Positions 1 through 64,000 of a DNA stretch of 64,000 bases are shown piece after piece. The DNA is from Halopseudomonas salina. Its GTDB lineage: Bacteria; Pseudomonadota; Gammaproteobacteria; Pseudomonadales; Pseudomonadaceae. The DNA is taken from NCBI RefSeq assembly GCF_008641105.1, contig NZ_VTTI01000002.1, positions 367,151 to 431,150 of the forward strand, in the 5' to 3' direction. The translations under genes were made by a program, and so were the position numbers. The notes beneath the pieces are model-generated. The model made no database searches and had not been told where the DNA came from. It saw nothing but the letters and a program-made list of their open reading frames with translations. The number at the start of each line of letters is the position of its first letter. Positions within the stretch are counted from its first letter, which is position 1.

Positions 1-2
1 GA

Positions 3-353
3 AATCGCTTCAACATCAAAGTGGATCAGGCTGACCAGGTCGACAAGGCACTGCTGATCAGAAGAACGGTAATGACCCACCTGATTGACGGCGATCAGCG
101 CGCGATCGAGCTGAATATCGTCAAGGGCCCTGGCAACAAACTGACGCTGACAATGCCAAACAATCACAATGTGGTGCCTGCTGGTGAGTACATGTTGTTT
201 GTCAGCAAAAACACCGCAGAAGGTCGCGTACCTTCGGAGGCAGCACCGATTACGGTGGTCAATAGCAGTCTGGCTTGCATGGCGCCGGTGATGGCCTCAA
301 CCGACGTTGTTACGGCTGACGGCATTATCGAGTCAACCCTCGACATCCTGTAA
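3..353 (+). CDS. Galactose/glyoxal-oxidase-like protein, C-terminal part (5' end outside window)
   Basis: The open frame enters from the left edge, so only about 116 C-terminal residues are visible. The pattern 'RRTVMTHLIDGDQRAIEL ... NVVPAGEYMLFV ... GRVPSEAAPITV' is the immunoglobulin-like C-terminal domain (DUF1929) that closes galactose oxidase and glyoxal oxidase type kelch proteins. In that family the domain follows a seven-bladed propeller and supplies a copper-binding His; the His in 'VMTHL' is the likely equivalent. The substrate cannot be told from this fragment. It is followed after 16 bases by a secreted protein gene with a good ribosome-binding site, so the two are probably cotranscribed. 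Confidence 0.7.
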   Translation, partial: NRFNIKVDQADQVDKALLIRRTVMTHLIDGDQRAIELNIVKGPGNKLTLTMPNNHNVVPAGEYMLFVSKNTAEGRVPSEAAPITVVNSSLACMAPVMASTDVVTADGIIESTLDIL

Positions 354-369
354 TCGCAAGGAGAAACAA

Positions 370-930
370 ATGATCATCGAACAAACAAGAACCGCCTGTA
401 CGGGTCTCGTTTTGTTCGGCCTCGCGTGCCTGTCAGCCTCCGGGCTGGCAGGTGCGCACGGCGCCCTCGAACTGGACGATGTGCCAGAGGGGTTCGTCAA
501 GGCCAGCATTACGGCCCGACCTGATATCCAGGGCCTGAGCAGCTTGATTCTAAGCGCGCCCAGGCCGGGAATAATGCTTCGCTATAACGGAGAGCAACCC
601 TTGACCGTGCTGGGTGTAGAGGGCGAAGCCTTCTTGCAGTTCACACGCACCGGTGTATCGGTTAATACCGCCAGCCCGAGCTGGGGGGCATCAAACGACA
701 AGCCAGCCGCCTTGGCCTCGGATGGAACAGCGAGTGACACCAGCGCAGACCCAACCTGGGTCACTTTGTCTGACTCAGGCAGCTTCAGTTGGCTTGATCC
801 AAGGCTCAATACCCTGGCTGACGTACATCATGAAGCAGACACCCAGAAAGAATGGTCGATTACCCTGCGCGGAGCCGACGGCGAACTCGACCAGATCCGG
901 GGTACCTTGATGTTTACGGCGTATAAATAG
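370..930 (+). CDS. Secreted hypothetical protein with W...W-x-DPR signature
   Basis: The start is the ATG at 370 behind a strong AAGGAGAAAC ribosome-binding site, giving 186 residues. The N-terminus has a signal peptide (hydrophobic stretch about residues 10-27, ending near 'LAGAHG'). The mature part contains 'PTWVTLSDSGSFSWLDPRL' near residues 120-138. This resembles the 'W-x-x-V-S-x-x-G-x-Y-x-W-H-D-H-R' signature of a secreted beta-sandwich domain common in actinobacterial surface proteins. No catalytic residues are recognisable. It is probably cotranscribed with the oxidase-like gene upstream and is followed by a terminator-like hairpin. Function unknown. Confidence 0.7.
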   Translation: MIIEQTRTACTGLVLFGLACLSASGLAGAHGALELDDVPEGFVKASITARPDIQGLSSLILSAPRPGIMLRYNGEQPLTVLGVEGEAFLQFTRTGVSVNTASPSWGASNDKPAALASDGTASDTSADPTWVTLSDSGSFSWLDPRLNTLADVHHEADTQKEWSITLRGADGELDQIRGTLMFTAYK

Positions 931-955
931 GTGACAAGCCGCAGTAGTTGAACAG

Positions 956-978
956 AAGCCCCTGCATTACAGGGGCTT
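956..978 (+). terminator. Intrinsic terminator-like hairpin
   Basis: A perfect 9-bp stem AAGCCCCTG / CAGGGGCTT with a 5-base loop lies 26 bases after the stop of the secreted protein gene. The run of T after it is short, so termination may be partial. Confidence 0.6.
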
Positions 979-1119
979 TCCACAGGCCCTGTTTTTACCT
1001 TTATAACAAAACCTCAGAGTATCGGGCTCCGGTGGAGCAATCAGCGTAAGGCCTTGTATTGCCCCGCCCTGCTATCTGGCATAACCTCGCTCACAACAAA
1101 AACACCGCCGGGAATCAGA

Positions 1120-1455
1120 ATGAAAAAAGCCATTTACGGAGCGTTCCTGCTGGGCTCAAGCCTCCTGCTCAGCGCCTGCTCAAGCGGGCCATCGGAAGAC
1201 GACGTCAAGACCCTTTTGGAAGCCCAGATGAACCAGATGTCCGGGATGCTGGGTGAGATCGGCGGCGAGAACATGTCCAGCATGCTGAAAGTCGACATCC
1301 ACGCCGTCACCATTCATAGCTGCGAAGAACAACGCACCAATGTCTACCTCTGTGATGTGGACGTGGATGCGACAACCCCTATTACCGGTCGCTCCGTACA
1401 ACGCTCGGAGGTGTTAATGGCCAAATCCAAAGACGGCTGGGTGCCAGCGCAGTAA
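1120..1455 (+). CDS. Small lipoprotein of unknown function
   Basis: This gene gives 111 residues from the ATG at 1120, 7 bases after a GGGAAT site. The N-terminus is a clear lipoprotein signal, 'MKKAIYGAFLLGSSLLLSAC', with the lipobox LSAC and Cys20 as the predicted lipidated residue. The mature part is acidic and Met-rich around residues 35-50, then has two Cys ('HSCEEQRTNVYLCDVDV') that could form a disulfide, and ends in 'KDGWVPAQ'. It resembles small periplasmic lipoproteins of Pseudomonas with no assigned role. It stands alone between a terminator and an intergenic stretch rich in inverted repeats. Confidence 0.7.
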   Translation: MKKAIYGAFLLGSSLLLSACSSGPSEDDVKTLLEAQMNQMSGMLGEIGGENMSSMLKVDIHAVTIHSCEEQRTNVYLCDVDVDATTPITGRSVQRSEVLMAKSKDGWVPAQ

Positions 1456-1562
1456 CGCCAGAGCACATGCTTAAAAGGTTCCCTGACCTCAAAATACCGC
1501 TCCATCCGCACCTGCCCCCCAGGTGCGGGCTGCGGATTCGCTTGAAATTCTCCAATCAGATA

Positions 1563-1621
1563 TGTCGAGGTCTTCGACACAACACTTCGTCATGTCGAAA
1601 TATTCCTAGAAAATCGACATG
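1563..1621. promoter_or_regulatory. Two neighbouring inverted repeats built on TGTCGA
   Basis: TGTCGA (1563-1568) pairs with TCGACA (1574-1579), and CATGTCGA (1591-1598) pairs with TCGACATG (1614-1621). The same core thus occurs four times in 59 bases, about 106 bases before the methyltransferase-HNH gene. It could be a repressor or controller-protein operator for that gene, but no regulator gene is adjacent. The rest of the 1456-1726 gap shows nothing coding. Confidence 0.4.
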
Positions 1622-1726
1622 ACAAACGAACTAGATACAGGTGAGCCCGGACTGACAGTCCTTGCCCTACTCGATTGACACCCCCTACCCAACCGATACA
1701 CTCGCTTGAGACGGAGATGTCATTAC

Positions 1727-3431
1727 ATGGATTACTACATCGAACGTGCGGACGAGCTCTTTGCTGCCTACCAGGCTGTAGACCCGGAGGTCGTTCATTC
1801 TGCCTGGCGGCACCTGTTGCCAGCCCAACCTGGCATAGCCTGTGATATCGGCGCGGGTTCCGGACGGGACGCATGCTGGCTCGCCAAGCTGGGCTGGACC
1901 GTCACCGCCGTAGAGCCCAGCGAGAAACTTCGACAGCTGGGCCAGGCCAGCACCACAGCCCAACACTGCAGGCCCGGCTCGGTAACCTGGCTGGATGACG
2001 CCCTCCCCGACCTGAAACGCTTGCGCTCGCTCGACCAGCGTTTCCAGCTGATCCTGATCAGCGCCGTATGGATGCACCTGCGGCCTGACCAGCACGAGCG
2101 CGCCATGCGCATCGTCAGCGACCTGTTGGCCCCAGGCGGCATTCTGGTGATCTCGTTGCGTATTGGCGAAGACAAAGAAAAGCGCTTTCATCCAGTCACA
2201 GCCCAGCAAATCCAGATACTTGCCCAGGGTCGCGCCCTTGCCCCAAAGGTGATAACCCGGCAACCCGACGCCACCCGCCCAAGCATCGAGTGGGACTGCA
2301 TGGCCTTTGTGTTGCCCGACGATGGCAGCGGCAGCCTGCCGCTGCTCAGACATATCATCGTCAATGACAATAAATCCGCCTCCTACAAACTCGGCTTATT
2401 ACGCGCCCTGATCCGCATAGCCGAAGGCGCACCCGGCATGGTCACCAGGCGGGACGAAGCCTGGGTGGAGATACCCTTCGGTCTGGTTGCGCTCTACTGG
2501 CTGAAGATGTACATGCCCCTGGTGCTAAAGCACAACCTGATCCAGACCCCGACAGCCGTCCATGAAAACCAAACAGGCTACGGCTGGGCCAGCAGTGGTC
2601 ATTTTTACAAGCTGAACACCCTCTCCCCTTACGATCTGCGTGTAGGTGCCACATTCGATCCAGAGACCTCGTTGAACCTGATCGCGACCCTGAAAAATAT
2701 CTGCACCAACATCGAAGCTATGCCTGCCAAATACATCACCTATCCAGGCCAGGACAAACCGGTATTCGAGTGCAACCGGGTCTCCAGACGGATTCCAAAA
2801 GGCAGTTGGCAATGCAACAAACAAACGCTGAGCGACTTCGGCACATTCAGAGTGCCGACCTACCTATGGCAGACCTTTTCCCAGCACGCCTGCTGGCTGG
2901 AGCCCGCCATACTGAGTGAATGGACCCGGCTGATGCGCTCGTGGAGCATGCAGTACGATCCGAGCGTGTACGAACGCGCCTTGCAATGGAATGAAGACAG
3001 ACGCGATACCGCCGAAGTCAGAAGCCGTATTGCGGCAATGCAGCTAGGTGGCCGCGACATTTCGTGCGTCTGGAGCCAGAAACAACTCCGTCCCGACCGC
3101 TACGCGGTGGATCACTGTTTCCCCCTGGGCCCGTTGGTTCAATAACGACCTGTGGAATCTTGTGCCCGCAGCAGAAGCCATTAACAGCAAAAAAGGCGAC
3201 AAGCTTCCCTCCGCCCTGCTCCTGGAGAACTCAAAAGAGCTGATCCTCGATTGGTGGGGCGAAGCCTATGTTTCGGAGCCGAAATTCTCGGAGCGGTTTT
3301 TGATTGAGGCTGAAGCTGCGCTGCCGCTGGTTACGCCACAGAGCGGGTTGGATGAGATATTTGCGGCAATGCAGCATCAGCGGGCGAAGTTGAAGGCCAG
3401 TCAGCAATTAGCGGAGTGGTCGCTTACCTGA
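1727..3431 (+). pseudogene. SAM methyltransferase-HNH endonuclease protein, frameshifted
   Basis: From the ATG at 1727 the frame encodes a class I SAM-dependent methyltransferase (motif I 'CDIGAGSGRDACWLAKLGW' near residues 39-57, then 'VTAVEPSE'), a long middle segment, and the start of an HNH nuclease ('DRYAVDHCF'). It then runs to a stop at 3145. The rest of the nuclease, 'PWARWFNNDLWNLVPAAEAINSKKGDKLPS', lies in another frame that stops at 3431. One C too many in the C5 run at 3121-3125 explains the break; with four C the product would be 567 residues with Asp-His, Asn and Lys of an HNH fold. A sequencing error in the homopolymer, a real null mutation and programmed slippage cannot be separated here. 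The pairing of modification and nuclease domains suggests a defence role. Confidence 0.75.
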
Positions 3432-3544
3432 ATTTCTGTTGCCTATCAAAGTAGGTAATAGCGAGCTGGCCTGACGACGAGCGCAATTGACCTAAAATCT
3501 GGAATCTCATTGACGCCCGTACGGGGCTATAAGGAATAGTAAAC

Positions 3545-4387
3545 ATGGCGAACGGACCCTGGACCCAGGAAGAAGTCCGCTTAGCGGTCGCTGATTACAA
3601 GAGAATGCTTGTACAGGAGCTCAATGGGCAAAAATACAGTAAAACCCACCACCGGCGAGCCTTGCAGGTACTTTTGCAAGATCGGTCAGAAGGCTCCATT
3701 GAGCGTAAGCATCAAAATATCAGCGCCGTCTTGCATGAACTCGAGTGCCCGTGGATCGTCGGTTACAAACCGCTTGGTAATTACCAAGCGCTGCTCGTCG
3801 AAGCTGTCGTAGAGACGCTAGTAAACGACCCAATATTCGACCAGGCCGCACGCCATGCTAGCGAGCAACCTGCAATCGTCCCAATGGGAGTGGACTTTGA
3901 CTGCTGGATTGAGCAAACGCCGCAGCCAATAGAAATCAACGAATCCGCCTATCAACCGAGATTTTTGGCCACAAAGCGCGACTACGTGGCGCGAGAAGCC
4001 CGAAACCGCGCGCTTGGTCTTGCTGGGGAAGAATTAGTGCTTAGCTACGAGCAACAGCGTTTAGAACGCAGTGGCTTCGGATCGCTTGCTGGCAAGGTGG
4101 AACACACTTCAATTAAGCGAGGAGATGGTGTCGGCTATGACATCCTCTCGTTTGAAACCGACGGTAGGGAAAGGTTTATCGAAGTGAAGACCACTGCGTT
4201 TGCAAAAGCAACGCCCTTCTACATCAGCCGCAACGAGGTTGAGTTTTCCAAGGTGACGTCCGAGCGTTATCACCTCTATCGGCTTTTTGAATTCAGGACG
4301 AAACCAAGAATGTTCGCTCTGACAGGAGACATGCATCAGCGGCTCCGACTTGATCCGGTCACCTATCTTGCGTCGTTGGGTTCGTGA
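3545..4387 (+). CDS. DUF3883 domain protein, possible PD-(D/E)xK-fold nuclease
   Basis: This gene gives 280 residues from ATG 3545, with an AAGGAAT ribosome-binding site. The N-terminal 90 residues ('WTQEEVRLAVADYKRML', 'SIERKHQNISAVLHEL') form a small helical domain often seen in this family. The C-terminal DUF3883 domain (about residues 150-270) has 'GDGVGYDILSF' followed by 'RFIEVKTT', the D...E-x-K arrangement of restriction-endonuclease-like folds. DUF3883 proteins are frequently found in defence islands, in line with the methyltransferase-HNH gene upstream and the IS, viperin and restriction genes downstream. No substrate is known. It ends 68 bases before the insertion sequence and appears intact. 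Confidence 0.75.
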   Translation: MANGPWTQEEVRLAVADYKRMLVQELNGQKYSKTHHRRALQVLLQDRSEGSIERKHQNISAVLHELECPWIVGYKPLGNYQALLVEAVVETLVNDPIFDQAARHASEQPAIVPMGVDFDCWIEQTPQPIEINESAYQPRFLATKRDYVAREARNRALGLAGEELVLSYEQQRLERSGFGSLAGKVEHTSIKRGDGVGYDILSFETDGRERFIEVKTTAFAKATPFYISRNEVEFSKVTSERYHLYRLFEFRTKPRMFALTGDMHQRLRLDPVTYLASLGS

Positions 4388-4443
4388 CAGGCTTCGGCAC
4401 ACAAGGGATCCGCTAGGGCTAATAAATTTCCGTGGGCAACGAC

Positions 4444-4476
4444 AGTCCGCTAACGGCCCAGAGTGTGTAAAAACGC
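4444..4476. repeat. Left terminal inverted repeat of the IS
   Basis: The inner 22 bases match the right end perfectly as an inverted repeat. The outer 11 bases match with about three mismatches. Confidence 0.75.
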
Positions 4477-6129
4477 TGTCTCAAACCCTTGCTATGATTT
4501 CTCGGGATTTCATCGCAAGGATCGTCCATGAAGCGCTTCATTCAAGGTGAGCATCGAGGCCAAAGCAACTTACTGCCCGAGAGCCTCGACGACTACGTCA
4601 ACGATACCAATCCGGTGCGAGTGGTCGATGTCTTTGTCGACGAACTCGACCTAGTGAAGCTGGGTTTTGAAAGCGCCATCCCCGCTGATACTGGTCGGCC
4701 TGCTTATCATCCCTCGATCCTGCTGAAGATCTACATCTACGGTTACCTCAACCGCATTCAATCCAGCCGACGCCTTGAACGAGAAGCGCAACGCAACGTC
4801 GAGTTGATGTGGCTGACCGGTCGCTTGATGCCTGATTTCAAGACTATCGCTAATTTTCGAAAGGACAACGGTAAGGCTATCCGTGGCGTCTGCCGTCAGT
4901 TCGTTGTGCTCTGTCAGCAGTTAGGGTTATTCGCCGGAAGCCTGATTGCCATCGATGGCAGCAAATTCAAGGCGGTCAACAACCGAGATCGCAATTTCAC
5001 CAGCGCCAAATTGAAGCGGCGGATGGAGGAAATCGAAGCAAGTATTAATCGGTACCTGACAGCGCTCGATGCTGCTGATCAACAGGATCGTCCAGCCTCT
5101 GACGCCAATGTCGTGCACCTGGAAGAAAGAATCGCCAAGCTGAAGGCGCAAATGAAAGAGCTTCAATTGATCGAAACTCAGCTCAATGAATCACCGGATA
5201 AGCAGGTATCACTGACGGATCCAGATGCCCGCTCCATGATGACTCGCGGCACAGGAATCGTTGGCTACAACGTGCAGACAGCGGTCGATACCAAGCACCA
5301 TTTAATCGTCGCTCATGAGGTGACCAACGTCGGGTCCGACCGCGATCAGCTCAGCCCTATTGCCAAGCAAGCCCGCGAGGCGATGGGAACAGAAAAGCTG
5401 TCGGTGGTAGCTGACCGTGGGTACTTCAAAAGCGGGGAAATCCTGGCTTGTCACGACGCAGGTATCGTCACCTATGTACCCAAGCCAATGACCTCCGCAG
5501 CCAAAGCCGATGGGCGACTCAACAACGACGCATTTATCTATGACGCGGCGGCAAACGCATACACTTGTCCGGCTGGCGAGACTTTGATTTGGCGTTTCTC
5601 CAGCGTTGAGAACGGCATGAAACTGCATCGGTACTGGAGCTCAAATTGCCAAAGCTGCGCATTGAAATCGCAGTGCACGCCGAGCAAGCAGCGGCGAATT
5701 CGGCGCTGGGAGCATGAAGCAGTGCTGGAAGAAATGCAGCACCGGCTCAGCAGAGCACCCGAGATGATGAAGGTTCGAAAACGAACCGTTGAACATCCCT
5801 TCGGGACGCTCAAACAATGGATGGGCGCGTCGCACTTCCTGACGCGAAAGCTCAATGGGGTGAGTGCTGAGATGAGCCTGAATGTGCTCGCTTACAACCT
5901 GAAACGGGTGATGAAAATCATAGGCACCGTCAGCTTGCTAGAGGCCCTGACAGCGTAAAAGCCCTGGCTTTACTCGCCTACGCTGCCTCTGAGAGGGCTC
6001 CAGGGCGTTGCTGGATTGTCTCATGCCCCCTTCGCAGTGGTCATAAGCTTGATCAGGTTCTCAGCTCGAGAAAGGCTCGCTATAGACCGTGACGGAAATC
6101 CGTTCTGGCGTTTTTACACACTCTGGGCC
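4455..6129. mobile_element. IS1182-family insertion sequence
   Basis: A single transposase gene is bounded by a perfect 22-bp terminal inverted repeat at 4455-4476 and 6108-6129 (key outer bases GGCCCAGAGTGTG). The similarity continues outward for about 11 bases with mismatches (4444-4454 and 6130-6140), so the true ends may be 4444 and 6140. I could not identify a target duplication with certainty. The transposase looks intact, so the element may be active. Confidence 0.85.
4528..5958 (+). CDS. IS1182-family DDE transposase
   Basis: This gene gives 476 residues from ATG 4528, 51 bases inside the left repeat. The N-terminus 'MKRFIQGEHRGQSNLLPESL' is typical of IS1182 transposases. The helical N-terminal domain has 'PAYHPSILLKIYIYGYLNRIQSSRRLE'. 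The catalytic DDE core shows 'IAIDGSKFKAVN' (first Asp), 'VVADRGYF' (second Asp) and 'RKRTVEHPFGTLKQWMG' (Glu), with a coiled-coil insertion between about residues 150 and 215. Full length and no stops indicate a functional enzyme that moves the element by cut-and-paste or a related DDE reaction. Confidence 0.9.
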   Translation: MKRFIQGEHRGQSNLLPESLDDYVNDTNPVRVVDVFVDELDLVKLGFESAIPADTGRPAYHPSILLKIYIYGYLNRIQSSRRLEREAQRNVELMWLTGRLMPDFKTIANFRKDNGKAIRGVCRQFVVLCQQLGLFAGSLIAIDGSKFKAVNNRDRNFTSAKLKRRMEEIEASINRYLTALDAADQQDRPASDANVVHLEERIAKLKAQMKELQLIETQLNESPDKQVSLTDPDARSMMTRGTGIVGYNVQTAVDTKHHLIVAHEVTNVGSDRDQLSPIAKQAREAMGTEKLSVVADRGYFKSGEILACHDAGIVTYVPKPMTSAAKADGRLNNDAFIYDAAANAYTCPAGETLIWRFSSVENGMKLHRYWSSNCQSCALKSQCTPSKQRRIRRWEHEAVLEEMQHRLSRAPEMMKVRKRTVEHPFGTLKQWMGASHFLTRKLNGVSAEMSLNVLAYNLKRVMKIIGTVSLLEALTA

Positions 6130-6140
6130 AATAGCGGTCA
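6108..6140. repeat. Right terminal inverted repeat of the IS
   Basis: This is the inverse copy of the left end: 22 perfect bases (6108-6129) plus a less conserved outer part. The outer part, 'CTGGGCCAATAGCGGTCATT', resembles 'CTGGCCGATAGCAGCCAGTCATT' found again near 10189-10211. Confidence 0.75.
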
Positions 6141-6495
6141 TTAGCTGTCTACATAAGCCGAGGCTATTCACATAGCGCTAATACGTAGCCGTCAGTCGAT
6201 GTTCAAAACAATGGACGGCATATCCTTTACGTGGCTTACCGGCTGCCAGTCAGGAGAAAAATAGCTAGGGCTGTAGCCAGCGATGCGAGCTGGCGGCCTC
6301 TGGATCAATGCTTGACTAAAGATACGAACCCATCTATTTTTATTTGGCGCGCTACTGCAGTCGGCTATAGAGCTTGATGCTCACGGGCTAATCACCCATC
6401 CGCTCCCCTCTGCTGCACGGGAGGTTTCAACTGCAGGCCAGAATCCAATCTGGTGCGTAACCCATGAAACCTAATCCTGATATTGGGAAAAAACC
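6141..6495. other. Non-coding stretch between IS and viperin locus
   Basis: No plausible gene is seen on either strand. The stretch must hold the promoter of the 720-residue gene; I see no confident -35/-10 pair. A short hairpin-prone segment (gctgtagccagcgatgcgagc, around 6273) is the only structure. The ribosome-binding site before ATG 6496 is weak. Confidence 0.4.
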
Positions 6496-8658
6496 ATGTG
6501 CAGAATTGATGCCGAATTCGGCAAGTACGACCTTGACGAAAAAGCCGACCCCTCCGAGCGTTTTACCCAAGCCCTTGACGAATATGAAGTCGTCGGGCAA
6601 CTCCGCTCATTGCTAACTAACCACTTCGCCACCACCTGGCAGCACGTATTCACATCCGCTAACAGACTGGAAGAGGCGTTAGACCTTGCTCGAAGCCAAG
6701 CGACGATGGAGGACCAAGCCGCTGCCGTAATCTCATCCGGCCCGCTGGCAGAGCGCCTGCGCATGCAGCTACTATTCGTCCTCATACATAAAGATGTCAC
6801 TGGACGCACCTTAGAAACGCTCGATTTTGCCAAAGACGTAGCCCAAACCGTCTTTCCGCACTCCCCTTACAAGCTGTTTAAAAAGCTCAAACCCGACTCA
6901 CAGCACGGTTGGTTCATAACCGCGCTGTACGGAAACGAGTACTTTCTCCACAGCGCAGTATTCGATGACCCAGCGCTTATTGCAGAAGGTGAGTGGGAAA
7001 GGGTGCGGGTGCTCTGGTCGTGCTTGCCCGCGTGGTCACACGACGAGCAGCAAATCCCGACTGAGTTGGCATCAATTTTCAGCCCTGATGCCAAAGCTCT
7101 GATTTCAGTTGCGTCAACACAGCGGCATGCTGGCCCGCCAACACCTGCAGCACACCAATGGCTTCAGCGGGTCAGGTTTCTAGAGGCTTGGGTTAAATCC
7201 GATGCTGCTGCCGGCAGACTCCGTAACCCGCACGAAGGCGTTTTTCAAAAGCTATATACCGAGAGGGAATCACTACGGTCTGACCTAGAGGCGCTACGTT
7301 CAGGCGACAGCGATGAAAAGGACCTGTACAACTCTGCCACAGATTGGCTCATAAACTTGGAACTGCAGCTAAAGGAAACCCTAGCGATCCACATGGAGCT
7401 CGCCGATGCAGATGAAGGACAGCTTGCTGACTGGGCTTTACAGCTTGATAACTGTGTCTCGGGGCGAATCATTGAGCTGCCAAGCGGTGAGTGGGATGTA
7501 GCCGAGCAGCAGCACCTTCGCAGGCTACTCTCCCTGCTCACTTCCGACAAAGCCGAGGCTTGGGTTCAGCAATCTGTCCACAGCGATGTAAAAGCAACAC
7601 TACAAAGCAGACTGGACTCGTTCCCAACACTATCTGATCAGAGAAGCAGAAAGTGGTGGGCATCGGACTATTCGGCCATATGGAAAGCCAAGTTAGAAGC
7701 CGAGATCCATGCCTTGGGCGTCAAAGATGCATTGGCCGTTCTATCCTGCAGGCTTTTCCGGCTTCCCAGTGAAGCAGTATCTCGAGAACTTCACCCTTGG
7801 TGGGATAGCCTGCTCGAAAAGTTGATTCACGACCCCGAGTTTCCACTGGCTCTAACCCCGCAATGGACTGTCCATGCTATTGGTAGATTGAGTGACGAGG
7901 TCGTGCTGCCTTACATCGACAAGAGCCTCGGACTGCTGCGCAGCCGACTGTCGAATGCGGCAGAGCCTGATCTGAACAACCAACTCGATGCACTGTTGAG
8001 CATGCTATCGCACCTAGACCCGCGGAAAGCACTTCGACATCGCCTGATGCTCATGCGCTCGTCGTACGTGCCGTTCGCCGACGAGTCACTATCACGCTTC
8101 AGCTCACATCACAGCGACAAGGCTGTCAGTTGGTACAGCCCACTGAGTGAGCAAGCTAGGAACTTTCACGCAAAAAAACTCAGCGGGACGCCTTATGTTG
8201 ACCGACAGGAATGCGAAAAAGCTGAGCTGGAGAGCTACCAGTCATTCGCCCTTGATCTGATCGAGTTTTGCCTTAGCCGCCTGCGCCTGCGCAAAGGCGA
8301 AAAGAAGCCCGAAGATGAACGGTACGCCGATAGCCAGGTGACCGAGCAATCGGCTATCTGGCGTCAAGGATATTTGAAGGCGCTGCTGGAAATCGGCCTT
8401 GACCCTAACGGTAAGGCGCACAAAACCGTTTTTTTTACCCGGCAGTTCGACCCTGATGAAAGCGTCCGCGATGTCGCGAAAGAGGCTTATCGAGCCGTGC
8501 GCCGGGAAACCAAAAGTAAAAAAAGCGTTCAGGACTACAAGCGTGGGCTGATCGCCGCTGAATGGTGGCTGCTAATGAGTCAGCGACGCGCACTCGGTCT
8601 TCCCATAGACCCAGAGGGAGCCCTCAAGACACGGCGCAATATGATGCGTAATCCGTAA
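6496..8658 (+). CDS. Unknown 720-residue protein upstream of a prokaryotic viperin
   Basis: I do not recognise the family. The product is a large, soluble, mostly alpha-helical protein rich in Leu, Ala, Glu and Arg, with no signal peptide or membrane segment. Features seen: an early acidic segment ('KYDLDEKADPSER'), 'HGWFITALYGNEYFLHS' near residue 136, a charged helical region near residues 245-330, and a C-terminal 'DPDESVRDVAKEAYRAVRRE' that looks like a HEAT-type helical repeat. No nucleotide-binding or nuclease motif is evident. An in-frame stop just upstream makes ATG 6496 the first start. The viperin gene follows on the same strand after 120 bases containing two hairpins, which suggests a common transcription unit. 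A regulatory, sensor or scaffold role with viperin is only an inference. Confidence 0.75.
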   Translation: MCRIDAEFGKYDLDEKADPSERFTQALDEYEVVGQLRSLLTNHFATTWQHVFTSANRLEEALDLARSQATMEDQAAAVISSGPLAERLRMQLLFVLIHKDVTGRTLETLDFAKDVAQTVFPHSPYKLFKKLKPDSQHGWFITALYGNEYFLHSAVFDDPALIAEGEWERVRVLWSCLPAWSHDEQQIPTELASIFSPDAKALISVASTQRHAGPPTPAAHQWLQRVRFLEAWVKSDAAAGRLRNPHEGVFQKLYTERESLRSDLEALRSGDSDEKDLYNSATDWLINLELQLKETLAIHMELADADEGQLADWALQLDNCVSGRIIELPSGEWDVAEQQHLRRLLSLLTSDKAEAWVQQSVHSDVKATLQSRLDSFPTLSDQRSRKWWASDYSAIWKAKLEAEIHALGVKDALAVLSCRLFRLPSEAVSRELHPWWDSLLEKLIHDPEFPLALTPQWTVHAIGRLSDEVVLPYIDKSLGLLRSRLSNAAEPDLNNQLDALLSMLSHLDPRKALRHRLMLMRSSYVPFADESLSRFSSHHSDKAVSWYSPLSEQARNFHAKKLSGTPYVDRQECEKAELESYQSFALDLIEFCLSRLRLRKGEKKPEDERYADSQVTEQSAIWRQGYLKALLEIGLDPNGKAHKTVFFTRQFDPDESVRDVAKEAYRAVRRETKSKKSVQDYKRGLIAAEWWLLMSQRRALGLPIDPEGALKTRRNMMRNP

Positions 8659-8689
8659 CCACCCGCAACAAGAAAAGTCACGGTGTACC

Positions 8690-8771
8690 GGAGCCTGATG
8701 CTCCTACTCTGACGCCTCGCGTCCGCCATGCAGAACCTTTTACCGACCGCACCACTGCGGTCGCCAAGGAG
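8690..8771 (+). promoter_or_regulatory. Two hairpins and strong ribosome-binding site before the viperin gene
   Basis: GGAGC/GCTCC (8690-8704) and CGACCGC/GCGGTCG (8744-8763) can form hairpins, and AAGGAG (8766-8771) follows directly, 7 bases before ATG 8779. The second hairpin abuts the ribosome-binding site, so it could modulate viperin translation or act as an attenuator between the two genes. Confidence 0.45.
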
Positions 8772-8778
8772 TTGACGT

Positions 8779-9738
8779 ATGTCCAAAGATAATTTGATTT
8801 TTCCCATCAGCCCTGTAAAAGCAGCTCCCGTCCACGTTGACGCTCTGACTATCAACTGGCACGTGACGGAGGCCTGCAATTACCGCTGCCAATACTGCTA
8901 CGCGAAATGGACGGACCACCCCTGTCCCCGCGAGCTATTTCACGATCGCGACCGCAGCCAGCACTTGCTGGTGGAGTTGTTCCAGTATTTTCAGCCGACA
9001 AACACCAGTAATCCTCTGCGTGATGCCCTCTCATGGCGCACTCTGCGCCTGAACCTGGCTGGCGGAGAGCCATCGATACTCGGAGAGCGCCTGCTAGACA
9101 TCACCCGCGTGGCCAAACAAGTAGGGTTTGAGGTTTCACTTATCAGCAATGCTTCAAGGTTGACATCTGACGTTATAAAGCAGCTTGCACCGCAACTGAC
9201 CTATCTAGGTGTCAGCCTAGACTCCACGGACTCTGGGACCAATCTTGCAATAGGACGGGTAGAAAGAAGCGGGCAAGGGCTGAGTCTAAATGAGCTGACC
9301 GCGAACCTGGACTTTGCTCGTCAAGTTAACCCCGCACTCAAGATCAAGATTACTACCGTCGTCAACGCCTTAAATGCCGATGAAGACTTGAGCGGACTAA
9401 TCACACGAGTTCGCCCAGAGCGCTGGAAGGTGCTGCGGATGCTACCAATAGTTGATGCCACTCTTGCCGTTAGCGACGAGGCCTTTGCAGCCTTTGTGGA
9501 AAGACATGGCGCTTTCCGATCAATCCAGTGCGTCGAGGACAACAGCGACATGTGTGAGTCGTACCTTATGGTCGACCCTTATGGCCGTTTCTTCCAAAAC
9601 CAAGCAGCTGGGAAAGGAGGCTACCTCTACAGCCAACCGATTTTACCTTCCGGTGCCGCCGCAGCATTTTCCGAAATGCGCTTCAACCCGGCCGGCTTTC
9701 GCTCCCGTTACACAACAGCACCGGGGGAGGCATCATGA
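8779..9738 (+). CDS. Prokaryotic viperin (radical SAM nucleotide dehydratase)
   Basis: The product is 319 residues. The radical SAM cluster motif is C33-x3-C37-x2-C40 in 'NWHVTEACNYRCQYCYAKW', followed by 'LNLAGGEPSIL' (SAM-binding GGEP, near 92-101). Segments line up along their length with animal viperin: 'VSLDSTDSGTNLAIGR', 'IKITTVVNALNADEDL', 'RWKVLRMLPI', 'AVSDEAFAAFVERH' and 'DMCESYLMVDPYGRFFQN'. Viperins convert CTP (bacterial ones also UTP or GTP) to 3'-deoxy-3',4'-didehydro nucleotides that stop phage RNA synthesis; which nucleotide this one uses cannot be read from the sequence. No nucleotide kinase is adjacent, unlike some viperin loci. Its stop overlaps the start of a HicA-like gene (ATGA), so the two are translationally coupled. 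Confidence 0.93.
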   Translation: MSKDNLIFPISPVKAAPVHVDALTINWHVTEACNYRCQYCYAKWTDHPCPRELFHDRDRSQHLLVELFQYFQPTNTSNPLRDALSWRTLRLNLAGGEPSILGERLLDITRVAKQVGFEVSLISNASRLTSDVIKQLAPQLTYLGVSLDSTDSGTNLAIGRVERSGQGLSLNELTANLDFARQVNPALKIKITTVVNALNADEDLSGLITRVRPERWKVLRMLPIVDATLAVSDEAFAAFVERHGAFRSIQCVEDNSDMCESYLMVDPYGRFFQNQAAGKGGYLYSQPILPSGAAAAFSEMRFNPAGFRSRYTTAPGEAS

Positions 9739-9962
9739 GGAAGTACTGCTCAGACAAAGACTTCGACCTCGTCATACGGTGCCTAGTGCGACACGGATGG
9801 GGTTATCAACGTGGCGGCAAACACGGCAAGTTGACTCACCCCTCTCTCAGGCGGCCCATTACGGTTTCTATTTCACCCAGTGGCCGCCGTAGTTTGCAGC
9901 GATTCAAGCAAACTGTTCTGTCTACCCACAACTGTACTGGAGTAACTAAAAGCCAGATGTAA
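9735..9962 (+). CDS. HicA-like small protein coupled to viperin
   Basis: This is a 75-residue basic protein whose ATG overlaps the viperin stop by four bases. 'HGWGYQRGGKHGKLTHPSLRRPITVSISPSGRRSLQRF' matches the double-stranded-RNA-binding fold of HicA/YcfA proteins, including the GG-K-H-G position where the HicA catalytic His sits. HicA toxins are mRNA interferases normally paired with a HicB antitoxin, but no HicB gene lies next to it. It could therefore be an RNA-binding partner or effector of the viperin locus rather than a classical toxin. Family assignment rests on this motif and size. Confidence 0.7.
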   Translation: MRKYCSDKDFDLVIRCLVRHGWGYQRGGKHGKLTHPSLRRPITVSISPSGRRSLQRFKQTVLSTHNCTGVTKSQM

Positions 9963-9969
9963 CATGTCA

Positions 9970-10006
9970 CCGGGCGGGCGCAGGCTTCTTACCAGCGTCC
10001 GCCCGG
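9970..10006 (+). terminator. GC-rich hairpin after the viperin locus
   Basis: CCGGGCGGGCGC (9970-9981) pairs with GCGTCCGCCCGG (9995-10006) with one mismatch, 8 bases after the HicA-like stop. No T run follows, so it is a terminator-like or transcript-stabilising hairpin that marks the end of the locus. Confidence 0.55.
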
Positions 10007-10475
10007 CAGCGTTCCAGAGTTTTGTCACGACTCAGCCATCAGCACCGGCCGAGCAGGGCAGCTTGTGGCTGCATACTTCCAAGATGTTGCCGATAGGCTC
10101 TTCTTGTAAACCATGCGGTAGAGGCTGAATCTCTCTAGATTCGTAGACACCCTTGAGGGCCGTTTCTGTGCAATTTTTATCTGTCGTCATCGGCTGCTTC
10201 TGGCCGATAGCAGCCAGTCATTCAAACCAAAACCACAACGAGCTCCGCCAACACTCTCACCTCATCTTTCTCCTCAGCCCCAACACAATCGGCTGAAACG
10301 AACTATCCGTCGACTCCGGTACCAGCGTGCAATCAATGGGGTCAGTGTCATTGTTTTCTTAAAGATCAAACGCTCTGACCCCATTGATTCGCGGAATTGC
10401 TATTGCACTACTCCCTGTACTCACATCCTGCCCCGACGGTTGAACCAATCAGGCCCACTTCATTCACCCATGCGT
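10007..10475. other. Non-coding stretch between viperin locus and hsdS
   Basis: I see no gene on either strand. It contains a segment near 10189-10211 resembling the outer end of the IS repeat and the long inverted repeat at 10331-10389. It separates two convergent units: the viperin locus ends from the left and hsdS ends from the right. Confidence 0.5.
10331..10389. repeat. 15-bp perfect inverted repeat around AATGGGGTCAG
   Basis: AATCAATGGGGTCAG (10331-10345) and CTGACCCCATTGATT (10375-10389) are perfect inverse copies with a 29-base spacer. The layout recalls REP-like elements mobilised by REP-associated tyrosine transposases, which often carry a GGGGTCAG core. No such transposase is in the window. 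Confidence 0.5.
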
Positions 10476-11810
10476 TCAAGCCGACGCCTTGCGACCCCGC
10501 TTGGTCTTGGGCGCCGCAGCCCGTTGCGCCTTGATACGTTCCAGCAACACACTGGCCGGCTCATCATTCGGGTCCTGCGGCACCAGCTCACCGCGAAAGG
10601 CCTTGGCTAGAATGCTTTGGGTCAGCCGATCAATCCGTGTTTGCGCGATTTTGACCCGGGTCTCCAGCTGGTCGGCGAAGGCGAATAGTTGTTCTACGCG
10701 GCTAACGATTTCGGTTTGTTCTGCTAATGTAGGAACTGGAACCTCGATGTCCTTCAAAACTGATGCCTTGATACCCTTAACTGTTGTTCCAGTTGCACGG
10801 CGCAATAACTCTTCTTGCAACAGTGGCGATTGCAAAGCTATAGCTCCAAAATTAGACAAAAAGCCTTCATGAAACTGGAGGCATATTGCACGCTGTGCCA
10901 ATGCAAACTTCTCAGTTATGTCGATTACCGCAATATTGCCTAGCGGTGCTTCAGTTGTTATCAGAACATCACCAACCAGCGGAATCCCTCGTGTCATCCA
11001 CCCCTCATAAGCTTCAGGACGTATGAACTCTCGAGGTTCTCTCGATATATACCCCGACCTGATGTTTTTTGCGGTAATGAGTGGAATTCCAGTCCCGACC
11101 TTTTCTGGGGTTTTCCCTCGATAGTCGATGAAACGTGCAAGCAAACCTAGCCTATTAACCGGGTAGGCGAAGTCCAGATCCTTATATTTGCTAGAGTCAT
11201 CCTTGCGCCACTCCTCCGTCAACCGCCCGGAAACAGCAGCGGCGAGGACGGATTGGCGGAAGCGTTTGAGCAGTGCGGGGATGCCGTCGACGCGGGCTTT
11301 CAGGGTATCGACCTGGGCCAGCAGTTCGTCGAGTTTTGCGGCGATGCGGGTTTGTTCGGCGAGTGGCGGCAATGAGGTTGGTGCTGTAGAAAAAATGCCC
11401 TTGTTCACGATGGAAATCGTTGTTGCAGAGGATTTGGCTTCGAGCCATGGCTTAAGTGTTTTGCAGTAATGAAACAGGAACTTTGGATCTATTCGTTCAT
11501 GCGGAATTATTGCATTAATCTGCTGATTGGTAGCTGAGGTTGTCGTGGTTAAGCCGACTTTCCCTAGATTTCCAATGCAGGTCACTACGATGCTTTGTGA
11601 CGGTAGGCTTGGAATCTCGGCGGCGCCGTCAGCAGTTAGATAGGTTTCAGTCCTGAAGATCGGGCTGGCAAAATCGAGGTCGCCTGGCTTGATGAAGGGT
11701 ATATCCCCGCCATAAAAGCGTGACTCTTTAGTACTCGGCGTTTTTCCCGTAACGATCTGGCCAATATCTGACAATTGGCAGGCAGCCCATCCCGTCGGCA
11801 ACCCACTCAT
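10476..11810 (-). CDS. hsdS: Type I restriction-modification specificity subunit HsdS
   Basis: This 444-residue protein has the two-target-domain layout of type I S subunits. Target recognition domain 1 begins 'LPTGWAACQLSDIGQIVTGKTPSTKE' and runs to about residue 150. A conserved helical spacer ('LAEQTRIAAKLDELLAQVDTLKARV') follows. Domain 2 starts near 'VNRLGLLARFIDYRGKTP', and a second spacer ('LAEQTEIVSRVEQLFAFADQLETRV') closes the protein before a basic tail. Each domain reads half of a bipartite DNA target for the HsdM/HsdR complex. Its start overlaps the hsdM stop by four bases (ATGA), so hsdM and hsdS are coupled. The target sequence cannot be predicted. Confidence 0.93.
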   Translation of the reverse strand: MSGLPTGWAACQLSDIGQIVTGKTPSTKESRFYGGDIPFIKPGDLDFASPIFRTETYLTADGAAEIPSLPSQSIVVTCIGNLGKVGLTTTTSATNQQINAIIPHERIDPKFLFHYCKTLKPWLEAKSSATTISIVNKGIFSTAPTSLPPLAEQTRIAAKLDELLAQVDTLKARVDGIPALLKRFRQSVLAAAVSGRLTEEWRKDDSSKYKDLDFAYPVNRLGLLARFIDYRGKTPEKVGTGIPLITAKNIRSGYISREPREFIRPEAYEGWMTRGIPLVGDVLITTEAPLGNIAVIDITEKFALAQRAICLQFHEGFLSNFGAIALQSPLLQEELLRRATGTTVKGIKASVLKDIEVPVPTLAEQTEIVSRVEQLFAFADQLETRVKIAQTRIDRLTQSILAKAFRGELVPQDPNDEPASVLLERIKAQRAAAPKTKRGRKASA

Positions 11811-13417
11811 CCCCGCTCCCCCGCTTGTAGCCTATCGCTTGAAGCTTGCAGCTCCGCCTCCGGCGCCTCCAGCCCCATCACCTCCGCCATCAACCGCTTC
11901 TGCGCCACCACCTCGTCCTCGGCCCCCAAGGCCTTCATCAACTCCTCCAACTCATGCAAGGCCTCAGTCAACTCCGCCATGGCCTCACCGGCCAGCACTT
12001 CTGGCGCGGGCAGGTCGGCGGCATTTTCACTGGAGGCATCCTTGAGCCAGCTGATATCCAGCGAGTCGCCGCGCTCGGTAATCTGCTCGCGGGTAAAGCA
12101 GCGGAAACGGCTGAGTTCACCAATACCCTCGACATTCTCGGCCCGCGGGCTGTTGCCGTTCGGGTCATCGCCATAGGCGTCTTCAAAGGGTTTAAGGTGC
12201 GCATCACCAAAGGGCGTACGCTTGCCGAAGCTGGGCATATTGCTGCGCAGGTCATAGATCCATACGCGTTGGGTGCAGCCCTGTTCCTGACGCGGATCAC
12301 CCGGGCTGCCCTTCTGGAAGAACAGTACGTTGGTCTTGACGCCCTGGGCGTAGAAGATGCCGGTGGGCAGGCGCAGGATGGTGTGCAGGTTGCACTTGTT
12401 CATCAGGTCGCGGCGTACCTCGGTGCCCACGCCGGCCTCGAACAGGACGTTATCCGGCAATACCACGGCGGCGCGGCCACCGGGTTTGAGGTTGCGGTAG
12501 ATGTGCTGCATAAAGGCCAGCTGCTTGTTGCTGGTTTTATAGGTCAGGTCATCCCGGGTGTTGCTGGCCTCCCCGCCTTTGCTGGTACCAAAGGGCGGAT
12601 TGGCGAGGATAATATCGGCCTTGGGCAGGGCCTTGCCGGCATCGCCGAGGGCGTTGCCCAGGTGCACTACACCTTCGTCGTCGCCTTCCATGCCATGCAG
12701 CAAGCAGTTCATCAGGGACAGGCGGCGCGTGTTGGGGACCAGTTCTATGCCTACAAAGGCCTTATGCTTCTGGAAGGCCGCATCCTTGGCGCTCAGCGCC
12801 AGGTAATCGTCGGTCTGCTCGCGCATATATTGGTCAGCAGCAACCAGAAAGCCCGCGGTCCCCGCGGCCGGGTCCTGTATTACCTCACCAATCTGCGGTT
12901 TGAGGCAGCGCACCATGCTGTTGATCAGGGCGCGCGGGGTAAAGTACTGCCCTGCCCCGGATTTGGTTTCGTTGGCGTTCTTTTCCAGCAGGCCTTCGTA
13001 CAGATCACCCAGGCCGTCTTTGGCGGCGGTGAACCAGTCGATCTGGTCCAGGGTCTTGATCATCTGTTCCAGGTGGCGCGGTTCGCGCAGGCGAGTTTGC
13101 GCGTCGGCGTAGATGGCGCTGATCAGTGGGTCTTCGTGTACCAGATTATTGTCCGCATCTTTGCCGGTGGACAGGCTTAGCAGGATCCGCTTGTAGTCGT
13201 TCAGCAGGTTGATACCAGACTTGCCGTTGATATCGGTCCAGCGACAGCCTTCGGGCAGCGGGTGCTTTTTCAGGGTGCCGGCTTCGGTGTTCTCGTGCAC
13301 CATTTTGATAAACAGCAGCAGCACCAGCTCGGTGACGTAGTCGCTGTAGTTGATGCCGTCGTCGCGCAGCACGTCGCAGAGGTTCCAGAGCTTCTGGACG
13401 ATGTCGTTGTTGTTCAT
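11807..13417 (-). CDS. hsdM: Type I restriction-modification methyltransferase HsdM
   Basis: This 536-residue N6-adenine methyltransferase has an N-terminal HsdM helical domain ('LWNLCDVLRDDGINYSDYVTELVLLLFIKM'), the family signature 'GAGQYFTPRALINSMV', SAM-binding motif I 'DPAAGTAGFLVA', and catalytic motif IV 'ILANPPFGTS'. The C-terminus is helical and acidic. With HsdS it methylates the host target; with HsdR it forms the restriction complex. It starts only 7 bases after the fic stop and is coupled to hsdS, so fic-hsdM-hsdS is one operon. Length and motifs are normal. Confidence 0.95.
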   Translation of the reverse strand: MNNNDIVQKLWNLCDVLRDDGINYSDYVTELVLLLFIKMVHENTEAGTLKKHPLPEGCRWTDINGKSGINLLNDYKRILLSLSTGKDADNNLVHEDPLISAIYADAQTRLREPRHLEQMIKTLDQIDWFTAAKDGLGDLYEGLLEKNANETKSGAGQYFTPRALINSMVRCLKPQIGEVIQDPAAGTAGFLVAADQYMREQTDDYLALSAKDAAFQKHKAFVGIELVPNTRRLSLMNCLLHGMEGDDEGVVHLGNALGDAGKALPKADIILANPPFGTSKGGEASNTRDDLTYKTSNKQLAFMQHIYRNLKPGGRAAVVLPDNVLFEAGVGTEVRRDLMNKCNLHTILRLPTGIFYAQGVKTNVLFFQKGSPGDPRQEQGCTQRVWIYDLRSNMPSFGKRTPFGDAHLKPFEDAYGDDPNGNSPRAENVEGIGELSRFRCFTREQITERGDSLDISWLKDASSENAADLPAPEVLAGEAMAELTEALHELEELMKALGAEDEVVAQKRLMAEVMGLEAPEAELQASSDRLQAGERG

Positions 13418-13424
13418 GGTTTTC

Positions 13425-14522
13425 TCAATTGGTTGGAAACTGGGGGGCTTCGCTAAGCAAGCGGACCAAGGGCTGATTGATGTAGTAGTTGCTGCGGCCT
13501 ACCTTTTCTTTGACCAGAAGGCCGTGCTCCACCAGTTGATCAAGGTATTTGGTTGCAGTAATGCGGGAGACTTGCAGGTCTTCCATGACAAATTCGATTT
13601 TGGTGTACGGGTGGTTGAACAAGTTATTGAGCAGCTCCTGCCGGTAAATTTTGGGCAGCTCGGCGCGCATCCTTTGCTTATATTCCGTCATCAGGACTTT
13701 CATTGCCTGTATCAGCTCGATGGTGTGCTGCGATGTTTCGATCAGCGCGTCGAGCATGTATAGCAGCCAGGGCTCCCATTCTCCGCTTTCACGCACCTGC
13801 TGCAATTGCTGATAATAAGCGGCCTTGTTACGAATAAAGTGACGACTCAGGTATAGCACCGGCAGGTTGAGAAGGTCTTTGGCGACCAGATATAGCAGAT
13901 TGAGGATGCGCCCGGTGCGGCCGTTGCCATCGTAGAACGGATGAATGCTTTCGAACTGGTGGTGAATGATGGCCATTTTTACCAATGGATCTGCATCACA
14001 TAGACTGTCATCGTTGATGTAGGTGACTAGATTCGCCATCAATTTTTCTATGATTTCTGCGTGCTGCGGCGGAGTGTAGATAACTGCGCCGGTCGCGGCA
14101 TTTTTCAGCTCGGTACCTGGCAGCCGACGCAAGCCTGCCTTGTTGCGTTCGAGCAGCTGCTGAACGTCAATAATATCGTTTAGTCGAAGTAACCCGGTCT
14201 GCCTGACGCCAAGAAATCCCTGCCTAAGTGCGTAGGCATAGTCTTGCACTTCCTTGGCGGCAATGGGGGTAACAGCCTCAACGTTCAGGTTAGCTTTATA
14301 CAGCTCATCGTGCGTGGTAACGATGTTCTCGATCTCGGAGCTGTCTTTTGCCTCCTGCAGGGCCAGTGTGTTGATCAATATGGCTTCGTTTGGAATGGTG
14401 GCGGCAACGCCCTTGAGTTCAGCCAGATAGCGATGAGCCTCGGCGGTTTTTTTCAACACCGCACGGGTCTCAAGGCTACTCAGATTGCTGATCGGGAGTT
14501 CTGGAATGCTGTATCCGCTCAT
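13425..14522 (-). CDS. Fic-domain AMP-transferase with C-terminal winged helix, inside the RM operon
   Basis: This 365-residue protein has the Fic active-site motif H194-PFYDGNGRTG-R205 complete ('IHPFYDGNGRTGR'), so AMP or another nucleotide moiety could be transferred to a target hydroxyl. Residues S61 to N66 (SSEIEN) match the (S/T)xxxE(G/N) inhibitory helix motif of class II Fic proteins, meaning self-inhibition within the chain. A C-terminal winged-helix segment ('FVMEDLQVSRITATKYLDQLVEHGLLVKEK') could bind DNA. The gene sits between hsdR and hsdM, 7 bases from hsdM, and its promoter region has several copies of an inverted-repeat half-site, so self-regulation of the operon is plausible. 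Confidence 0.93.
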   Translation of the reverse strand: MSGYSIPELPISNLSSLETRAVLKKTAEAHRYLAELKGVAATIPNEAILINTLALQEAKDSSEIENIVTTHDELYKANLNVEAVTPIAAKEVQDYAYALRQGFLGVRQTGLLRLNDIIDVQQLLERNKAGLRRLPGTELKNAATGAVIYTPPQHAEIIEKLMANLVTYINDDSLCDADPLVKMAIIHHQFESIHPFYDGNGRTGRILNLLYLVAKDLLNLPVLYLSRHFIRNKAAYYQQLQQVRESGEWEPWLLYMLDALIETSQHTIELIQAMKVLMTEYKQRMRAELPKIYRQELLNNLFNHPYTKIEFVMEDLQVSRITATKYLDQLVEHGLLVKEKVGRSNYYINQPLVRLLSEAPQFPTN

Positions 14523-14572
14523 GTAACAGGCCTTGATCCATGGACTGGTTTTTCAGATATAGATTTTGTTGG

Positions 14573-14649
14573 ATTTTATACATGTCGCGGAGAACATGCA
14601 TAGAAATCGTTATTTTCTATACATATCAATAGGCTCATGTATAGAAAAT
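14573..14649 (-). promoter_or_regulatory. Operator-like cluster of ATGTATAGAAAAT half-sites upstream of fic
   Basis: ATTTTCTATACAT (14612-14624) and ATGTATAGAAAAT (14637-14649) form a perfect 13-bp inverted repeat. Two degenerate copies lie at 14573-14584 and 14596-14607. All lie between hsdR and the fic start at 14522, where the fic-hsdM-hsdS promoter must be. Confidence 0.6.
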
Positions 14650-14679
14650 GACGCCACCCTTTGCCGATTGCCCGGCTTT

Positions 14680-17600
14680 TCAGCCCACTTCTGGCCATAT
14701 GGCTTTGTTTAGCTCCACCAGCAGGCTGTCCAACTGACTATTCAGAATCTTGTCCAGCTGTTTGGCACCCCCGTGCTCCGAGAATCGGCTGTTCACAAAG
14801 TCGCGATCAATGATCACTTCGTGCACCAGCTGTTTGGCCAGGCGTTCCAGCCATTTGCGCTGCGCGGGCAGCCATTTATGGCTCTGGTAAATACGCTGCA
14901 TGGCCTGGGCTACCCGCTGCTCAAAGGGCACCAGGGCCTCGCCCAGGGCGGCGCGACGAATATGGCCGACGATGCTGGCGGCGATATCCTGGTTGGTCTG
15001 GTTGCGGACGGCGGTTTGCAGCTTGGCCTCGCTGTACCCGGCGCCATCGAGTAGTAGTTTGATCTCTTTGAGCTGCTCCCGTGTCAGGTCGCGCGGCTTG
15101 TTGACCACCACTGCCAGGGCTGCATTCTGGTTGAGTTGTTCGCGGATAAACCGATTGAAGCTGTCCAGATAGTCCTCCGGCTTCTGATGCACGCCATAGC
15201 TTTGCGTGCGCTCGCGGATCTCGTCGGGGTGTTCGGAAATAACCGGCTGGCGGTCGCTGCCAAGTAGGTTGTTGACCTCGTTCAACTGATGCAGCAAGCC
15301 ATTGTGCTGGGTGATGAACTGGGCGGCCTGCTTGGGACCTAGCTTGCGCAAATGAGTGTGAAGCGTTTTCGGCTCTACGCCCCATAGATCCTGCAGTTCA
15401 TCAAGCTTGTGTTTGACCGCCGGTTTGGTTTCGGCCTTTTTCTCGGCTTTGCGCAGCACGCGCATGACTTTCTGGCTTAGCTGGCTGAGCACCACGTCGG
15501 CATGGCTTTCACCAGCGCTGTCCCCTGGTGCGCTGAGGGCGCGTTCCAGTTGCTCGGGGTTGGTGATCTCCTCCAGCAGCTGTTCCAGGCTGATATTCGG
15601 ATCCTTGACCAGCGGCTTCATGGTATTGACGTCGCTAAGGGCGGCGTAGATATCCACTGGGTCGTAGATGCGGAATACGGTTTTGCCGATCTCGTCACAG
15701 CGGCGGGTGGCACGGCCAATCATCTGTTCATACAGAATGCGCGACTTGACCCGGCGCATGAATACCAGATGGCAGATCTTCGGTACGTCGATGCCGGTGG
15801 TCAGCAGGTCTACGGTGATGGCGATATTCGGGTAACGCTCGTTCTTGTACTGGCGGATCAGCTGCTCGACCTTGTCGCTCTGGCCGGTGATCTTGGCTAC
15901 TGCGGCCTGGTTGTATTCGCCGTTATAAAGCTCCTTGAAGGCCTCATCCAGCAGTCGTTTGACCATATCGGCGTGCAGGTCGGTGGCGCAGAAAATCAGG
16001 GTCTTCTCATCAGCGAACGGATCCAACTCCTGTACCAGCTGCTGACAGATCACTCGATTGAAGTTCTCGTTGATGACGCGACGGTTGAAGGCATCGACCT
16101 CGAAATTCAACTCGTCATCCAGTTCGGCGCTTTGCACTTCGCCGGTCTGGGTATTGATAGCGCTGACCTTTTCGCCCTTGGCGAAGGTAATACCGTTTTG
16201 CGTCAGCAGGGTTTCATAGCGAATGGGCGGCTCGTGATCGATCAGCCAGTCCTCGGCGACGGCTTCACGGTAGGTGTAGATGTAAACCGGCTTGCCGAAA
16301 ATCTCGCTGGTGTGTTTGGCCGGCGTGGCGGTCAGGCCGATTTTCACCGCGTCAAAGTAGTCCAGTACGCGGCGGTAACTGGAGAGGTATTGGCTGGCAT
16401 CACGGGTGGCCAGTTCGCCCTCGGTCATTTCCTGATCCAGGGTGTAACCGCGGTGGGCTTCGTCGATGATAATGCAATCAAACTGGTCCACCGGCGGCGG
16501 GTTGTCGTTCATGAATATGCGCTTGACCATGGCCTGCACGGTGGCGACCTGGATGCGGGTTGCGGCCTCGGCGGCCATGTCACCCAGCTCCGCGACGTTG
16601 TAGATCTGCGACAGCGTCTGATTCTGTTCTAGCGATGCTTCGTTGAAGGCGTCGATAGCCTGTTGGCCCAGAGCAGTACGATCTACCAGAAACAGGATGC
16701 GTTTGAAACGCTCGGTTTTCAGAAAGCGGTACATCAGCCCGATGATGGTGTGGGTTTTACCAGTACCGGTGGCCATGGCCAGCAGCGCCACACGAATTTC
16801 TTTAGCCAGTGTGTTTTCTACCGCCACAATGGCCTTTTGTTGATAGGCGCGCAGTTTCAGGTAACCGAAAGGCTCGGCCTGCAATTGGGCTTGCGCGGCC
16901 TCTTTACTACGCGTTAGCAAATCGCGCAGGCCCTCTGGGCTGTGGAAGCTGGGCAGCGCTCTTCTGGTATTGGCCGGGTGCCGCACGTCCCGAAACCAGG
17001 TACCTGACTGTTCTGCCAGCTGCTTAACAAAGGGGCGCCCGTTGCAGGAGTATACGAAAGGCACTTTGTAATGGCCGTCTTCGTCATCGGGCCAAGCAAC
17101 GGTCTGCCCTGCCTGCTCCCAGGCGCCAATAAGCGGCGCGGTGACGCTCAAGCCCTTGCTGTAACGCTCGGCCTGGCCAATCTTTCCGGCAACATTGGTG
17201 TTTTCCTTTTTGGCTTCCACCACGGCGATCGGTGTCAGGCCAGCAAACAGCAAATAATCGGCGCGGCCGTTCTCGCCTTTGTACTGGGTTGGCCATTCGG
17301 CTATGGCGAGGTTCTTGCCCTTCTCCGGGCGGGCTCCGCTCTTGTAGGTGAGGGCTTCACTATCAGCTTGCCATCCCGCTTCAATCAGCTGCTGATCAAT
17401 CAAAATGCGGGTGAGGGCTTCATCCAGAACAATATGCTGGGTGGCGGCTTGCGTGTTGCGGCTGAGTGTCTGGCGTTGAGCGGTTTGTGTCTTGTCATCC
17501 TGTGACGTCAGTTCAGCTTGAAGGGCTTTGATACGGGCTTCATAAGCCTGCTGTTGCTGATTGAGCGCCTGCTCATGGGTGGCAGCTTGCTGGGCCAGGG

Positions 17601-18198
17601 CTCGCGACTCTTCATCCATAGCATGGGCCAGGGCTTCGTATTCGTCCTTCTCTTTGGCGATCAGCTCATTGAGCTGCTGGCTCGAATCAAGGCCCATATT
17701 GGCTTGCTGCAGCTCGTATTTCAGCTTGCTAATTTCAGTCTGCAGGTTGCGCAACTGTTCGCTGGGATCAGCAGGCGGGATAAAGGGGCCGGGCTTGAAG
17801 TGCACACCGGTTTTGCCAAAGGTTTGATGAAACCAGATGGCCAGTTTGCGGGCGACTACCAGACCGCTGATGGCTTCCTTGTGCAGCGTCTTGAATTGGT
17901 GCGTGGCTTTGTTGCCCTCGATACGCAGGGTATGAAACAGCTCGCGCACCACCGGTTCCAGCTTGAGCTCACGGTTGATCTTGAACAGCAGATCGGCCTG
18001 GCTGGTTTGATCGTCGAACTCGATACCGGCCCGGGCAGCAAGGTGCTGGGCCAATGCCTCACCCAGCTGACGCAATTTGATCAGAGTGGTGTTGGGGTCG
18101 CCAGCAAAGGCCCGCTCGGCGGACTGGGCAATTTCGACAAAAAGCGGATCGTGTTCTGCCAGAAAACCAAAATTGCTGGTGGGTTCAGGCGATGTCAT
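14680..18198 (-). CDS. hsdR: Type I restriction endonuclease subunit HsdR
   Basis: I place the start at the ATG ending at 18198, behind a GGGAG site, which gives 1172 residues; the frame is open further upstream without a good ribosome-binding site. Order of domains: an N-terminal DUF4145-like region (residues about 15-110), a coiled coil (about 140-240), the nuclease core with 'PIAVVEAKKENTNV' (the E-x-K motif), then a superfamily 2 helicase motor with Walker A 'MATGTGKTHT', 'IIDEAHRGY' (DEAH) and 'GLTATPAKHT', and an EcoEI-type C-terminal domain. It translocates DNA and cuts unmodified DNA with HsdM and HsdS. It is separated from fic by 157 bases that hold the operator cluster, so it may have its own promoter. 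Confidence 0.94.
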   Translation of the reverse strand: MTSPEPTSNFGFLAEHDPLFVEIAQSAERAFAGDPNTTLIKLRQLGEALAQHLAARAGIEFDDQTSQADLLFKINRELKLEPVVRELFHTLRIEGNKATHQFKTLHKEAISGLVVARKLAIWFHQTFGKTGVHFKPGPFIPPADPSEQLRNLQTEISKLKYELQQANMGLDSSQQLNELIAKEKDEYEALAHAMDEESRALAQQAATHEQALNQQQQAYEARIKALQAELTSQDDKTQTAQRQTLSRNTQAATQHIVLDEALTRILIDQQLIEAGWQADSEALTYKSGARPEKGKNLAIAEWPTQYKGENGRADYLLFAGLTPIAVVEAKKENTNVAGKIGQAERYSKGLSVTAPLIGAWEQAGQTVAWPDDEDGHYKVPFVYSCNGRPFVKQLAEQSGTWFRDVRHPANTRRALPSFHSPEGLRDLLTRSKEAAQAQLQAEPFGYLKLRAYQQKAIVAVENTLAKEIRVALLAMATGTGKTHTIIGLMYRFLKTERFKRILFLVDRTALGQQAIDAFNEASLEQNQTLSQIYNVAELGDMAAEAATRIQVATVQAMVKRIFMNDNPPPVDQFDCIIIDEAHRGYTLDQEMTEGELATRDASQYLSSYRRVLDYFDAVKIGLTATPAKHTSEIFGKPVYIYTYREAVAEDWLIDHEPPIRYETLLTQNGITFAKGEKVSAINTQTGEVQSAELDDELNFEVDAFNRRVINENFNRVICQQLVQELDPFADEKTLIFCATDLHADMVKRLLDEAFKELYNGEYNQAAVAKITGQSDKVEQLIRQYKNERYPNIAITVDLLTTGIDVPKICHLVFMRRVKSRILYEQMIGRATRRCDEIGKTVFRIYDPVDIYAALSDVNTMKPLVKDPNISLEQLLEEITNPEQLERALSAPGDSAGESHADVVLSQLSQKVMRVLRKAEKKAETKPAVKHKLDELQDLWGVEPKTLHTHLRKLGPKQAAQFITQHNGLLHQLNEVNNLLGSDRQPVISEHPDEIRERTQSYGVHQKPEDYLDSFNRFIREQLNQNAALAVVVNKPRDLTREQLKEIKLLLDGAGYSEAKLQTAVRNQTNQDIAASIVGHIRRAALGEALVPFEQRVAQAMQRIYQSHKWLPAQRKWLERLAKQLVHEVIIDRDFVNSRFSEHGGAKQLDKILNSQLDSLLVELNKAIWPEVG

Positions 18199-18523
18199 CA
18201 GTAAGAAACTCCCTTTCAACCTGAAAGCTCGGCCGTTCCAGTTCGGACACGTTCTCTCCAAAATCCTTGTCAGCACGAATACGTTACCGAACAACACTCA
18301 GGTAGCCGGTTTGTTATGTGATCCACTTTGCATTATCTGAGGTCCGTTGTCTCTAGGGACAAACATAAGCGGCTTGATCCGGGCGCGGATCGAGCGCGAT
18401 CTAGTGACTAACAGACCTCGCCGTAAAAGCATTTCGATTTAGGCACTCATCCTAGCTGCCTGTTTCCGAATTATGGCTATTGGTCCATACTTCATATCAT
18501 TACGCATCAACACGGAGCCAAGG
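18199..18523. promoter_or_regulatory. Divergent intergenic region, hsdR and antitoxin promoters
   Basis: It holds the promoters of hsdR (minus strand) and the DUF433 gene (plus strand). A palindrome TTGTC-N6-GACAA lies at 18347-18362 and a short GATCCG/CGGATC hairpin near 18377-18392. No gene is visible. Which regulator uses the palindrome is unknown; the MerR-like antitoxin is a candidate. Confidence 0.4.
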
Positions 18524-19240
18524 ATGGCAATGATCAGTACCTTAATCATGAAAACCCCAGAACCTCTAAGCCCTTTGCTCGGCGTTGGTCTCTACAGCCT
18601 GCCCGAAGCTTCCAGTTACACCGGTATTCCGGCGGATCAGATCAACCGCTGGGTCTTCGGTTACCGTGCGGGCGGAAAAAGCCACGCTAGCCTATGGCAA
18701 CCTGCACTAGGAGAGCTCGAAGAGAAAACCCTGAGCTTTCATGACCTGCTTGAAATCCGTTTTGTGCATGCTTTCCGTCAATATGGCGTCAGTCTGCAGT
18801 CCATCCGAGCGGCTGCCGGTCATGCACGAGAGTGGTTTGACCAGCCCTACCCCTTTACCTGCAGGCGCTTCCAAACCGACGGTCAGAGTATTTTTGCCAC
18901 GGTCATGGAAGAGACCGGTGACGAAACTCTTATCGATCTCGTAAAGCGCCAATATGCCTTCAGGCAGGTTATCAGCGCCTCGCTTTACGCTGGCATCGAC
19001 TATGACAGCGATGGCGAGGCCCTGCGCTGGTATCCTCTCACACGGAGCAAGGCCGTGGTGCTTGACCCAGCGAGACACTTCGGCAAACCCATTCTTGCCA
19101 AGTCCGGTGTGGATACAGAAACCATCGCCGCCGCGTACCAGGCCGAAGACCAGAATATCCGCAGGGTCGCCCTGATTTACGATCTAACCCCTGCCGAAGT
19201 GGAGGCAGCCATCAGGTTTGAGCGCAAGGATGCCGCGTGA
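18524..19240 (+). CDS. DUF433 antitoxin-like protein with MerR-type N-terminal domain
   Basis: The product is 238 residues from ATG 18524, which has a GGAGCCAAGG ribosome-binding site; the frame is open 51 bases further up without one. The N-terminus ('YSLPEASSYTGIPADQINRWVFGY') is a MerR-like helix-turn-helix. The C-terminus ('AAAYQAEDQNIRRVALIYDLTPAEVEAAIRFE') is a DUF433 domain. This is the usual antitoxin partner of DUF5615 PIN-like toxins, and a truncated toxin overlaps its stop by a GTGA junction. It probably represses its own promoter. The antitoxin is intact although the toxin is not. Confidence 0.75.
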   Translation: MAMISTLIMKTPEPLSPLLGVGLYSLPEASSYTGIPADQINRWVFGYRAGGKSHASLWQPALGELEEKTLSFHDLLEIRFVHAFRQYGVSLQSIRAAAGHAREWFDQPYPFTCRRFQTDGQSIFATVMEETGDETLIDLVKRQYAFRQVISASLYAGIDYDSDGEALRWYPLTRSKAVVLDPARHFGKPILAKSGVDTETIAAAYQAEDQNIRRVALIYDLTPAEVEAAIRFERKDAA

Positions 19241-19344
19241 AATTTCTTCTCGATAACAACCTGCCACCACCTCTGGCCAGAGCATTGGAAGCGGCGCTAC
19301 TAGGAGAAGAGTTAACTATCTCGCATCGATTTACCTTGATGTAG
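19237..19344 (+). pseudogene. Truncated DUF5615 PIN-like toxin
   Basis: It starts with a GTG that overlaps the antitoxin stop. 'VKFLLDNNLPPPLARALEAAL' is the N-terminus of DUF5615 PIN-like ribonucleases, with the first catalytic Asp in 'LLDNNLPP'. Similarity is lost after about 27 residues and a stop follows at residue 36; a full toxin has about 110-130 residues. The toxin is therefore dead by deletion. Confidence 0.7.
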
Positions 19345-19408
19345 CTTTAATGGCTACAGTTGTAGCTTAAAAGGCAATACATCAAAACCGTCATTACTTC
19401 TTGCTGGT

Positions 19409-20350
19409 CTAACGGTGAACATGCGCACCGTCCGAGCCGCACCCAACACCAACCACACACCCCAACCGAATCTCCGCATCCTCCGGCTGCAAGGTGCTGT
19501 GCTCAATGCCGAAGCGCTCCCGCAGCACAGTCTGCATTTGCGGTAATACCCTGTGCCACTGGGTCATGGCATCCAGGTCCACATGGGCGGCCATGGCATG
19601 GCTGGTGGAGGACAGGCTCCAGATGTGCAGATCGTGAACGGCGCGCACCCCTTCTATCTCTGACAGAGCCTGGCTGACGTCGCCTGGCTCTATCCCCTGT
19701 GGTACGCCTTCCATCAGCACCCGGGTGACTGCGCCCAGCAGCCTGACAGCAGACACCAGGATAAGCACACACACGAACACCGACAGAATCGGGTCCATGA
19801 TGGCTGGGCCGCCAAAGTAGATGATCGCCCCTGCAGCTACCGCAGCCACTGAGCCGAGCAGATCGCCCATCACGTGGAGCAGCGCGCCACGTACGTTCAT
19901 GGTTTGCTCACCGCGCATCAGTACCCAGGCGACGATGATATTGACCAACAACCCCAGCCCGCCGATCAGCAATACCGTGCCCCCGTCTACCTCCGGGGTA
20001 TCGAGCATCCTGAGGATAGCTTCGTAGGCGATATACACGATCACCAGAAACATGAAAATCACGTTGAACAGCGCGCCCAGCACCTCCGCACGTTGCAGCC
20101 CGAACGAATGCCTGCGTGAGGCGGGCTTGTTGGCGAGCCAGGCGGAAAAGGCACCAACGGCAAGTGAAAGCGAGTCAGTGAGCATGTGCCCGGCATCAGA
20201 CAACAATGCCAGCGAGTTGGCCATCAGCCCTGCAAAAACCTCGACGATGGCGAAAGCTGTAGTAAACACCAGGGCAAAAAGCAACGTTTTGCCGGTGCCG
20301 TGGTTATGGTTGTGATGGGCATGACCGTGATCGTGGCTGTGTTCGCTCAT
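19409..20350 (-). CDS. czcD: Cation diffusion facilitator (zinc/cadmium/cobalt efflux), CzcD-like
   Basis: The product is 313 residues. The His-rich N-terminus ('HSHDHGHAHHNHNHG') is followed by six membrane segments. The metal site motif 'LLSDAGHMLTDSLSL' (HxxxD) is in segment 2 and 'HVMGDLLGSV' (HxxxD) in segment 5. A cytosolic C-terminal domain ('VHDLHIWSLSSTSHAMAAHV') follows. CDF proteins export Zn2+ and related ions in exchange for protons. Its ATG overlaps the stop of the upstream cation transporter gene, and both lie behind a MerR-type metal promoter, so the pair is a metal-resistance operon. Confidence 0.92.
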   Translation of the reverse strand: MSEHSHDHGHAHHNHNHGTGKTLLFALVFTTAFAIVEVFAGLMANSLALLSDAGHMLTDSLSLAVGAFSAWLANKPASRRHSFGLQRAEVLGALFNVIFMFLVIVYIAYEAILRMLDTPEVDGGTVLLIGGLGLLVNIIVAWVLMRGEQTMNVRGALLHVMGDLLGSVAAVAAGAIIYFGGPAIMDPILSVFVCVLILVSAVRLLGAVTRVLMEGVPQGIEPGDVSQALSEIEGVRAVHDLHIWSLSSTSHAMAAHVDLDAMTQWHRVLPQMQTVLRERFGIEHSTLQPEDAEIRLGCVVGVGCGSDGAHVHR

Positions 20351-21240
20351 GATTTCAGCGCCAATATACGGCGCGCTCCGTTGAGTACAATAAGGCCTAC
20401 GACTGTACCGATCACCAGGTCAGGCAGATTGGAGCCGCTCCAGAGCACCAGCACTCCGGCGGTGATCACGCCCAGGTTGATCAAGACGTCGTTGGCCGAG
20501 AATATCCAGCTGGCTTTCATATGCACACCGCCGTGGCGATGCTTGTGAATCAACAGCAGGCAGATGCTGTTGGCGATCAGGGCGACAAAGGCAACGGCGA
20601 TCATCGCGCTGGATTGCGGGTCGCTGCCAAACAGGAATCGACGCCCTACGTCAAGCAACACGCCCAGGGCCAGGACCAACTGCAATACACCGGCAAAGCG
20701 CGCCGCATTCATCTGATACCTGGCAGCACGCCCTACCGCATAAAGCGCGAGACCATAAACCGCGGCGTCGGCAAACATATCCAGGGAGTCGGCAATCAGA
20801 CCGGCAGACTGGGCGATGAGCCCTGCAGTCATTTCAACAACGAACATGACAGCGTTGATGCCCAGCAACCAGCGCAAGGTACGTGACTCTGCAACCTCGG
20901 TGAGTGCAGAGCCTTCCGCTTGCTGCACCTGATCGGCGTTGGCAGGCTGAGTCTGCAGGAGCTGAGCCCCGAGGTTCAGGGTCGCCAGTTTGGCGGAGAT
21001 CGGATCTACCGGACCATCATGCAGTACGGTCAGTTGGCGATCGGCCAGATCAAACAACAACGCCTGAACCGTATCGGAGCCGTTAAGTGCCAGCCGAATA
21101 AGGCGCTCCTCTGATGGGCAATCCATTTTGGGGATCTTGAACAAGCTTGCCCACTGGGCAGAACCTGCGTGCACGGTATTTACCTGGGCAACAGACTCAC
21201 TCGAACAGCAGCAGGGGCTGGCAACACTGTCGTCCTTCAC
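20347..21240 (-). CDS. Cation transporter with N-terminal HMA-like domain and CDF membrane part
   Basis: The product is 297 residues. The N-terminus has a Cys cluster ('SPCCCSSES') and an HMA-like metal-binding region with 'FKIPKMDCPSEERLIRLAL' (CPSEE instead of the usual CxxC). A CDF-type membrane domain follows ('GLIADSLDMFADAAVYGLALYAVG', with D-x3-D pairs in segment 2, and 'SANDVLINLGVITAG' in segment 5). Proteins of this type often occur with CzcD or CadA in Pseudomonas metal resistance loci. It is coupled to the next gene by an ATGA overlap. Exact metal unknown; zinc, cadmium or lead are the likely candidates from the promoter. Confidence 0.8.
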   Translation of the reverse strand: MKDDSVASPCCCSSESVAQVNTVHAGSAQWASLFKIPKMDCPSEERLIRLALNGSDTVQALLFDLADRQLTVLHDGPVDPISAKLATLNLGAQLLQTQPANADQVQQAEGSALTEVAESRTLRWLLGINAVMFVVEMTAGLIAQSAGLIADSLDMFADAAVYGLALYAVGRAARYQMNAARFAGVLQLVLALGVLLDVGRRFLFGSDPQSSAMIAVAFVALIANSICLLLIHKHRHGGVHMKASWIFSANDVLINLGVITAGVLVLWSGSNLPDLVIGTVVGLIVLNGARRILALKS

Positions 21241-21274
21241 TCACTTGCGTCCTTTTCCCGGATTCGATTGCGCC

Positions 21275-21305
21275 ATTAAAAACCATATAGCTACTGGAGG
21301 GTCAA
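21275..21305 (-). promoter_or_regulatory. MerR-family metal-responsive promoter/operator
   Basis: On the minus strand the sequence reads TTGACC, a 19-base spacer containing the imperfect dyad CCCTCCAGTAGCTATATGG, then TTTAAT. An over-long 19-bp spacer with a central dyad is the hallmark of promoters activated by MerR-family regulators such as CadR, PbrR and ZntR. It lies 35 bases upstream of the two-gene cation efflux operon. No merR-type gene is adjacent, so the regulator must be encoded elsewhere. Confidence 0.8.
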
Positions 21306-21324
21306 GCGGTGCATATCGGGCTGT

Positions 21325-21816
21325 TCAACCGCGCAGGGTCAGATACAGCCGCAAGTCGAGTTCCAACTGATGGTAGTCGGGCTCCATGTGCTGGCAGAGT
21401 TGGTAAAAGGCCTTGTTGTGATCCTTTTCGCGCAAATGCGCCAACTCATGCACCACGACCATGCGCAGCAGCGGTTCCGGGAGGGATTTGAGGAGTGCCG
21501 AGACCTTGATCTCGTTCTTGCGCTTGAGCTTGCTGCCCTGCACCCGACTGACAAACTGATGTTGACCCAGGGCGTTGTCGATGACGTGCATGCGCGTATC
21601 GAAGAAGACCTTGCTGACCGGTCCGCTGCTACGCATATGTTGCTGTTTGAGGCGCTGGGTATAGTCATAGAGAGCAGCATCGGTCTGAACGCTGTGCCCA
21701 CTTTCCGGCGGGTAACGCTGCTCAAGCCAGGTGCCCAGCTGATTATTGTCGATCAGCCGCTGCACCTGCTGCCTGACATCCGGACTGTACCCGTTGAGGT
21801 ACTTGAGCGCTGTCAC
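21325..21816 (-). CDS. YgjP-like zinc metallopeptidase (M48/DUF45 family)
   Basis: The product is 163 residues starting at a GTG that overlaps the upstream stop (GTGA). The catalytic helix 'VVVHELAHLREKDHNKAFYQL' has HELAH plus a second His eight residues later, as in YgjP/WLM-type metalloproteases. The fold is compact and cytosolic with no signal sequence. It is shorter than typical YgjP (about 170-240 residues) at the N-terminus. Its cellular substrate is not known. It is translationally coupled to the PH-domain gene. Confidence 0.8.
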   Translation of the reverse strand: MTALKYLNGYSPDVRQQVQRLIDNNQLGTWLEQRYPPESGHSVQTDAALYDYTQRLKQQHMRSSGPVSKVFFDTRMHVIDNALGQHQFVSRVQGSKLKRKNEIKVSALLKSLPEPLLRMVVVHELAHLREKDHNKAFYQLCQHMEPDYHQLELDLRLYLTLRG

Positions 21817-22223
21817 CCTACTGGATTGCTCACGCTTTCAATCTGGCGCTTGACCGTCATCGGATCATCAATCGCTTTGAAGATCACATCGCTGATACCG
21901 CGACCGGTGATTTTGACGGTGCCGTAACCAAACATGCGTCCGCCAATACCCTGGTCGATCTCGACCGTTTCGATTGACTGCAGCTTCATTTCATCGGTTT
22001 TGCGACTGATGATGCCGCGCTTGAGAATGACGCGCTTGTTGGTCACGCCCTGCTCCATGTGCTTGAGTTTGAGGTACTCATAGAGCGCTAACAGCAAGGT
22101 GATACCCAGAGTCGGTATGGCCAGTACGATCCAGAGGATCATTGGCAAACGGGCGAACCAATGCAAAGGGAAAAGTGCTTCGACTTTCTCTCCCGCTGAC
22201 AGGGATTCTTCGATATAGGTCAT
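21813..22223 (-). CDS. PH-domain membrane protein (YdbS/bPH2-like)
   Basis: The product is 136 residues from ATG 22223 with a GGAG site 8 bases upstream. One long hydrophobic region (about residues 23-50, probably a hairpin of two segments) is followed by a bacterial PH-like domain, 'GVTNKRVILKRGIISRKTDEMKLQSIETVEIDQGIGGRMFGYGTVKITGRG'. This is the signature of YdbS/YdbT-type proteins. The family is common and of unclear role, possibly membrane stress. It is coupled to the metallopeptidase gene behind it. Confidence 0.85.
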   Translation of the reverse strand: MTYIEESLSAGEKVEALFPLHWFARLPMILWIVLAIPTLGITLLLALYEYLKLKHMEQGVTNKRVILKRGIISRKTDEMKLQSIETVEIDQGIGGRMFGYGTVKITGRGISDVIFKAIDDPMTVKRQIESVSNPVG

Positions 22224-22375
22224 GTAAAGGGCTCCGTAGGCGCATTGATTCTGGGTCAGGGGGCGAGTTTACACCAGATTCGTCGCGCCCCACTCCCGGA
22301 CTACGTCTTCACACGCATTGATCGAATAAATGTGACTAGAAGTAAACAGGGTTATCACACATAGGGAGTCGGATC

Positions 22376-22537
22376 ATGGGTACATTTAGAAGCTACCGCG
22401 CGCCTGGCCCAAGCCCAGGGCGCAAGCGTATTGATAACCAACGAATGATCGCCACGGCGCTGGATAAATCCGAGCGACTGGACTGCGTTTTTCTGAATGC
22501 GGGCATTGCGCTCAGTGATGAATTCATTGATAAATAA
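22376..22537 (+). pseudogene. Remnant of a short-chain dehydrogenase/reductase
   Basis: Two small pieces of an SDR are visible in different frames: 'EATARLAQAQGASVLITN' (about 22389-22442, the end of the nucleotide-binding region) and 'KSERLDCVFLNAGIALSDEF' (about 22466-22525, containing the conserved NAG). A 53-codon reading frame from ATG 22376 to the stop at 22537 covers both regions, but its first half is out of frame with the SDR homology. Most of the gene is missing. The rest of the 22224-22560 gap shows nothing else. Confidence 0.65.
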
Positions 22538-22560
22538 CCAGCCCCCACCGGAGTCTTGCC

Positions 22561-23904
22561 ATGATGCGCCTACCCGTTGTGCTTGTATTTTTTGTTGCCC
22601 TGCTGGGCCCTGTAAGTAGCCAGGCAGCCCCGCCCGTAGCCCGAGACATGCTGCTGCGGAACGTCTATGTGTTTGATGGCACATCCGCCGAACGCAGCAG
22701 CGCGCCGATGCATGTACTGGTGCGCAACGGTAGAATCGACAATATCAGCAGTACCCCCATCGAATCCGCAGCGAATGATGGCCTCGTGGTCTTTGATGGC
22801 GGGGGCCGTACGCTCATGCCGGGCCTGATTGATGCCCACTGGCATTCAGCCCTGGTCAGCCCATCCTCGATCGGCGCAATGACTGCGGATATCGCCTACA
22901 TCCATCTCCTCGCCGGTCGGGTGGCAGATGCCACTCTGATGCGTGGATTTACCAGCGTAAGGGACATGGGTGGGCCGTCCTTTGGCTTGCGCCGCGCCAT
23001 TGAAGAAGGGCTGGTAACGGGACCGCGCATTTTCCCCTCTGGGGCCATGGTTTCCCAGACCGGCGGCCATGGTGACTTCCGGCTACCCCACGAAGTACCC
23101 CAGGCGCAAAACGCTCCCTTGAATTACGCCGATCGCGTTGGCGTTACGGCGATTGCCGACGGGTCCGATGCGGTACTGAAGCGGGTGAGAGAACAATTGA
23201 TGCTGGGCGCCACGCAGATCAAGCTGATGGCCGGTGGCGGCGTTTCTTCAATGTACGACCCGCTGGATGTGACCCAATACACTGCGGATGAATTGAAGGC
23301 AGCGGTCGATGCTGCAGAAAACTGGGGCACCTATGTCGCCGTGCACGCCTATACCTCCCGTGCAGTCACCATGGCGCTGGAAGCGGGCGCGCGCAGTATT
23401 GAGCATGGGCAACTGGTAGACGAGGACACCGTGCGGCTGATGGCAAAAAAAGATGCCTGGTGGAGTCTGCAACCCTTCATCGACAACGAGCTGTCCAACC
23501 CGAAAACAGGTGCGGCGCGCCTCAAGCAACAAATGGTGCAACAGGGCACCGATCGCGCCTTTGAATTGGCGCGCAAGCACAAGATCAAGGTCGCCTTTGG
23601 CACCGATATGCTGGGCACCGGCAATCTGGGTGAAAGCCAGAACGCGCTTTTGGTGTCCATGCAACGCTGGTATACCCCTGGCGAGGTTCTGCAAATTGCC
23701 ACCGGTAACAATGGCGCGCTAATGAGCCTGGCCGGTCCACGTTATCCGCTGCCCGCGCCGCTGGGCGTCGTCAAGGTCGGCGCTATTGCCGACCTTTTGC
23801 TGGTAGAGGGTGACCCGACCGCAGATCTCGCGCTGATCGCTGACCCCGAGCAGAATTTTCGGATGATCATCAAGCAGGGAGTGATCTATAAAAATACACT
23901 TTAG
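22561..23904 (+). CDS. Secreted metal-dependent amidohydrolase
   Basis: The product is 447 residues with a signal peptide (hydrophobic residues 3-20, 'SSQAAPP' cleavage region). The amidohydrolase barrel has the metal motif 'MPGLIDAHWH' (H93, H95), a 'KLMAGGGVSS' strand, 'VAVHAYTSRA' and 'SIEHGQLV' (metal His residues), and 'KVAFGTDMLG' (catalytic Asp). The C-terminal 'KVGAIADLLLVEGDPTADL' is typical of the imidazolonepropionase-like / Xaa-Pro dipeptidase-like group. These exported members hydrolyse cyclic amides or dipeptides; the substrate here is unknown. It follows a GGAG ribosome-binding site. A promoter serving the downstream sulfatases is probably separate. Confidence 0.85.
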   Translation: MMRLPVVLVFFVALLGPVSSQAAPPVARDMLLRNVYVFDGTSAERSSAPMHVLVRNGRIDNISSTPIESAANDGLVVFDGGGRTLMPGLIDAHWHSALVSPSSIGAMTADIAYIHLLAGRVADATLMRGFTSVRDMGGPSFGLRRAIEEGLVTGPRIFPSGAMVSQTGGHGDFRLPHEVPQAQNAPLNYADRVGVTAIADGSDAVLKRVREQLMLGATQIKLMAGGGVSSMYDPLDVTQYTADELKAAVDAAENWGTYVAVHAYTSRAVTMALEAGARSIEHGQLVDEDTVRLMAKKDAWWSLQPFIDNELSNPKTGAARLKQQMVQQGTDRAFELARKHKIKVAFGTDMLGTGNLGESQNALLVSMQRWYTPGEVLQIATGNNGALMSLAGPRYPLPAPLGVVKVGAIADLLLVEGDPTADLALIADPEQNFRMIIKQGVIYKNTL

Positions 23905-24020
23905 GGCAAGAGCATGGCTCCTGAAACGCGATCAGGGGCCTCTGAAGCGAATCAAGTGCATACATGTTCATGGCACCGGGCTAGTATTGGACACACACCC
24001 ACCAGCAGAGCAATTCTCAC

Positions 24021-26216
24021 TTGGCCGACCATCCAGGCGCCTTAGAAGAACACAAGAATCTTCACTTGGTACGCATACTGGCTTTGATGCTTTCGCCCCT
24101 GTTGCTGACTGCCTGTCTCGACAGCGGTGGTAGCAGTGCATTATTAAAGAGCCCGGCGCCGGACAGCGGAAACAAACCCAATCTGATTCTGATAATTGCT
24201 GACGATGTGGGCGTCGATCAGTTGAGCAGTTTTGGCTTTGGCGGTACGCAGCCGCCAGCCACGCCTACCATTGGCAACCTCGCTGCCACTGGTGTGAGCT
24301 TTTCCAATACATGGTCCATGCCTACCTGTTCGACCACGCGTGCAGCCCTGTTCAGCGGCCGCTATCCGCCGCGGACCAATGTGAACACGGCGATCGTTTC
24401 TACCGATTTGGTCAACTCGCAGACCTCACCCTTTGAAAAAACCCTGCCTCACGTTCTGGCAGCCGAGGGTTATGTCAGCGCCTATATTGGCAAGATTCAC
24501 ATTACAGGTTCGGATGTGAATCCGGCCAACCACCCTTTTGGTGATGAAGCGATCAGGGCCCTGGGGTTTGATTATTTCGCCGGTTATTTTGACGGTGGCC
24601 CGCGCCCGATCGATGTGACGGCAGGGTTGGACAACCTCGATAGCAGCGCCGCCCCCTTCAGTTGTGGCTTCGTACCCCTGGCCTCTGATCATCCCCAGGG
24701 CGCCGATACCGGGGCCTGCTATCAGCCAAGCGGCAGTTGTGAATTGCTGACGACTGGCAATGCATCCGTACCCGGCAAGGTGTGCCTGGAGCGCGGCGGC
24801 CTGTTTGATCCCGGCCAGCAATGCGCTGCGCAAATACCCACTTATCTCGACTTCACCCGTCAGAATGCCTATTACACCGCCGAAGTCGTGATCAGCGACG
24901 AGAACAGTTCACGGCGCCTGGACGTGGATGACCCCGCCTCAAGACTTTATCGCACGCAACTGGAGTCCAACCTTGCCATCGACTGGATGCAGGCGCAGGC
25001 GGACGACCAACCCTGGATGCTTTCGCTTGGCTACTCGGCCTCACACGCACCGCTGCAACCAGCACCCGCCAGCCTGGCACCCGTAGCCGGTGCGCTAGAT
25101 ACCGGCATTGACTGTGACAACGACGCAGACACCCGCCAGTTGATGAATCAGACCATGGAAGCGCTGGATACCGAGCTACGCCGTGTGCTGCTGGCGGCAG
25201 GGGTCTTTATCGAAAACGATGATGGCGAGTTGGAATACAACCCAGCGAGCAATACCGTGGTGGCCTTTGTGGGTGACAACGGTACCTACGGCCCGGTAGT
25301 CAAGGAGCCATTCCTGCCTGCCCGCAGCAAGGGTACGGTTTACCAGGGTGGTATCTGGGTGCCGTTGATCGTCACTGGCGCCACCGTCGAACAACCCGGC
25401 CGCTCGGTGGGCGCTATGGTCAACTCCACCGACCTCTATCACCTGTTTGCCACACTAGGCGGTGCTGACCTGAGCGCTCCGGCCGTTGCTGACCGACTGG
25501 ATGCCCAGCCAATGGACAGCTACCTTGCCAACCCGGATGCGCCGCCCGTGCGCGACACCAATTTCTCCATGTCGGGACGCAACCTGGCTGACAGTATTCC
25601 GCAGCCCTGCGTGCTCACCGACGTCAATATCTGCCTGCAGCTGTTCCCGCAGAAAGGCCTGTGTCTGTCCGAGGGTGGCACCTGGTATGGCGATGACGGT
25701 GTGGTGCCCGGCCAGTCCTTTAGCTCCTGCTGCGCGGTAAACACCTACCGGGAAAACGGCGGCGAAGCGCCTTTCGATATTCTTGCCGAAACCCAGCGAA
25801 CGGTGCGCAATGATCGCTTCAAGGTGCTGCAGCTGGAAGAACCCAACTGTGCAGCGGGTGATGGCAGCCTCACGCTGCGCAACCAGTTATATGAAATAAA
25901 CGAAAGCGGCTCCCTTCAGGGTCTGGACAACTTTGCCACCCAGGATCTGCTGACCCGCCCAGCGCTGACCTCGGACCAGCAGCAGAATTACGAAACCTTG
26001 CTGGCGGAGCTGGACAGCATAGTCACTAGCGAACCGCCCTGCCCTGGCGATGGCAATCTGGATCGGGTCGTCAACCAGAAAGACCTGCGCGACTGGGCGG
26101 TGTTCGCTCAACTTAACCAGGGACGCTCCAGCTGGTACGACTTCAACCTGGATGGCCTGACTGATGCCGCGGACCGGCAGATCATCGAGGACAACCTCGG
26201 TCTGGAGTGTCTGTGA
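24021..26216 (+). CDS. Sulfatase lipoprotein with dockerin-like C-terminus (1)
   Basis: The product is 731 residues from TTG 24021; a TTG at 24066 would place the lipoprotein signal ('LALMLSPLLLTAC') closer to the N-terminus and is as likely. The type I sulfatase fold begins 'KPNLILIIADDVGVDQLSSFG' (two metal Asp). The formylglycine site is C103-S-T-T-R, where the third position is Thr instead of the Pro/Ala that sulfatase-maturing enzymes prefer. 'VVAFVGDNGTYGPVVK' supplies further metal ligands. The last 60 residues contain two EF-hand-like loops ('GDGNLDRVVNQKDL', 'DFNLDGLTDAADRQI') of dockerin type I. Many Cys residues suggest disulfides. Likely surface or periplasmic sulfate-ester hydrolase; substrate unknown. 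Confidence 0.85.
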   Translation: MADHPGALEEHKNLHLVRILALMLSPLLLTACLDSGGSSALLKSPAPDSGNKPNLILIIADDVGVDQLSSFGFGGTQPPATPTIGNLAATGVSFSNTWSMPTCSTTRAALFSGRYPPRTNVNTAIVSTDLVNSQTSPFEKTLPHVLAAEGYVSAYIGKIHITGSDVNPANHPFGDEAIRALGFDYFAGYFDGGPRPIDVTAGLDNLDSSAAPFSCGFVPLASDHPQGADTGACYQPSGSCELLTTGNASVPGKVCLERGGLFDPGQQCAAQIPTYLDFTRQNAYYTAEVVISDENSSRRLDVDDPASRLYRTQLESNLAIDWMQAQADDQPWMLSLGYSASHAPLQPAPASLAPVAGALDTGIDCDNDADTRQLMNQTMEALDTELRRVLLAAGVFIENDDGELEYNPASNTVVAFVGDNGTYGPVVKEPFLPARSKGTVYQGGIWVPLIVTGATVEQPGRSVGAMVNSTDLYHLFATLGGADLSAPAVADRLDAQPMDSYLANPDAPPVRDTNFSMSGRNLADSIPQPCVLTDVNICLQLFPQKGLCLSEGGTWYGDDGVVPGQSFSSCCAVNTYRENGGEAPFDILAETQRTVRNDRFKVLQLEEPNCAAGDGSLTLRNQLYEINESGSLQGLDNFATQDLLTRPALTSDQQQNYETLLAELDSIVTSEPPCPGDGNLDRVVNQKDLRDWAVFAQLNQGRSSWYDFNLDGLTDAADRQIIEDNLGLECL

Positions 26217-26295
26217 CCGGCCATGCAATAATCAATACCTGCAGCTCAACTAGCACTTACGCTTGGAAAAGCTCGAATAATTAGAAGAGATTCTC

Positions 26296-28470
26296 ATGAA
26301 ATCAACACTAGGCGTCAAAGTGCTGCTGTTGGCTGGATTATTTGCCCTTGCTTCCTGCCGATCGGACTCAGGGGGTGACAACTCCCCTCCTGTCAGTGGC
26401 GCCGAGACCCCGAACATTCTGTTCGTAATCATGGATGACGTGGGTGTCGATCAGCTCAGCACTTTCGGCTACGGTGGCGCGGAAGCGCCGAGCATGCCGA
26501 CCATCGGTGCTATCGCTGATGCCGGGGTGCGTTTCCGCAATACCTGGTCGATGCCCGAGTGTTCCCCGGGGCGCTCCGCTCTGATGACCGGGCGCTATCC
26601 CTTGCGGACCAATATCAAACTGGCCATAGGCCCTAACGACCTGGCCAATTCGCAGACCGATCCAGAAGAGATCACCGTTGCCAAGCTATTGGAGCCGGCC
26701 GGTTATACCAGTGCGATGTTTGGCAAGTATCACCTGGCTCAGGCAGGGTTCAACGAGGCCGGTAACGGCGCGCCAGCCCAGAGTGGCTGGGGGACGTTTT
26801 ACGGCTGGGTCGACGGGGTGCCCGACTCGATCGATACCACGGCTGGCGGTGTTGCCGCGCCCGGGACGTACAACTGCGGATACATACCGGATGAAACCCA
26901 ACCCAACGGCGCTAGCTATGGGGCATGCTATGTGCCTACCGATAGCGGTAGCCAGTGCACGGAAATCGTCGGTGCCAGCGCACTGGGAGATTCCGCCGGC
27001 CTGCAGTGCGTGTCACGCGGCGGCGTGCTGGTACCCCAGGCGACCTGCCAGGCTGACGCACCCGCCGAGGTGAATTTCCAGCAGGCCAATGCACATTATG
27101 TTTCGCCTCTGGTGGTGAACGCAGGGGGCAATGTGCTCGAGGCGCCCTTGAGCGATACGCGCGGGCGCGGCTACCGTTCGACCATTGAGGTGAATGCGGC
27201 GATTGAATGGATCAACGCCCGCAACAGTCAAGCCGACCCTTGGATGACCACCCTGAGCTTTAGCTCGGCTCACACGCCGCTGCAGCAACCGCCTGCCGAG
27301 CTACTACCATCCGGCATCAACGCAGAATTGACCAGTGACTGCAGCGACTCGCTGAATCAGCGCCGCCTGTCCGATGCAATGATCGAAGCCATGGATACCG
27401 AACTGGGCCGTTTGCTGGTCGAAACCGGCATCGCTCAGGTACGGCCTGATGGCTCCCTTATCTATGATTCGGCCGCGAGCAACACCATGGTGGTTGTGAT
27501 TGGCGATAACGGCAGCTTCGGCCCTGTAGTCAAGGCGCCCCTGGACCCCAACCGCGCAAAAGGCAGCACTTATCAGACGGGTGTCTGGGTACCGTTGATT
27601 GTCGCCGGCCCCATGGTGGAAGCACCTGGCCGGGCCGTGGAGCATATGATCAACGCAGTTGATGTGTTTCAGCTGTTCGGCGAGACGGCCGGTATAGACG
27701 TATCTGCCGCGGTACCGCGTGGCGTGGACTCGGTAAGCATGCAGCCCTACCTTGCAGACCCCGCGCAGGAAAGCCTGCGCGAGTACAACTTTACCCAGGG
27801 GGGCCTGAATATCCAGGTTAACGGCGGGCGCAACGGGCCCTGCGTATTCTTCGGCAGCTCCTGCTCACACACCCCCATCAGCAAAAGTGTGTGTGAGGAC
27901 AACGCTGGCGTCTGGTGGGGTCTTGGTGCCGACGACCCAACGGTTCTCAAGGGTGCTCTCACCCAATGCTGGGAAGTCAATCAGGCCATCTACGATAACG
28001 ATCCTGCCAATTACGACACCAACCGCATTGTCATGAGCCCGACTGGCACCCAGGCGGTGCGCAATGACGCGTTCAAGCTGGTGCGTAATCAGGCGCTGGA
28101 TTACGACGTCACTACCGACACTGGGGTTGAAGTGGTCTCGGAAGAGTTCTATGCCATCGATCAGAATCCGATCCTGCCACAACTTGACAGGGCCGGCCTT
28201 GAACTCGATACGCAAAATCTGAACCCACAGGAGCAGAGCAATCTTGCGCTCTTGCAAACGGAGCTCAACACCGTTCTGGCTTCACAGCCAAGTTGTCCCG
28301 GAGACGGTAATGGCGACGGCGTGGTGGATGATCTGGATCTGAGCGCCCTGGCCGTCGTGCAGGCGCGCTGGGGTGGGTCCAGTACCTATGATTTCAATAT
28401 CGATGGTTTTACCAATGACCTGGACCGCGACATCATCAATGCCAATCTTGGTCCTTGCCCGCAACCATGA
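26296..28470 (+). CDS. Sulfatase lipoprotein with dockerin-like C-terminus (2)
   Basis: The product is 724 residues and a paralogue of the sulfatase upstream. The lipobox is 'LFALASC' with Cys21. The fold starts 'TPNILFVIMDDVGVDQLSTFG'. The formylglycine motif is canonical, C89-S-P-G-R. 'MVVVIGDNGSFGPVVK' matches the first copy. The C-terminus repeats the dockerin-like pair of calcium loops ('GDGNGDGVVDDLDL', 'DFNIDGFTNDLDRDI'). Its stop overlaps the start of an octaheme cytochrome gene (ATGA). Tandem duplication of the sulfatase followed by divergence is the simplest history. Confidence 0.9.
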   Translation: MKSTLGVKVLLLAGLFALASCRSDSGGDNSPPVSGAETPNILFVIMDDVGVDQLSTFGYGGAEAPSMPTIGAIADAGVRFRNTWSMPECSPGRSALMTGRYPLRTNIKLAIGPNDLANSQTDPEEITVAKLLEPAGYTSAMFGKYHLAQAGFNEAGNGAPAQSGWGTFYGWVDGVPDSIDTTAGGVAAPGTYNCGYIPDETQPNGASYGACYVPTDSGSQCTEIVGASALGDSAGLQCVSRGGVLVPQATCQADAPAEVNFQQANAHYVSPLVVNAGGNVLEAPLSDTRGRGYRSTIEVNAAIEWINARNSQADPWMTTLSFSSAHTPLQQPPAELLPSGINAELTSDCSDSLNQRRLSDAMIEAMDTELGRLLVETGIAQVRPDGSLIYDSAASNTMVVVIGDNGSFGPVVKAPLDPNRAKGSTYQTGVWVPLIVAGPMVEAPGRAVEHMINAVDVFQLFGETAGIDVSAAVPRGVDSVSMQPYLADPAQESLREYNFTQGGLNIQVNGGRNGPCVFFGSSCSHTPISKSVCEDNAGVWWGLGADDPTVLKGALTQCWEVNQAIYDNDPANYDTNRIVMSPTGTQAVRNDAFKLVRNQALDYDVTTDTGVEVVSEEFYAIDQNPILPQLDRAGLELDTQNLNPQEQSNLALLQTELNTVLASQPSCPGDGNGDGVVDDLDLSALAVVQARWGGSSTYDFNIDGFTNDLDRDIINANLGPCPQP

Positions 28471-30803
28471 GTAGGCGTTGGACCTGGCCGCTGGTCCTCC
28501 TGCTGTTAGGTGCAGCAGCGACGGCGTGGTGGGCAGTGCCCTCGCCCACTGCACCAATACCTGAGTCTGAGTCTGAGTCTGAGTCTGAGTCTGAGTCTGA
28601 GTCTGAGTCTGTAGCCGAGCACAGCACCGCCATAACCCCGCCCGAGTGGGTTAATGAAGCCCAATGCCAGAGCTGCCATGCCGCGGCTTTTGCAGACTGG
28701 CAAGGCTCGCACCACCAACTGGCGATGCAGCCGGCCGCCGAGCATTCGGTCCTCGGCGACTTCAGCGGGCAGCAGATCGACAGCGATACAGAGAGCAGCC
28801 GGTTTCTACGCGACAACGGAGCCTTTGTTATTCAGACCCCGGGGGCTGACGGCCAGCCCGTAGACGCCAAGGTGGCCTACACCTTCGGTATTGAGCCACT
28901 GCAGCAGTATCTTCTGGAAATGCCCGGCGGCCGTTTGCAGGCCCATGGCATGGCCTGGGATACGCAGCAGCAGGCCTGGTTTCATCTGTATCAGGACCAG
29001 GGTGTGGACCACCAGGATCGCCTGCACTGGACTGGTAGCGTACAGAACGCCAACTTCATGTGTATCGAGTGCCACGCCACTGACTTCAAACGCAACTACG
29101 ATGCCGCCACCGACACTTTCGCCAGCCGCTGGCAAGCCCCGGGCGTGGGCTGCCAGAGCTGCCACGGTCCTGCGTCGGGGCACCTCGAATGGGCCGCAGA
29201 CACTCCAGCAACCGAGCCCGATCAGCAAAATAACTCCATGGGGTTCGCCACCAGCCCGAGCATTGCATCCACTGAAGAAGTGGAAGTCTGTGCCCGCTGC
29301 CATAGCCGTCGCTCGCCGCTGGATGACGGTTACCAACATGGCAATGCATTGATGGACGACTTTCTGCCGAGCATTCTCAGTGCGGACCTCTACGAGGTAG
29401 ACGGCAAGATCAAGGCCGAGGTGTTTGAATACGGCTCCTTCAAACAGAGCAGGATGCACGCCGCCGGAGTGGTCTGCTCCGATTGTCACAACCCGCACAG
29501 CGGTGAGCTACGCGCATCGGGCAATGGCGTATGCACCCAATGCCACAACAGCAATGCGCAGCCGACCCGGGCCGCAATTCAGGGCGGCGGCCTGCAAGCA
29601 AAGAACTATGATTCACCAGACCACCACAAGCACCCAAACGGCTCGCCAGGCGCGCAGTGCATCAATTGCCATATGCCCGGCAAGCTTTACATGACCAACG
29701 ACTTGCGCCATGACCACAGCTTCACCTCGCCCAACCCGGCGCAGGCACTGGAGCTGAGCCATAGCGATGCCTGCCTGGGCTGCCATCAGCAGGTCGAGCC
29801 TGGAGAGCTAGTCGCGCAGTTTCTGGCGCAGTATCCCGAGGCGCTGCCACGCGATGGCGGATATGCTCAGGATATGGCCGCTGCACGTGGCGGCAAGCCT
29901 GGCGCTGCAGCCGCCCTATTCAGGCAGCTCGCCCGTGACGATCAACCGGCTATCAGAGTGGCCACGCTGGTCAGCGAACTGCCCCGCTACCCTTCCCTCG
30001 CTGGACTACAGCAACTGGCCCGCGCAGTGCGACATCCTGATCCCAGCGTGAGGGTGGCGGCCATCAACAGCTTGCCCGCGCTTGCCAGCGAAACCCAACT
30101 GCGAGACCTGCTCGCGCCGCTGGCAGCCGATCCCGTTCGTGCCGTGCGTCTGGCAGCTGCCTGGCAACTGGCCCAGTTGCCCGCGCAGACACGATCCGGG
30201 CTGACTGCCTGGCCGGCACTGCGCGCTGAATACGAGCAGGTGCAGAACAATCTGCTGGAGCGCGCTGACGCGCACTTCAATCTGGCCATGCTGTATCAAC
30301 TCAGCAGCCGTGAAGATAAGGTTGAGGCTGCCCTGCGCGATGCACTTGAACGCGATGCAGGTTTTTTCCCCGCCATAATCATGCAGGCGCAATGGCAGGA
30401 GCAGTACTTTCGCCTCCCGAAACGGGGCCTGACGCTGCTGCAACAGGCCATCGCACGGCATCCAGACGAACCCAGCCTGCACCACGCGCTGGGGCTCGCT
30501 CTGGTACGCCAGGGCAACCTCGCCGAGGCCCTGCCAGCGCTTGCCCTGGCCCTGGCCCAGCAACTGGGCTCTGATAACGCCGACTACGCATACGTGCTGG
30601 CAGTCGCTCTGCATGACAGTGGCGAGCGGGACAAAGCGCTGCGGCTACTGGAAGAGAACCTGGCTGCCGATCCTGCCAACCGCCAGGTGCGGCTGGCATT
30701 GGTCAGCTACCTGAGTGTGCAGGCGCCGGCAAAATCGAAGGCACTGATGGAAGAGCTTCGAGCGCAGAATCCTGATGATCCGGCAGTTCAAAAGTTGCGG
30801 TAG
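28467..30803 (+). CDS. Octaheme cytochrome c with HEAT/TPR C-terminal half
   Basis: The product is 778 residues from ATG 28467 overlapping the sulfatase stop. A single N-terminal membrane segment (residues about 5-25) anchors or exports the protein. A linker of eight Glu-Ser repeats follows (residues about 33-48). Eight CxxCH heme sites come next: CQSCH, CIECH, CQSCH, CARCH, CSDCH, CTQCH, CINCH and CLGCH. The second half has HEAT-like ('HPDPSVRVAAINSLPALAS') and TPR-like ('LHHALGLALVRQGNLAEALPAL') repeats. This architecture belongs to large multiheme cytochromes of the c554/NrfA-related group and would carry electrons in the periplasm. Its coupling to a sulfatase is unexpected. Confidence 0.9.
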   Translation: MSRRWTWPLVLLLLGAAATAWWAVPSPTAPIPESESESESESESESESVAEHSTAITPPEWVNEAQCQSCHAAAFADWQGSHHQLAMQPAAEHSVLGDFSGQQIDSDTESSRFLRDNGAFVIQTPGADGQPVDAKVAYTFGIEPLQQYLLEMPGGRLQAHGMAWDTQQQAWFHLYQDQGVDHQDRLHWTGSVQNANFMCIECHATDFKRNYDAATDTFASRWQAPGVGCQSCHGPASGHLEWAADTPATEPDQQNNSMGFATSPSIASTEEVEVCARCHSRRSPLDDGYQHGNALMDDFLPSILSADLYEVDGKIKAEVFEYGSFKQSRMHAAGVVCSDCHNPHSGELRASGNGVCTQCHNSNAQPTRAAIQGGGLQAKNYDSPDHHKHPNGSPGAQCINCHMPGKLYMTNDLRHDHSFTSPNPAQALELSHSDACLGCHQQVEPGELVAQFLAQYPEALPRDGGYAQDMAAARGGKPGAAAALFRQLARDDQPAIRVATLVSELPRYPSLAGLQQLARAVRHPDPSVRVAAINSLPALASETQLRDLLAPLAADPVRAVRLAAAWQLAQLPAQTRSGLTAWPALRAEYEQVQNNLLERADAHFNLAMLYQLSSREDKVEAALRDALERDAGFFPAIIMQAQWQEQYFRLPKRGLTLLQQAIARHPDEPSLHHALGLALVRQGNLAEALPALALALAQQLGSDNADYAYVLAVALHDSGERDKALRLLEENLAADPANRQVRLALVSYLSVQAPAKSKALMEELRAQNPDDPAVQKLR
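28563..28610 (+). repeat. (GAGTCT)8 hexanucleotide repeat coding for Glu-Ser
   Basis: Eight perfect tandem copies of GAGTCT lie inside the cytochrome gene between the membrane anchor and the first heme. A hexamer repeat changes linker length without shifting the frame, so copy-number variation would be tolerated. Confidence 0.95.
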
Positions 30804-30883
30804 CTATGGCCGTAAATATAGATTCTGCATCCACTGCAGACAAAGCGCTCTAGCTCGCCTTTTTGAGCACATGAATAAACCTG

Positions 30884-31873
30884 TCACCTTTTGCTGCGCA
30901 GATTATCCAGATCACGCAGCTCACTCATTGCTGCAATCAGGGCGTTGAGCGCTGGCTGCATAAGCGTCAGCCCCACGTGATTTGCACCTTCAACAAGCGT
31001 AACCGGCACTCTCCTTTCAGCTGCACCAAACACATCGACAAACTCCGCCGGATAAAACATCTCGTCCTGAGCTCCAACTAGCACCTGTGTAGGCTGCTGA
31101 ATCCCCTTTATCACCTCGACGTAATCGGCCTGTGGTCGATAGTTCTCTGCAAGGTTGAAAGAGTATTCCGGCGTCAGCGATTGACGTGCTTGCTCACTCA
31201 GGGCGTAACTCACTACAGGCAGGTGATTGAATTGCTTAATACCCATCTGGTTCAGAATGGCTAGCGCCACATAGCGAGGCAGACCCACGTTCACCCAGCC
31301 GCCGCTGCCCGAGCGATAAGTGGGAGCCTCATGACTGACGAACGGAGCGAGAAGCAGATAGTGATCAAAAATCGCGGCATGCTCACCGCCCGCTACACGT
31401 AAGGCGAAGCCGCCACCGGAAGAAAAGCCCACCAGAGTGACCGGCGCAGCCGGCTGTACTTGCTCCATGAAGTCCTGGAGGTCGTCCTCGAGCTGGCCCA
31501 CATAAGCGACGTGCCCCTTGGCCCCCGAAGCGCCATGCCCGCGCACATCCAGAGCATGCACGGCAAAACCTGCGTCTACCAAAGCCTGTGCCATCAGATG
31601 CATGCTACGACTGTCAGCGGATGAGCCGTGGAGCAGCACCGCACTGCCCTGCGGATTCGCGACGTCATATCGGCGAAACCCCAGATTCTGGCCGTCCCGA
31701 GCGGCGTAGTTGCTTAGCTCGGGTAAGCCGGAATAATCCACTGAATCAAATGGGTTGTTTGCCGACGCCATAACCGACGGCGCGGAGGGACCGCCGAAAA
31801 CGACCGACAATACCAATGCACCAACAAAAGACACTACAACGACCGCCAGCGTGGCGAGCAGAGGCTTTTTCAT
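30884..31873 (-). CDS. Membrane-anchored alpha/beta hydrolase
   Basis: The product is 329 residues. An N-terminal hydrophobic segment (about residues 6-27) acts as anchor or signal. The alpha/beta hydrolase core has the oxyanion region 'AVLLHGSSADSRS', 'VRGHGASG', the nucleophile elbow 'LVGFSSGGGFAL' (G-x-S-x-G), an acid near 'LVGAQDEMFYP' and the catalytic His in 'EGANHVGLT'. It resembles serine aminopeptidase/monoacylglycerol-lipase-like (Hydrolase_4) proteins. The gene stands alone, converging on the cytochrome gene. Substrate unknown. Confidence 0.85.
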   Translation of the reverse strand: MKKPLLATLAVVVVSFVGALVLSVVFGGPSAPSVMASANNPFDSVDYSGLPELSNYAARDGQNLGFRRYDVANPQGSAVLLHGSSADSRSMHLMAQALVDAGFAVHALDVRGHGASGAKGHVAYVGQLEDDLQDFMEQVQPAAPVTLVGFSSGGGFALRVAGGEHAAIFDHYLLLAPFVSHEAPTYRSGSGGWVNVGLPRYVALAILNQMGIKQFNHLPVVSYALSEQARQSLTPEYSFNLAENYRPQADYVEVIKGIQQPTQVLVGAQDEMFYPAEFVDVFGAAERRVPVTLVEGANHVGLTLMQPALNALIAAMSELRDLDNLRSKR

Positions 31874-32040
31874 GACTTATTCCTTTATGTGAAAAACAGC
31901 TAGTCCGTGCTCAAGATGTGAACTCTATCACAGGCTGGAGACAAGTTAGCAATTCAGGATTTAGTCATATACTGATACATAGTTATTTTTTATCCCGCTC
32001 AGTGCGAGGTATCCGCACCGGCGCTGCAGTTGATCCCAAA

Positions 32041-32072
32041 CAAAAGGCCAATCATTTATGATTGGCCTTTTG
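32041..32072 (-). terminator. Strong hairpin terminator
   Basis: CAAAAGGCCAATCAT and ATGATTGGCCTTTTG form a perfect stem around a very short loop, with T/A runs on both sides. Read on the minus strand it follows the tRNA-like remnant and the PedH-like gene. Confidence 0.75.
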
Positions 32073-32080
32073 TTGGCTAT

Positions 32081-32108
32081 TGGCAGGAGCTGATTGATTC
32101 GAACTCCC
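32081..32108 (-). other. Possible tRNA 3'-end remnant (candidate attachment site)
   Basis: On the minus strand the end reads GGGAG-TTCGAAT-CAATC-AGCTCCT-G-CCA: a 7-base T-loop, a T-stem with three of five pairs, a 7-base acceptor strand, a discriminator base and CCA, then a terminator. No 5' half exists. It may be what is left of a tRNA after integration or deletion, or chance. Confidence 0.3.
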
Positions 32109-32155
32109 AGCCCTTACCTCCTACCTACACACCTGTTGCTGGTTAAACCATGTAC

Positions 32156-33928
32156 TCAACGCTTGGCCACCGTAGATGATGACGGAATTTTGAAGGTCCA
32201 CAGCATGCCGCCCTGGTTGAAGTCCTTGACGATCTCGGCTACCTGGCCGCCCCACAACGGCACCGCGCCGCCCCAACCTGAGAGCACGGATACGTATTGT
32301 TCGCCATCCATGTCCCAGGTGACCGGGTTGCCGATTACGCCAGAGCCGGTGTTGAACTCCCACAGCTTTTCTCCATTTTTGGCGTTGAAAGCCATCAGGT
32401 AGCCTTCCGGGTTGCCGGTAAAGACCAGGTTACCTTTGGTGCTCAGTACCCCACCCCAGAGTGGCGCCGGGTTCTTCACGCGCCAGACTTCCTTGCCGGT
32501 TCTGGGGTCCATTGCCCTTAGAACACCAATGTAGTCATCGTGGATAGGTTTGATGGTGAAGCCAGCGCCCAGGTAGGCGGCACCCTTTTTGTATGCGGTG
32601 CTTTCGTTCCAGATATCCATGCCCCATTCGTTGGATGGAACATAGAACAGGCCGGTATCCTGACTGTAGGCCATGGGCTGCCAGTTCTTGCCCCCAAGGA
32701 ACGCAGGAGCCGCGTAAACGGTTTTCCCCTGATCACCCGATTCTGTGGGCGCACCTGGACGGTGATCCTCGCTGTAGATTGGCCGACCGTTCTTGTCTAG
32801 CCCTTTGGCCCAGGTGATGGTGTCAACAAAAGGAAAACCTCGGATAAACTTGCCATTAGTGCGGTCCAGCACATAGAAGAAACCATTACGATCAGCTGTC
32901 GCGGCAGCCTTGATTTCCTTGTCGCCCTCCTTGTAGTTGAAGGACACGAGCTCGTTTACTCCGTCGTAGTCCCAGCCATCATTCGGCGTGGTCTGAAAAT
33001 GCCATGTGATGGTGCCGTCGTCGGGGTTGAGCGCCAGTCGTGAGGAGCTGTAAAGGTTGTCGCCCTTGCGCATATGCGAGTTCCAGGGCGCGGGGTTACC
33101 GGTACCGAATAACAGCAGATTGGTTTCAGGGTCATAGAAACCGCCCAGCCAAGGCGCACCACCACCGGTCTTCCAAAGATCGCCGGGCCAGGTTCTGTTG
33201 GCTTCGCCACCGGAAATACCTGCCTCGATGGCTTTACCGTCCTTGTAGGTATAACCCATGTGACCTTCGATGGTCGGACGAGTCCAGAGCAGCTCTCCGT
33301 TGGTCGGGTCGTAGGCTTCAATCTTGCCAACAACCCCAAATTCACCACCCGACACGCCGGTAATCAAGCGGCCGTTAACTATCAGCGGCGCTGCGGTAAT
33401 GGCATAGCCTGCCTTGTAGTCGGCTACGGTCTTGCGCCATACAACCTTGCCGGTGTCCTTGTTCAGTGCAACCAGTTTGGCGTCAAGCGTACCGAAGATC
33501 ACCAGATCATCGATCAAGGCAACCCCGCGGTTGATCACGTCACAACAGGGCATGATGCCATCTGGCAGGCGGGCGTCGTATTGCCAGAGTTTCTTGCCGG
33601 TGCGGGCATCGACTGCAAACACACGAGAATAGGAGCCGGTGATATACATCACGCCGTCCTTGATCATCGGCTGTGCTTGCTGGCCGCGCTGTTTCTCACC
33701 ACCAAGCGAAAAGGCCCATGCAGGCTGCAGCTGGCTTACGTTGGTGTCGTTTACCATGGTTAGTGGGCTGTAGCGCTGGCCCTGGGTACCCATGCCGTAG
33801 GAGACAATGGAGTCGGTTGTGGTCGCGTCGTTGGTGATATCGTCATAGGTGACGCCAGCGACAGCCAAGCCGGAAAAACTCATGGCGGTTACCAGGGCGG
33901 TCAAGGCGAAGGATGAGCGGTGTGTCAT
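32156..33928 (-). CDS. pedH: PQQ-dependent alcohol dehydrogenase, lanthanide type (PedH-like)
   Basis: The product is 590 residues with a signal peptide ending near 'GLAVAG'. The eight-bladed quinoprotein propeller has the vicinal disulfide C128-C129 ('[10 protein letters not shown]'), tryptophan-docking repeats ('GKVVWR', 'GKEVWR', 'GEKLWEF') and the catalytic Asp320 in 'GWDYDGVNE'. Asp322, two residues on, is the extra metal ligand that marks rare-earth-dependent enzymes such as PedH and XoxF; calcium enzymes have Ser or Ala there. It oxidises alcohols in the periplasm and gives electrons to cytochrome c. It lies apart from the calcium-type paralogue at 35853. Confidence 0.9.
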
Positions 33929-34091
33929 TGCTGCTACCTCAAAGATGTATTGTTGTGATGGTCGAGTCAGCGAAGAACCGGGAAATTTTCCCGCCTCAGG
34001 CCCTGATTGTTCGCTGCGAGGATCTTCTCAACAATGCAACCCAGGGGTGATTTACCTCATCACTTGGTAGCAATACCCTGATCGCGGGCAC

Positions 34092-34133
34092 AAAAAAGCC
34101 GGCTGGCATGGCAAGACTGCCATGCCAGCCGGC
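34092..34133 (-). terminator. Rho-independent terminator of the binding-protein gene
   Basis: A 16-bp perfect stem (34098-34113 with 34118-34133, loop agac) is followed on the minus strand by six T. It ends the cytochrome c and binding-protein unit. Confidence 0.9.
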
Positions 34134-34147
34134 AAGCATGAACCGGT

Positions 34148-35044
34148 TCAGATATCGGCGTAATAACTCGGTAACATGTAACGCAAACCATACTCGGCAT
34201 AGAGCGCTGCCATGCGTCCATCCAGCACCATGGCTTCAGTGATATCACCCAGGGCATAAGCCAGCTGGCGGTTGGAGTCATGGACTGCCATCCCCAGATC
34301 CCAGACCTGTTTGCCCATATTCGGATAGGCATTTTCGGTCAACTGCATGCCGGCCTCGGCATTTCTGGCAAGTAGCCAGTCAATCTCGGCCTGCGTGCCC
34401 ATCACCGCGTGTACCTCCCCAGTCTTCATAGCCTCGAAGGCGAGAGCCAGGTTGCGATAATGGCGGGTCATTTTGCTTAATTGACCATTCATGACACTGG
34501 CCAGGTAGAACGAGGGAATCGAATCCTCTTCAACGCCAACAGGGTGATATTGAAAGATCGCAATGCTGGGCACCGCGTCTATCTTCTTCGGGTTATAGGC
34601 AGCTTGCCAACGCTCCTGTTGATACGGGCCGAACATGTGAACCAGCTCGTGAGCAGGCAAGCCAAGGTCATCACGCATTGTGCTGTACGCTTTGTCGTTG
34701 GGTGCCCGCAACATCACATCGGCGATCTGACCAGGGCGCAGGTAATGACCTTTCCAGAGGTGATTGCGCAGGTCACCGTCAAAGGTTTCGTCCGGCTTCA
34801 TCCATTGCAGCCGCAACTCCAGGTCAAGCTCTGCAGCCAGCACCTTGGCCAGCTCGACGTCAACGCCTCGAGGCTGACCATCGTGCATAAAGCTATAGGG
34901 TGGGTAGTCTTCATAGACGGCCACCTTGAGATAACCGGAATCGATAATTTCATCATGGTCGCGGATATGCGTGATGTTGAACGCCAGCGCCGGCATGGCC
35001 ATCAACAAGCAACACCATAAGCCCACAATCCTCAGGGAAAGCAT
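34148..35044 (-). CDS. pedG: Periplasmic binding protein family 3, MoxJ/PedG-like
   Basis: The product is 298 residues with a signal peptide ('LWCCLLMAMPALAF'). It starts 'GYLKVAVYEDYPPYSFMHDGQPRGVDVELAKVLAAEL', the classic SBP_bac_3 opening. Members next to quinoprotein dehydrogenases (MoxJ, XoxJ, PedG) are thought to help dehydrogenase maturation rather than transport, and no transporter permease is adjacent. It follows the cytochrome c550 gene by three bases, so the two are cotranscribed. Role inferred from context. Confidence 0.8.
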   Translation of the reverse strand: MLSLRIVGLWCCLLMAMPALAFNITHIRDHDEIIDSGYLKVAVYEDYPPYSFMHDGQPRGVDVELAKVLAAELDLELRLQWMKPDETFDGDLRNHLWKGHYLRPGQIADVMLRAPNDKAYSTMRDDLGLPAHELVHMFGPYQQERWQAAYNPKKIDAVPSIAIFQYHPVGVEEDSIPSFYLASVMNGQLSKMTRHYRNLALAFEAMKTGEVHAVMGTQAEIDWLLARNAEAGMQLTENAYPNMGKQVWDLGMAVHDSNRQLAYALGDITEAMVLDGRMAALYAEYGLRYMLPSYYADI

Positions 35045-35047
35045 GCT

Positions 35048-35482
35048 TTATTGCTCTACCGCAACAGTTTCCAACCAGGTACGAATTGCCCACAGAGCTT
35101 CCTGGCTGAGCACGTCGCCCATACGCGGCATATACACCCGGCCGTCGCGTACAGCGCCATTGACGACCCGCTCCTTGAACCACTCATCACCGTAATCACC
35201 GGTCTCAAGCTCTCGTAAATCGGGCGTCATACCCCCAGAGATGGCTTCCAGTCCATGGCAGGACGCACAGTTCTGGTTATAGGCAGAAGCACCTATTTTT
35301 ACTGCTAGGTCATGTTGCGGATGATCTCGATAGGGGTTGGTTTCAAGCCACTCCTCGCCGAGTTTCTCCAGGTTTTTGGTATCCACTGACTGTGGCGTGA
35401 CGTTGCCGTGCGCCAGGGACTGGCCAGAAGCCAATAGTAATCCCAGGGCGCTTATCTTCAGGGCTTGTTTGAAATGCATCAT
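35048..35482 (-). CDS. exaB: Cytochrome c550 (ExaB/PedF-like), electron acceptor of PQQ dehydrogenase
   Basis: I choose the ATG at 35482 (144 residues) behind GAGAGGTGAG; a GTG at 35491 is possible. A signal peptide ('ISALGLLLASGQSLAHG') is followed by one heme site CASCH and a distal Met in 'RVYMPRMGDVLS'. It would take electrons from the quinoprotein dehydrogenases to the respiratory chain. It is divergent from the calcium-type dehydrogenase gene, as exaB is next to exaA. Confidence 0.85.
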   Translation of the reverse strand: MMHFKQALKISALGLLLASGQSLAHGNVTPQSVDTKNLEKLGEEWLETNPYRDHPQHDLAVKIGASAYNQNCASCHGLEAISGGMTPDLRELETGDYGDEWFKERVVNGAVRDGRVYMPRMGDVLSQEALWAIRTWLETVAVEQ

Positions 35483-35691
35483 TAGGCTCACCTCTCGGCC
35501 GTGTCAGGCACGGATCATTATTTGAGTATCCGAGGGCCATGGTAGGAACGGACCGACCTGACCCCAATGCTGCTTTGGTGGCCGCAAATTAGTCCGTTGG
35601 TATTAAACACTTCAGCCACCGCACCGGATTCTCAAGCCAGGCAAAGCCGCTTTTAACAGCTAGAACAGCCAAAAGCATTGATTTGCTCCGT

Positions 35692-35762
35692 CCAAAGTAG
35701 CGCTCCAATTGAGGGCATCCCAAGCGCCAGCTACCCGGGGTTTTTTCCCGCAAACCCCGGGT
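35692..35762 (+). promoter_or_regulatory. exaA upstream region: motif half-site and leader hairpin
   Basis: CCAAAGTA (35692-35699) is a half of the TAC(T/C)TT(A/G)GTACT motif seen elsewhere in the PQQ cluster. ACCCGGGGTTT (35733-35743) pairs with AAACCCCGGGT (35752-35762), a stable hairpin about 90 bases before the start codon. The 35492-35852 gap shows no gene and holds the divergent exaB/exaA promoters. Confidence 0.45.
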
Positions 35763-35852
35763 CATTTTCCGTATCACCGAAAAAGACGACTGACCAAGAT
35801 GGGGACGTGGACCAGCATTGCTGCCCTAATCCAACAACAAGGAAACACTGCC

Positions 35853-37724
35853 ATGAAAACAAGAAAGTTAACTGCTCCAAGCCCTCTCGCCCAGGCCATC
35901 AAATGTCTGACAATGGCTGCCAGTATCAGCCTGGCTGCGCCCTATGCCATCGCCAAACCTGTCACCTGGGACGATATTGCCAACGATCACACCTCAACTC
36001 ATAACGTGCTGCAATATGGCATGGGGACCAACGCCCAGCGTTGGAGCCCGCTGAAACAGGTCAACCGGGACAACGTTTTCAAACTGACGCCGGCTTGGTC
36101 TTTTTCCTTCGGCGACGAAAAACAGCGCGGACAGGAATCCCAGGCAATTATTCATGAAGGCATTATTTACGTAACGGGCTCCTATTCACGTATTTTTGCA
36201 CTCGACGCAAAGAGCGGTGCCCGTTTGTGGAGCTACTCGCATCGGTTGCCCGACGACATTCGCCCCTGCTGCGACGTGGTAAATCGCGGCGCGGCAATCT
36301 ATGGGGACAAGGTCTTCTTCGGTACCCTCGACGCTGGGGTAGTGGCTCTGAACAAGGACACGGGCAAAGTGGTCTGGCGTAAAAAATTCGGGGACCATAA
36401 GGCTGGTTACACCATGACTGGCGCCCCAACCATCATCAAGGACCAGAAGTCCGGCAAGGTCATGCTGATTCATGGATCCTCCGGTGATGAGTTCGGCGTA
36501 GTGGGGAAACTCTTTGCGCGCGACCCTGAAACGGGTGAAGAACTGTGGATGCGGCCGTTCGTTGAGGGCCACATGGGCCGTCTTAATGGCGAAGAGAGCA
36601 CCCCTACTGGCGACGTAAAGGCGCCGTCCTGGCCTGATGATACAAACTCGCCCACCGGCAAAGTTGAGGCCTGGAGCCAGGGTGGAGGTGCCCCTTGGCA
36701 GAGCGCCAGCTTCGACCCGGACACCAATACCATTATTATCGGGGCTGGCAATCCCGCGCCCTGGAATGGATGGGCGCGCACCTCAAAAGACGGCAAACCG
36801 TCCGATTACGATAGTCTCTACACCTCAGGTCAGGTCGGCGTTGACGCCACCACCGGCGAGGTCAAATGGTTCTATCAGCATACACCCAACGACGCCTGGG
36901 ACTTCTCCGGCAACAACGAGCTGGTGCTGTTTGATTACAAGGACAAGGACGGCAAAACGCTCAAGGCCACCGCACATGCTGATCGTAACGGCTTCTTTTA
37001 TGTCGTGGACCGCAATAACGGCAAGTTGGCCAACGCATTTCCCTTTGTGGACAACATCACCTGGGCAAGCCACATCGATCTGAAGACCGGCCGACCGGTA
37101 GAAAATGAAGGGCAACGCCCTGCCCGGCTCAAGCCTGGCCAGGAGCGCAGCGAAGCGGTAGAGGTATCACCCCCTTTCCTCGGCGGCAAGAACTGGAACC
37201 CCATGGCCTACAGCCAGAATACCGGACTGTTCTACGTGCCAGCGAACCATTGGAAGGAGGACTACTGGACCGAAGAAGTCAGCTACAACAAAGGCTCTGC
37301 CTACCTCGGCATGGGTTTCCGGATCAAGCGCATGTATGAGGATCACGTCGGCATTCTGCGTGCAATGAACCCCACTACAGGCAAGGTCGAGTGGGAACAC
37401 AAAGAACCCTTGCCCCTCTGGGCTGGTGTGCTGGCGACAGCAGGCAATCTGGTCTTTACCGGCACGGGTGACGGCTATTTCAAGGCCTTCGACGCCAAAA
37501 CTGGTGAAGAGGTCTGGAAGTTCCAGACCGGCACCGGAATCATCTCACCGCCGGTTACCTGGGAATTGGATGGCGAACAGTACATCGGTGTTACCACCGG
37601 CTACGGCGGCGCGGTACCACTCTGGGGTGGCGAGATGGCTGAGTTGACCAAGCCCGTTGCGCAGGGCGGCTCGTTCTGGGTATTCAAGTTGCCTGGCTGG
37701 GATACCAGCAGCGCCAAGCGTTGA
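35853..37724 (+). CDS. exaA: PQQ-dependent alcohol dehydrogenase, calcium type (ExaA/PedE-like)
   Basis: I place the start at ATG 35853 (AAGGAAA site), 623 residues. A signal peptide ends near 'YAIAKPVTW'. The vicinal disulfide is C139-C140 ('RPCCDVVNRG'). The catalytic segment is 'AWDFSGNNELVLF' with Asp350 and Ser352; Ser at the second position is the calcium-type arrangement of P. aeruginosa ExaA. The propeller tryptophan motifs are complete. It oxidises ethanol and other alcohols with PQQ in the periplasm. Neighbours are cytochrome c550 and the pentapeptide protein, the same order as exa and ped loci. Confidence 0.93.
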   Translation: MKTRKLTAPSPLAQAIKCLTMAASISLAAPYAIAKPVTWDDIANDHTSTHNVLQYGMGTNAQRWSPLKQVNRDNVFKLTPAWSFSFGDEKQRGQESQAIIHEGIIYVTGSYSRIFALDAKSGARLWSYSHRLPDDIRPCCDVVNRGAAIYGDKVFFGTLDAGVVALNKDTGKVVWRKKFGDHKAGYTMTGAPTIIKDQKSGKVMLIHGSSGDEFGVVGKLFARDPETGEELWMRPFVEGHMGRLNGEESTPTGDVKAPSWPDDTNSPTGKVEAWSQGGGAPWQSASFDPDTNTIIIGAGNPAPWNGWARTSKDGKPSDYDSLYTSGQVGVDATTGEVKWFYQHTPNDAWDFSGNNELVLFDYKDKDGKTLKATAHADRNGFFYVVDRNNGKLANAFPFVDNITWASHIDLKTGRPVENEGQRPARLKPGQERSEAVEVSPPFLGGKNWNPMAYSQNTGLFYVPANHWKEDYWTEEVSYNKGSAYLGMGFRIKRMYEDHVGILRAMNPTTGKVEWEHKEPLPLWAGVLATAGNLVFTGTGDGYFKAFDAKTGEEVWKFQTGTGIISPPVTWELDGEQYIGVTTGYGGAVPLWGGEMAELTKPVAQGGSFWVFKLPGWDTSSAKR

Positions 37725-37751
37725 ACCTCTAACTCCTTTAACCCTTGAGGC

Positions 37752-37772
37752 ACGCCCGGCAAGACCGGGCGT
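37752..37772 (+). terminator. Hairpin between exaA and pentapeptide gene
   Basis: ACGCCCGG and CCGGGCGT form an 8-bp stem with a CAAGA loop 28 bases after the exaA stop. No T run follows, so it may reduce read-through or protect the 3' end of exaA mRNA. Confidence 0.45.
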
Positions 37773-37791
37773 TGCCATAGGAGCTGCGACA

Positions 37792-38463
37792 ATGAAATCA
37801 CTATTTGCCACAAGCTTTATCGTTCTAGGGATCATTGCTGCCCAACCTCTTGCCGCGCAAGATGCCGACTTTGCGGAGGAGGATGTGGTTACTGTCAACG
37901 GTTGTGCTTTGATGCCAGGCACACGCTGTCCTGGCGTTGACCTGCGTAATCTTGACCTGCGCCATGTGGACCTGCGCAAGGCCGACCTTGTTGGTGCAGA
38001 CCTGCGCGGAGCAGACCTGCGACATGCCCGACTGGATCAGGCGAAGCTGGACAATGCCCGGCTGGACGGGGCCAATCTCAACCGGGCGAGCCTGCAACAA
38101 ACCGCAATGCGTGGTGTAAGCGCCGTGGGTACAAGCTTTGTTGGCGCTCAGGCCTGGAACCTGACAGCCCAGGGAGGGCATTTCAAGGATGCTGACTTTA
38201 CCGGAGCCAACCTTGAGTTTGCCCGCTTCAGTGGTGCCAGCATGCACGATGCCACTCTGCGTGCTGTGAACCTGGAGATGGCCTGGTTGCCCAAGGCGGA
38301 TCTGAAGGGTGCAGATCTGCGCGATGCCAATCTGCAGGAGTCAAAGATGAATCACGCGAATCTGGAATCTGCCGATATGACCGGTGCCCGACTGCATTAC
38401 GGCACCTTTCTCAACATGCACATGAGCAACTGCACTGCCTGCCCTTTTGACTGGGAAAAGTGA
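37792..38463 (+). CDS. Periplasmic pentapeptide-repeat protein of the PQQ dehydrogenase cluster
   Basis: The product is 223 residues from ATG 37792 (AGGAG site). A signal peptide ends near 'AAQPLAAQ'. Then about 30 A(D/N)Lxx pentapeptides ('DLRHVDLRKADLVGADLRGADLRHARL' and onward) build a right-handed quadrilateral helix. Cys residues lie near each end. A pentapeptide protein next to pedE is a fixed feature of ped/exa loci; its role is not known, perhaps structural or protective for the dehydrogenase. Confidence 0.85.
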   Translation: MKSLFATSFIVLGIIAAQPLAAQDADFAEEDVVTVNGCALMPGTRCPGVDLRNLDLRHVDLRKADLVGADLRGADLRHARLDQAKLDNARLDGANLNRASLQQTAMRGVSAVGTSFVGAQAWNLTAQGGHFKDADFTGANLEFARFSGASMHDATLRAVNLEMAWLPKADLKGADLRDANLQESKMNHANLESADMTGARLHYGTFLNMHMSNCTACPFDWEK

Positions 38464-38478
38464 CATATACTGACGTGC

Positions 38479-39120
38479 TCAGGCCACCTGCACTCGAATT
38501 ACTCCTGTATCGATAGCCAGGTGGACCAGTTCGGTGAGAGAACTGACATTCAGTTTCTGCTTGAGCACGGTCAGATTATTCGAAACCGTTTTGCTGCTGA
38601 TGCACAGATGACTGGCGATGCGCCTGGGTGGCGTGCCCTTGGCGAGCATGACAAAAATCTCGAACTCCCGCTGAGTCATGCATTTCAGCCGCGGGTCCAG
38701 GGTGTTGTCGGGACCAGCACAGGCCAGCTGCGTAGCCAGTTCCTGTTCTATATAGCGTTGCCCACCCAGGCAACGCCTCACCGCCTCAAGCAACACATCC
38801 GGTGCTGCGCCTTTGGTGATGTACCCCAGTGCGCCAGCAGCCAATGCCTGGCGCACCAGCGGTAACTCATCATGCATACTGAAAAACAGAATGCGCAGTG
38901 AGGGCCACCGCAGCAGCAGACGCCGGGCAGTTTCGATGCCGCTGATGCCCGGCAATCCGATATCCAGCACCACCAGATCAGGCACCTTTTGTTGCGCGGC
39001 GCTGATGGCCTCTTCTCCACTGGCGGCCTCACGGATGTCAGCCTGGGTGAAAGTCATACCCAGCAGGCTGGTATAGCCTTGACGCACAATCGCGTGGTCA
39101 TCGACCAGAAGAATATTCAT
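38479..39120 (-). CDS. exaE: LuxR-type response regulator, ExaE/PedR2-like
   Basis: The product is 213 residues: receiver domain ('MNILLVDDHAIVRQGY', phospho-Asp in 'VVLDIGLPGISG', 'YITKGAAP' with Lys) and C-terminal helix-turn-helix ('LTQREFEIFVMLAKGTPPRRIASHL' type, about residues 145-205). It is partnered with the histidine kinase upstream by an ATGA overlap. In P. aeruginosa the equivalent controls exaAB; in P. putida PedR2 switches between calcium and lanthanide dehydrogenases. It is the likely direct regulator of the two dehydrogenases here. Confidence 0.85.
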   Translation of the reverse strand: MNILLVDDHAIVRQGYTSLLGMTFTQADIREAASGEEAISAAQQKVPDLVVLDIGLPGISGIETARRLLLRWPSLRILFFSMHDELPLVRQALAAGALGYITKGAAPDVLLEAVRRCLGGQRYIEQELATQLACAGPDNTLDPRLKCMTQREFEIFVMLAKGTPPRRIASHLCISSKTVSNNLTVLKQKLNVSSLTELVHLAIDTGVIRVQVA

Positions 39121-40406
39121 GCGGCGAGCCCCTTCAGTGGAATAGTGAGCGACACCAATACACCCACGCCTGGGCTTGAGGTGACTTGCAATGCGCTTTG
39201 CAGACAGCGAGCGCGTTCGCGCATTGATCGCATGCCCACTCCGCAGGATTCGTTTTGGTCTTTCAGACCGTCGCCGTTATCCCGCACACTGACTTGCAGC
39301 ACGTTGCCCTGAAGTACCAGCCGCACCCATACCGAGCTGGCTTTGGCATGCCGAGCGACATTGGTCAAAGCTTCCTGCAATAGACGATATAAATGCGTGC
39401 GCTGCTCTGTTGCCATATCAGGCAAAGGGTTATCCAGCTCCAGCACACACTGGATGCCCTGTTGTTGCTGCCACTGCCCTGTCAACTGACGTAGAGCCTG
39501 TTCCAGCCCTAACCGGTCCAGCACGACTGGATGCAGATCCTTGACCAACGCCCTGAAGCCACGCTGTAAACCATTGCATGCCTCTAAAAGATGTTGCGCG
39601 TGCTGCCGAATCAGATCGGGCTGACCAGATGATTCGCCAAGCATATAGGCCTGGGCCCGGATGCCGGTCAGGTATTGCCCCAGATCATCGTGCAGGGCGT
39701 GAGCCAGGTGCATCCGCTCCTTCTCCTGCAGGGTCATCAATGCACGGGTCAGTTGCTGGTTGCTTGCTTCTGCCCGCTCCAGGGCCGTGGCCATGAGATT
39801 GAAGCGGTTGGCCAATTGATTCAACTCAGTCTGGCTGCTAGGTGACAGGCGTGCCTGCAATTCACCAACCCCGATAAGCTCCAAAGCTTCAAGCAGATGC
39901 CGGTATGCTCTTAGCCCACGACGCAACGAGAGATGGATGACTACCAATGACAATACAAGAGCAACAGCAAAAACGCCGAGCAGCAGGAGCAACGACTCCC
40001 ACACCTCCTCAAGCTCGTCGACTGGATCAGGACTGACCAGCCATCGCTGGCCATCGGCAAAGTCCAGAGATACAGGTGCAAATGACTTATCTATCACCGG
40101 CTGCATCCAGCGCAGCAACCACCCTGGCACTGCACCAGAAGTTTGTTGAGCAATATCATGGCCGACACTGCCAGTCTTCGCGATGCGCACATGGCGGAGA
40201 TCATCGAGAACCTCAACCGCGGGAGAGACCCGCCGCTGAGCCATGTTTTCGAGCAAGCTCAGTGCCATTGCCCGGCCGCTCTGCAGCTCACGCACGACAT
40301 CCTTTTCAGCCTGCCTGAGCAACACACCCATGGTGACCAATAACACTATGCTGAAGGCCACACAAACCCAGGCCGTCAGGCGAGTTGCAGTCGAAATAGA
40401 GCGCAT
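39117..40406 (-). CDS. exaD: Membrane histidine kinase, ExaD/PedS2-like
   Basis: The product is 429 residues: a first membrane segment (about 13-30), a periplasmic sensor of about 110 residues, a second segment ('LLLLLGVFAVALVLSLVV'), HAMP, a HisKA_3 dimerisation domain with the phospho-His in 'HALHDDLGQYLTG' and an ATPase domain ('LLQEALTNVARHA', 'VRDNGDGL'). This is the NarX/UhpB class. The periplasmic sensor could detect an alcohol signal or, as shown for PedS2, lanthanide ions. It is divergent from the ABC-binding protein gene across a region with two operator motif copies. Confidence 0.85.
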   Translation of the reverse strand: MRSISTATRLTAWVCVAFSIVLLVTMGVLLRQAEKDVVRELQSGRAMALSLLENMAQRRVSPAVEVLDDLRHVRIAKTGSVGHDIAQQTSGAVPGWLLRWMQPVIDKSFAPVSLDFADGQRWLVSPDPVDELEEVWESLLLLLGVFAVALVLSLVVIHLSLRRGLRAYRHLLEALELIGVGELQARLSPSSQTELNQLANRFNLMATALERAEASNQQLTRALMTLQEKERMHLAHALHDDLGQYLTGIRAQAYMLGESSGQPDLIRQHAQHLLEACNGLQRGFRALVKDLHPVVLDRLGLEQALRQLTGQWQQQQGIQCVLELDNPLPDMATEQRTHLYRLLQEALTNVARHAKASSVWVRLVLQGNVLQVSVRDNGDGLKDQNESCGVGMRSMRERARCLQSALQVTSSPGVGVLVSLTIPLKGLAA

Positions 40407-40472
40407 TGGCTAATTCCTGGACGAATCTAATACAGTCCGCCCTATCGTACGGTTTGAACAAAACCTCGGAAT

Positions 40473-40500
40473 AGTACCTTGGTACTGGCCGATTGGTACT
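40473..40500. promoter_or_regulatory. Operator motif, two copies, between exaD and PQQ-ABC genes
   Basis: AGTACCTTGGTACT (40473-40486) is a near-perfect palindrome containing TACCTTGGTACT. TTGGTACT repeats at 40493-40500, giving a direct repeat 14 bases apart. The site lies 67 bases before exaD and 77 before the binding-protein gene. Confidence 0.6.
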
Positions 40501-40562
40501 TTCTTCGGATTTACCAGGCACCTGCCAGCTTCCATGCTGGACTCAAGATAAAAGGAGTCCAC

Positions 40563-41744
40563 ATGCGCTCAACGGTTTTGTATTCCCTGTTCTGTTTTAT
40601 GACAGTCATCAGCGCCAGTGCAGTGGCCACGAGCAGTCAGGTCCAGACGCTGACGGTCAATATGGCTTATGTCAGCTGGACTCCAGACCCAGGCCCGATC
40701 ATGTCTAACGTCATTCCTGAACCGCCCGATGCGGGCCTGCAGGGTGCGCAGTTGGCATTGGCAGACAACAACAGTACTGGGCGCTTTCTGAAACATGACT
40801 ATCAGTTGCTGGTCGCCGCTGAAGCGGAGTTGCAGGCTACTCTGGATGCCGCAAGAGCGCTGCATGCTCAGGGCGTAAGGCTGTTCGTCATCAATTTGCC
40901 CAGCCAGGCGCTGTCCGAGCTGGCAAACGAGTTTTCCGCTGATAGCTTGCTGATCAACGCCGGCAGTCACGATGACAAGCTGCGCACTGAGCAGTGCCTG
41001 CCGAACGTACTGCATACACTCCCCAGCCGCGCCATGCTGACCGACGCGCTGGCGCAGTTTCTGACCGTACGCAAACTCACGCGCTGGCTGCTGATCAGTG
41101 GCCCCACGGATGACGACCTGGCCTATGCCGCCGCTTTGAAACGCTCCGCCAAACGGTTCGGCCATAAAGTCGTGGCTGAAAAAGTCTGGAGTTTTGATAC
41201 CGATCTGCGCCGCACCGCACAGGCGGAGGTCCCCCTGTTTACCCAGACCTCCGAGTATGACGTTGTGGTAGTGGCTGACGAGCGCGGTGATTTTGGTGAA
41301 TACATCCCTTACAACACCTGGTATCCAAGACCAGTAGCTGGCACACAGGGCCTCACCCCACTGGGCTGGCATAAAGTGGTCGAAACCTTCGGCGCTGCCC
41401 AGTTGCAAAAACGTTTTGAACTCCAGGCTGGCCGCTGGATGAATAGCCTGGACTTCGCCGCCTGGCTGGGTATTCGTACCTTTGGTGCAGCTGTCACCAC
41501 ACTCAATAGCACCGATCCAGCGGCGATCAAAGCGCTGAGTCTGTCCGACGATCTTCCGCTGGACGGATTCAAAGGCAGAAAGCTGAGTTATCGCGACTGG
41601 AGCGGACAACTTCGTCAGCCCATCCCCTTGGTGCAACCCCGCGCACTGGTAAGCAACTCACCACAGGAAGGCTTTCTGCATCCCGAGACCGATCTTGACA
41701 CTCTGGGGTTTGACCAACCCGAGAGCAAATGCCGGCTGCTGTGA
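40563..41744 (+). CDS. ABC transporter substrate-binding protein of PQQ-dependent alcohol system
   Basis: I place the start at ATG 40563 behind AAAGGAG, 393 residues. A signal peptide precedes 'QVQTLTVNMAYVSWTPDPGPIMSNVIPEPPDAGLQGAQLAL'. It belongs to the type I (LivJ-like) periplasmic binding fold found only in PQQ alcohol clusters (TIGR03863 group). The body has the two-lobe pattern ('VRLFVINLPSQAL', 'WLLISGPTDDDLAYAAAL'). It starts a unit with a beta-propeller, an ATPase and a permease. It may sense an alcohol or aldehyde or assist export. Confidence 0.85.
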   Translation: MRSTVLYSLFCFMTVISASAVATSSQVQTLTVNMAYVSWTPDPGPIMSNVIPEPPDAGLQGAQLALADNNSTGRFLKHDYQLLVAAEAELQATLDAARALHAQGVRLFVINLPSQALSELANEFSADSLLINAGSHDDKLRTEQCLPNVLHTLPSRAMLTDALAQFLTVRKLTRWLLISGPTDDDLAYAAALKRSAKRFGHKVVAEKVWSFDTDLRRTAQAEVPLFTQTSEYDVVVVADERGDFGEYIPYNTWYPRPVAGTQGLTPLGWHKVVETFGAAQLQKRFELQAGRWMNSLDFAAWLGIRTFGAAVTTLNSTDPAAIKALSLSDDLPLDGFKGRKLSYRDWSGQLRQPIPLVQPRALVSNSPQEGFLHPETDLDTLGFDQPESKCRLL

Positions 41745-41792
41745 ATCTGGCCCGGTCACCCAAAATCCCAAAAACAAGAACCTGGAGTACCC

Positions 41793-42818
41793 ATGTACAA
41801 GAAAAGCCGTCACACCTCTGCTGTACTCGCGCATAGTCTGCCGATCAGGAAGTTCAGTCTGTCACTGCTTGCAGGCGCTTTGTTGACCAGCACGTTCAGT
41901 CTGACTGCCCTGGCCGAGACGGCTTACGTTACAAACGAGAAAGACAATACCGTTTCTGTTATCGACCTGGACAGCATGCAGGTAGTGGAAACCATCGATG
42001 TGGGACTGCGTCCGCGCGGGGTCTTGCTCTCGAGCGATAACAAACTGCTGTATATCTGCGCCAGCGATTCGGATCGGGTACAGATCATCGACCTGGCCAC
42101 CCGCAAGATAATCAAGGAACTGCCTTCAGGCGCTGACCCCGAACAATTCGCTCTGCATCATAACGATCGCTGGCTGTATATCTCCAATGAAGATGATGCA
42201 CTGGTGACGGTAGTTGACGTTGAAACCAGCGAAGTGCTTGCACAGATCGATGTAGGTGTCGAGCCCGAGGGCATGGGCGTCAGTCCTGATGGCAAGTGGG
42301 CCGTCAATACCAGTGAAACCAGCAACATGCTGCACTGGATCGATACCAGCACCAATACACTGGTAGCCAATACTCTGGTAGATCAGCGCCCTCGACATGT
42401 GGAGTTTACCAAGGACAGTAGCTTGCTTTGGGCGTCGGCCGAGATCGGCGGTACGGTCAAGATAGTCGACGTAGCCAGCAAGGAGGTCACCCATACCATT
42501 GAGTTCGCGATCAAGGGAATTCATCCGGATCGCGTCCAGCCGGTCGGGGTCAAGCTGAGTGACGATGGCCGATACGCCTTTGTTGCTCTGGGCCCTGCCA
42601 ATCATGTGGCTGTAGTGGACGCCAAGACCTATGAGGTGCTTGAGTACATTCTGGTAGGCCGCCGCGTCTGGCACATGTCGTTCAATACCGACCAAAGCAA
42701 ACTCTTGACCACCAACGGTGTAAGCGGAGATGTCTCGGTCATCGATGTGGATTCGTTGAAGGCAGTCAATACCATCAAGGTCGGCCGCTATCCATGGGGC
42801 GTGGTGGTCACTCCTTGA
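41793..42818 (+). CDS. PQQ-dependent catabolism-associated YVTN beta-propeller protein
   Basis: The product is 341 residues from ATG 41793. An N-terminal signal (about residues 22-46) precedes seven repeats of the YVTN type ('AYVTNEKDNTVSVIDLDSMQVVETIDVGLRPRGV', 'LYISNEDDALVTVVDVETSEVLAQIDVGVEPEGM'). It is the periplasmic propeller conserved in PQQ alcohol loci (TIGR03866 group). Exact role unknown; it may bind dehydrogenase or cofactor. Its 3' end overlaps the ATPase gene start. Confidence 0.88.
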   Translation: MYKKSRHTSAVLAHSLPIRKFSLSLLAGALLTSTFSLTALAETAYVTNEKDNTVSVIDLDSMQVVETIDVGLRPRGVLLSSDNKLLYICASDSDRVQIIDLATRKIIKELPSGADPEQFALHHNDRWLYISNEDDALVTVVDVETSEVLAQIDVGVEPEGMGVSPDGKWAVNTSETSNMLHWIDTSTNTLVANTLVDQRPRHVEFTKDSSLLWASAEIGGTVKIVDVASKEVTHTIEFAIKGIHPDRVQPVGVKLSDDGRYAFVALGPANHVAVVDAKTYEVLEYILVGRRVWHMSFNTDQSKLLTTNGVSGDVSVIDVDSLKAVNTIKVGRYPWGVVVTP

Positions 42819-43552
42819 ACGCCTTGCAAGTTGATCAGGTCAGCTTCAGTTTTGGCGACAAGGTCGCACTGGACCAGGTCAGCTTCGGCATCGAGACGGG
42901 CCGGCTGAATGCCCTGCTGGGCCCCAACGGCGCAGGTAAAAGTACCCTGATAGCCTTGTTCAGCCGGTTATACCGGCTGCAACAGGGCGATATCCGGGTT
43001 GGCGGGGTGTCACTTCGGCGGCAGCCCCGCCAGGCACTGCGGCAGCTCGGGGTGGTGTTCCAGCAGAGCACGCTGGATCTGGATCTCAGCGTACATCAGA
43101 ACCTCGCTTACCATGCCGCCCTGCATGGCCTGAGTGCCCGTGCGGCAGCACCGCTCATAGAGCAGGAGCTAATGCGTCAATCATTGTTGGCGCACCAGCA
43201 CCAGCGCGTACGCGAGCTTAATGGGGGGCACCGCAGGCGAGTGGAGATTGCCCGAGCACTGTTGCATCAGCCGAGCATTCTGCTTCTTGATGAGGCCAGT
43301 GCCGGCCTGGATCCTGCGAGCCGTCTGGCACTGAATCAGCATATTCGTACTCTATGCGCCGAGCAGCGGATTACCGTTGTCTGGACGACCCACCTTATGG
43401 ACGAAATTGCGTTGAATGACCCTGTTGTAGTCCTGCATGGCGGGCGGGTCCTGGCGGCGAGCAGCGCTGAAGGCATTATTGCCAAGACCGGCCACACCAA
43501 CCTGAATGACGCTTTCCGGTACATGACCCAGACCGCCGGGGCATCAGCATGA
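42815..43552 (+). CDS. ABC transporter ATPase of the PQQ alcohol system (PedA/PedB-like)
   Basis: I choose the TTG at 42815 (TTGA junction with the upstream stop), giving 'MNALQVDQVSFSFG', which fits the family; ATG 42794 is an alternative. Walker A is 'GPNGAGKST', the signature is the variant 'LNGGHRRRVEIA', Walker B is 'ILLLDEASAG', and the H-loop 'WTTHLMDE' follows. It powers the permease encoded next, overlapping it by four bases (ATGA). It is thought to export a toxic product or protect against alcohol; substrate unproven. Confidence 0.88.
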   Translation: MNALQVDQVSFSFGDKVALDQVSFGIETGRLNALLGPNGAGKSTLIALFSRLYRLQQGDIRVGGVSLRRQPRQALRQLGVVFQQSTLDLDLSVHQNLAYHAALHGLSARAAAPLIEQELMRQSLLAHQHQRVRELNGGHRRRVEIARALLHQPSILLLDEASAGLDPASRLALNQHIRTLCAEQRITVVWTTHLMDEIALNDPVVVLHGGRVLAASSAEGIIAKTGHTNLNDAFRYMTQTAGASA

Positions 43553-44355
43553 GCCCGGCAGCTTATCTGGCTTGCCTTAACGGCGTACTCAAGCGTGAGT
43601 GGTTGCGCTTCTATCAGCAACGGTCGCGTTTTCTCAGCGCCCTGGTACGCCCACTGCTCTGGTTACTGGTCTTTGCCGCCGGTTTTCGCGCAGCGCTGGG
43701 TGTCTCGATCATGGCGCCTTACGCCACCTACATCACTTACGAAACCTACATACTGCCTGGGCTATGTTGCATGATCGTTCTGTTCAATGGCATGCAGGCC
43801 TCGCTCTCAATGGTTTACGACCGTGAGATAGGCAGCATGCGGGTGCTCCTGATGAGCCCCCTGCCCAGACCTTTTCTGCTGATCAGCAAACTGGCTGCCA
43901 GTGCATTGATCTCTCTGATTCAGGTTTATGCGTTTCTTGCGATTGCCTGGATGTTTGATATTCAGCCACCGCTCTGGGGTTTGCTGGCGGCTGCCCCGGC
44001 ACTCCTGCTAGCGGCGCTGCTGCTAAGTGCCCTGGGCTTGTTGCTGTCCAATGGCATACGTCAGCTGGAGAACTTTGCTGGCGTGATGAACTTTGTCATT
44101 TTCCCGATGTTTTTTCTCTCATCGGCACTCTACCCGCTGTGGAAAATGCGCGAGTCCAGTGAATGGCTCTATTGGTTATGCAGCCTCAACCCCTTCACTC
44201 ACGCGGTCGAGCTGGTGCGCTTTGCCTTGTACCTGCAGCTCAATGGTCAGGCGCTGGTCGTATGTCTGGTCCTACTGATGGTGATTACCAGCGCCGCAAT
44301 CATGACTTTCAACCCGCAACATGCCGCGGTGCGGCGTCGACCTCAGGGTGACTAG
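43549..44355 (+). CDS. pedC: ABC-2 type permease PedC-like
   Basis: The product is 268 residues with six predicted membrane segments ('LVRPLLWLLVFAAGF', 'ILPGLCCMIVLFNGM', 'LLISKLAASALISLIQVYAFLAIAW', 'LLAAAPALLLAALLLSALGLLL', 'NFVIFPMFFLSSALYPL', 'ALVVCLVLLMVITSAAIM'). This is the ABC-2 exporter permease of PQQ-alcohol clusters (TIGR03861, phenylethanol PedC). It works with the ATPase at 42815. The gene ends the four-gene unit. Confidence 0.88.
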   Translation: MSPAAYLACLNGVLKREWLRFYQQRSRFLSALVRPLLWLLVFAAGFRAALGVSIMAPYATYITYETYILPGLCCMIVLFNGMQASLSMVYDREIGSMRVLLMSPLPRPFLLISKLAASALISLIQVYAFLAIAWMFDIQPPLWGLLAAAPALLLAALLLSALGLLLSNGIRQLENFAGVMNFVIFPMFFLSSALYPLWKMRESSEWLYWLCSLNPFTHAVELVRFALYLQLNGQALVVCLVLLMVITSAAIMTFNPQHAAVRRRPQGD

Positions 44356-44378
44356 CGCAGGATGACAACGAAATTTAC

Positions 44379-44398
44379 TACTTTAGTACTGCTTTAGT
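44379..44398. promoter_or_regulatory. Operator motif upstream of erbR
   Basis: TACTTTAGTACT (44379-44390) matches the cluster motif. CTTTAGT repeats at 44381-44387 and 44392-44398, 11 bases apart, i.e. on one face of the helix. It is about 140 bases before the erbR start. Confidence 0.6.
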
Positions 44399-44529
44399 GT
44401 GCCAATGTATCATTTGCAATACAGTCGGCACGGGTTGTAATGCTCAAGTAGCAATGCCAAATCACTAGAAGGCTTTCTACTGCGAGCCGAAAACATAAAA
44501 AAACAACAACAAACAGGTTGAAACTGGCC

Positions 44530-45192
44530 ATGTACAAGATACTGATAGCCGACGATCATCCATTATTCCGTGAAGCCATCTGCAATGTCATCACGACGGG
44601 ATTCGCTGGTTCGGAGCTTATTGAAACCAACGATCTGGACAGTGCACTGGTCATCGCCCAGGAGCAGGACGACCTGGATCTGATCCTGTTGGACCTGAAC
44701 ATGCCTGGCATGCATGGCCTGAACGGCTTGATCACGCTGCGTAACGAGTCGCCTTCCATTCCGGTGGTGATTGTCTCTGCCGAGGAAGACAAGCAGGTGG
44801 TGTTGCAGGCGATCACTTATGGCGCCGTGGGTTTTATTACCAAGTCCTCACCACGGGCGGAAATGACCAGGGCCATCGAGCAGATAATGGCCGGGAATGT
44901 ATACCTGCCCTCAGACATCATCCGCTCCAATCGTGTGATTACTCGCCGGCACCCGGAGGAGCACCCTGTATCCCCTGAGCTGCTGTATGCCCTGACGCGC
45001 AAGCAACTGCTGGTTCTGGAACGCATGGCCAAGGGCGAATCCAACAAACAGATTGCCTATCACCTGGAGATTGCGGAAACCACCGTCAAGGCTCATGTCT
45101 CGGCGATCTTGCGCAAGCTCAATGTACACAATCGCGTGCAGGCAATCCTGTCCGCGAGCGATGTCGATTTCAGCTCCTATCTGAGACGCTGA
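44530..45192 (+). CDS. erbR: LuxR-type response regulator ErbR/AgmR
   Basis: The product is 220 residues from ATG 44530. The receiver '[17 protein letters not shown]', phospho-Asp in '[13 protein letters not shown]' and '[12 protein letters not shown]' is followed by a C-terminal helix-turn-helix '[43 protein letters not shown]'. It matches ErbR (AgmR) of P. aeruginosa, the master regulator of pqq, exaA and erc genes. It lies next to and convergent with the NahK-like kinase (16-base overlap of the two 3' ends), as in the exa locus. It could be the reader of the TACTTTAGTACT motif. Confidence 0.85.
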
Positions 45193-47813
45193 ACGTCCCT
45201 TGGCTGGCCCGCCTGAGTGGCCAGCAAGTGCCCCATTGCGGTCTTCAGTTTCAGCGGCTTCACGGGCTTGTGCATCAGCACATGCCCCAACTCGCGCACC
45301 TGAAGCTTGAGGTCGTTACTGTAGTTTGCCGTTATCAGTAGCACTGGCAGTGGATGCCCCCGTCTACCGTTGATAGTGGCGACCACATCCACTCCATTGA
45401 CCTCGTTATCCAGATGGTAGTCGGCTATCAGCAGGTCAGCGTGGGCATGGAAGTTGTCAACCTGGCTGGCGAGGTCTTCTTCAGACAGTGCCGTTACTAC
45501 ATGACAGCCCCACCCTTCCAGGAGCGTACGCATTGCTGCACAGATCGATGCATCATTATCCAGCACCCAGACGCGGGCATCCTGCAATCTTTGCCCCTGC
45601 ATCATCGGCGCTGCGGAAGGTTGATCGAGCCTTGTCTGCAGCTGACCGTAGGGTAGATCGACCGAAAATACCGAACCCCGCCCTTCCCAGGAGCGCACAC
45701 GGATGCGGTGACCCAGCATTCGCGCAATCTTGTCCACAATTGCCAGCCCCAGGCCCAAGCCGCGGTCTCGGGTGTTTGCGCTGGGATTTACCCGTTTGAA
45801 TTCCTGGAAGATCTCGAGCAACTTATCTTCTGGGATGCCCATACCGGTGTCCCATACTTCAATGCGCAGACCGTGGGCCTGGCGACGACACCCCAGCAGC
45901 AATTTTCCGGATTGAGTATAGCGAATCGCATTGGTGAGAAAGTTTCGGAGAATGCGCGCCAGCAACTGTGCATCACTACGCACGACCGCATCGCTGCCGA
46001 CAAAATGCAATTCAAGGCCCTCCACGCCTGCTATCTGGCGATACTCGTTGGCCAGATTATCAAGCAGCTCAGAGAGCTTGAAAGGGGCGATATCGGGCTT
46101 GATAACGCCGGCGTCCAGCTTGGAAATATCCACCAGTGTCTCCAGGAGATTTTCCACATCCTCCAGGGAGTGACTGACCTGCCTGATCAGCGGGGCACTT
46201 ACCTCAGGCACCTCATGCTCAAGTAGCGCACCGGTAAACAGACGTGCTGCATTGAGAGGTTGCAGCAAGTCGTGACTGACTGCCGCCAGGAACTTGGTTT
46301 TCGACATATTTGCCTGCTCGGCCTCACGCTTGGCCTCCCGCAGACGTGACTCAACCTGGGCCCTTTCACTGATTTCCTGTCGCAGTTGGGTATTGAGCTC
46401 GGTCAGTTCCTGCGTGCGTTCGAGGACACGCTGCTCCAGGTGCTGATAGGCTTCGCGCAGGGCTACGGCGGTATGTCGTCGTTCAGTGATATCGCGGATC
46501 AATACAAAGATACCGATCACCTTGCCCTGCGCATCGCGGTTGGGCACATAGGATCGCAACAGATACCGCTCAAGATTCTCCGCGTTGCATTCGTCGAATT
46601 CAAAGGTGACGCTCTCGCCCTGAAATGCACGCTCTATATAAGGTTGCAAGCGCGCAAACTGCTCCTGGCTATGAATCCGACGCAAGCTCTTGTTCTGGCT
46701 CTCGCCACGCCGCCAACCGTACCACTCGTCATACACCTTGTTGGTGAACTGATAGGTCAGATCCTCGCCCACATAGGCAATCAGTGCGGGTACATGATCA
46801 GTAATCAGCCGGACCCAGCGCTCGCTCTCCAGCAAGGCCTTGGCGTAAAGATCACGCTCGGTAATGTCAGTATAGGTATTGACGTAACCGCCCGTCGGCA
46901 TCGGGTGAGTGCGCACTTCCAGCACCTTTCCGTTGGCCAGACGCTGCTCGCAGGTCAGTTGCTCGCTTCCCGAAATGCCGTATCGGCCCGGAACAAACAA
47001 CTCCAGCTCGCTTTCATCCATCACCTCGGCAAAAGGCCGGTGGGGCTCAATTGGCGCCAGCCCGGCCAATTCAAGGAAACGCCCATTCCAGACCTCGATA
47101 CCGCCTTGCTCGTTGATCACTGCCACGCCCTGGGACAGACTGTCGACTGTGCGCTGGAGCAGCCGGGTTTTCTGCGCCAGAGCCTTTTCTCGTCGCGCAG
47201 TTTCTGATTGCTTGAGATCGGTGATATCCGTGTACATTATTACCAGGCCGCCTTCACTGGTCAGCCGCTCACTGACCTGTACCCAGCGTTGGCCGCGCAG
47301 CTGATACAGAACATGACCGTCAGCTGCCGCGTCGACCTCGGTTACCAGTCCAGTGCTTACCGCAAGACGCTTGATCTCGGACAAGGACGTTCCAGCCGTG
47401 ACCTCCGCTCGCGTGCCTTTCCAGAACGCGGCAAAACGGCTGTTGAAAAGGACGATACGCTCGTACCTGTCAAACAACACTAATGCATCAGAAACGCTTT
47501 CTATGGCATCTGAAAGGTGATGGTGTGCGCGCTCAGCGTGCGCCCGAGCATCGATCAGCAGTCGATTGCTGGCCTGGAGTTCAGCCATGGTTTCGTTCAA
47601 GGCATGGGTTCGCTCCCGTACCTGCTCGGCCAGTTCGACCGAGTGCTGGAACGCCGCATAGCTTTCGGTACGTTGACTGGAACTGGATTCCACGCGCTCG
47701 ATCAGTGCCGCATTGATGCGCCGCAGCTTATTGTTCTCGGCCCGCAGTCTGCGCACTTCCGCGTTATCAGAAGACTCCTGAGAGGATGCAAGCGGTTCAG
47801 TCAGGTAGGGCAA
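45177..47813 (-). CDS. nahK: Multi-PAS hybrid histidine kinase, NahK/ErcS-like
   Basis: The product is 878 residues from a TTG at 47813 overlapping the NosP-like stop. An N-terminal coiled coil (about 15-90) precedes three PAS domains ('[19 protein letters not shown]', '[19 protein letters not shown]', '[19 protein letters not shown]', the last followed by a PAC-like segment). A second coiled coil, HisKA ('[16 protein letters not shown]'), an ATPase domain ('[11 protein letters not shown]', '[11 protein letters not shown]') and a C-terminal receiver ('[12 protein letters not shown]') follow. No membrane segment is seen. NahK with NosP transduces nitric oxide signals in P. aeruginosa. Confidence 0.82.
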
Positions 47814-48945
47814 AGGCCACCCCGGTAAACGTCTGGTTGATGTGCATACCGTTGTATTGTTCGCCGTAGGTATTGAATCCCACTACCTTGCTGCTTGCCA
47901 GAAAGGCAGAAAGCGCCTGGTCTTCGCCGCGCAACTCGGCTTCCTTGCGGCGCAGAAAGCAATCGCAGCCGAGAATCAGCACCGGCTCGCCCAGGCGCTG
48001 ACGTAATATCTCAAATTGAACCTGTAAACCCGGCAATAGAGGTCCAGGACGCATCGCGGTCAACACTATTCCGGTGTCTACCGCGCAATAAAAGGTCAAG
48101 CTCAGGTCGGCATTGACCCTTTGAATCGAGCGCACATAGAACTGGTCACGAATACGTACAGCCAGAGCGTTGAGAGCAAAGGTGGAAAGGTTCAGATCCT
48201 CTACTGCCACCCCGACCAGACGTGCGTATTCCTCGGCCGCAGGCTCTGCATTGAGCTCCAGAACAGTGCGCGTATCGCTGTCTGCCGCGGTAACAACCAG
48301 CTTGTTTTCCATCGGCTGCATGTGGTGCGTGGTGAATACCTCGAAATCCAGCCAGGTATTGAACATGATTACCACTGCAGCCCCGGTATGGAAGACGCCC
48401 TGGTAATACACATGGGTATGACTCAGGTGATTATCATCACCCGCAGAGCCACCAAAATTGGGAATGCTGCCCAGGGCAGTACTCAGGGTCGACAGCACCA
48501 CCTCCTCCCGGCTTGAAAGCCCGTCGAGCAAGGTCAGGGCAAATGTCTGGTCCTTGATGGGCGCAAGGCCGATACCCCGGCAATGGCTGAGCATCTGGTC
48601 AACAGCTGACTGCGCGTCGACCAGCGTAAAATTGTCCAATGCCTGAATCAGGGTGCAATCCACAGCAAAGGCGGACGAGTCAAAGCCAACAGCACTGATA
48701 CAACCTCGCCCATACCCATCGGACGTTATCTCACCAGCGCTGGTGCAGCCGATGACCATCACCCCGGAAAAAACACGCTCCAGCGCCTCGGCCAGTGGCG
48801 CCAGCGAGTATTCCGCAGAACAGAAAAACAGGACGCAACCAAGCCCCGGATGCCGTAACTGATCCGCCAATTCGGCAGCGGCCAGCTCAGGATCCTGTAC
48901 GCAGGTCCTGGCTGTGAGAAAACACTGCGTCACTGTGCGATGCAT
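47797..48945 (-). CDS. nosP: FIST-domain sensor protein, NosP-like
   Basis: I place the start at ATG 48945 behind GGAGCC (382 residues); ATG 48975 has no ribosome-binding site. The FIST N domain ('GCVLFFCSAEYSLAPLAEALE', 'VMVIGCTSAGEIT') and FIST C domain ('ILGCDCFLRRKEAEL', '[25 protein letters not shown]') are complete. It resembles NosP, a heme-binding nitric oxide sensor that controls NahK, and the NahK-like gene overlaps its 3' end. A cluster motif lies 70 bases upstream. Confidence 0.82.
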   Translation of the reverse strand: MHRTVTQCFLTARTCVQDPELAAAELADQLRHPGLGCVLFFCSAEYSLAPLAEALERVFSGVMVIGCTSAGEITSDGYGRGCISAVGFDSSAFAVDCTLIQALDNFTLVDAQSAVDQMLSHCRGIGLAPIKDQTFALTLLDGLSSREEVVLSTLSTALGSIPNFGGSAGDDNHLSHTHVYYQGVFHTGAAVVIMFNTWLDFEVFTTHHMQPMENKLVVTAADSDTRTVLELNAEPAAEEYARLVGVAVEDLNLSTFALNALAVRIRDQFYVRSIQRVNADLSLTFYCAVDTGIVLTAMRPGPLLPGLQVQFEILRQRLGEPVLILGCDCFLRRKEAELRGEDQALSAFLASSKVVGFNTYGEQYNGMHINQTFTGVAFALPD

Positions 48946-49014
48946 GAAAGGCTCCGTGGCTGGTTCATCCGCCATAACATCGATTCTAGTCAGGCGTAAA
49001 GTCGATCAACATGC

Positions 49015-49026
49015 TACTTGAGTACT
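49015..49026. promoter_or_regulatory. Operator motif upstream of nosP-nahK
   Basis: TACTTGAGTACT (49015-49026) matches the consensus TAC(T/C)T(T/G)(A/G)GTACT and lies 70 bases before the NosP-like start codon. Confidence 0.55.
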
Positions 49027-49055
49027 GTCTCAGCACGCCTTAAGACGCAAACAAA

Positions 49056-49080
49056 ACAACCGAAGCCAGGCTTCGGTTGT
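49056..49080 (-). terminator. Terminator of the porin gene
   Basis: ACAACCGAAGCC pairs with GGCTTCGGTTGT; a T-rich run follows on the minus strand, 21 bases after the porin stop. Confidence 0.8.
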
Positions 49081-49100
49081 GTATGGAACTGCCAAATTAC

Positions 49101-50267
49101 CTACCAGCTGAGCACAACACCCAGGGCAATGGTGTCTGTCTCCTCAATGGTTTGCTTGGTGGTGGTGTTTTCTATCTCGAACTGATTGTATTCGGCAACC
49201 AGTGTCAGGTTGTCATTGATGCTGTGGAATACACCCAGACCACGAGTCTCATAATCCGCCTTGAAACCCAGTCCGTTGCCATCATCCTCGGTCTTGCCAA
49301 ACGACAGGGCCACGCGTGTCTTGTCCGCAAATTTGTAGGATCCCTGCAGCAGGTATCCGGTGCTGTCGATCTCACGCAGAACCGGCTCCCCAGCGTTGTT
49401 GGTGAAAAACGGGTTGACCCCTTCGGCGTCAAAACCCGAAGCTGTCAATGACATGTTCCCCATCTTCGCCTGCAGACCGTAACCCAGACCCTGGGAAGTG
49501 ACTGAATCAACGGTGGAGTCGGTATTTTCGGATTTCTGATGCATACCGTTTACCCAGCTGAACAAATCAACGCCACCCAGTTGCGTCTGGTAGGTAATCT
49601 CTGATTCAAAGCGCGGCGTGTCCTGGTAGTTCTTGCCCACAACGGAATCATCGGTTGTGTCCACAGGATCCATGATGCCGACCGCAACCCGGAAACCACT
49701 CATGATCGGAGAGCGGTAAGTGATCTGTGCCGTGGGAAACGGATAGGGGTAGCCGGTACCGATATTACCGAAGGACACACCGCCGCCATCGACCAGGCCC
49801 AGGGTGTCGCTCACCTGACCGTAACCGGAAAGAAATTCATCAACAAAAATGTTCGAGCGGGAAAACAAGCCGAAATCCTTGCCGACCAACACCTCGCCCC
49901 ATTCACCCGCGACGGTGCCGTAGAATTGCCGTACGTCGATTGCGGTGCTGGTGCCATTGGTTTCGCCATCATTGATGGTGACCCAGAACGACGAACGTGC
50001 ACCCATCGTCAGGTTGTCCATCTTCTTGCCCATGTTGAAACCGATATAGTTGGGCAGGAAACCCATCTTCACCCGGGATTGGTCCCGGTCCAGGGTGTCA
50101 TTGATATTGTCTGTGTCGGTCTGAACGTAGAAGGCGTTGACGTAGCCGTCTGCGGAAAAGGTGGTGCCGTCTTCGTCATACAGAGTGATTGCTGCACTGG
50201 CCGGGGCGCTCAGGATGGTTGCTGCGAGGGCAGTCAGTACTGGGTAGACCGATTTTTTGTTTTTCAT
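49101..50267 (-). CDS. Outer-membrane porin (gram-negative porin family)
   Basis: The product is 388 residues with a signal peptide ('YPVLTALAATILSAPASAA'). Alternating strands of a beta barrel follow, starting 'ITLYDEDGTTFSADGYVNAFYVQTD'. Further family signatures are 'RQFYGTVAGEWGEVLVGKDFGLF' and a C-terminal strand ending in Trp ('TIALGVVLSW'). This is a general porin-4 type protein. In this context it may admit alcohols or the nutrient source. It has its own terminator and probably its own promoter. Confidence 0.88.
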   Translation of the reverse strand: MKNKKSVYPVLTALAATILSAPASAAITLYDEDGTTFSADGYVNAFYVQTDTDNINDTLDRDQSRVKMGFLPNYIGFNMGKKMDNLTMGARSSFWVTINDGETNGTSTAIDVRQFYGTVAGEWGEVLVGKDFGLFSRSNIFVDEFLSGYGQVSDTLGLVDGGGVSFGNIGTGYPYPFPTAQITYRSPIMSGFRVAVGIMDPVDTTDDSVVGKNYQDTPRFESEITYQTQLGGVDLFSWVNGMHQKSENTDSTVDSVTSQGLGYGLQAKMGNMSLTASGFDAEGVNPFFTNNAGEPVLREIDSTGYLLQGSYKFADKTRVALSFGKTEDDGNGLGFKADYETRGLGVFHSINDNLTLVAEYNQFEIENTTTKQTIEETDTIALGVVLSW

Positions 50268-50384
50268 TTTTACTCTCCGATGTGATCCATGGCTGACGGA
50301 TTAGAACGTCCAGCCGATTATCGGAAAGCTGCGGGCCAGGCCCTATTGTGCCTGGGGAGCAAAACCGGTGCGCTTTGGTTGTGC

Positions 50385-53078
50385 CTATAAAGCGCCGGTA
50401 CTACTGTGCTTTTGCAGGTGTACCTGGTGCGCTACCTTGGTATTGGTTTCGCTGGCCAGACGCAGGCGCAACGCTCTCTCCCAGAGTTGCGACTGAACGA
50501 CCTGCCATTGCTCCGCTCGCATACCTCGCAATACTTCACACTCCGCCTCAAGACTCTGGCCTTCACGCCCGAGCAGTGTGCTCCAGCACTCTTCAAACAT
50601 GCGGTCAGCGGCGCTTTGCTGAGCCTGGAGGGCCTGTGCCAGGCGCTCAGCCTGGGCCTTTATGAGGGCAAAAGGCATAGCCGCTACCAGCTCTTGCTGC
50701 TCGAGGAGAAACTCGTCCACTGCGCGGGTTATCTGCTTGTGGTCATGACTGGGAGATTGGACCAGAAACAATAACCCAGGTACTCCCGAAATCGGATGAT
50801 AGCGAGCTACAACCCAGTAACCCAGTTGCTGTCTGGTTCGCAGATCGTCAAAGAAGGGGCTGGCCAGCAGTTGCTGCAGAAGCCGCCAGCCAGCGCGCTC
50901 AAGCACACCACCACTGGGCGCCTGACAGTACAGCAACTGGCATCTATCCGGGGCCAGCACGGGAATAGAGAGTGACTCGATACCTGCTTGCAATACTCTG
51001 GGACGAGGTTCAGCCCAGCCAAAGCTCCGCTTCAGGCCCGGAAACCCTGATGCCATGAGGTAGCCGTCGAGCGTGCTCGCATGCAGGCCAGAGGGTTTCA
51101 GCCAGAGCAGTTGTGCCTGCTCGCTTAGATGGCGCCACACATTCAATGCCGTTGTCGCAGTCATCTGATCATCCAGACTGAAGCCACACTCTGCAGCGTC
51201 GGCAAGCAGCCATGCATCCAGCTCCGACAGGCAGCGATAGGCCGGCAGTTGCGCAGCCTGCTCCGCCTGCCAGCAGTAAAGTCGATGACAGGCAAGGTCC
51301 AGCAAGCCGGGCGCAGGGGGCTGTGTGATAGCACCGATTACGCTACGCAGAATGCCTGGCACAGAGCTATCCGTCCCATCTGCCAGGCCTGATAGCGTCA
51401 GGCTGAGCACGCCAGCGTCCTGCTGCCAGGCGATCCTGACGCCTGACAGTTCTGCGCGGCGCGCAATGGGCTCGATCTGCAAAGCCCAGCACGATTGCAG
51501 CAAATACCGCTGCGCCCGGGTGCTCTGCCCCATAGGCCAACACCAGGCCAGACGTGTTTGTACCTGCTGCCCTGAGTGTTCGGTGTGGCCGTCTCGAGCA
51601 GGCAAGTCGTGCTGCCGAAACCCCGGCAATTGCGTAATACAGACTATCGGGTTGTTGCTGCCCATCGCACAGTCGAAATCGGGCCCCTGGTCAGATTGTA
51701 ATGGCGCTTTCAGAACCGGCGCACGCCATGTCAGTTCACTAAGCGTATAACCGGTGCCGGTCCATGGTGTTCTCTCAGTCCATGTGGCATTGCGGCGCGG
51801 CTGTACAAGCAGCAGTCTGGTCGGCTGCAGCTGGTCCAGCAGGCGCCGCCAACGCTGGGCATTGACGGGTTGCCGGTTTGCCGTTGGTTCAAGCAGATGG
51901 TCAACCGGTAAGCGCATCAACCGGTGTGCAAGATCCTTGAGCCACTCGACCGGGTCACCCTGGCGCCCCCGGGCAAAGGCCTGATCCAGCAGGCAGGTTC
52001 TGGCTGCAAACGGCCAGCATTGCGGGTCCACCTCCAGCAGCCAGTTCAGCCAGCTCTGCCATGCATCCAGCAATTGCTGGTAATTCTCCAGCTTGAGTAG
52101 TGGTTCAAGTTCGACGTAGAGCAACGCCTGGTTGTCCGCCATCACCTCAATCCGGACATGCAGTTCGGCAATCAGGCCACACTCACGCAGCCAACCCAGG
52201 GCACCCGCGGGACCAGGACTGGCGATCCACTCACACAACCACGCGCCACTGCTGTCGTGCTCCAGCCAGTCGAGTCCGGTCAGCGGATAGACCAATTGCC
52301 ATCTGGGCGACCCCTGTGCTGTCTCACGCTGAAGGCGGCAGGGCAATCTTTTGGGGTCAAATAACGGCGGTCGACAACGTTTCGGTCGCCCGCCCGGTAT
52401 TTGCCGGTCTGCAAATGCAATGGCCAAACTGAGTAACGCTGCGGGCGTTTGCTTGGCATGAAGCACCAGAAGCATGTCTGCCGCGCGATAATACTGCTGA
52501 TGAAAGCCCCGCAAGTGCTGCACCAGATCAGCGTCAGTGCCGGTGAGGCTTACTGCGTTTCCGGCGCTGAAACGGCTCATCGGGTGTGCCGGATCAAGAG
52601 CTGCAGCCATGGCTGCCTGCTGATGCAAGGCATCATCTGCCAAACGCGTATGAAATTCCGCGTCTATGACCTGACGCTCGGTACCCACCAGGGAGGGTTC
52701 AAACAACGGTGCGCAGAGCATGTCGCCCAGCTGCTCAATACAGGGTGATAGCCCATCGGGGCCAACGCTGAAAAAGAAGCGGGTAATTTGTGCCGCGGTG
52801 CTGGCATTGAAACGGCCCGCATAGCGATTCACAAGTGCGGGGAAAGAGCCGGGATGCGGATAACCCTCGGAGCCCATGAACAACATGTGTTCCAGCAGAT
52901 GGGCCAAGCCGGAATGGCCGCCTAGCTCGTCTTCACTGCCCACGTCTACCTGGGCTACACAGGTTGCAAGACTGGCCTCAGGGTCGCTGATCAGCAGGCA
53001 GCGCAAACCATTGGCATGCTGATAAAGCCGATAATCACGACCATCGCGGGGAGTGGCAGCCAGAGGAATACAATGCAC
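50385..53078 (-). CDS. pqqF: Pyrroloquinoline quinone biosynthesis protease PqqF
   Basis: I choose the GTG at 53078 behind CAGGAG (897 residues); the frame is open 45 bases further up without a ribosome-binding site. It is an M16 metallopeptidase with the inverted zinc site 'GLAHLLEHMLFMGSEGYP' (HxxEH) and the downstream Glu in 'VGTERQVIDAEFHTR'. The four M16 lobes follow, with lower similarity in the second half as usual for PqqF. It is thought to trim the PqqA peptide after PqqE cross-links it. It is unlinked to pqqABCDE but within the same region, with its own motif-bearing promoter. Confidence 0.88.
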   Translation of the reverse strand: MHCIPLAATPRDGRDYRLYQHANGLRCLLISDPEASLATCVAQVDVGSEDELGGHSGLAHLLEHMLFMGSEGYPHPGSFPALVNRYAGRFNASTAAQITRFFFSVGPDGLSPCIEQLGDMLCAPLFEPSLVGTERQVIDAEFHTRLADDALHQQAAMAAALDPAHPMSRFSAGNAVSLTGTDADLVQHLRGFHQQYYRAADMLLVLHAKQTPAALLSLAIAFADRQIPGGRPKRCRPPLFDPKRLPCRLQRETAQGSPRWQLVYPLTGLDWLEHDSSGAWLCEWIASPGPAGALGWLRECGLIAELHVRIEVMADNQALLYVELEPLLKLENYQQLLDAWQSWLNWLLEVDPQCWPFAARTCLLDQAFARGRQGDPVEWLKDLAHRLMRLPVDHLLEPTANRQPVNAQRWRRLLDQLQPTRLLLVQPRRNATWTERTPWTGTGYTLSELTWRAPVLKAPLQSDQGPDFDCAMGSNNPIVCITQLPGFRQHDLPARDGHTEHSGQQVQTRLAWCWPMGQSTRAQRYLLQSCWALQIEPIARRAELSGVRIAWQQDAGVLSLTLSGLADGTDSSVPGILRSVIGAITQPPAPGLLDLACHRLYCWQAEQAAQLPAYRCLSELDAWLLADAAECGFSLDDQMTATTALNVWRHLSEQAQLLWLKPSGLHASTLDGYLMASGFPGLKRSFGWAEPRPRVLQAGIESLSIPVLAPDRCQLLYCQAPSGGVLERAGWRLLQQLLASPFFDDLRTRQQLGYWVVARYHPISGVPGLLFLVQSPSHDHKQITRAVDEFLLEQQELVAAMPFALIKAQAERLAQALQAQQSAADRMFEECWSTLLGREGQSLEAECEVLRGMRAEQWQVVQSQLWERALRLRLASETNTKVAHQVHLQKHSSTGAL

Positions 53079-53144
53079 TGAGCGCTCCTGGGCGGATCTT
53101 GGCAGCCCAGAGTAACCCCGCAAGCCGGGCTTTTATTCCCAAAT

Positions 53145-53177
53145 GCCACCAAAGTAGTAATGAGTGACACTAAAGCA
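53145..53177 (-). promoter_or_regulatory. Two degenerate operator motifs upstream of pqqF
   Basis: On the minus strand TGCTTTAGTGTC (53166-53177) and TACTTTGGTGGC (53145-53156) resemble the cluster consensus, 21 bases apart (two helical turns). 'GCTTTAGTGT' is identical to bases in the erbR promoter at 44391-44400. The start codon of pqqF is 67 bases away. Confidence 0.5.
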
Positions 53178-53187
53178 CTAGGTGCGG

Positions 53188-54945
53188 TTACTCCTTGAGC
53201 ATCTGCCCGAGCATCGCGCGTAGCTTGGCTGCCTTCAATGGCTTGCCAAGCACCGGAATACCCAGCTCACGGAGGGTCTGCTGACAGTGCTCACTGCGAT
53301 CGGCTGTGATCATGATCGCCGGTACCACCTGCTGCCAATGCTCGCGCAAGCTACTTACCGCGTCGCAGCCGTTGCGGCCCTCATCCAGGTGATAGTCGAC
53401 CAGAACCGCATCCGGGACGGATCCGCCAAGTTGTTCCAGCGCGGCTTCATGGTGAACCGCCACCCGCACATTGGCGCCCCACTGTTCCAGCAGGTCGCGC
53501 ATGCTATCGAGAATGATCTGTTCATTATCTATTACCAGCAAAAGCCGTCCCTGCAGCGGTGCAACAAGCTGCTCCAGAACCCTGGCGGAGGGCAGCGGCG
53601 CGGCTGGCGCCATGGTAGCCAACGGGACACTGACCGAAAATACCGAACCCCGGCCAACTCTGGAGCGCACCGTCACGCCGGCCTCCAGAAGCGTGGCGAT
53701 ACGTTCGACAATCGCTAGCCCCAACCCCACGCCTTTGCGCTTTCCCTGCAGGTCTGACTGCGGAAGATTTGCCGACTGGGAGAGCTGATTGAACTCCTTG
53801 AAAATCGCGCGAAACTGCTCGACAGGTATGCCGCGCCCGGTATCCCAGACCTGTATTTCCAACCGACCGCCCTGCCTGCGAGCCCCGATCAGCACCCCTC
53901 CCCGATCCGTATAACGGATGGCATTACTCAGGAGGTTACGCAAAATCCGGCTGAACAGCCGGTAATCGGTATGCACCGCGCAGTCCGAGGGATGCATGCG
54001 CAAGCGGATGCCATTGAGGTCGGCCAACCCCTGAAACTCGGCAACCAGCGGCTCGATCAACTCCGCAAGACTATAGTTGCCGAGCTCCGGCTTGACGTTG
54101 CTCTGATCCAGACGGGCGATATCGAGCAGGTCGGTGAGCATGTCCTCGGCGCTTTCCAGCGCGCAATGGGAACGCTCGACCAGTTGCGCCTCGTCTGCCG
54201 GCAATGTCCGCTCACGCAGGGTCGACATCAACAAACGCGCTGCATTCATCGGTTGGAGCAGGTCGTGACTGGCCGCAGCGAGGTAACGATCCTTGCTCGT
54301 ATTGGCCTGCTCAGCGGCATCCCTGGCTTCGCGCAGCGCCCGTTGAACCCTCTCACGCTCGATAATCTGGTGGCGTAAATCCGTATTCAACGCTTCCAGT
54401 TCCTGAGTGCGCGCCTGCACTCGCCGCTCCAGATCCTCGTTCAGCCGCTGCATGCTTGCCTGGGCGTTCTTGCGCTCGGTGATGTCGGCGACAAACCCCT
54501 CGACCACAGGCCCCTGCGCATCGGGGCGAAGCAGCATATTGATGCGTACATCCAGGTGCCGTCCATCGGCGCGAACCAGGCGCGTTTCGTATCCGGCCAG
54601 CTCACCCTGGCTCAACAACGCGCGGGTGATGGCCTGGAGCTCCTGGTCGCCATCAACAAAAACAGCTGCCCAACCCTTGTCGTGGCCAGCAATCACGGCT
54701 TGTGCATCGGGATAGCCGAGCATGCGGGCCAGGGCCCGGTTGACCGACAGAAATCCCTGGTCGAGCCCCGCCTGAAAGATACCGTGAAGCGCATTCTCGA
54801 ACAGCCATTTGTAGCGATTGCGCTCGGCTTCCAGGTCCTCCAGTCGCGCCAGCAATTCGGGATAATAACTCTTGCGCGACGACTGGGAGCCCAGCCCCAG
54901 CAACCCCGTCAGTACTTCCCGGCGTGGGTCAGAGGGCTTCTGCAT
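53188..54945 (-). CDS. PAS hybrid histidine kinase, ErcS'-like
   Basis: I choose ATG 54945 behind GAGG (585 residues), overlapping the 3' end of ercA. Order: N-terminal coiled coil, one PAS domain ('LFENALHGIFQAGLDQGFLSVNRALARMLGY', PAC 'GFVADITERKNAQ'), second coiled coil, HisKA ('AAASHDLLQPMNAARL'), ATPase ('DTGRGIPVEQF', 'GVGLGLAIV') and C-terminal receiver ('DAVLVDYHLDEGRNG'). No membrane segment is seen. It is closely related to the NahK-like kinase at 45177 in its catalytic part. An ErcS' gene follows ercA in P. aeruginosa, and the order is the same here. Confidence 0.82.
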   Translation of the reverse strand: MQKPSDPRREVLTGLLGLGSQSSRKSYYPELLARLEDLEAERNRYKWLFENALHGIFQAGLDQGFLSVNRALARMLGYPDAQAVIAGHDKGWAAVFVDGDQELQAITRALLSQGELAGYETRLVRADGRHLDVRINMLLRPDAQGPVVEGFVADITERKNAQASMQRLNEDLERRVQARTQELEALNTDLRHQIIERERVQRALREARDAAEQANTSKDRYLAAASHDLLQPMNAARLLMSTLRERTLPADEAQLVERSHCALESAEDMLTDLLDIARLDQSNVKPELGNYSLAELIEPLVAEFQGLADLNGIRLRMHPSDCAVHTDYRLFSRILRNLLSNAIRYTDRGGVLIGARRQGGRLEIQVWDTGRGIPVEQFRAIFKEFNQLSQSANLPQSDLQGKRKGVGLGLAIVERIATLLEAGVTVRSRVGRGSVFSVSVPLATMAPAAPLPSARVLEQLVAPLQGRLLLVIDNEQIILDSMRDLLEQWGANVRVAVHHEAALEQLGGSVPDAVLVDYHLDEGRNGCDAVSSLREHWQQVVPAIMITADRSEHCQQTLRELGIPVLGKPLKAAKLRAMLGQMLKE

Positions 54946-56092
54946 ACACAACCTCGACGTCCTTGAGGCTGGACTCACGGGGATTGGTCAGGATGCAGGG
55001 GTCATGCATTGCGTGCATTGATAACATGGGAAGATCCGACATGCTGACGCCATGCATGGCCAGGCTCTGCTCGAAGCCCACAGCCTTCTTCAGATCGATC
55101 AGGTGTTGTACCAGCCGTTGCCGGATCTGTGGCGTTGTGAGGCCGCGAGTATCGATACCCAGGGTTTGAGCCACGACCTTGAATCGGTCGGGTGCCGAGG
55201 CATAGTTGAATGCGACCACGTGCTCGACCAGGATGGCATTACACAGTCCGTGGGGCAAATCGAGAAACCCCCCGAGACTGTGCGACATTGCATGCACTGC
55301 GCCAAGGATCGCGTTGGAAAATGCCAGTCCGGCCTGCAAGCTGCCAAGCATGATCTTTTCGCGCAGGGCAATATCCTGGGGGCTCTGGATCATCGCCACC
55401 AGATTGCCATTGATCAGACGCATGGCTTCCAGGGCGTGGGCGTCCGTCATCGGACCACTGCCGGTTGATACGAATGCCTCAATCGCATGAACCAGTGCAT
55501 CGACTCCGGTACAGGCGGACAGAAACGGGTCCATGGTCGAGGTGGTTTCCGGATCGATCAGCGACACATCCGGGACCACGGCCTTACTGATGATGGAAAA
55601 CTTTACCTTCTCCTGCTGGTTGGAAATGATCACGAACTGCGACACGTCGGCCGAGGTTCCGGCCGTGGTCGGCACCATGATCAGCGGCGGGATGGGCGCG
55701 CGTATGGTGTCGACGCCCTCGAAGGTGAGAATGTGCCGATCATGCGCCACCACGATGCCGATTGCCTTGGCACAATCCATGGGGCTGCCGCCGCCTACGG
55801 CAACAATCACGTTGCAACCGGCGGCTCGATACACCTCGGCGCCGAGCATGATCTCTTCGACACGTGGATTGGCGGATACCTGGGTGAAGAGCACGTAATC
55901 AATACTCTGCTCCTGCAGGCTCTGCTCGACATCCGCGAGCCACCCGGCAGCCTGTACGCCAGGATCGGAGACCAGCAAGACCTTTTTAGCGCCAAAGGTG
56001 GAGGCGTAGTTGGCGACGGTCTTGCGCGCGCCGGCACCAAAGATAATCTCCGGCGTAACGAACTTGCGTAACTGACTTATATCGTAGGACAT
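54929..56092 (-). CDS. ercA: Iron-containing alcohol dehydrogenase ErcA
   Basis: The product is 387 residues of the group III Fe-ADH family: 'VAVGGGSPMDCAKAIG' (NAD binding), 'MVPTTAGTSADVSQF', and the metal site around 'DALVHAIEAFVSTGSGPMTDAHALEAM' and 'GAVHAMSHSLGGFLDLPHGLCNAILV' (His ligands). ErcA is part of the ethanol-oxidation regulatory network of P. aeruginosa rather than the main oxidation route. It is followed by the ErcS'-like kinase with overlapping ends. Confidence 0.9.
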   Translation of the reverse strand: MSYDISQLRKFVTPEIIFGAGARKTVANYASTFGAKKVLLVSDPGVQAAGWLADVEQSLQEQSIDYVLFTQVSANPRVEEIMLGAEVYRAAGCNVIVAVGGGSPMDCAKAIGIVVAHDRHILTFEGVDTIRAPIPPLIMVPTTAGTSADVSQFVIISNQQEKVKFSIISKAVVPDVSLIDPETTSTMDPFLSACTGVDALVHAIEAFVSTGSGPMTDAHALEAMRLINGNLVAMIQSPQDIALREKIMLGSLQAGLAFSNAILGAVHAMSHSLGGFLDLPHGLCNAILVEHVVAFNYASAPDRFKVVAQTLGIDTRGLTTPQIRQRLVQHLIDLKKAVGFEQSLAMHGVSMSDLPMLSMHAMHDPCILTNPRESSLKDVEVVYAEAL

Positions 56093-56212
56093 GGCGATTC
56101 GACTGGCTTGTTATTGTGGGGCAAGAGTACCTGATTAACCGCCGCACCATAAGCATATTGCCCTTGAATCGGCCTCTTCCTACCCATCTGGAAGCCGCTT
56201 GGCAGGCGTACT

Positions 56213-56224
56213 AAGACCTAAGTA
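56213..56224. promoter_or_regulatory. Degenerate operator motif between ercA and the NosR-like gene
   Basis: On the minus strand TACTTAGGTCTT (56213-56224) matches nine of twelve positions of the cluster motif. It lies 121 bases before ercA and 84 before the divergent NosR-like gene. Confidence 0.35.
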
Positions 56225-56307
56225 TCTGCCGGGTTACCTGCAAGTCGCATGGTCGTCAAACGCCCTGCCCCGCAACATTGAAAAAAACCATAAATCCGGG
56301 ATCAGCC

Positions 56308-58461
56308 ATGCAAGCGCATTCAGTTCTGTCAGTTGCTCTGCGGGCAGCGTGTCTGCTTTGGCTCTTTTTCAGCCAGACACTCTACGCATCAGTTGATAAC
56401 AGCGAGATTCAGGCACTGTTTCCCAAAGCCACGCGTATCGAACCAAAACAGGACAACCCTCCTGTCTACAGTGTCTATCAACTGGATGACTTGCTTGGCT
56501 ACGCTTTCGAGTCCCAGGACTATTCAAGTCTCCAGGGCTTTTCAGGCAAGCCGATTCGTCTGCTTATCGGGCTGGAGCCACAGGGCATTCTGGTTGGCGT
56601 AAAAGTGCTCGAGCATCATGAGCCGGTATTTCTGCATGGCCTCGGGGAGCAGGCACTCTTTGACTTCGTCGAGCAATACCGCCAGCAGGACATCCGTACG
56701 CCGATCGTGGTTGGCGGCCGCCAGGCCACAACAGTGGATGGTACCTCCATCACTCAATTCGACGGAGTAAGCAAGGCCACTGTATCGGTGGTGATTCTGA
56801 ACGAGACAGTACTGGTCTCAGCGTTAAGCGTCGCTCGCCAATTGCTCGACGACTTTGCCGGCAGCCCGCTGGCCACCCCACGATCTGATCTTTTCGAACC
56901 CCTGGATTGGCAACAGCTACTGGATCGGAGTTACCTGCAGCACTGGGAAATTTCACAGGCTGAGGTGGAACAGTCCCTCAATCAGCACATCGCCTATTTT
57001 CCCGACCTGGATATTGAAAGCCCCGAGCAACCTTTCAGCGAGTTGTACTTCGCCTACCTGAACACCCCCAACACCGGCCGCAACCTGCTTGGTGAAGCTG
57101 GTTTCGCACGCCTTACCAGCGAACTGAAAGCAAACGAACAGGCATTGCTGGTGATTTCCAGTGGGCTATACCCCCATGTCCCCGACGACTTCATTCCCGC
57201 CAGCGCGCCGAGCCGCCTGGTGCTGACGCAAAATGACAAGGCGATCGAACTGCACGATATGAACTACAACAACGGCGACATCCTGGGATCGCTGAATACG
57301 CCCATCAGCGAAGGTGTAGCCCATATTTTCCGGATCAAACCCCATGCCGGTTTCAACCCGGCAGAACCGGCCAGCCTGCAGTTGAATGTCAGTCTAAGGC
57401 GCAATCCGCTGGTTGAGAGCAGCGCACCCTTCACCCATCCCCTAACGCTGGATTCCACGCTATTCGATATCCAGGCTGCGCCTGCCGTACACAAACCAGT
57501 GCCTGTCTGGTTGCGCATGTGGCAGGAACGCGGCTGGCAGGTCGGGTTAACGCTGCTGGCTTTGGTCCTGTTGAGTATGGTCTTCATGTTCCAGCATCGT
57601 ATCAGCCGCCACGGCCAGGCCTTTCATGTATTCCGCGCAGGTTTCTTGCTCTTTACCCTGTTATTTCTGGGTTTGTATGCCCAGGGTCAGCTCTCGGTAG
57701 TAAATATTTTCACTCTGCTGCTCGCCCTCGGACCTGACTTCGACTTGACCGTATTCCTGATGGATCCGGTGATTTTCATTCTTTGGAGTTTTACCTTCGT
57801 CAGCCTCTTCATCTGGGGACGGGGGCTGTTCTGCGGCTGGTTATGCCCATTCGGCGCGCTGCAGGAAATGCTCGGCTGGATCGCCAAAAAGCTAAACATC
57901 AAGCAATTGAAAATAGCTGATCCGTTGCATCAGAAACTGCAATGGATCAAATATGTGATTCTTGTCGGTTTGGTGCTAACGGCATTTTTATCATTGACGC
58001 TGGCTGAACGCCTTGCCGAGGTTGAGCCCTTCAAAACCAGCATCACCCTGTTCTTCATGCGCAGTTGGCCGTTCGTGCTGTATGCGCTGATATTGCTGGG
58101 CATGGGATTGTTTGTGCACAAGTTCTATTGCCGCTACGTCTGCCCCCTCGGCGCAGGCCTGGCAATGCTGGGCAAGTTTCATCTTTTCTCATGGCTCAAA
58201 CGGATCGACGCCTGCGGCAAGCCTTGCCAGCACTGCAAGAACAGCTGCGAGATCGGCGCAATCAAACGTGATGGCAGCATCGACTACGGCGAGTGCATTC
58301 AGTGTCTGGAATGCATTGTCATTCTCAATAATGACAACCAGTGCGTGGCCACCATCAGTGCCGAAAAGCAAGCTCGCAAAGCGCGCAAACGCCTTGAGCA
58401 ACGGGACATTATTGCGACCGATACGCCCTGGCGAGATGCGGCTACGCCGACCCAGGGCTGA
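56308..58461 (+). CDS. NosR/NirI-like iron-sulfur membrane protein
   Basis: The product is 717 residues from ATG 56308 (GGGATC site). A signal segment precedes a periplasmic FMN-binding domain (about residues 70-160; 'GVSKATVSVVILNE' has the Thr used for covalent flavin attachment in this family). A second periplasmic region follows. Then come at least five membrane segments with 'CGWLCPFGALQE' and 'CRYVCPLGAGLA' motifs and a C-terminal ferredoxin-like pair ('CGKPCQHCKNSCEIGAI', 'CIQCLECIVI'). NosR proteins deliver electrons to periplasmic targets. Here it lies in the alcohol cluster, not with nos genes, so its partner is probably a PQQ pathway component. Confidence 0.85.
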   Translation: MQAHSVLSVALRAACLLWLFFSQTLYASVDNSEIQALFPKATRIEPKQDNPPVYSVYQLDDLLGYAFESQDYSSLQGFSGKPIRLLIGLEPQGILVGVKVLEHHEPVFLHGLGEQALFDFVEQYRQQDIRTPIVVGGRQATTVDGTSITQFDGVSKATVSVVILNETVLVSALSVARQLLDDFAGSPLATPRSDLFEPLDWQQLLDRSYLQHWEISQAEVEQSLNQHIAYFPDLDIESPEQPFSELYFAYLNTPNTGRNLLGEAGFARLTSELKANEQALLVISSGLYPHVPDDFIPASAPSRLVLTQNDKAIELHDMNYNNGDILGSLNTPISEGVAHIFRIKPHAGFNPAEPASLQLNVSLRRNPLVESSAPFTHPLTLDSTLFDIQAAPAVHKPVPVWLRMWQERGWQVGLTLLALVLLSMVFMFQHRISRHGQAFHVFRAGFLLFTLLFLGLYAQGQLSVVNIFTLLLALGPDFDLTVFLMDPVIFILWSFTFVSLFIWGRGLFCGWLCPFGALQEMLGWIAKKLNIKQLKIADPLHQKLQWIKYVILVGLVLTAFLSLTLAERLAEVEPFKTSITLFFMRSWPFVLYALILLGMGLFVHKFYCRYVCPLGAGLAMLGKFHLFSWLKRIDACGKPCQHCKNSCEIGAIKRDGSIDYGECIQCLECIVILNNDNQCVATISAEKQARKARKRLEQRDIIATDTPWRDAATPTQG

Positions 58462-58491
58462 ATCCGCCCGTCTACCCTCGAGGGCTTGCCC

Positions 58492-58803
58492 ATGCGTCAC
58501 AGCCTTACTCAAACAACCGGAAAGCAACAGACTGAGGAAAGAACAGGCATCGGGCTACTTGTCTGGCGCCTGCGTCTTCTGGTGATAATGAACGCCGCAG
58601 CGGTGATACCGTTACTGCCGTTACTTCCGCAAGACCAGGTGCATGCCGAGGGGCATCCAACTGTTGCGCAGGCAAAAAGTCAGACAGAGCGCATCTGCAC
58701 GCTCAACCTGGCAGCCAGCGCTGATAAAATGCCAACTCTTGCTCCAGCACGCTGCACAGTGTTTTTGCCTCGCGAAACCCATGACGTTCCTCTGCAAAGG
58801 TAA
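58492..58803 (+). CDS. Possible small membrane protein after the NosR-like gene
   Basis: An open frame of 103 residues starts 31 bases after the NosR-like stop. It has one hydrophobic stretch ('LLVIMNAAAVIPLLPLLP'). Its last 100 bases overlap the 3' end of pqqH on the other strand, and I recognise no family. It may be spurious. Confidence 0.25.
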   Translation: MRHSLTQTTGKQQTEERTGIGLLVWRLRLLVIMNAAAVIPLLPLLPQDQVHAEGHPTVAQAKSQTERICTLNLAASADKMPTLAPARCTVFLPRETHDVPLQR

Positions 58804-60607
58804 AGCACTCAACAGGGACGCCATGCGCTCGCAGTGCAGCCACCATGCGCTCGGTTTGCTCCGGTAGAACCACACCATCCTTGAGCCCCTGGAAAAAGAT
58901 AACGGGTGTGCTGATTTCAACTGCGCGTTCCAGTGGCGAGCGGGCTAAGTAACGTTCGGGCTGACTCTCAGGATCGCCGATCAGCCAGTCGATATAGTCA
59001 GCTTCGAACTTGTGAGTATTTGCCCTGAGCCTTAACGGATCGCTGACCCCGTATAAACTGGCCGCTGCACGAAAACGCCCCTCGGCAGCTAGCAGGCTGC
59101 ACAGAGTGGTGTAGCCCCCGGCACTGGAACCCCGAATAAACACCTTGTCGGGAGCTATATAGCCCTGCTGTACAAGATATTCGATCGCTCCGAACACGTC
59201 TTCCACATCGACCACACCCCACTCACCGCGCAGGCGTTGTCGGTAGGCTCGACCAAATCCCACGCTTCCCCGGTAGTTCAGATCGACAACGGCGAAGCCA
59301 CGCTGCGTCCAGTACTGGATGCGATTATCAAATACCGCATAGGTCGCTGACGTTGGACCACCATGGGTAAAAATAACCAATGGCGGTAATTCTGAGGGGG
59401 AGGAATGACGACTATTGTGCGGCGAATAGAAAAAACCGTGAGCGACCTCACCATCTGCGCTGGGGTAGGACACTGATTGCGGCTGCGATATCTCATCTTC
59501 TGCCAAGGCGGGCATGATCTGTCGTATGACCTGATGCTCATGTGTCAACAGGTCTATTCGCAGTATGGCAGCGCTGCAGTGCACAGAGCCTGCCACACAG
59601 AATAACCATCGACTGTTCGCCACCAGCGCGCGGAAGCGCTGGTACCCGTGCGCCAACCGGCTTTCCTCGGCAGATTCAGCGTGGCGCAGCGCCAGGTGTC
59701 CGAGACCCTGTTCCAGCCAGCTGAGCGCCCACAAGCCCCCCGGCAAGCCCAGCACATGCCGCGGATTAAGCTGCCAGGGCGCTGGAGCATGATCGGCATT
59801 CCGGGCAGGCAGAGGCTGCAGGGTGTTGTTGTCGAGTACGCGCCAGGGCCGCCAGAAGCCATTCCTGTCGGTCAGGCACACCAGTGTTCCAAGTGCATCG
59901 AACTGTGGTTGCTGAAATGCTTCGGGGTGACCTGCTTCAGCCTGACCGCAGGAGCATACAGTGCGTTCCTGGATGCCCCCCTGTTGGTCGAGTACGGCGA
60001 CCATAAGGCGCGTTCGGGTCCAGGCCAGGTCCGGCCGGTCCCACTCGACCCAGGCCATGCGGGAGCCATCGGGGCTGATACAAGGGCTATTATAGAAATC
60101 AGCGCCTTCGGCGACTATGCGGCGCACGCCCTGGGGGCTGATTGACACTAACCGGTGCTCTACAGCAGCGACGCTATGACACTCTTCGATTGCGATGAGA
60201 TGACCGCGTTGGGAATCATAGACAAGTGCTCCGTACCGGCAATCGGGACGCTTTGTCAGTACCTGACAGTCCAGATCGAGCAAGGATTGGACATAGATCT
60301 GTTGATCGTATTCGTTGACAAAAAACAGCTGGCCTCCATGCAGGCAAAGCGCACCACCACCGTATTCATAAACACGGCTGCGGGCGCTGAAGCCATTTGG
60401 CGTCAAGCTACGCTGCCCACCCGGGGTCCATTCATGGACCAGATTGCGGCCGTCCTCTGGATGGAATTCAATCCAGAGCAGCCGCTCCTCGTCACAGACC
60501 AGATCGGCGTAATCACTTGCCGCTGCGACCGCTTGTGCGGCAGTGAACGAACTGGTCCAGAACCCGGGACGTTCAGCCTTTGCAGATGATTCGCGAGGTT
60601 CGCTCAT
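58703..60607 (-). CDS. pqqH: Prolyl oligopeptidase family protease of the pqq operon, PqqH-like
   Basis: The product is 634 residues. An N-terminal propeller (about residues 30-380, with repeats such as '[24 protein letters not shown]') is followed by an S9 alpha/beta hydrolase domain: '[13 protein letters not shown]', nucleophile '[13 protein letters not shown]' (G-x-S-x-G-G), acid near '[11 protein letters not shown]' and His in 'EERHGFREA'. A peptidase of this type is the last gene of the pqq operon in P. aeruginosa (pqqH) and may help PqqA processing. It overlaps pqqE by 35 bases. Confidence 0.85.
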
Positions 60608-61733
60608 TACGGAATGTCAGCACCTCTATTGGCGGTTGGGGCAACTCGGCCTCAGAGCGAGCAGCCAGTATCTTGTCGTGATGCGGTGATTTACTGCAGA
60701 CCGGGTCTGCCTGGGTTGCATCTCCTGTAAGCATATACGCCTGACATCGGCAGCCACCAAAATCCTTTTCCTTTTCGTCACAGGAGCGGCAGGGTTCGCT
60801 CATCCACTCATACCCACGGAAACGATTGAATCCGAACGAGTCGTACCAGATGTGCGACAAGCTGTGCGCGGTAACGTTGGGAAAACTCACCGGCAATTGC
60901 CGAGCACTATGACAGGGTAATGCCGTGCCATCAGGCGTAATGCTCAGAAAGATATTGCCCCACCCATTCATGCAGCCCTTGGGCCGCTCTTCATAATAGT
61001 CGGGGGTCACCAGAATCAGTTTGCAGGGGTGATTTTCAGCGGCCAGTTTAAGGCGGTATCGCTGGGTAACGGTTTCAGCATGGTCAAGCTGGGCCTTGGT
61101 GGGCAACAGGCCAGCCCGGTTCAGGTGCGCCCAGCCGTAATATTGGCAGGTAGCCAATTCAACGAAATCCGCCTCCAGTGCCAGACAGAGCTCGATAATT
61201 TTCTCTATCTCGTCGATGTTGTGCCGATGCGTCACGAAGTTGAGCACCATAGGGTACCCGGCCGCCTTCACGGCGCGCGCCATCGCCAGCTTTTGCTCAA
61301 AAGCCTTGCGCGAGCCAGCAAGCAAGTTGTTGATCTCGGCATCGGACGCCTGAAAACTGATCTGGATGTGATCGAGCCCCGCCTGCTTGAACGCGTTTAT
61401 CTTTTGCTCGGTCAGGCCCATACCCGAGGTTATCAGATTGGTATAGAACCCGAGCTCACGCGCCGCGCCGATCAACTCGACCAGGTCGTCACGCACCAGT
61501 GGCTCGCCACCGGAGAACCCGAGTTGCGCTGCACCCAGCGCCCTGGCCTGAGTGAATACGTCTACCCATTGTGCTGTAGTCAGTTCATCCTTGTGATTGG
61601 CGAACTCCAGCGGGTTTGAACAATAGGGACATTGCAGCGGACAGCGATAAGTCAGCTCGGCCAGCAGCCACAACGGTGGCCCCTGCTCTGCAACCAGCGG
61701 GCTGTCAGCGGACCTGGATCCAGTGTTGTGCAT
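60573..61733 (-). CDS. pqqE: PQQ biosynthesis radical SAM enzyme PqqE
   Basis: I choose ATG 61733 behind GAGGTGG (386 residues), overlapping pqqD by 29 bases. The radical SAM motif is '[17 protein letters not shown]' (CxxxCxxC) and '[13 protein letters not shown]' follows. The SPASM region with auxiliary clusters has '[16 protein letters not shown]', 'LPCHSAR' and '[24 protein letters not shown]'. PqqE links Glu and Tyr of PqqA by a C-C bond with PqqD as carrier. Length and motifs are normal. Confidence 0.95.
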
Positions 61734-61983
61734 TGGCCACCTCGATAAAGGCGAGGATGTCTTCATCCAGGCCTGGAACATTCGGAAAACGATCGGATAG
61801 GCTGTCTATGATGCCTTTGATTTGCCGCTCGCCGTCGATCAGCAACAGCACCTGGGCAGCACTCTCGTTCAATTTGACCATCCCTTCCGGGTACAACAGA
61901 ACGTGGCTGTTCTGGATTGGCTCCCACTGCAGACGAAATCCGGGACGCAGTACTGGCACCTGGCTTTTCTGAAAGTCGATCAC
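61705..61983 (-). CDS. pqqD: PqqA-binding chaperone PqqD
   Basis: The product is 92 residues with the typical '[54 protein letters not shown]' pattern of the RRE-type winged helix that holds the PqqA peptide for PqqE. It overlaps pqqC by four bases upstream and pqqE by 29 downstream, so translation is coupled. Confidence 0.95.
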
Positions 61984-62732
61984 AGTTCTATTCCCCTATG
62001 CCAGACAGCTTGTGTTGTAACCGTGTGATAGGGCGCGCGGCCCAGTTCGTAGGCCATGGTCATGGCATCAAGCATGCTCCAGAGGATGTCCAGCTTGAAC
62101 TGCAGGATATCGAGCATGCGCTGCTGAGCGGTGTGGGTTTGATAATGGCTGAGCGTGATGCGCAAGCCATGCTCGACGTCGCGCCGCGCCTCACTCATGC
62201 GTTTACGGAAATACTCATATCCGCGACTGTCTATCCACGGATAATGCGCCGGCCAGCTATCAAGACGTGACTGGTGAATCTGCGGCGCAAACAGCTCGGT
62301 CAACGAAGAACTGGCCGCTTCCTGCCAGCTCGCCCTACGGGCAAAATTGACATAGGCATCTACTGCAAAGCGCACGCCCGGCAATACCCGTTCCTGCGAC
62401 AACAGAATGTCCCGATCCAGGCCTACAGCCTCGCCCAGTCGTAACCAGGCTTCAATACCACCCTGCCCGTCCGCCTCGCCATCATGATCTACAATCCGCT
62501 GTATCCATTCGCGACGGGTAGCCGAGTCATTGCAGTTAGCCAGAATCGCCGCATCCTTGAGCGGAATCTTGATCTGGTAGTAGAAGCGATTGGCAACCCA
62601 GCCCTGAATCTGCTCGCGGCTGGCGGTGCCGTTATACATGGCTACATGGTAGGGATGATGAATATGGTAATAGGCTCCCTTGGCCCGCAGGGCCTGCTCG
62701 AAAGCATCGGCGTTCATTGGTTGGGGCTGCAA
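61980..62732 (-). CDS. pqqC: Pyrroloquinoline-quinone synthase PqqC
   Basis: I choose a TTG at 62732 behind AAGGAG, giving 250 residues, the usual length; an ATG at 62717 is the alternative. The sequence '[22 protein letters not shown]', '[20 protein letters not shown]', '[18 protein letters not shown]' and '[19 protein letters not shown]' is PqqC almost word for word. It catalyses the last ring closure and eight-electron oxidation to PQQ without a metal. It overlaps pqqD by ATGA. Confidence 0.93.
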
Positions 62733-62742
62733 GATGGACTCC

Positions 62743-63654
62743 TTAAAGCGTGATGTGCATGCCGTCAAAAGCGACTTCAATTCCGTGCTGGGTCAGTTCG
62801 GCCCGCTCAGGCGAATCCTCATCCAGGATAGGATTGGTATTATTTATGTGGATGAGTACCTTGCGAGAGGCCCGCTGCTCATCGAGCAAGGCAATCATCC
62901 CGTCAACGCCGCTCTGCTGTAGATGCCCCATTTCGCTACCCAGCTTGTCGCCCACGCCAGCGAATGCCATTTCGTCATCACGCCACAAGGTGCCGTCCAC
63001 CAGCAGACAGTGGGCGTCAGCCATCACTGCCCTGACTCGATCATCTGGACGACCCAGACCTGGTGCGTAGAAAAGGACGCCACCGGTATTCAGATCGCGC
63101 ACCAGTAATCCGATGTTGTCACCAGGATGGGGATTGTTACGATGCGGCGAATAGGGAGGCGCTGCGCTGCGTAACGCAATGGCGGTAAAACGCAAAGCAG
63201 GACAAACGGGAATGCTGAACTCTCCAGCCAAAGGGATCGGATTCCATTGCAAGCCCCCATTCCAGTGCGCCAACATCTTGAACAGGGGAAAACCGGTGCT
63301 GAGATCCTCATGTACCATGTCGGTACACCACACCTGGTGTGGGCAGCCCTCGCGCAAGGTCAAGAGGCCTGTTACATGATCGATCTGGCTATCCATCAAC
63401 ACAATTGCACCGATTGCGGTATCGCGCACAGCGCGCGCGGGCTGCAGCACCGGAGTGCTTTCCAGCTGAGCACGAATATCCGGCGACGCGTTGCAAAGAA
63501 TCCAGTTGATACCGTCGTCCGACAAGGCGATAGAAGATTGGGTGCGCGGCTTGGCGTTCAGGGTGCCCTTGCGTACTCCGTCACAGTTATGGCAATTGCA
63601 GTTCCACTGCGGAAAACCGCCCCCCGCTGCTGAACCTAGTATCTGAATATGCAT
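62743..63654 (-). CDS. pqqB: PQQ biosynthesis hydroxylase PqqB
   Basis: The product is 303 residues of the metallo-beta-lactamase fold: '[19 protein letters not shown]' (N-terminal with Cys pair), '[17 protein letters not shown]' (SQIDH in place of HxHxDH), and '[13 protein letters not shown]'. It hydroxylates the cross-linked tyrosine with iron. It follows pqqA after a hairpin and precedes pqqC by 10 bases. Confidence 0.95.
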
Positions 63655-63695
63655 GGGTTTTCCTGAGGCTCACCGAATCGGTTTGATCTGAGAAA

Positions 63696-63715
63696 CACCC
63701 CGGCAAGCCGGGGTG
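63696..63715 (-). terminator. Hairpin between pqqA and pqqB
   Basis: CACCCCGG-CAAG-CCGGGGTG lies directly after the pqqA stop. Such hairpins raise the pqqA-to-pqqBCDE transcript ratio by partial termination or mRNA protection. Confidence 0.7.
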
Positions 63716-63723
63716 CCGACTGC

Positions 63724-63795
63724 TCAACGATTAGCAAAGTACATGGTGACTTCAAAGCCGATACGCAGATCGGTAAAGCTCGGTTTAGTCCACAT
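63724..63795 (-). CDS. pqqA: PQQ precursor peptide PqqA
   Basis: This short gene has 23 codons. The peptide starts [16 protein letters not shown] and ends in TMYFANR, with the Glu15 and Tyr19 (E-x3-Y) that become PQQ. The ATG is preceded by AGAGGATC. It is the substrate of PqqE/PqqD and of the PqqF and PqqH-type proteases. Upstream is a cluster motif at 63882-63893. Confidence 0.95.
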
Positions 63796-63881
63796 AGGTC
63801 GATCCTCTTGTTTTACGAGTGAGTCATGTCGGTCAATGCCGACAGATTCAGTTAAACACCCGCATTGAACTCCAAGAATGG

Positions 63882-63893
63882 TACTTTGGAACT
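63882..63893. promoter_or_regulatory. Operator motif upstream of pqqA
   Basis: TACTTTGGAACT (63882-63893) differs from the consensus at one position and lies 87 bases before pqqA. The surrounding CCAA...TTGG is an imperfect dyad. Confidence 0.5.
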
Positions 63894-63957
63894 AGATTCG
63901 GCCCGATTTGGTAGGGCCTGAAAGTGCCTGATCTGGTTACAGTTATCCGCCGGGCAT

Positions 63958-63980
63958 AAAAAAACGCAGCCGAAGCTGCG
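63958..63980 (-). terminator. Terminator near the right edge
   Basis: CGCAGC-CGAA-GCTGCG (63965-63980) with an A run at 63958-63964 is, on the minus strand, a stem followed by seven T. It should end a gene lying beyond the window. Confidence 0.75.
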
Positions 63981-64000
63981 CAATAATGGAGACCACCCAC

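Follow-up and report, generated by a model that had tools for sequence, protein, structure and literature searches.

A three-gene viperin locus in a 64,000-nt stretch of Halopseudomonas salina DNA (the window) carried two conserved structured RNA elements, leader A heading the predicted transcript and element B directly before the viperin gene, which accompanied the gene of a predicted 720-aa solenoid protein from genome to genome. The locus may be an antiviral operon of prokaryotic viperin (pVip) whose controller is exchangeable and in which the solenoid protein would recognise both RNA elements and gate translation until infection; we give this reading a probability of about 0.48, slightly short of even odds.

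Gene content and setting of the locus

The three plus-strand open reading frames of the preliminary description, nt 6496–8658 (720 aa), 8779–9738 (319 aa) and 9735–9962 (75 aa), were confirmed, as was the overlap of the last two. The defence-island setting that it had proposed was borne out in part, by the last three features listed here.

6496..8658, plus strand: 720-aa all-helical HEAT/ARM-like solenoid protein (predicted fold, conservation)
8779..9738, plus strand: prokaryotic viperin, 319 aa, radical SAM, with CxxxCxxC and GGEP (profile matches)
9735..9962, plus strand: HicA-like small protein, 75 aa, conserved KH motif, ATGA overlap with viperin (PADLOC match, predicted fold)
In the window: IS1182 transposase (NCBIfam profile search)
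In the window: type I restriction-modification set, accompanied by a Fic gene of the SoFic type
In the window: PDC-S36 protein (PADLOC profile search)

The 319-aa protein scored 329.1 bits with NCBIfam NF038283 (viperin; cut-off 180), matched PADLOC pVip with an E value of 2.2e-95, and was above the Pfam cut-off for Radical_SAM (PF04055); C33, C37, C40 and GGEP were legible in the sequence. Judged by these matches, the middle gene encodes a pVip, as it had been read before. Prokaryotic viperins make 3'-deoxy-3',4'-didehydro nucleotides and protect from phage, a trait predicted for the protein of the window.

The 75-aa protein matched the PADLOC HicA-like model PDLC02910 (E 3.1e-24), whereas its Pfam HicA_toxin score of 21.9 bits was below the gathering score of 27. 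Its predicted model (pLDDT 73) had the alpha-beta-beta-beta-alpha order of the HicA fold, and the best four Foldseek rows were HicA or HicAB entries, at E values no better than 0.3–0.85; when the HicA-like alignment was searched against PDB profiles, no HicA came up, only five chance rows (E 0.42–0.83). A KH pair was invariant across 19 sequences, and its histidine may correspond to the catalytic histidine of HicA; the one alignment to a solved HicA placed it differently. No HicB-like gene was recognised on reading the neighbouring ORFs.

The preliminary description had taken viperin defence to be the work of one enzyme, sometimes joined by a nucleotide kinase. That view was too narrow: hicA adjoining pVip has been published as class 10 by Gerdes (2024; PMC10865869), where classes 9 and 10 are defined by adjacency to pVip, and PADLOC numbers accessory models next to pVip (Ankyrin PDLC02908, HicA-like PDLC02910, VakA PDLC02911), of which the HicA-like family is common to this locus. 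Because class 10 is published and the PADLOC HicA-like model matches the 75-aa protein, the viperin and HicA-like pair is not new. Class 10 resembles the locus in having viperin followed by a small HicA-fold gene; the consulted part of that article, however, makes no mention of an upstream solenoid gene or of RNA leaders (PMC10865869). The claim of an undescribed system thus lapsed for the pair. The 720-aa protein and the RNA elements were not found described: in a non-exhaustive survey of titles and abstracts on viperin, pVip and defence leader RNAs, nothing on the solenoid or on viperin RNA leaders was found.

The 720-aa protein

The 720-aa protein had been said to belong to no recognised family, in agreement with searches of Pfam, NCBIfam and PADLOC, accessory models included, that gave nothing at E ≤ 1. 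PHROGs gave one chance-level match (E 0.13), tblastn against plasmids and phages gave no match, and 12 stretches of viral contigs matched the conserved patterns of the protein, none of them a relative. The predicted model was all-helical (pLDDT 84) and probably HEAT/ARM-like, a superfamily marked by a right-handed alpha-solenoid of helix pairs: a fold search of the PDB returned generic rows, largely HEAT/ARM proteins (importins, PP2A A subunit, CAND1) that share the all-helical solenoid, with a similarity no greater than is usual among helical repeats, while viral models gave nothing at E ≤ 0.001. Within the family, conservation was highest at the N-terminus (MCRID) and in the C-terminal ~140 residues, the middle being more variable; the last 70 residues were mildly basic (net charge +6) and residues 1–500 negative. 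Homology with the ankyrin protein found beside other viperins was rejected (hhalign probability 0.7%), and a single-sequence comparison was equally weak.

Co-occurrence with viperin

Besides the window, 18 distinct loci with the 720-aa gene were found. In 14 of them it lay directly upstream of an intact viperin, so the recurrent adjacency sought by the preliminary description was observed, and homologues standing mostly apart from viperin were not. At the remaining four, viperin was absent or degenerate, and the next gene coded for a HicA-like or Cys-rich protein. The reading frame of the 720-aa gene stayed open where viperin was absent (L009, L014, L016); 4 of the 16 host genomes searched had no viperin above the cut-off anywhere. 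Among 124 Marinobacter genomes, viperin was above the cut-off in 14 and the 720-aa protein was present in six, all within those 14; among 227 Vibrio genomes, 16 had viperin and the 720-aa protein co-occurred with it in 3/3. These counts support the 720-aa protein as a true companion of viperin. The HicA-like gene proved not to be bound to it, as eight Marinobacter viperin loci have the former without the latter.

Two structured RNA elements

The preliminary description had overlooked two structured RNA elements, at about nt 6351–6472 and 8681–8781. Their parts and the predicted promoter were as follows.

6312..6340, plus strand: predicted sigma-70 promoter TTGACT-17-TATTTT, 14 nt before the leader A core
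6351..6472, plus strand: leader A, structured RNA with which the predicted transcript begins (alignment, model R2, covariation)
6355-6361/6430-6436, plus strand: leader A P1
6370-6382, plus strand: leader A hairpin
6403-6407/6419-6423, plus strand: leader A P3
6437-6442/6449-6454, plus strand: leader A P4
GTTTCA 6424-6429 / TGAAAC 6465-6470, plus strand: strands of a possible pseudoknot in leader A
8681..8781, plus strand: element B, structured RNA between the 720-aa gene and viperin, spanning the viperin ribosome-binding site to the ATG (alignment, model R1)
8690-8704, plus strand: element B hairpin 1
8711-8723, plus strand: element B hairpin 2
8744-8751/8756-8763, plus strand: element B third stem
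8766-8771, plus strand: viperin Shine-Dalgarno, inside element B

Both elements are more conserved than coding DNA: at four distant loci, identity to the window was 67–85% for leader A and 71–77% for element B versus 60–65% for the 720-aa gene. Model R2, built from nine loci with the window excluded, detected leader A in the window (E 3.6e-14) and in eight loci outside the model (E 1.9e-15 to 1.1e-9). Five pairs showed compensatory changes, a number reached in 0/500 shuffles, and the P4 stem was kept with varying sequence in 17/17. The promoter pattern (TTGACN, a 17–18 nt spacer, TAnnnT and 8–14 nt to the core) was observed at 16 of the 17 leader A loci, with no more than three mismatches to consensus in 12/17 as against 2.5% of random windows. 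Since its spacing to the promoter and to the start codon is nearly fixed, leader A was not taken for the end of a mobile element.

Model R1, of which the window is a part, scored element B of the window at 100.2 bits. Compensatory changes were seen at three pairs, each in one sequence only (0–1 of 500 shuffles), and the third stem scored 16.0 versus 10.2 (sd 0.51) in 200 shuffles; the closing helix GUGUAC/GUAUAC had no compensatory change, and two of its pairs were broken in three sequences, those of the window and its two closest relatives. The mean unpaired fraction of the viperin Shine-Dalgarno was 0.27 versus 0.34 with shuffled upstream sequence (0.03–0.82 at individual loci). Because the site is thus not clearly more hidden than with shuffled sequence, its simple occlusion by element B is unsupported. 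In the viperin-less loci element B lay directly 5′ of the HicA-like gene (L016) or of the Cys-rich gene (L014).

Each of 17 host genomes had one strong element B and one leader A, the latter unmistakable in 16 genomes and truncated at the contig edge in the other (E 0.018). Element B was found in exactly the six of 124 Marinobacter genomes that have the 720-aa protein, a count in which these positives had been part of the model and the 118 negatives are the real test; leader A was found in 3/227 Vibrio genomes, those with the 720-aa protein, and a fourth genome scored weakly (27.4 bits, E 0.0065). Searches of 29 viperin loci that lack the 720-aa protein found neither element B (a single row of 12.6 bits, E 3.9) nor leader A (no row at E ≤ 10). 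The exact element B pattern had no match in viral contigs. A search of nt 6000–10500 of the window with Rfam 15 at E ≤ 10 gave four rows, all far under gathering, one of which (an lncRNA model on the minus strand; 17.6 bits versus 40, E 3.8) overlaps leader A; at gathering, seven loci yielded one tRNA and nothing else.

Probable movement of the module between viperin lineages

Viperins adjoining the 720-aa protein split into two separate groups, and one of these neighbours the ankyrin-linked viperins of Vibrio, while the 720-aa proteins beside Cys-rich genes formed one clade; the solenoid/RNA module therefore seems, from these sequence groupings, to have moved between viperin lineages. Beside other viperins, the slot of the 720-aa protein is taken by an ankyrin protein or by one of 233 aa, the ankyrin protein adjoining viperin in 14 other loci. 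That the folded leaders are missing from the sampled viperin operons without the solenoid protein suggests a portable control module.

Proposed mechanism and alternatives

One promoter would give a single transcript with leader A, the solenoid gene, element B, viperin and the HicA-like gene, in that order. As sensor and regulator, the solenoid protein would bind leader A and element B and restrain translation of itself and of the effector genes until infection alters its state; viperin would then produce chain-terminating nucleotides, and the small HicA-like (elsewhere Cys-rich) protein may act on RNA. This reading is favoured by the adjacency of the solenoid gene to viperin, the restriction of both RNA elements to loci with that gene at one copy per host genome, their compensatory changes and high conservation, the place of element B before the small gene where viperin is absent, the attachment to two viperin lineages and the near-constant promoter spacing. 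Against it stand the Shine-Dalgarno comparison, the closing helix of element B, the only mildly basic end and negative residues 1–500 of the solenoid, the four of 18 loci that lack an intact viperin and the four of 16 host genomes with none above the cut-off. A fuller version, which we consider doubtful, is a portable protein-RNA immune sensor: sitting on its own and the effector mRNA leaders, the solenoid would be released by phage infection, which would switch on viperin and the small RNA-acting protein by translation, and unrelated controllers, the ankyrin protein among them, could take its place.

The RNA elements might instead be riboswitches binding a ligand, for example a nucleotide altered in infection or made by viperin, with the solenoid merely a controlled gene that does not bind them. 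They look aptamer-like in that many of their unpaired positions are invariant, several stems meet at junctions and a pseudoknot is possible, and element B extends onto the ribosome-binding site; yet neither occurs in the 29 viperin loci without the solenoid or elsewhere in the 17 host genomes, whereas a metabolite riboswitch would be expected in other operons too, and neither has an Rfam match. This is improbable in our judgement, and so is a role of the solenoid in physical contact with viperin and the small protein, as their partner or scaffold (to deliver substrate, assemble a complex or act directly against phage), in which the RNA elements would only tune expression. HEAT/ARM-like solenoids are often protein-binding scaffolds, which fits the HEAT/ARM rows of the fold search; constant gene order and the conservation of the solenoid's N-terminus and last ~140 residues also point this way. 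Against a scaffold, the solenoid gene is intact at loci that lack viperin, it is found with two viperin lineages that are distant from each other, and its place beside other viperins is filled by an ankyrin protein not detectably related to it.

It is very unlikely, finally, that the RNA elements serve the small, putatively RNA-binding HicA-like or Cys-rich protein as antitoxins or guides, in the manner of type III toxin-antitoxin or AbiF-like systems. A small protein with the helix and strand order predicted for HicA and no HicB-like gene recognised beside it would fit, and AbiF provides a precedent in which a structured RNA acts both in cis and in trans to neutralise a defence toxin (PMC12373285). 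AbiF/AbiD with the non-coding RNA RCd22 shares with this locus a defence gene with a conserved structured RNA; it has one protein and one RNA that neutralises it (PMC12373285), whereas the present viperin operon has two predicted mRNA leader elements that go with its solenoid gene. Against the antitoxin or guide reading, the same RNA elements accompany two small proteins of different kind, and HicA-like proteins occur in the eight Marinobacter viperin loci without them.

Implications for viperin immunity

We know of no mechanism established for the switching-on of viperin in bacteria; since the enzyme makes toxic nucleotides, it should need tight control. The locus offers a defined candidate for that control, a protein and a pair of RNA elements that keep company across genomes and lie at translation starts; other viperin operons have different proteins instead of this candidate controller. 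The locus also adds two structured RNAs found neither in Rfam nor in the searched literature and makes the trigger of prokaryotic viperin directly testable. If the reading of solenoid-gated translation is true, the locus would represent an RNA-gated control module in viperin immunity.

Gene content of the viperin operon

The three open reading frames of the preliminary description were recovered at the positions it gave on the forward strand, including the ATGA overlap of the last two, and were preceded by a predicted promoter and interspersed with two structured RNA elements, designated leader A and element B.

6312-6340, predicted promoter (TTGACN and TAnnnT hexamers before leader A)
6351-6472, leader A, before the gene of the 720-aa protein
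6496-8658, + strand, gene of the 720-aa protein (ORF)
8681-8781, element B, before the viperin gene
8779-9738, + strand, viperin gene (ORF, curated models)
9735-9962, + strand, HicA-like gene (ORF; ATGA overlap with the viperin gene)

The middle gene encoded a viperin, as had been proposed (329 bits with NF038283, whose cut-off is 180; PADLOC pVip, 2.2e-95), and family searches with the 720-aa protein, predicted to be an all-helical HEAT/ARM-like solenoid, gave nothing better than chance, in keeping with its earlier description as a member of no recognised family. The likeness of the small protein to HicA held with the PADLOC HicA-like model (3.1e-24), but its score was under the Pfam HicA gathering cut-off. 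Its predicted model had an alpha-beta-beta-beta-alpha order (pLDDT 73); the best four Foldseek rows were HicA or HicAB entries, yet with E values of only 0.3-0.85, and the KH pair showed no variation across 19 aligned relatives.

The pair of viperin and HicA, part of the three-gene locus previously proposed as a candidate undescribed system, is not new, since prokaryotic viperin (pVip) genes with hicA upstream or downstream are classes 9 and 10 of Gerdes 2024 (PMC10865869), which credits an earlier mention of this adjacency, and since PADLOC 2.0 contains a HicA-like model (PDLC02910), numbered close to those for pVip (PDLC02903-02905), Ankyrin (PDLC02908) and VakA (PDLC02911). A literature search covering titles, abstracts and passages of Gerdes 2024 turned up neither a viperin-linked 720-aa family nor leader A or element B.

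Flanking regions

A type I restriction-modification system, complete in its specificity, methylase and restriction subunits, lay at nt 10476-18297; a SoFic-type Fic gene separated its methylase gene from its restriction gene. A NOV_C-domain protein (nt 3545-4387; PADLOC candidate PDC-S36, 7.6e-110) was encoded next to an IS1182 transposase gene (nt 4528-5958). The long near-perfect inverted repeat at nt 10325-10394, around AATGGGGTCAG...CTGACCCCATT, gave only chance-level miRNA rows in Rfam and is perhaps a relic of a small mobile element or repeat.

Relatives of the 720-aa protein and their neighbours

Full-length or partial relatives formed at least 47 clusters in a protein search (only 7,998 candidates scored each time). 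When genome_contigs (84,980 species) was scanned with two conserved C-terminal peptide patterns, catching only relatives that keep these patterns, 47 stretches matched, 17 of which encoded relatives (L001-L017); the hosts were Stutzerimonas, Atopomonas, Marinobacter, Marinobacterium, Amphritea, Vibrio, Shewanella, Pseudoalteromonas, Leucothrix, Rheinheimera and one Pseudomonadales metagenome bin. With an eighteenth locus (L020) added and the window excluded, the recurrence of 720-aa homologues beside viperin, for which a check had been proposed, was evident, an intact viperin gene lying directly downstream in 14/18 loci and being absent or decayed in four.

Genes following the 720-aa gene
L001-L007, L010-L013, L015, L017, L020: intact viperin
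L008: short viperin remnant, then HicA-like
L009, L016: HicA-like only
L014: Cys-rich gene only

The last gene was HicA-like in 12/18 loci and Cys-rich in 6/18, the aligned Cys-rich proteins showing Y-C..C..WHL motifs that recur along the sequence; in L007 the 720-aa gene was divided between two contigs. The four hosts without adjacent viperin had none above the cut-off genome-wide (16 host genomes searched, that of L013 excluded).

Among 124 Marinobacter genomes, the 720-aa protein was encoded in 6 and viperin over the cut-off in 14, with an overlap of 6/6 (chance 6.7e-7 assuming independent genomes, an assumption that does not hold); the corresponding numbers in 227 Vibrio genomes were 3, 16 and 3/3. 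In 116 genomes of the family to which the L008 host belongs, the 720-aa protein occurred in 2, both without intact viperin. Viperin exceeded the cut-off in 5/369 genomes of a class-wide sample and in 4/341 of the order of L001's host, one and two of which, respectively, hosted the 720-aa protein.

Leader A and element B

Because the element B model R1 was built from all 19 sequences, its matches to them hold by construction, and the negatives are the informative results. Neither element was present in 29 viperin loci without the 720-aa protein (L069-L097, two with partial viperins only), apart from one 12.6-bit element B row in L080 (E 3.9). Element B occurred in exactly the 6 Marinobacter genomes encoding the 720-aa protein, and leader A in the 3 such Vibrio genomes, with one 27-bit row in a fourth. 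Across 17 host genomes, element B had a single strong copy in each and leader A one copy, clear in 16 and cut by a contig end in one. The leader A model R2, built from 9 loci, matched 8 loci beyond its training set (E 1.9e-15 to 1.1e-9), as well as the split L007 and contig-cut L010 copies. At loci without viperin, element B directly preceded the HicA-like (L016) or Cys-rich (L014) gene.

Both elements were strongly conserved even where the 720-aa proteins were only 33% identical to that of the window. When four distant loci were compared with the window, leader A had a DNA identity of 0.67-0.85 and element B one of 0.71-0.77, versus 0.60-0.65 in the 720-aa gene and, if there was a viperin gene, 0.59-0.69 in the latter. 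Rfam gave no match for either. Of 19 pairs in leader A, 5 had both-side changes, and 99.0% of cells paired, neither value being equalled in 500 shuffles, statistics favoured by the alignment having been fitted to the model; further pair types were no more numerous than in shuffles. Hairpin P4, variable in sequence, was readable in 17/17, and a possible pseudoknot, GUUUCA/UGAAAC, occurred in 15/17 (one mismatch in L006, differences on both strands in L016), its near-invariant sequence leaving little covariation behind it.

In two hairpins of element B, both sides had changed at 3 pairs, in one sequence apiece; a third stem, weaker in L001 and L014, varied in sequence with pairing largely kept (mean score 16.0 versus 10.2, sd 0.51, in 200 shuffles). 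Two alternative closing helices were possible, GGUG/CGCC or GUGUAC/GUAUAC, with no compensatory changes for either; in three sequences, those of the window and of its two nearest relatives, the latter helix was interrupted at two pairs. The 3' end coincided with the viperin Shine-Dalgarno and start codon.

A near-identical hairpin, GAGCYTGATGCTC, was present in leader A (6370-6382) and element B (8691-8703), in several other hosts too, with a different loop in Vibrio leader A; it is perhaps one binding site used twice. At nt 8728-8733 and the matching columns of the element B alignment (A5), ATG was followed by a stop in 15/19 sequences (ATGTAA in 14, ATGTAG in one), a possible start-stop element; the site read ATGCAG in the window, L001 and L002, and AAG in L016.

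Upstream of the leader A core by 8-14 nt, TTGACN and TAnnnT with a 17-18 nt spacer were found in 16/17 loci, L015 being the exception. At most 3 mismatches to the consensus were counted in 12/17 loci versus 2.5% of random 84-nt windows from the same loci, 20% of which reach at most 4. This predicted promoter suggests that the transcript probably begins at leader A.

Other viperin operon types and proposed transfer of the module

The viperin-adjacent slot in the 29 loci without the 720-aa protein was occupied by a divergent ankyrin-type gene in 14, a 233-aa-type gene in 10, a short divergent ORF (HTH-like by reading) in 2 and none of these in 2, L097 being a fragment. Downstream of viperin, many had HicA-like (a weak match of 33 bits in L088), Cys-rich, RelE/ParE-like or thymidylate-kinase-like genes, RelE being a working label, with Pfam ParE_like obtained for one. 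Ten loci (L069, L070, L072-L075, L080-L083) encoded the 233-aa-type protein (no Pfam family), viperin and then a ParE/RelE-like protein, with a nucleotide kinase in 5/10; several started with a membrane-type and a secreted-type protein (by reading).

In a tree of 42 viperins, those beside the 720-aa protein were split into two groups by well-supported branches, forming one group in 0% of 200 bootstrap trees, and the Cys-rich-linked group sat with ankyrin-linked Vibrio viperins. In the 720-aa protein tree, Cys-rich-linked members were one clade (99/98), within a larger set (98/99) that also held HicA-linked L008, L009, L015 and L016, the last three on long branches. The simplest reading of these trees is that a module of leader A, the 720-aa gene and element B moved once between two viperin lineages and took the slot held by the ankyrin gene in the sister group.

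In Marinobacter changyiensis, host of L004, a second viperin ORF, this one partial, and after it a HicA-like ORF (L098, 5586-6151) lay some 9 kb upstream of where the 720-aa gene of the complete operon is found. In L008, two further genes were seen downstream of the decayed viperin (nt 10828-13654), one for another radical-SAM-like protein, of 306 aa (by reading), the other for a protein of 637 aa in which AAA kinase-like and HAD domains are combined; they are possibly another nucleotide-acting system.

Proposed control of the operon

We infer that the 720-aa protein would be an RNA-binding controller acting on leader A and element B, because it appears to be co-transferred with the RNA elements, they are missing from the sampled viperin loci without it, they lie at both translation starts, and element B is kept before whichever effector gene comes next. 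Simple Shine-Dalgarno occlusion was not supported, since predicted hiding by element B was not clearly above shuffled sequence (unpaired 0.27 versus 0.34); control, if real, would for this reason need the 720-aa protein, a ligand or tertiary structure. That the elements are riboswitches was judged unlikely, a role of the 720-aa protein as a scaffold equally so, and a function of the elements as RNA antitoxins more doubtful still. With the 720-aa protein as putative controller, the operon makes the control of prokaryotic viperin a testable question.
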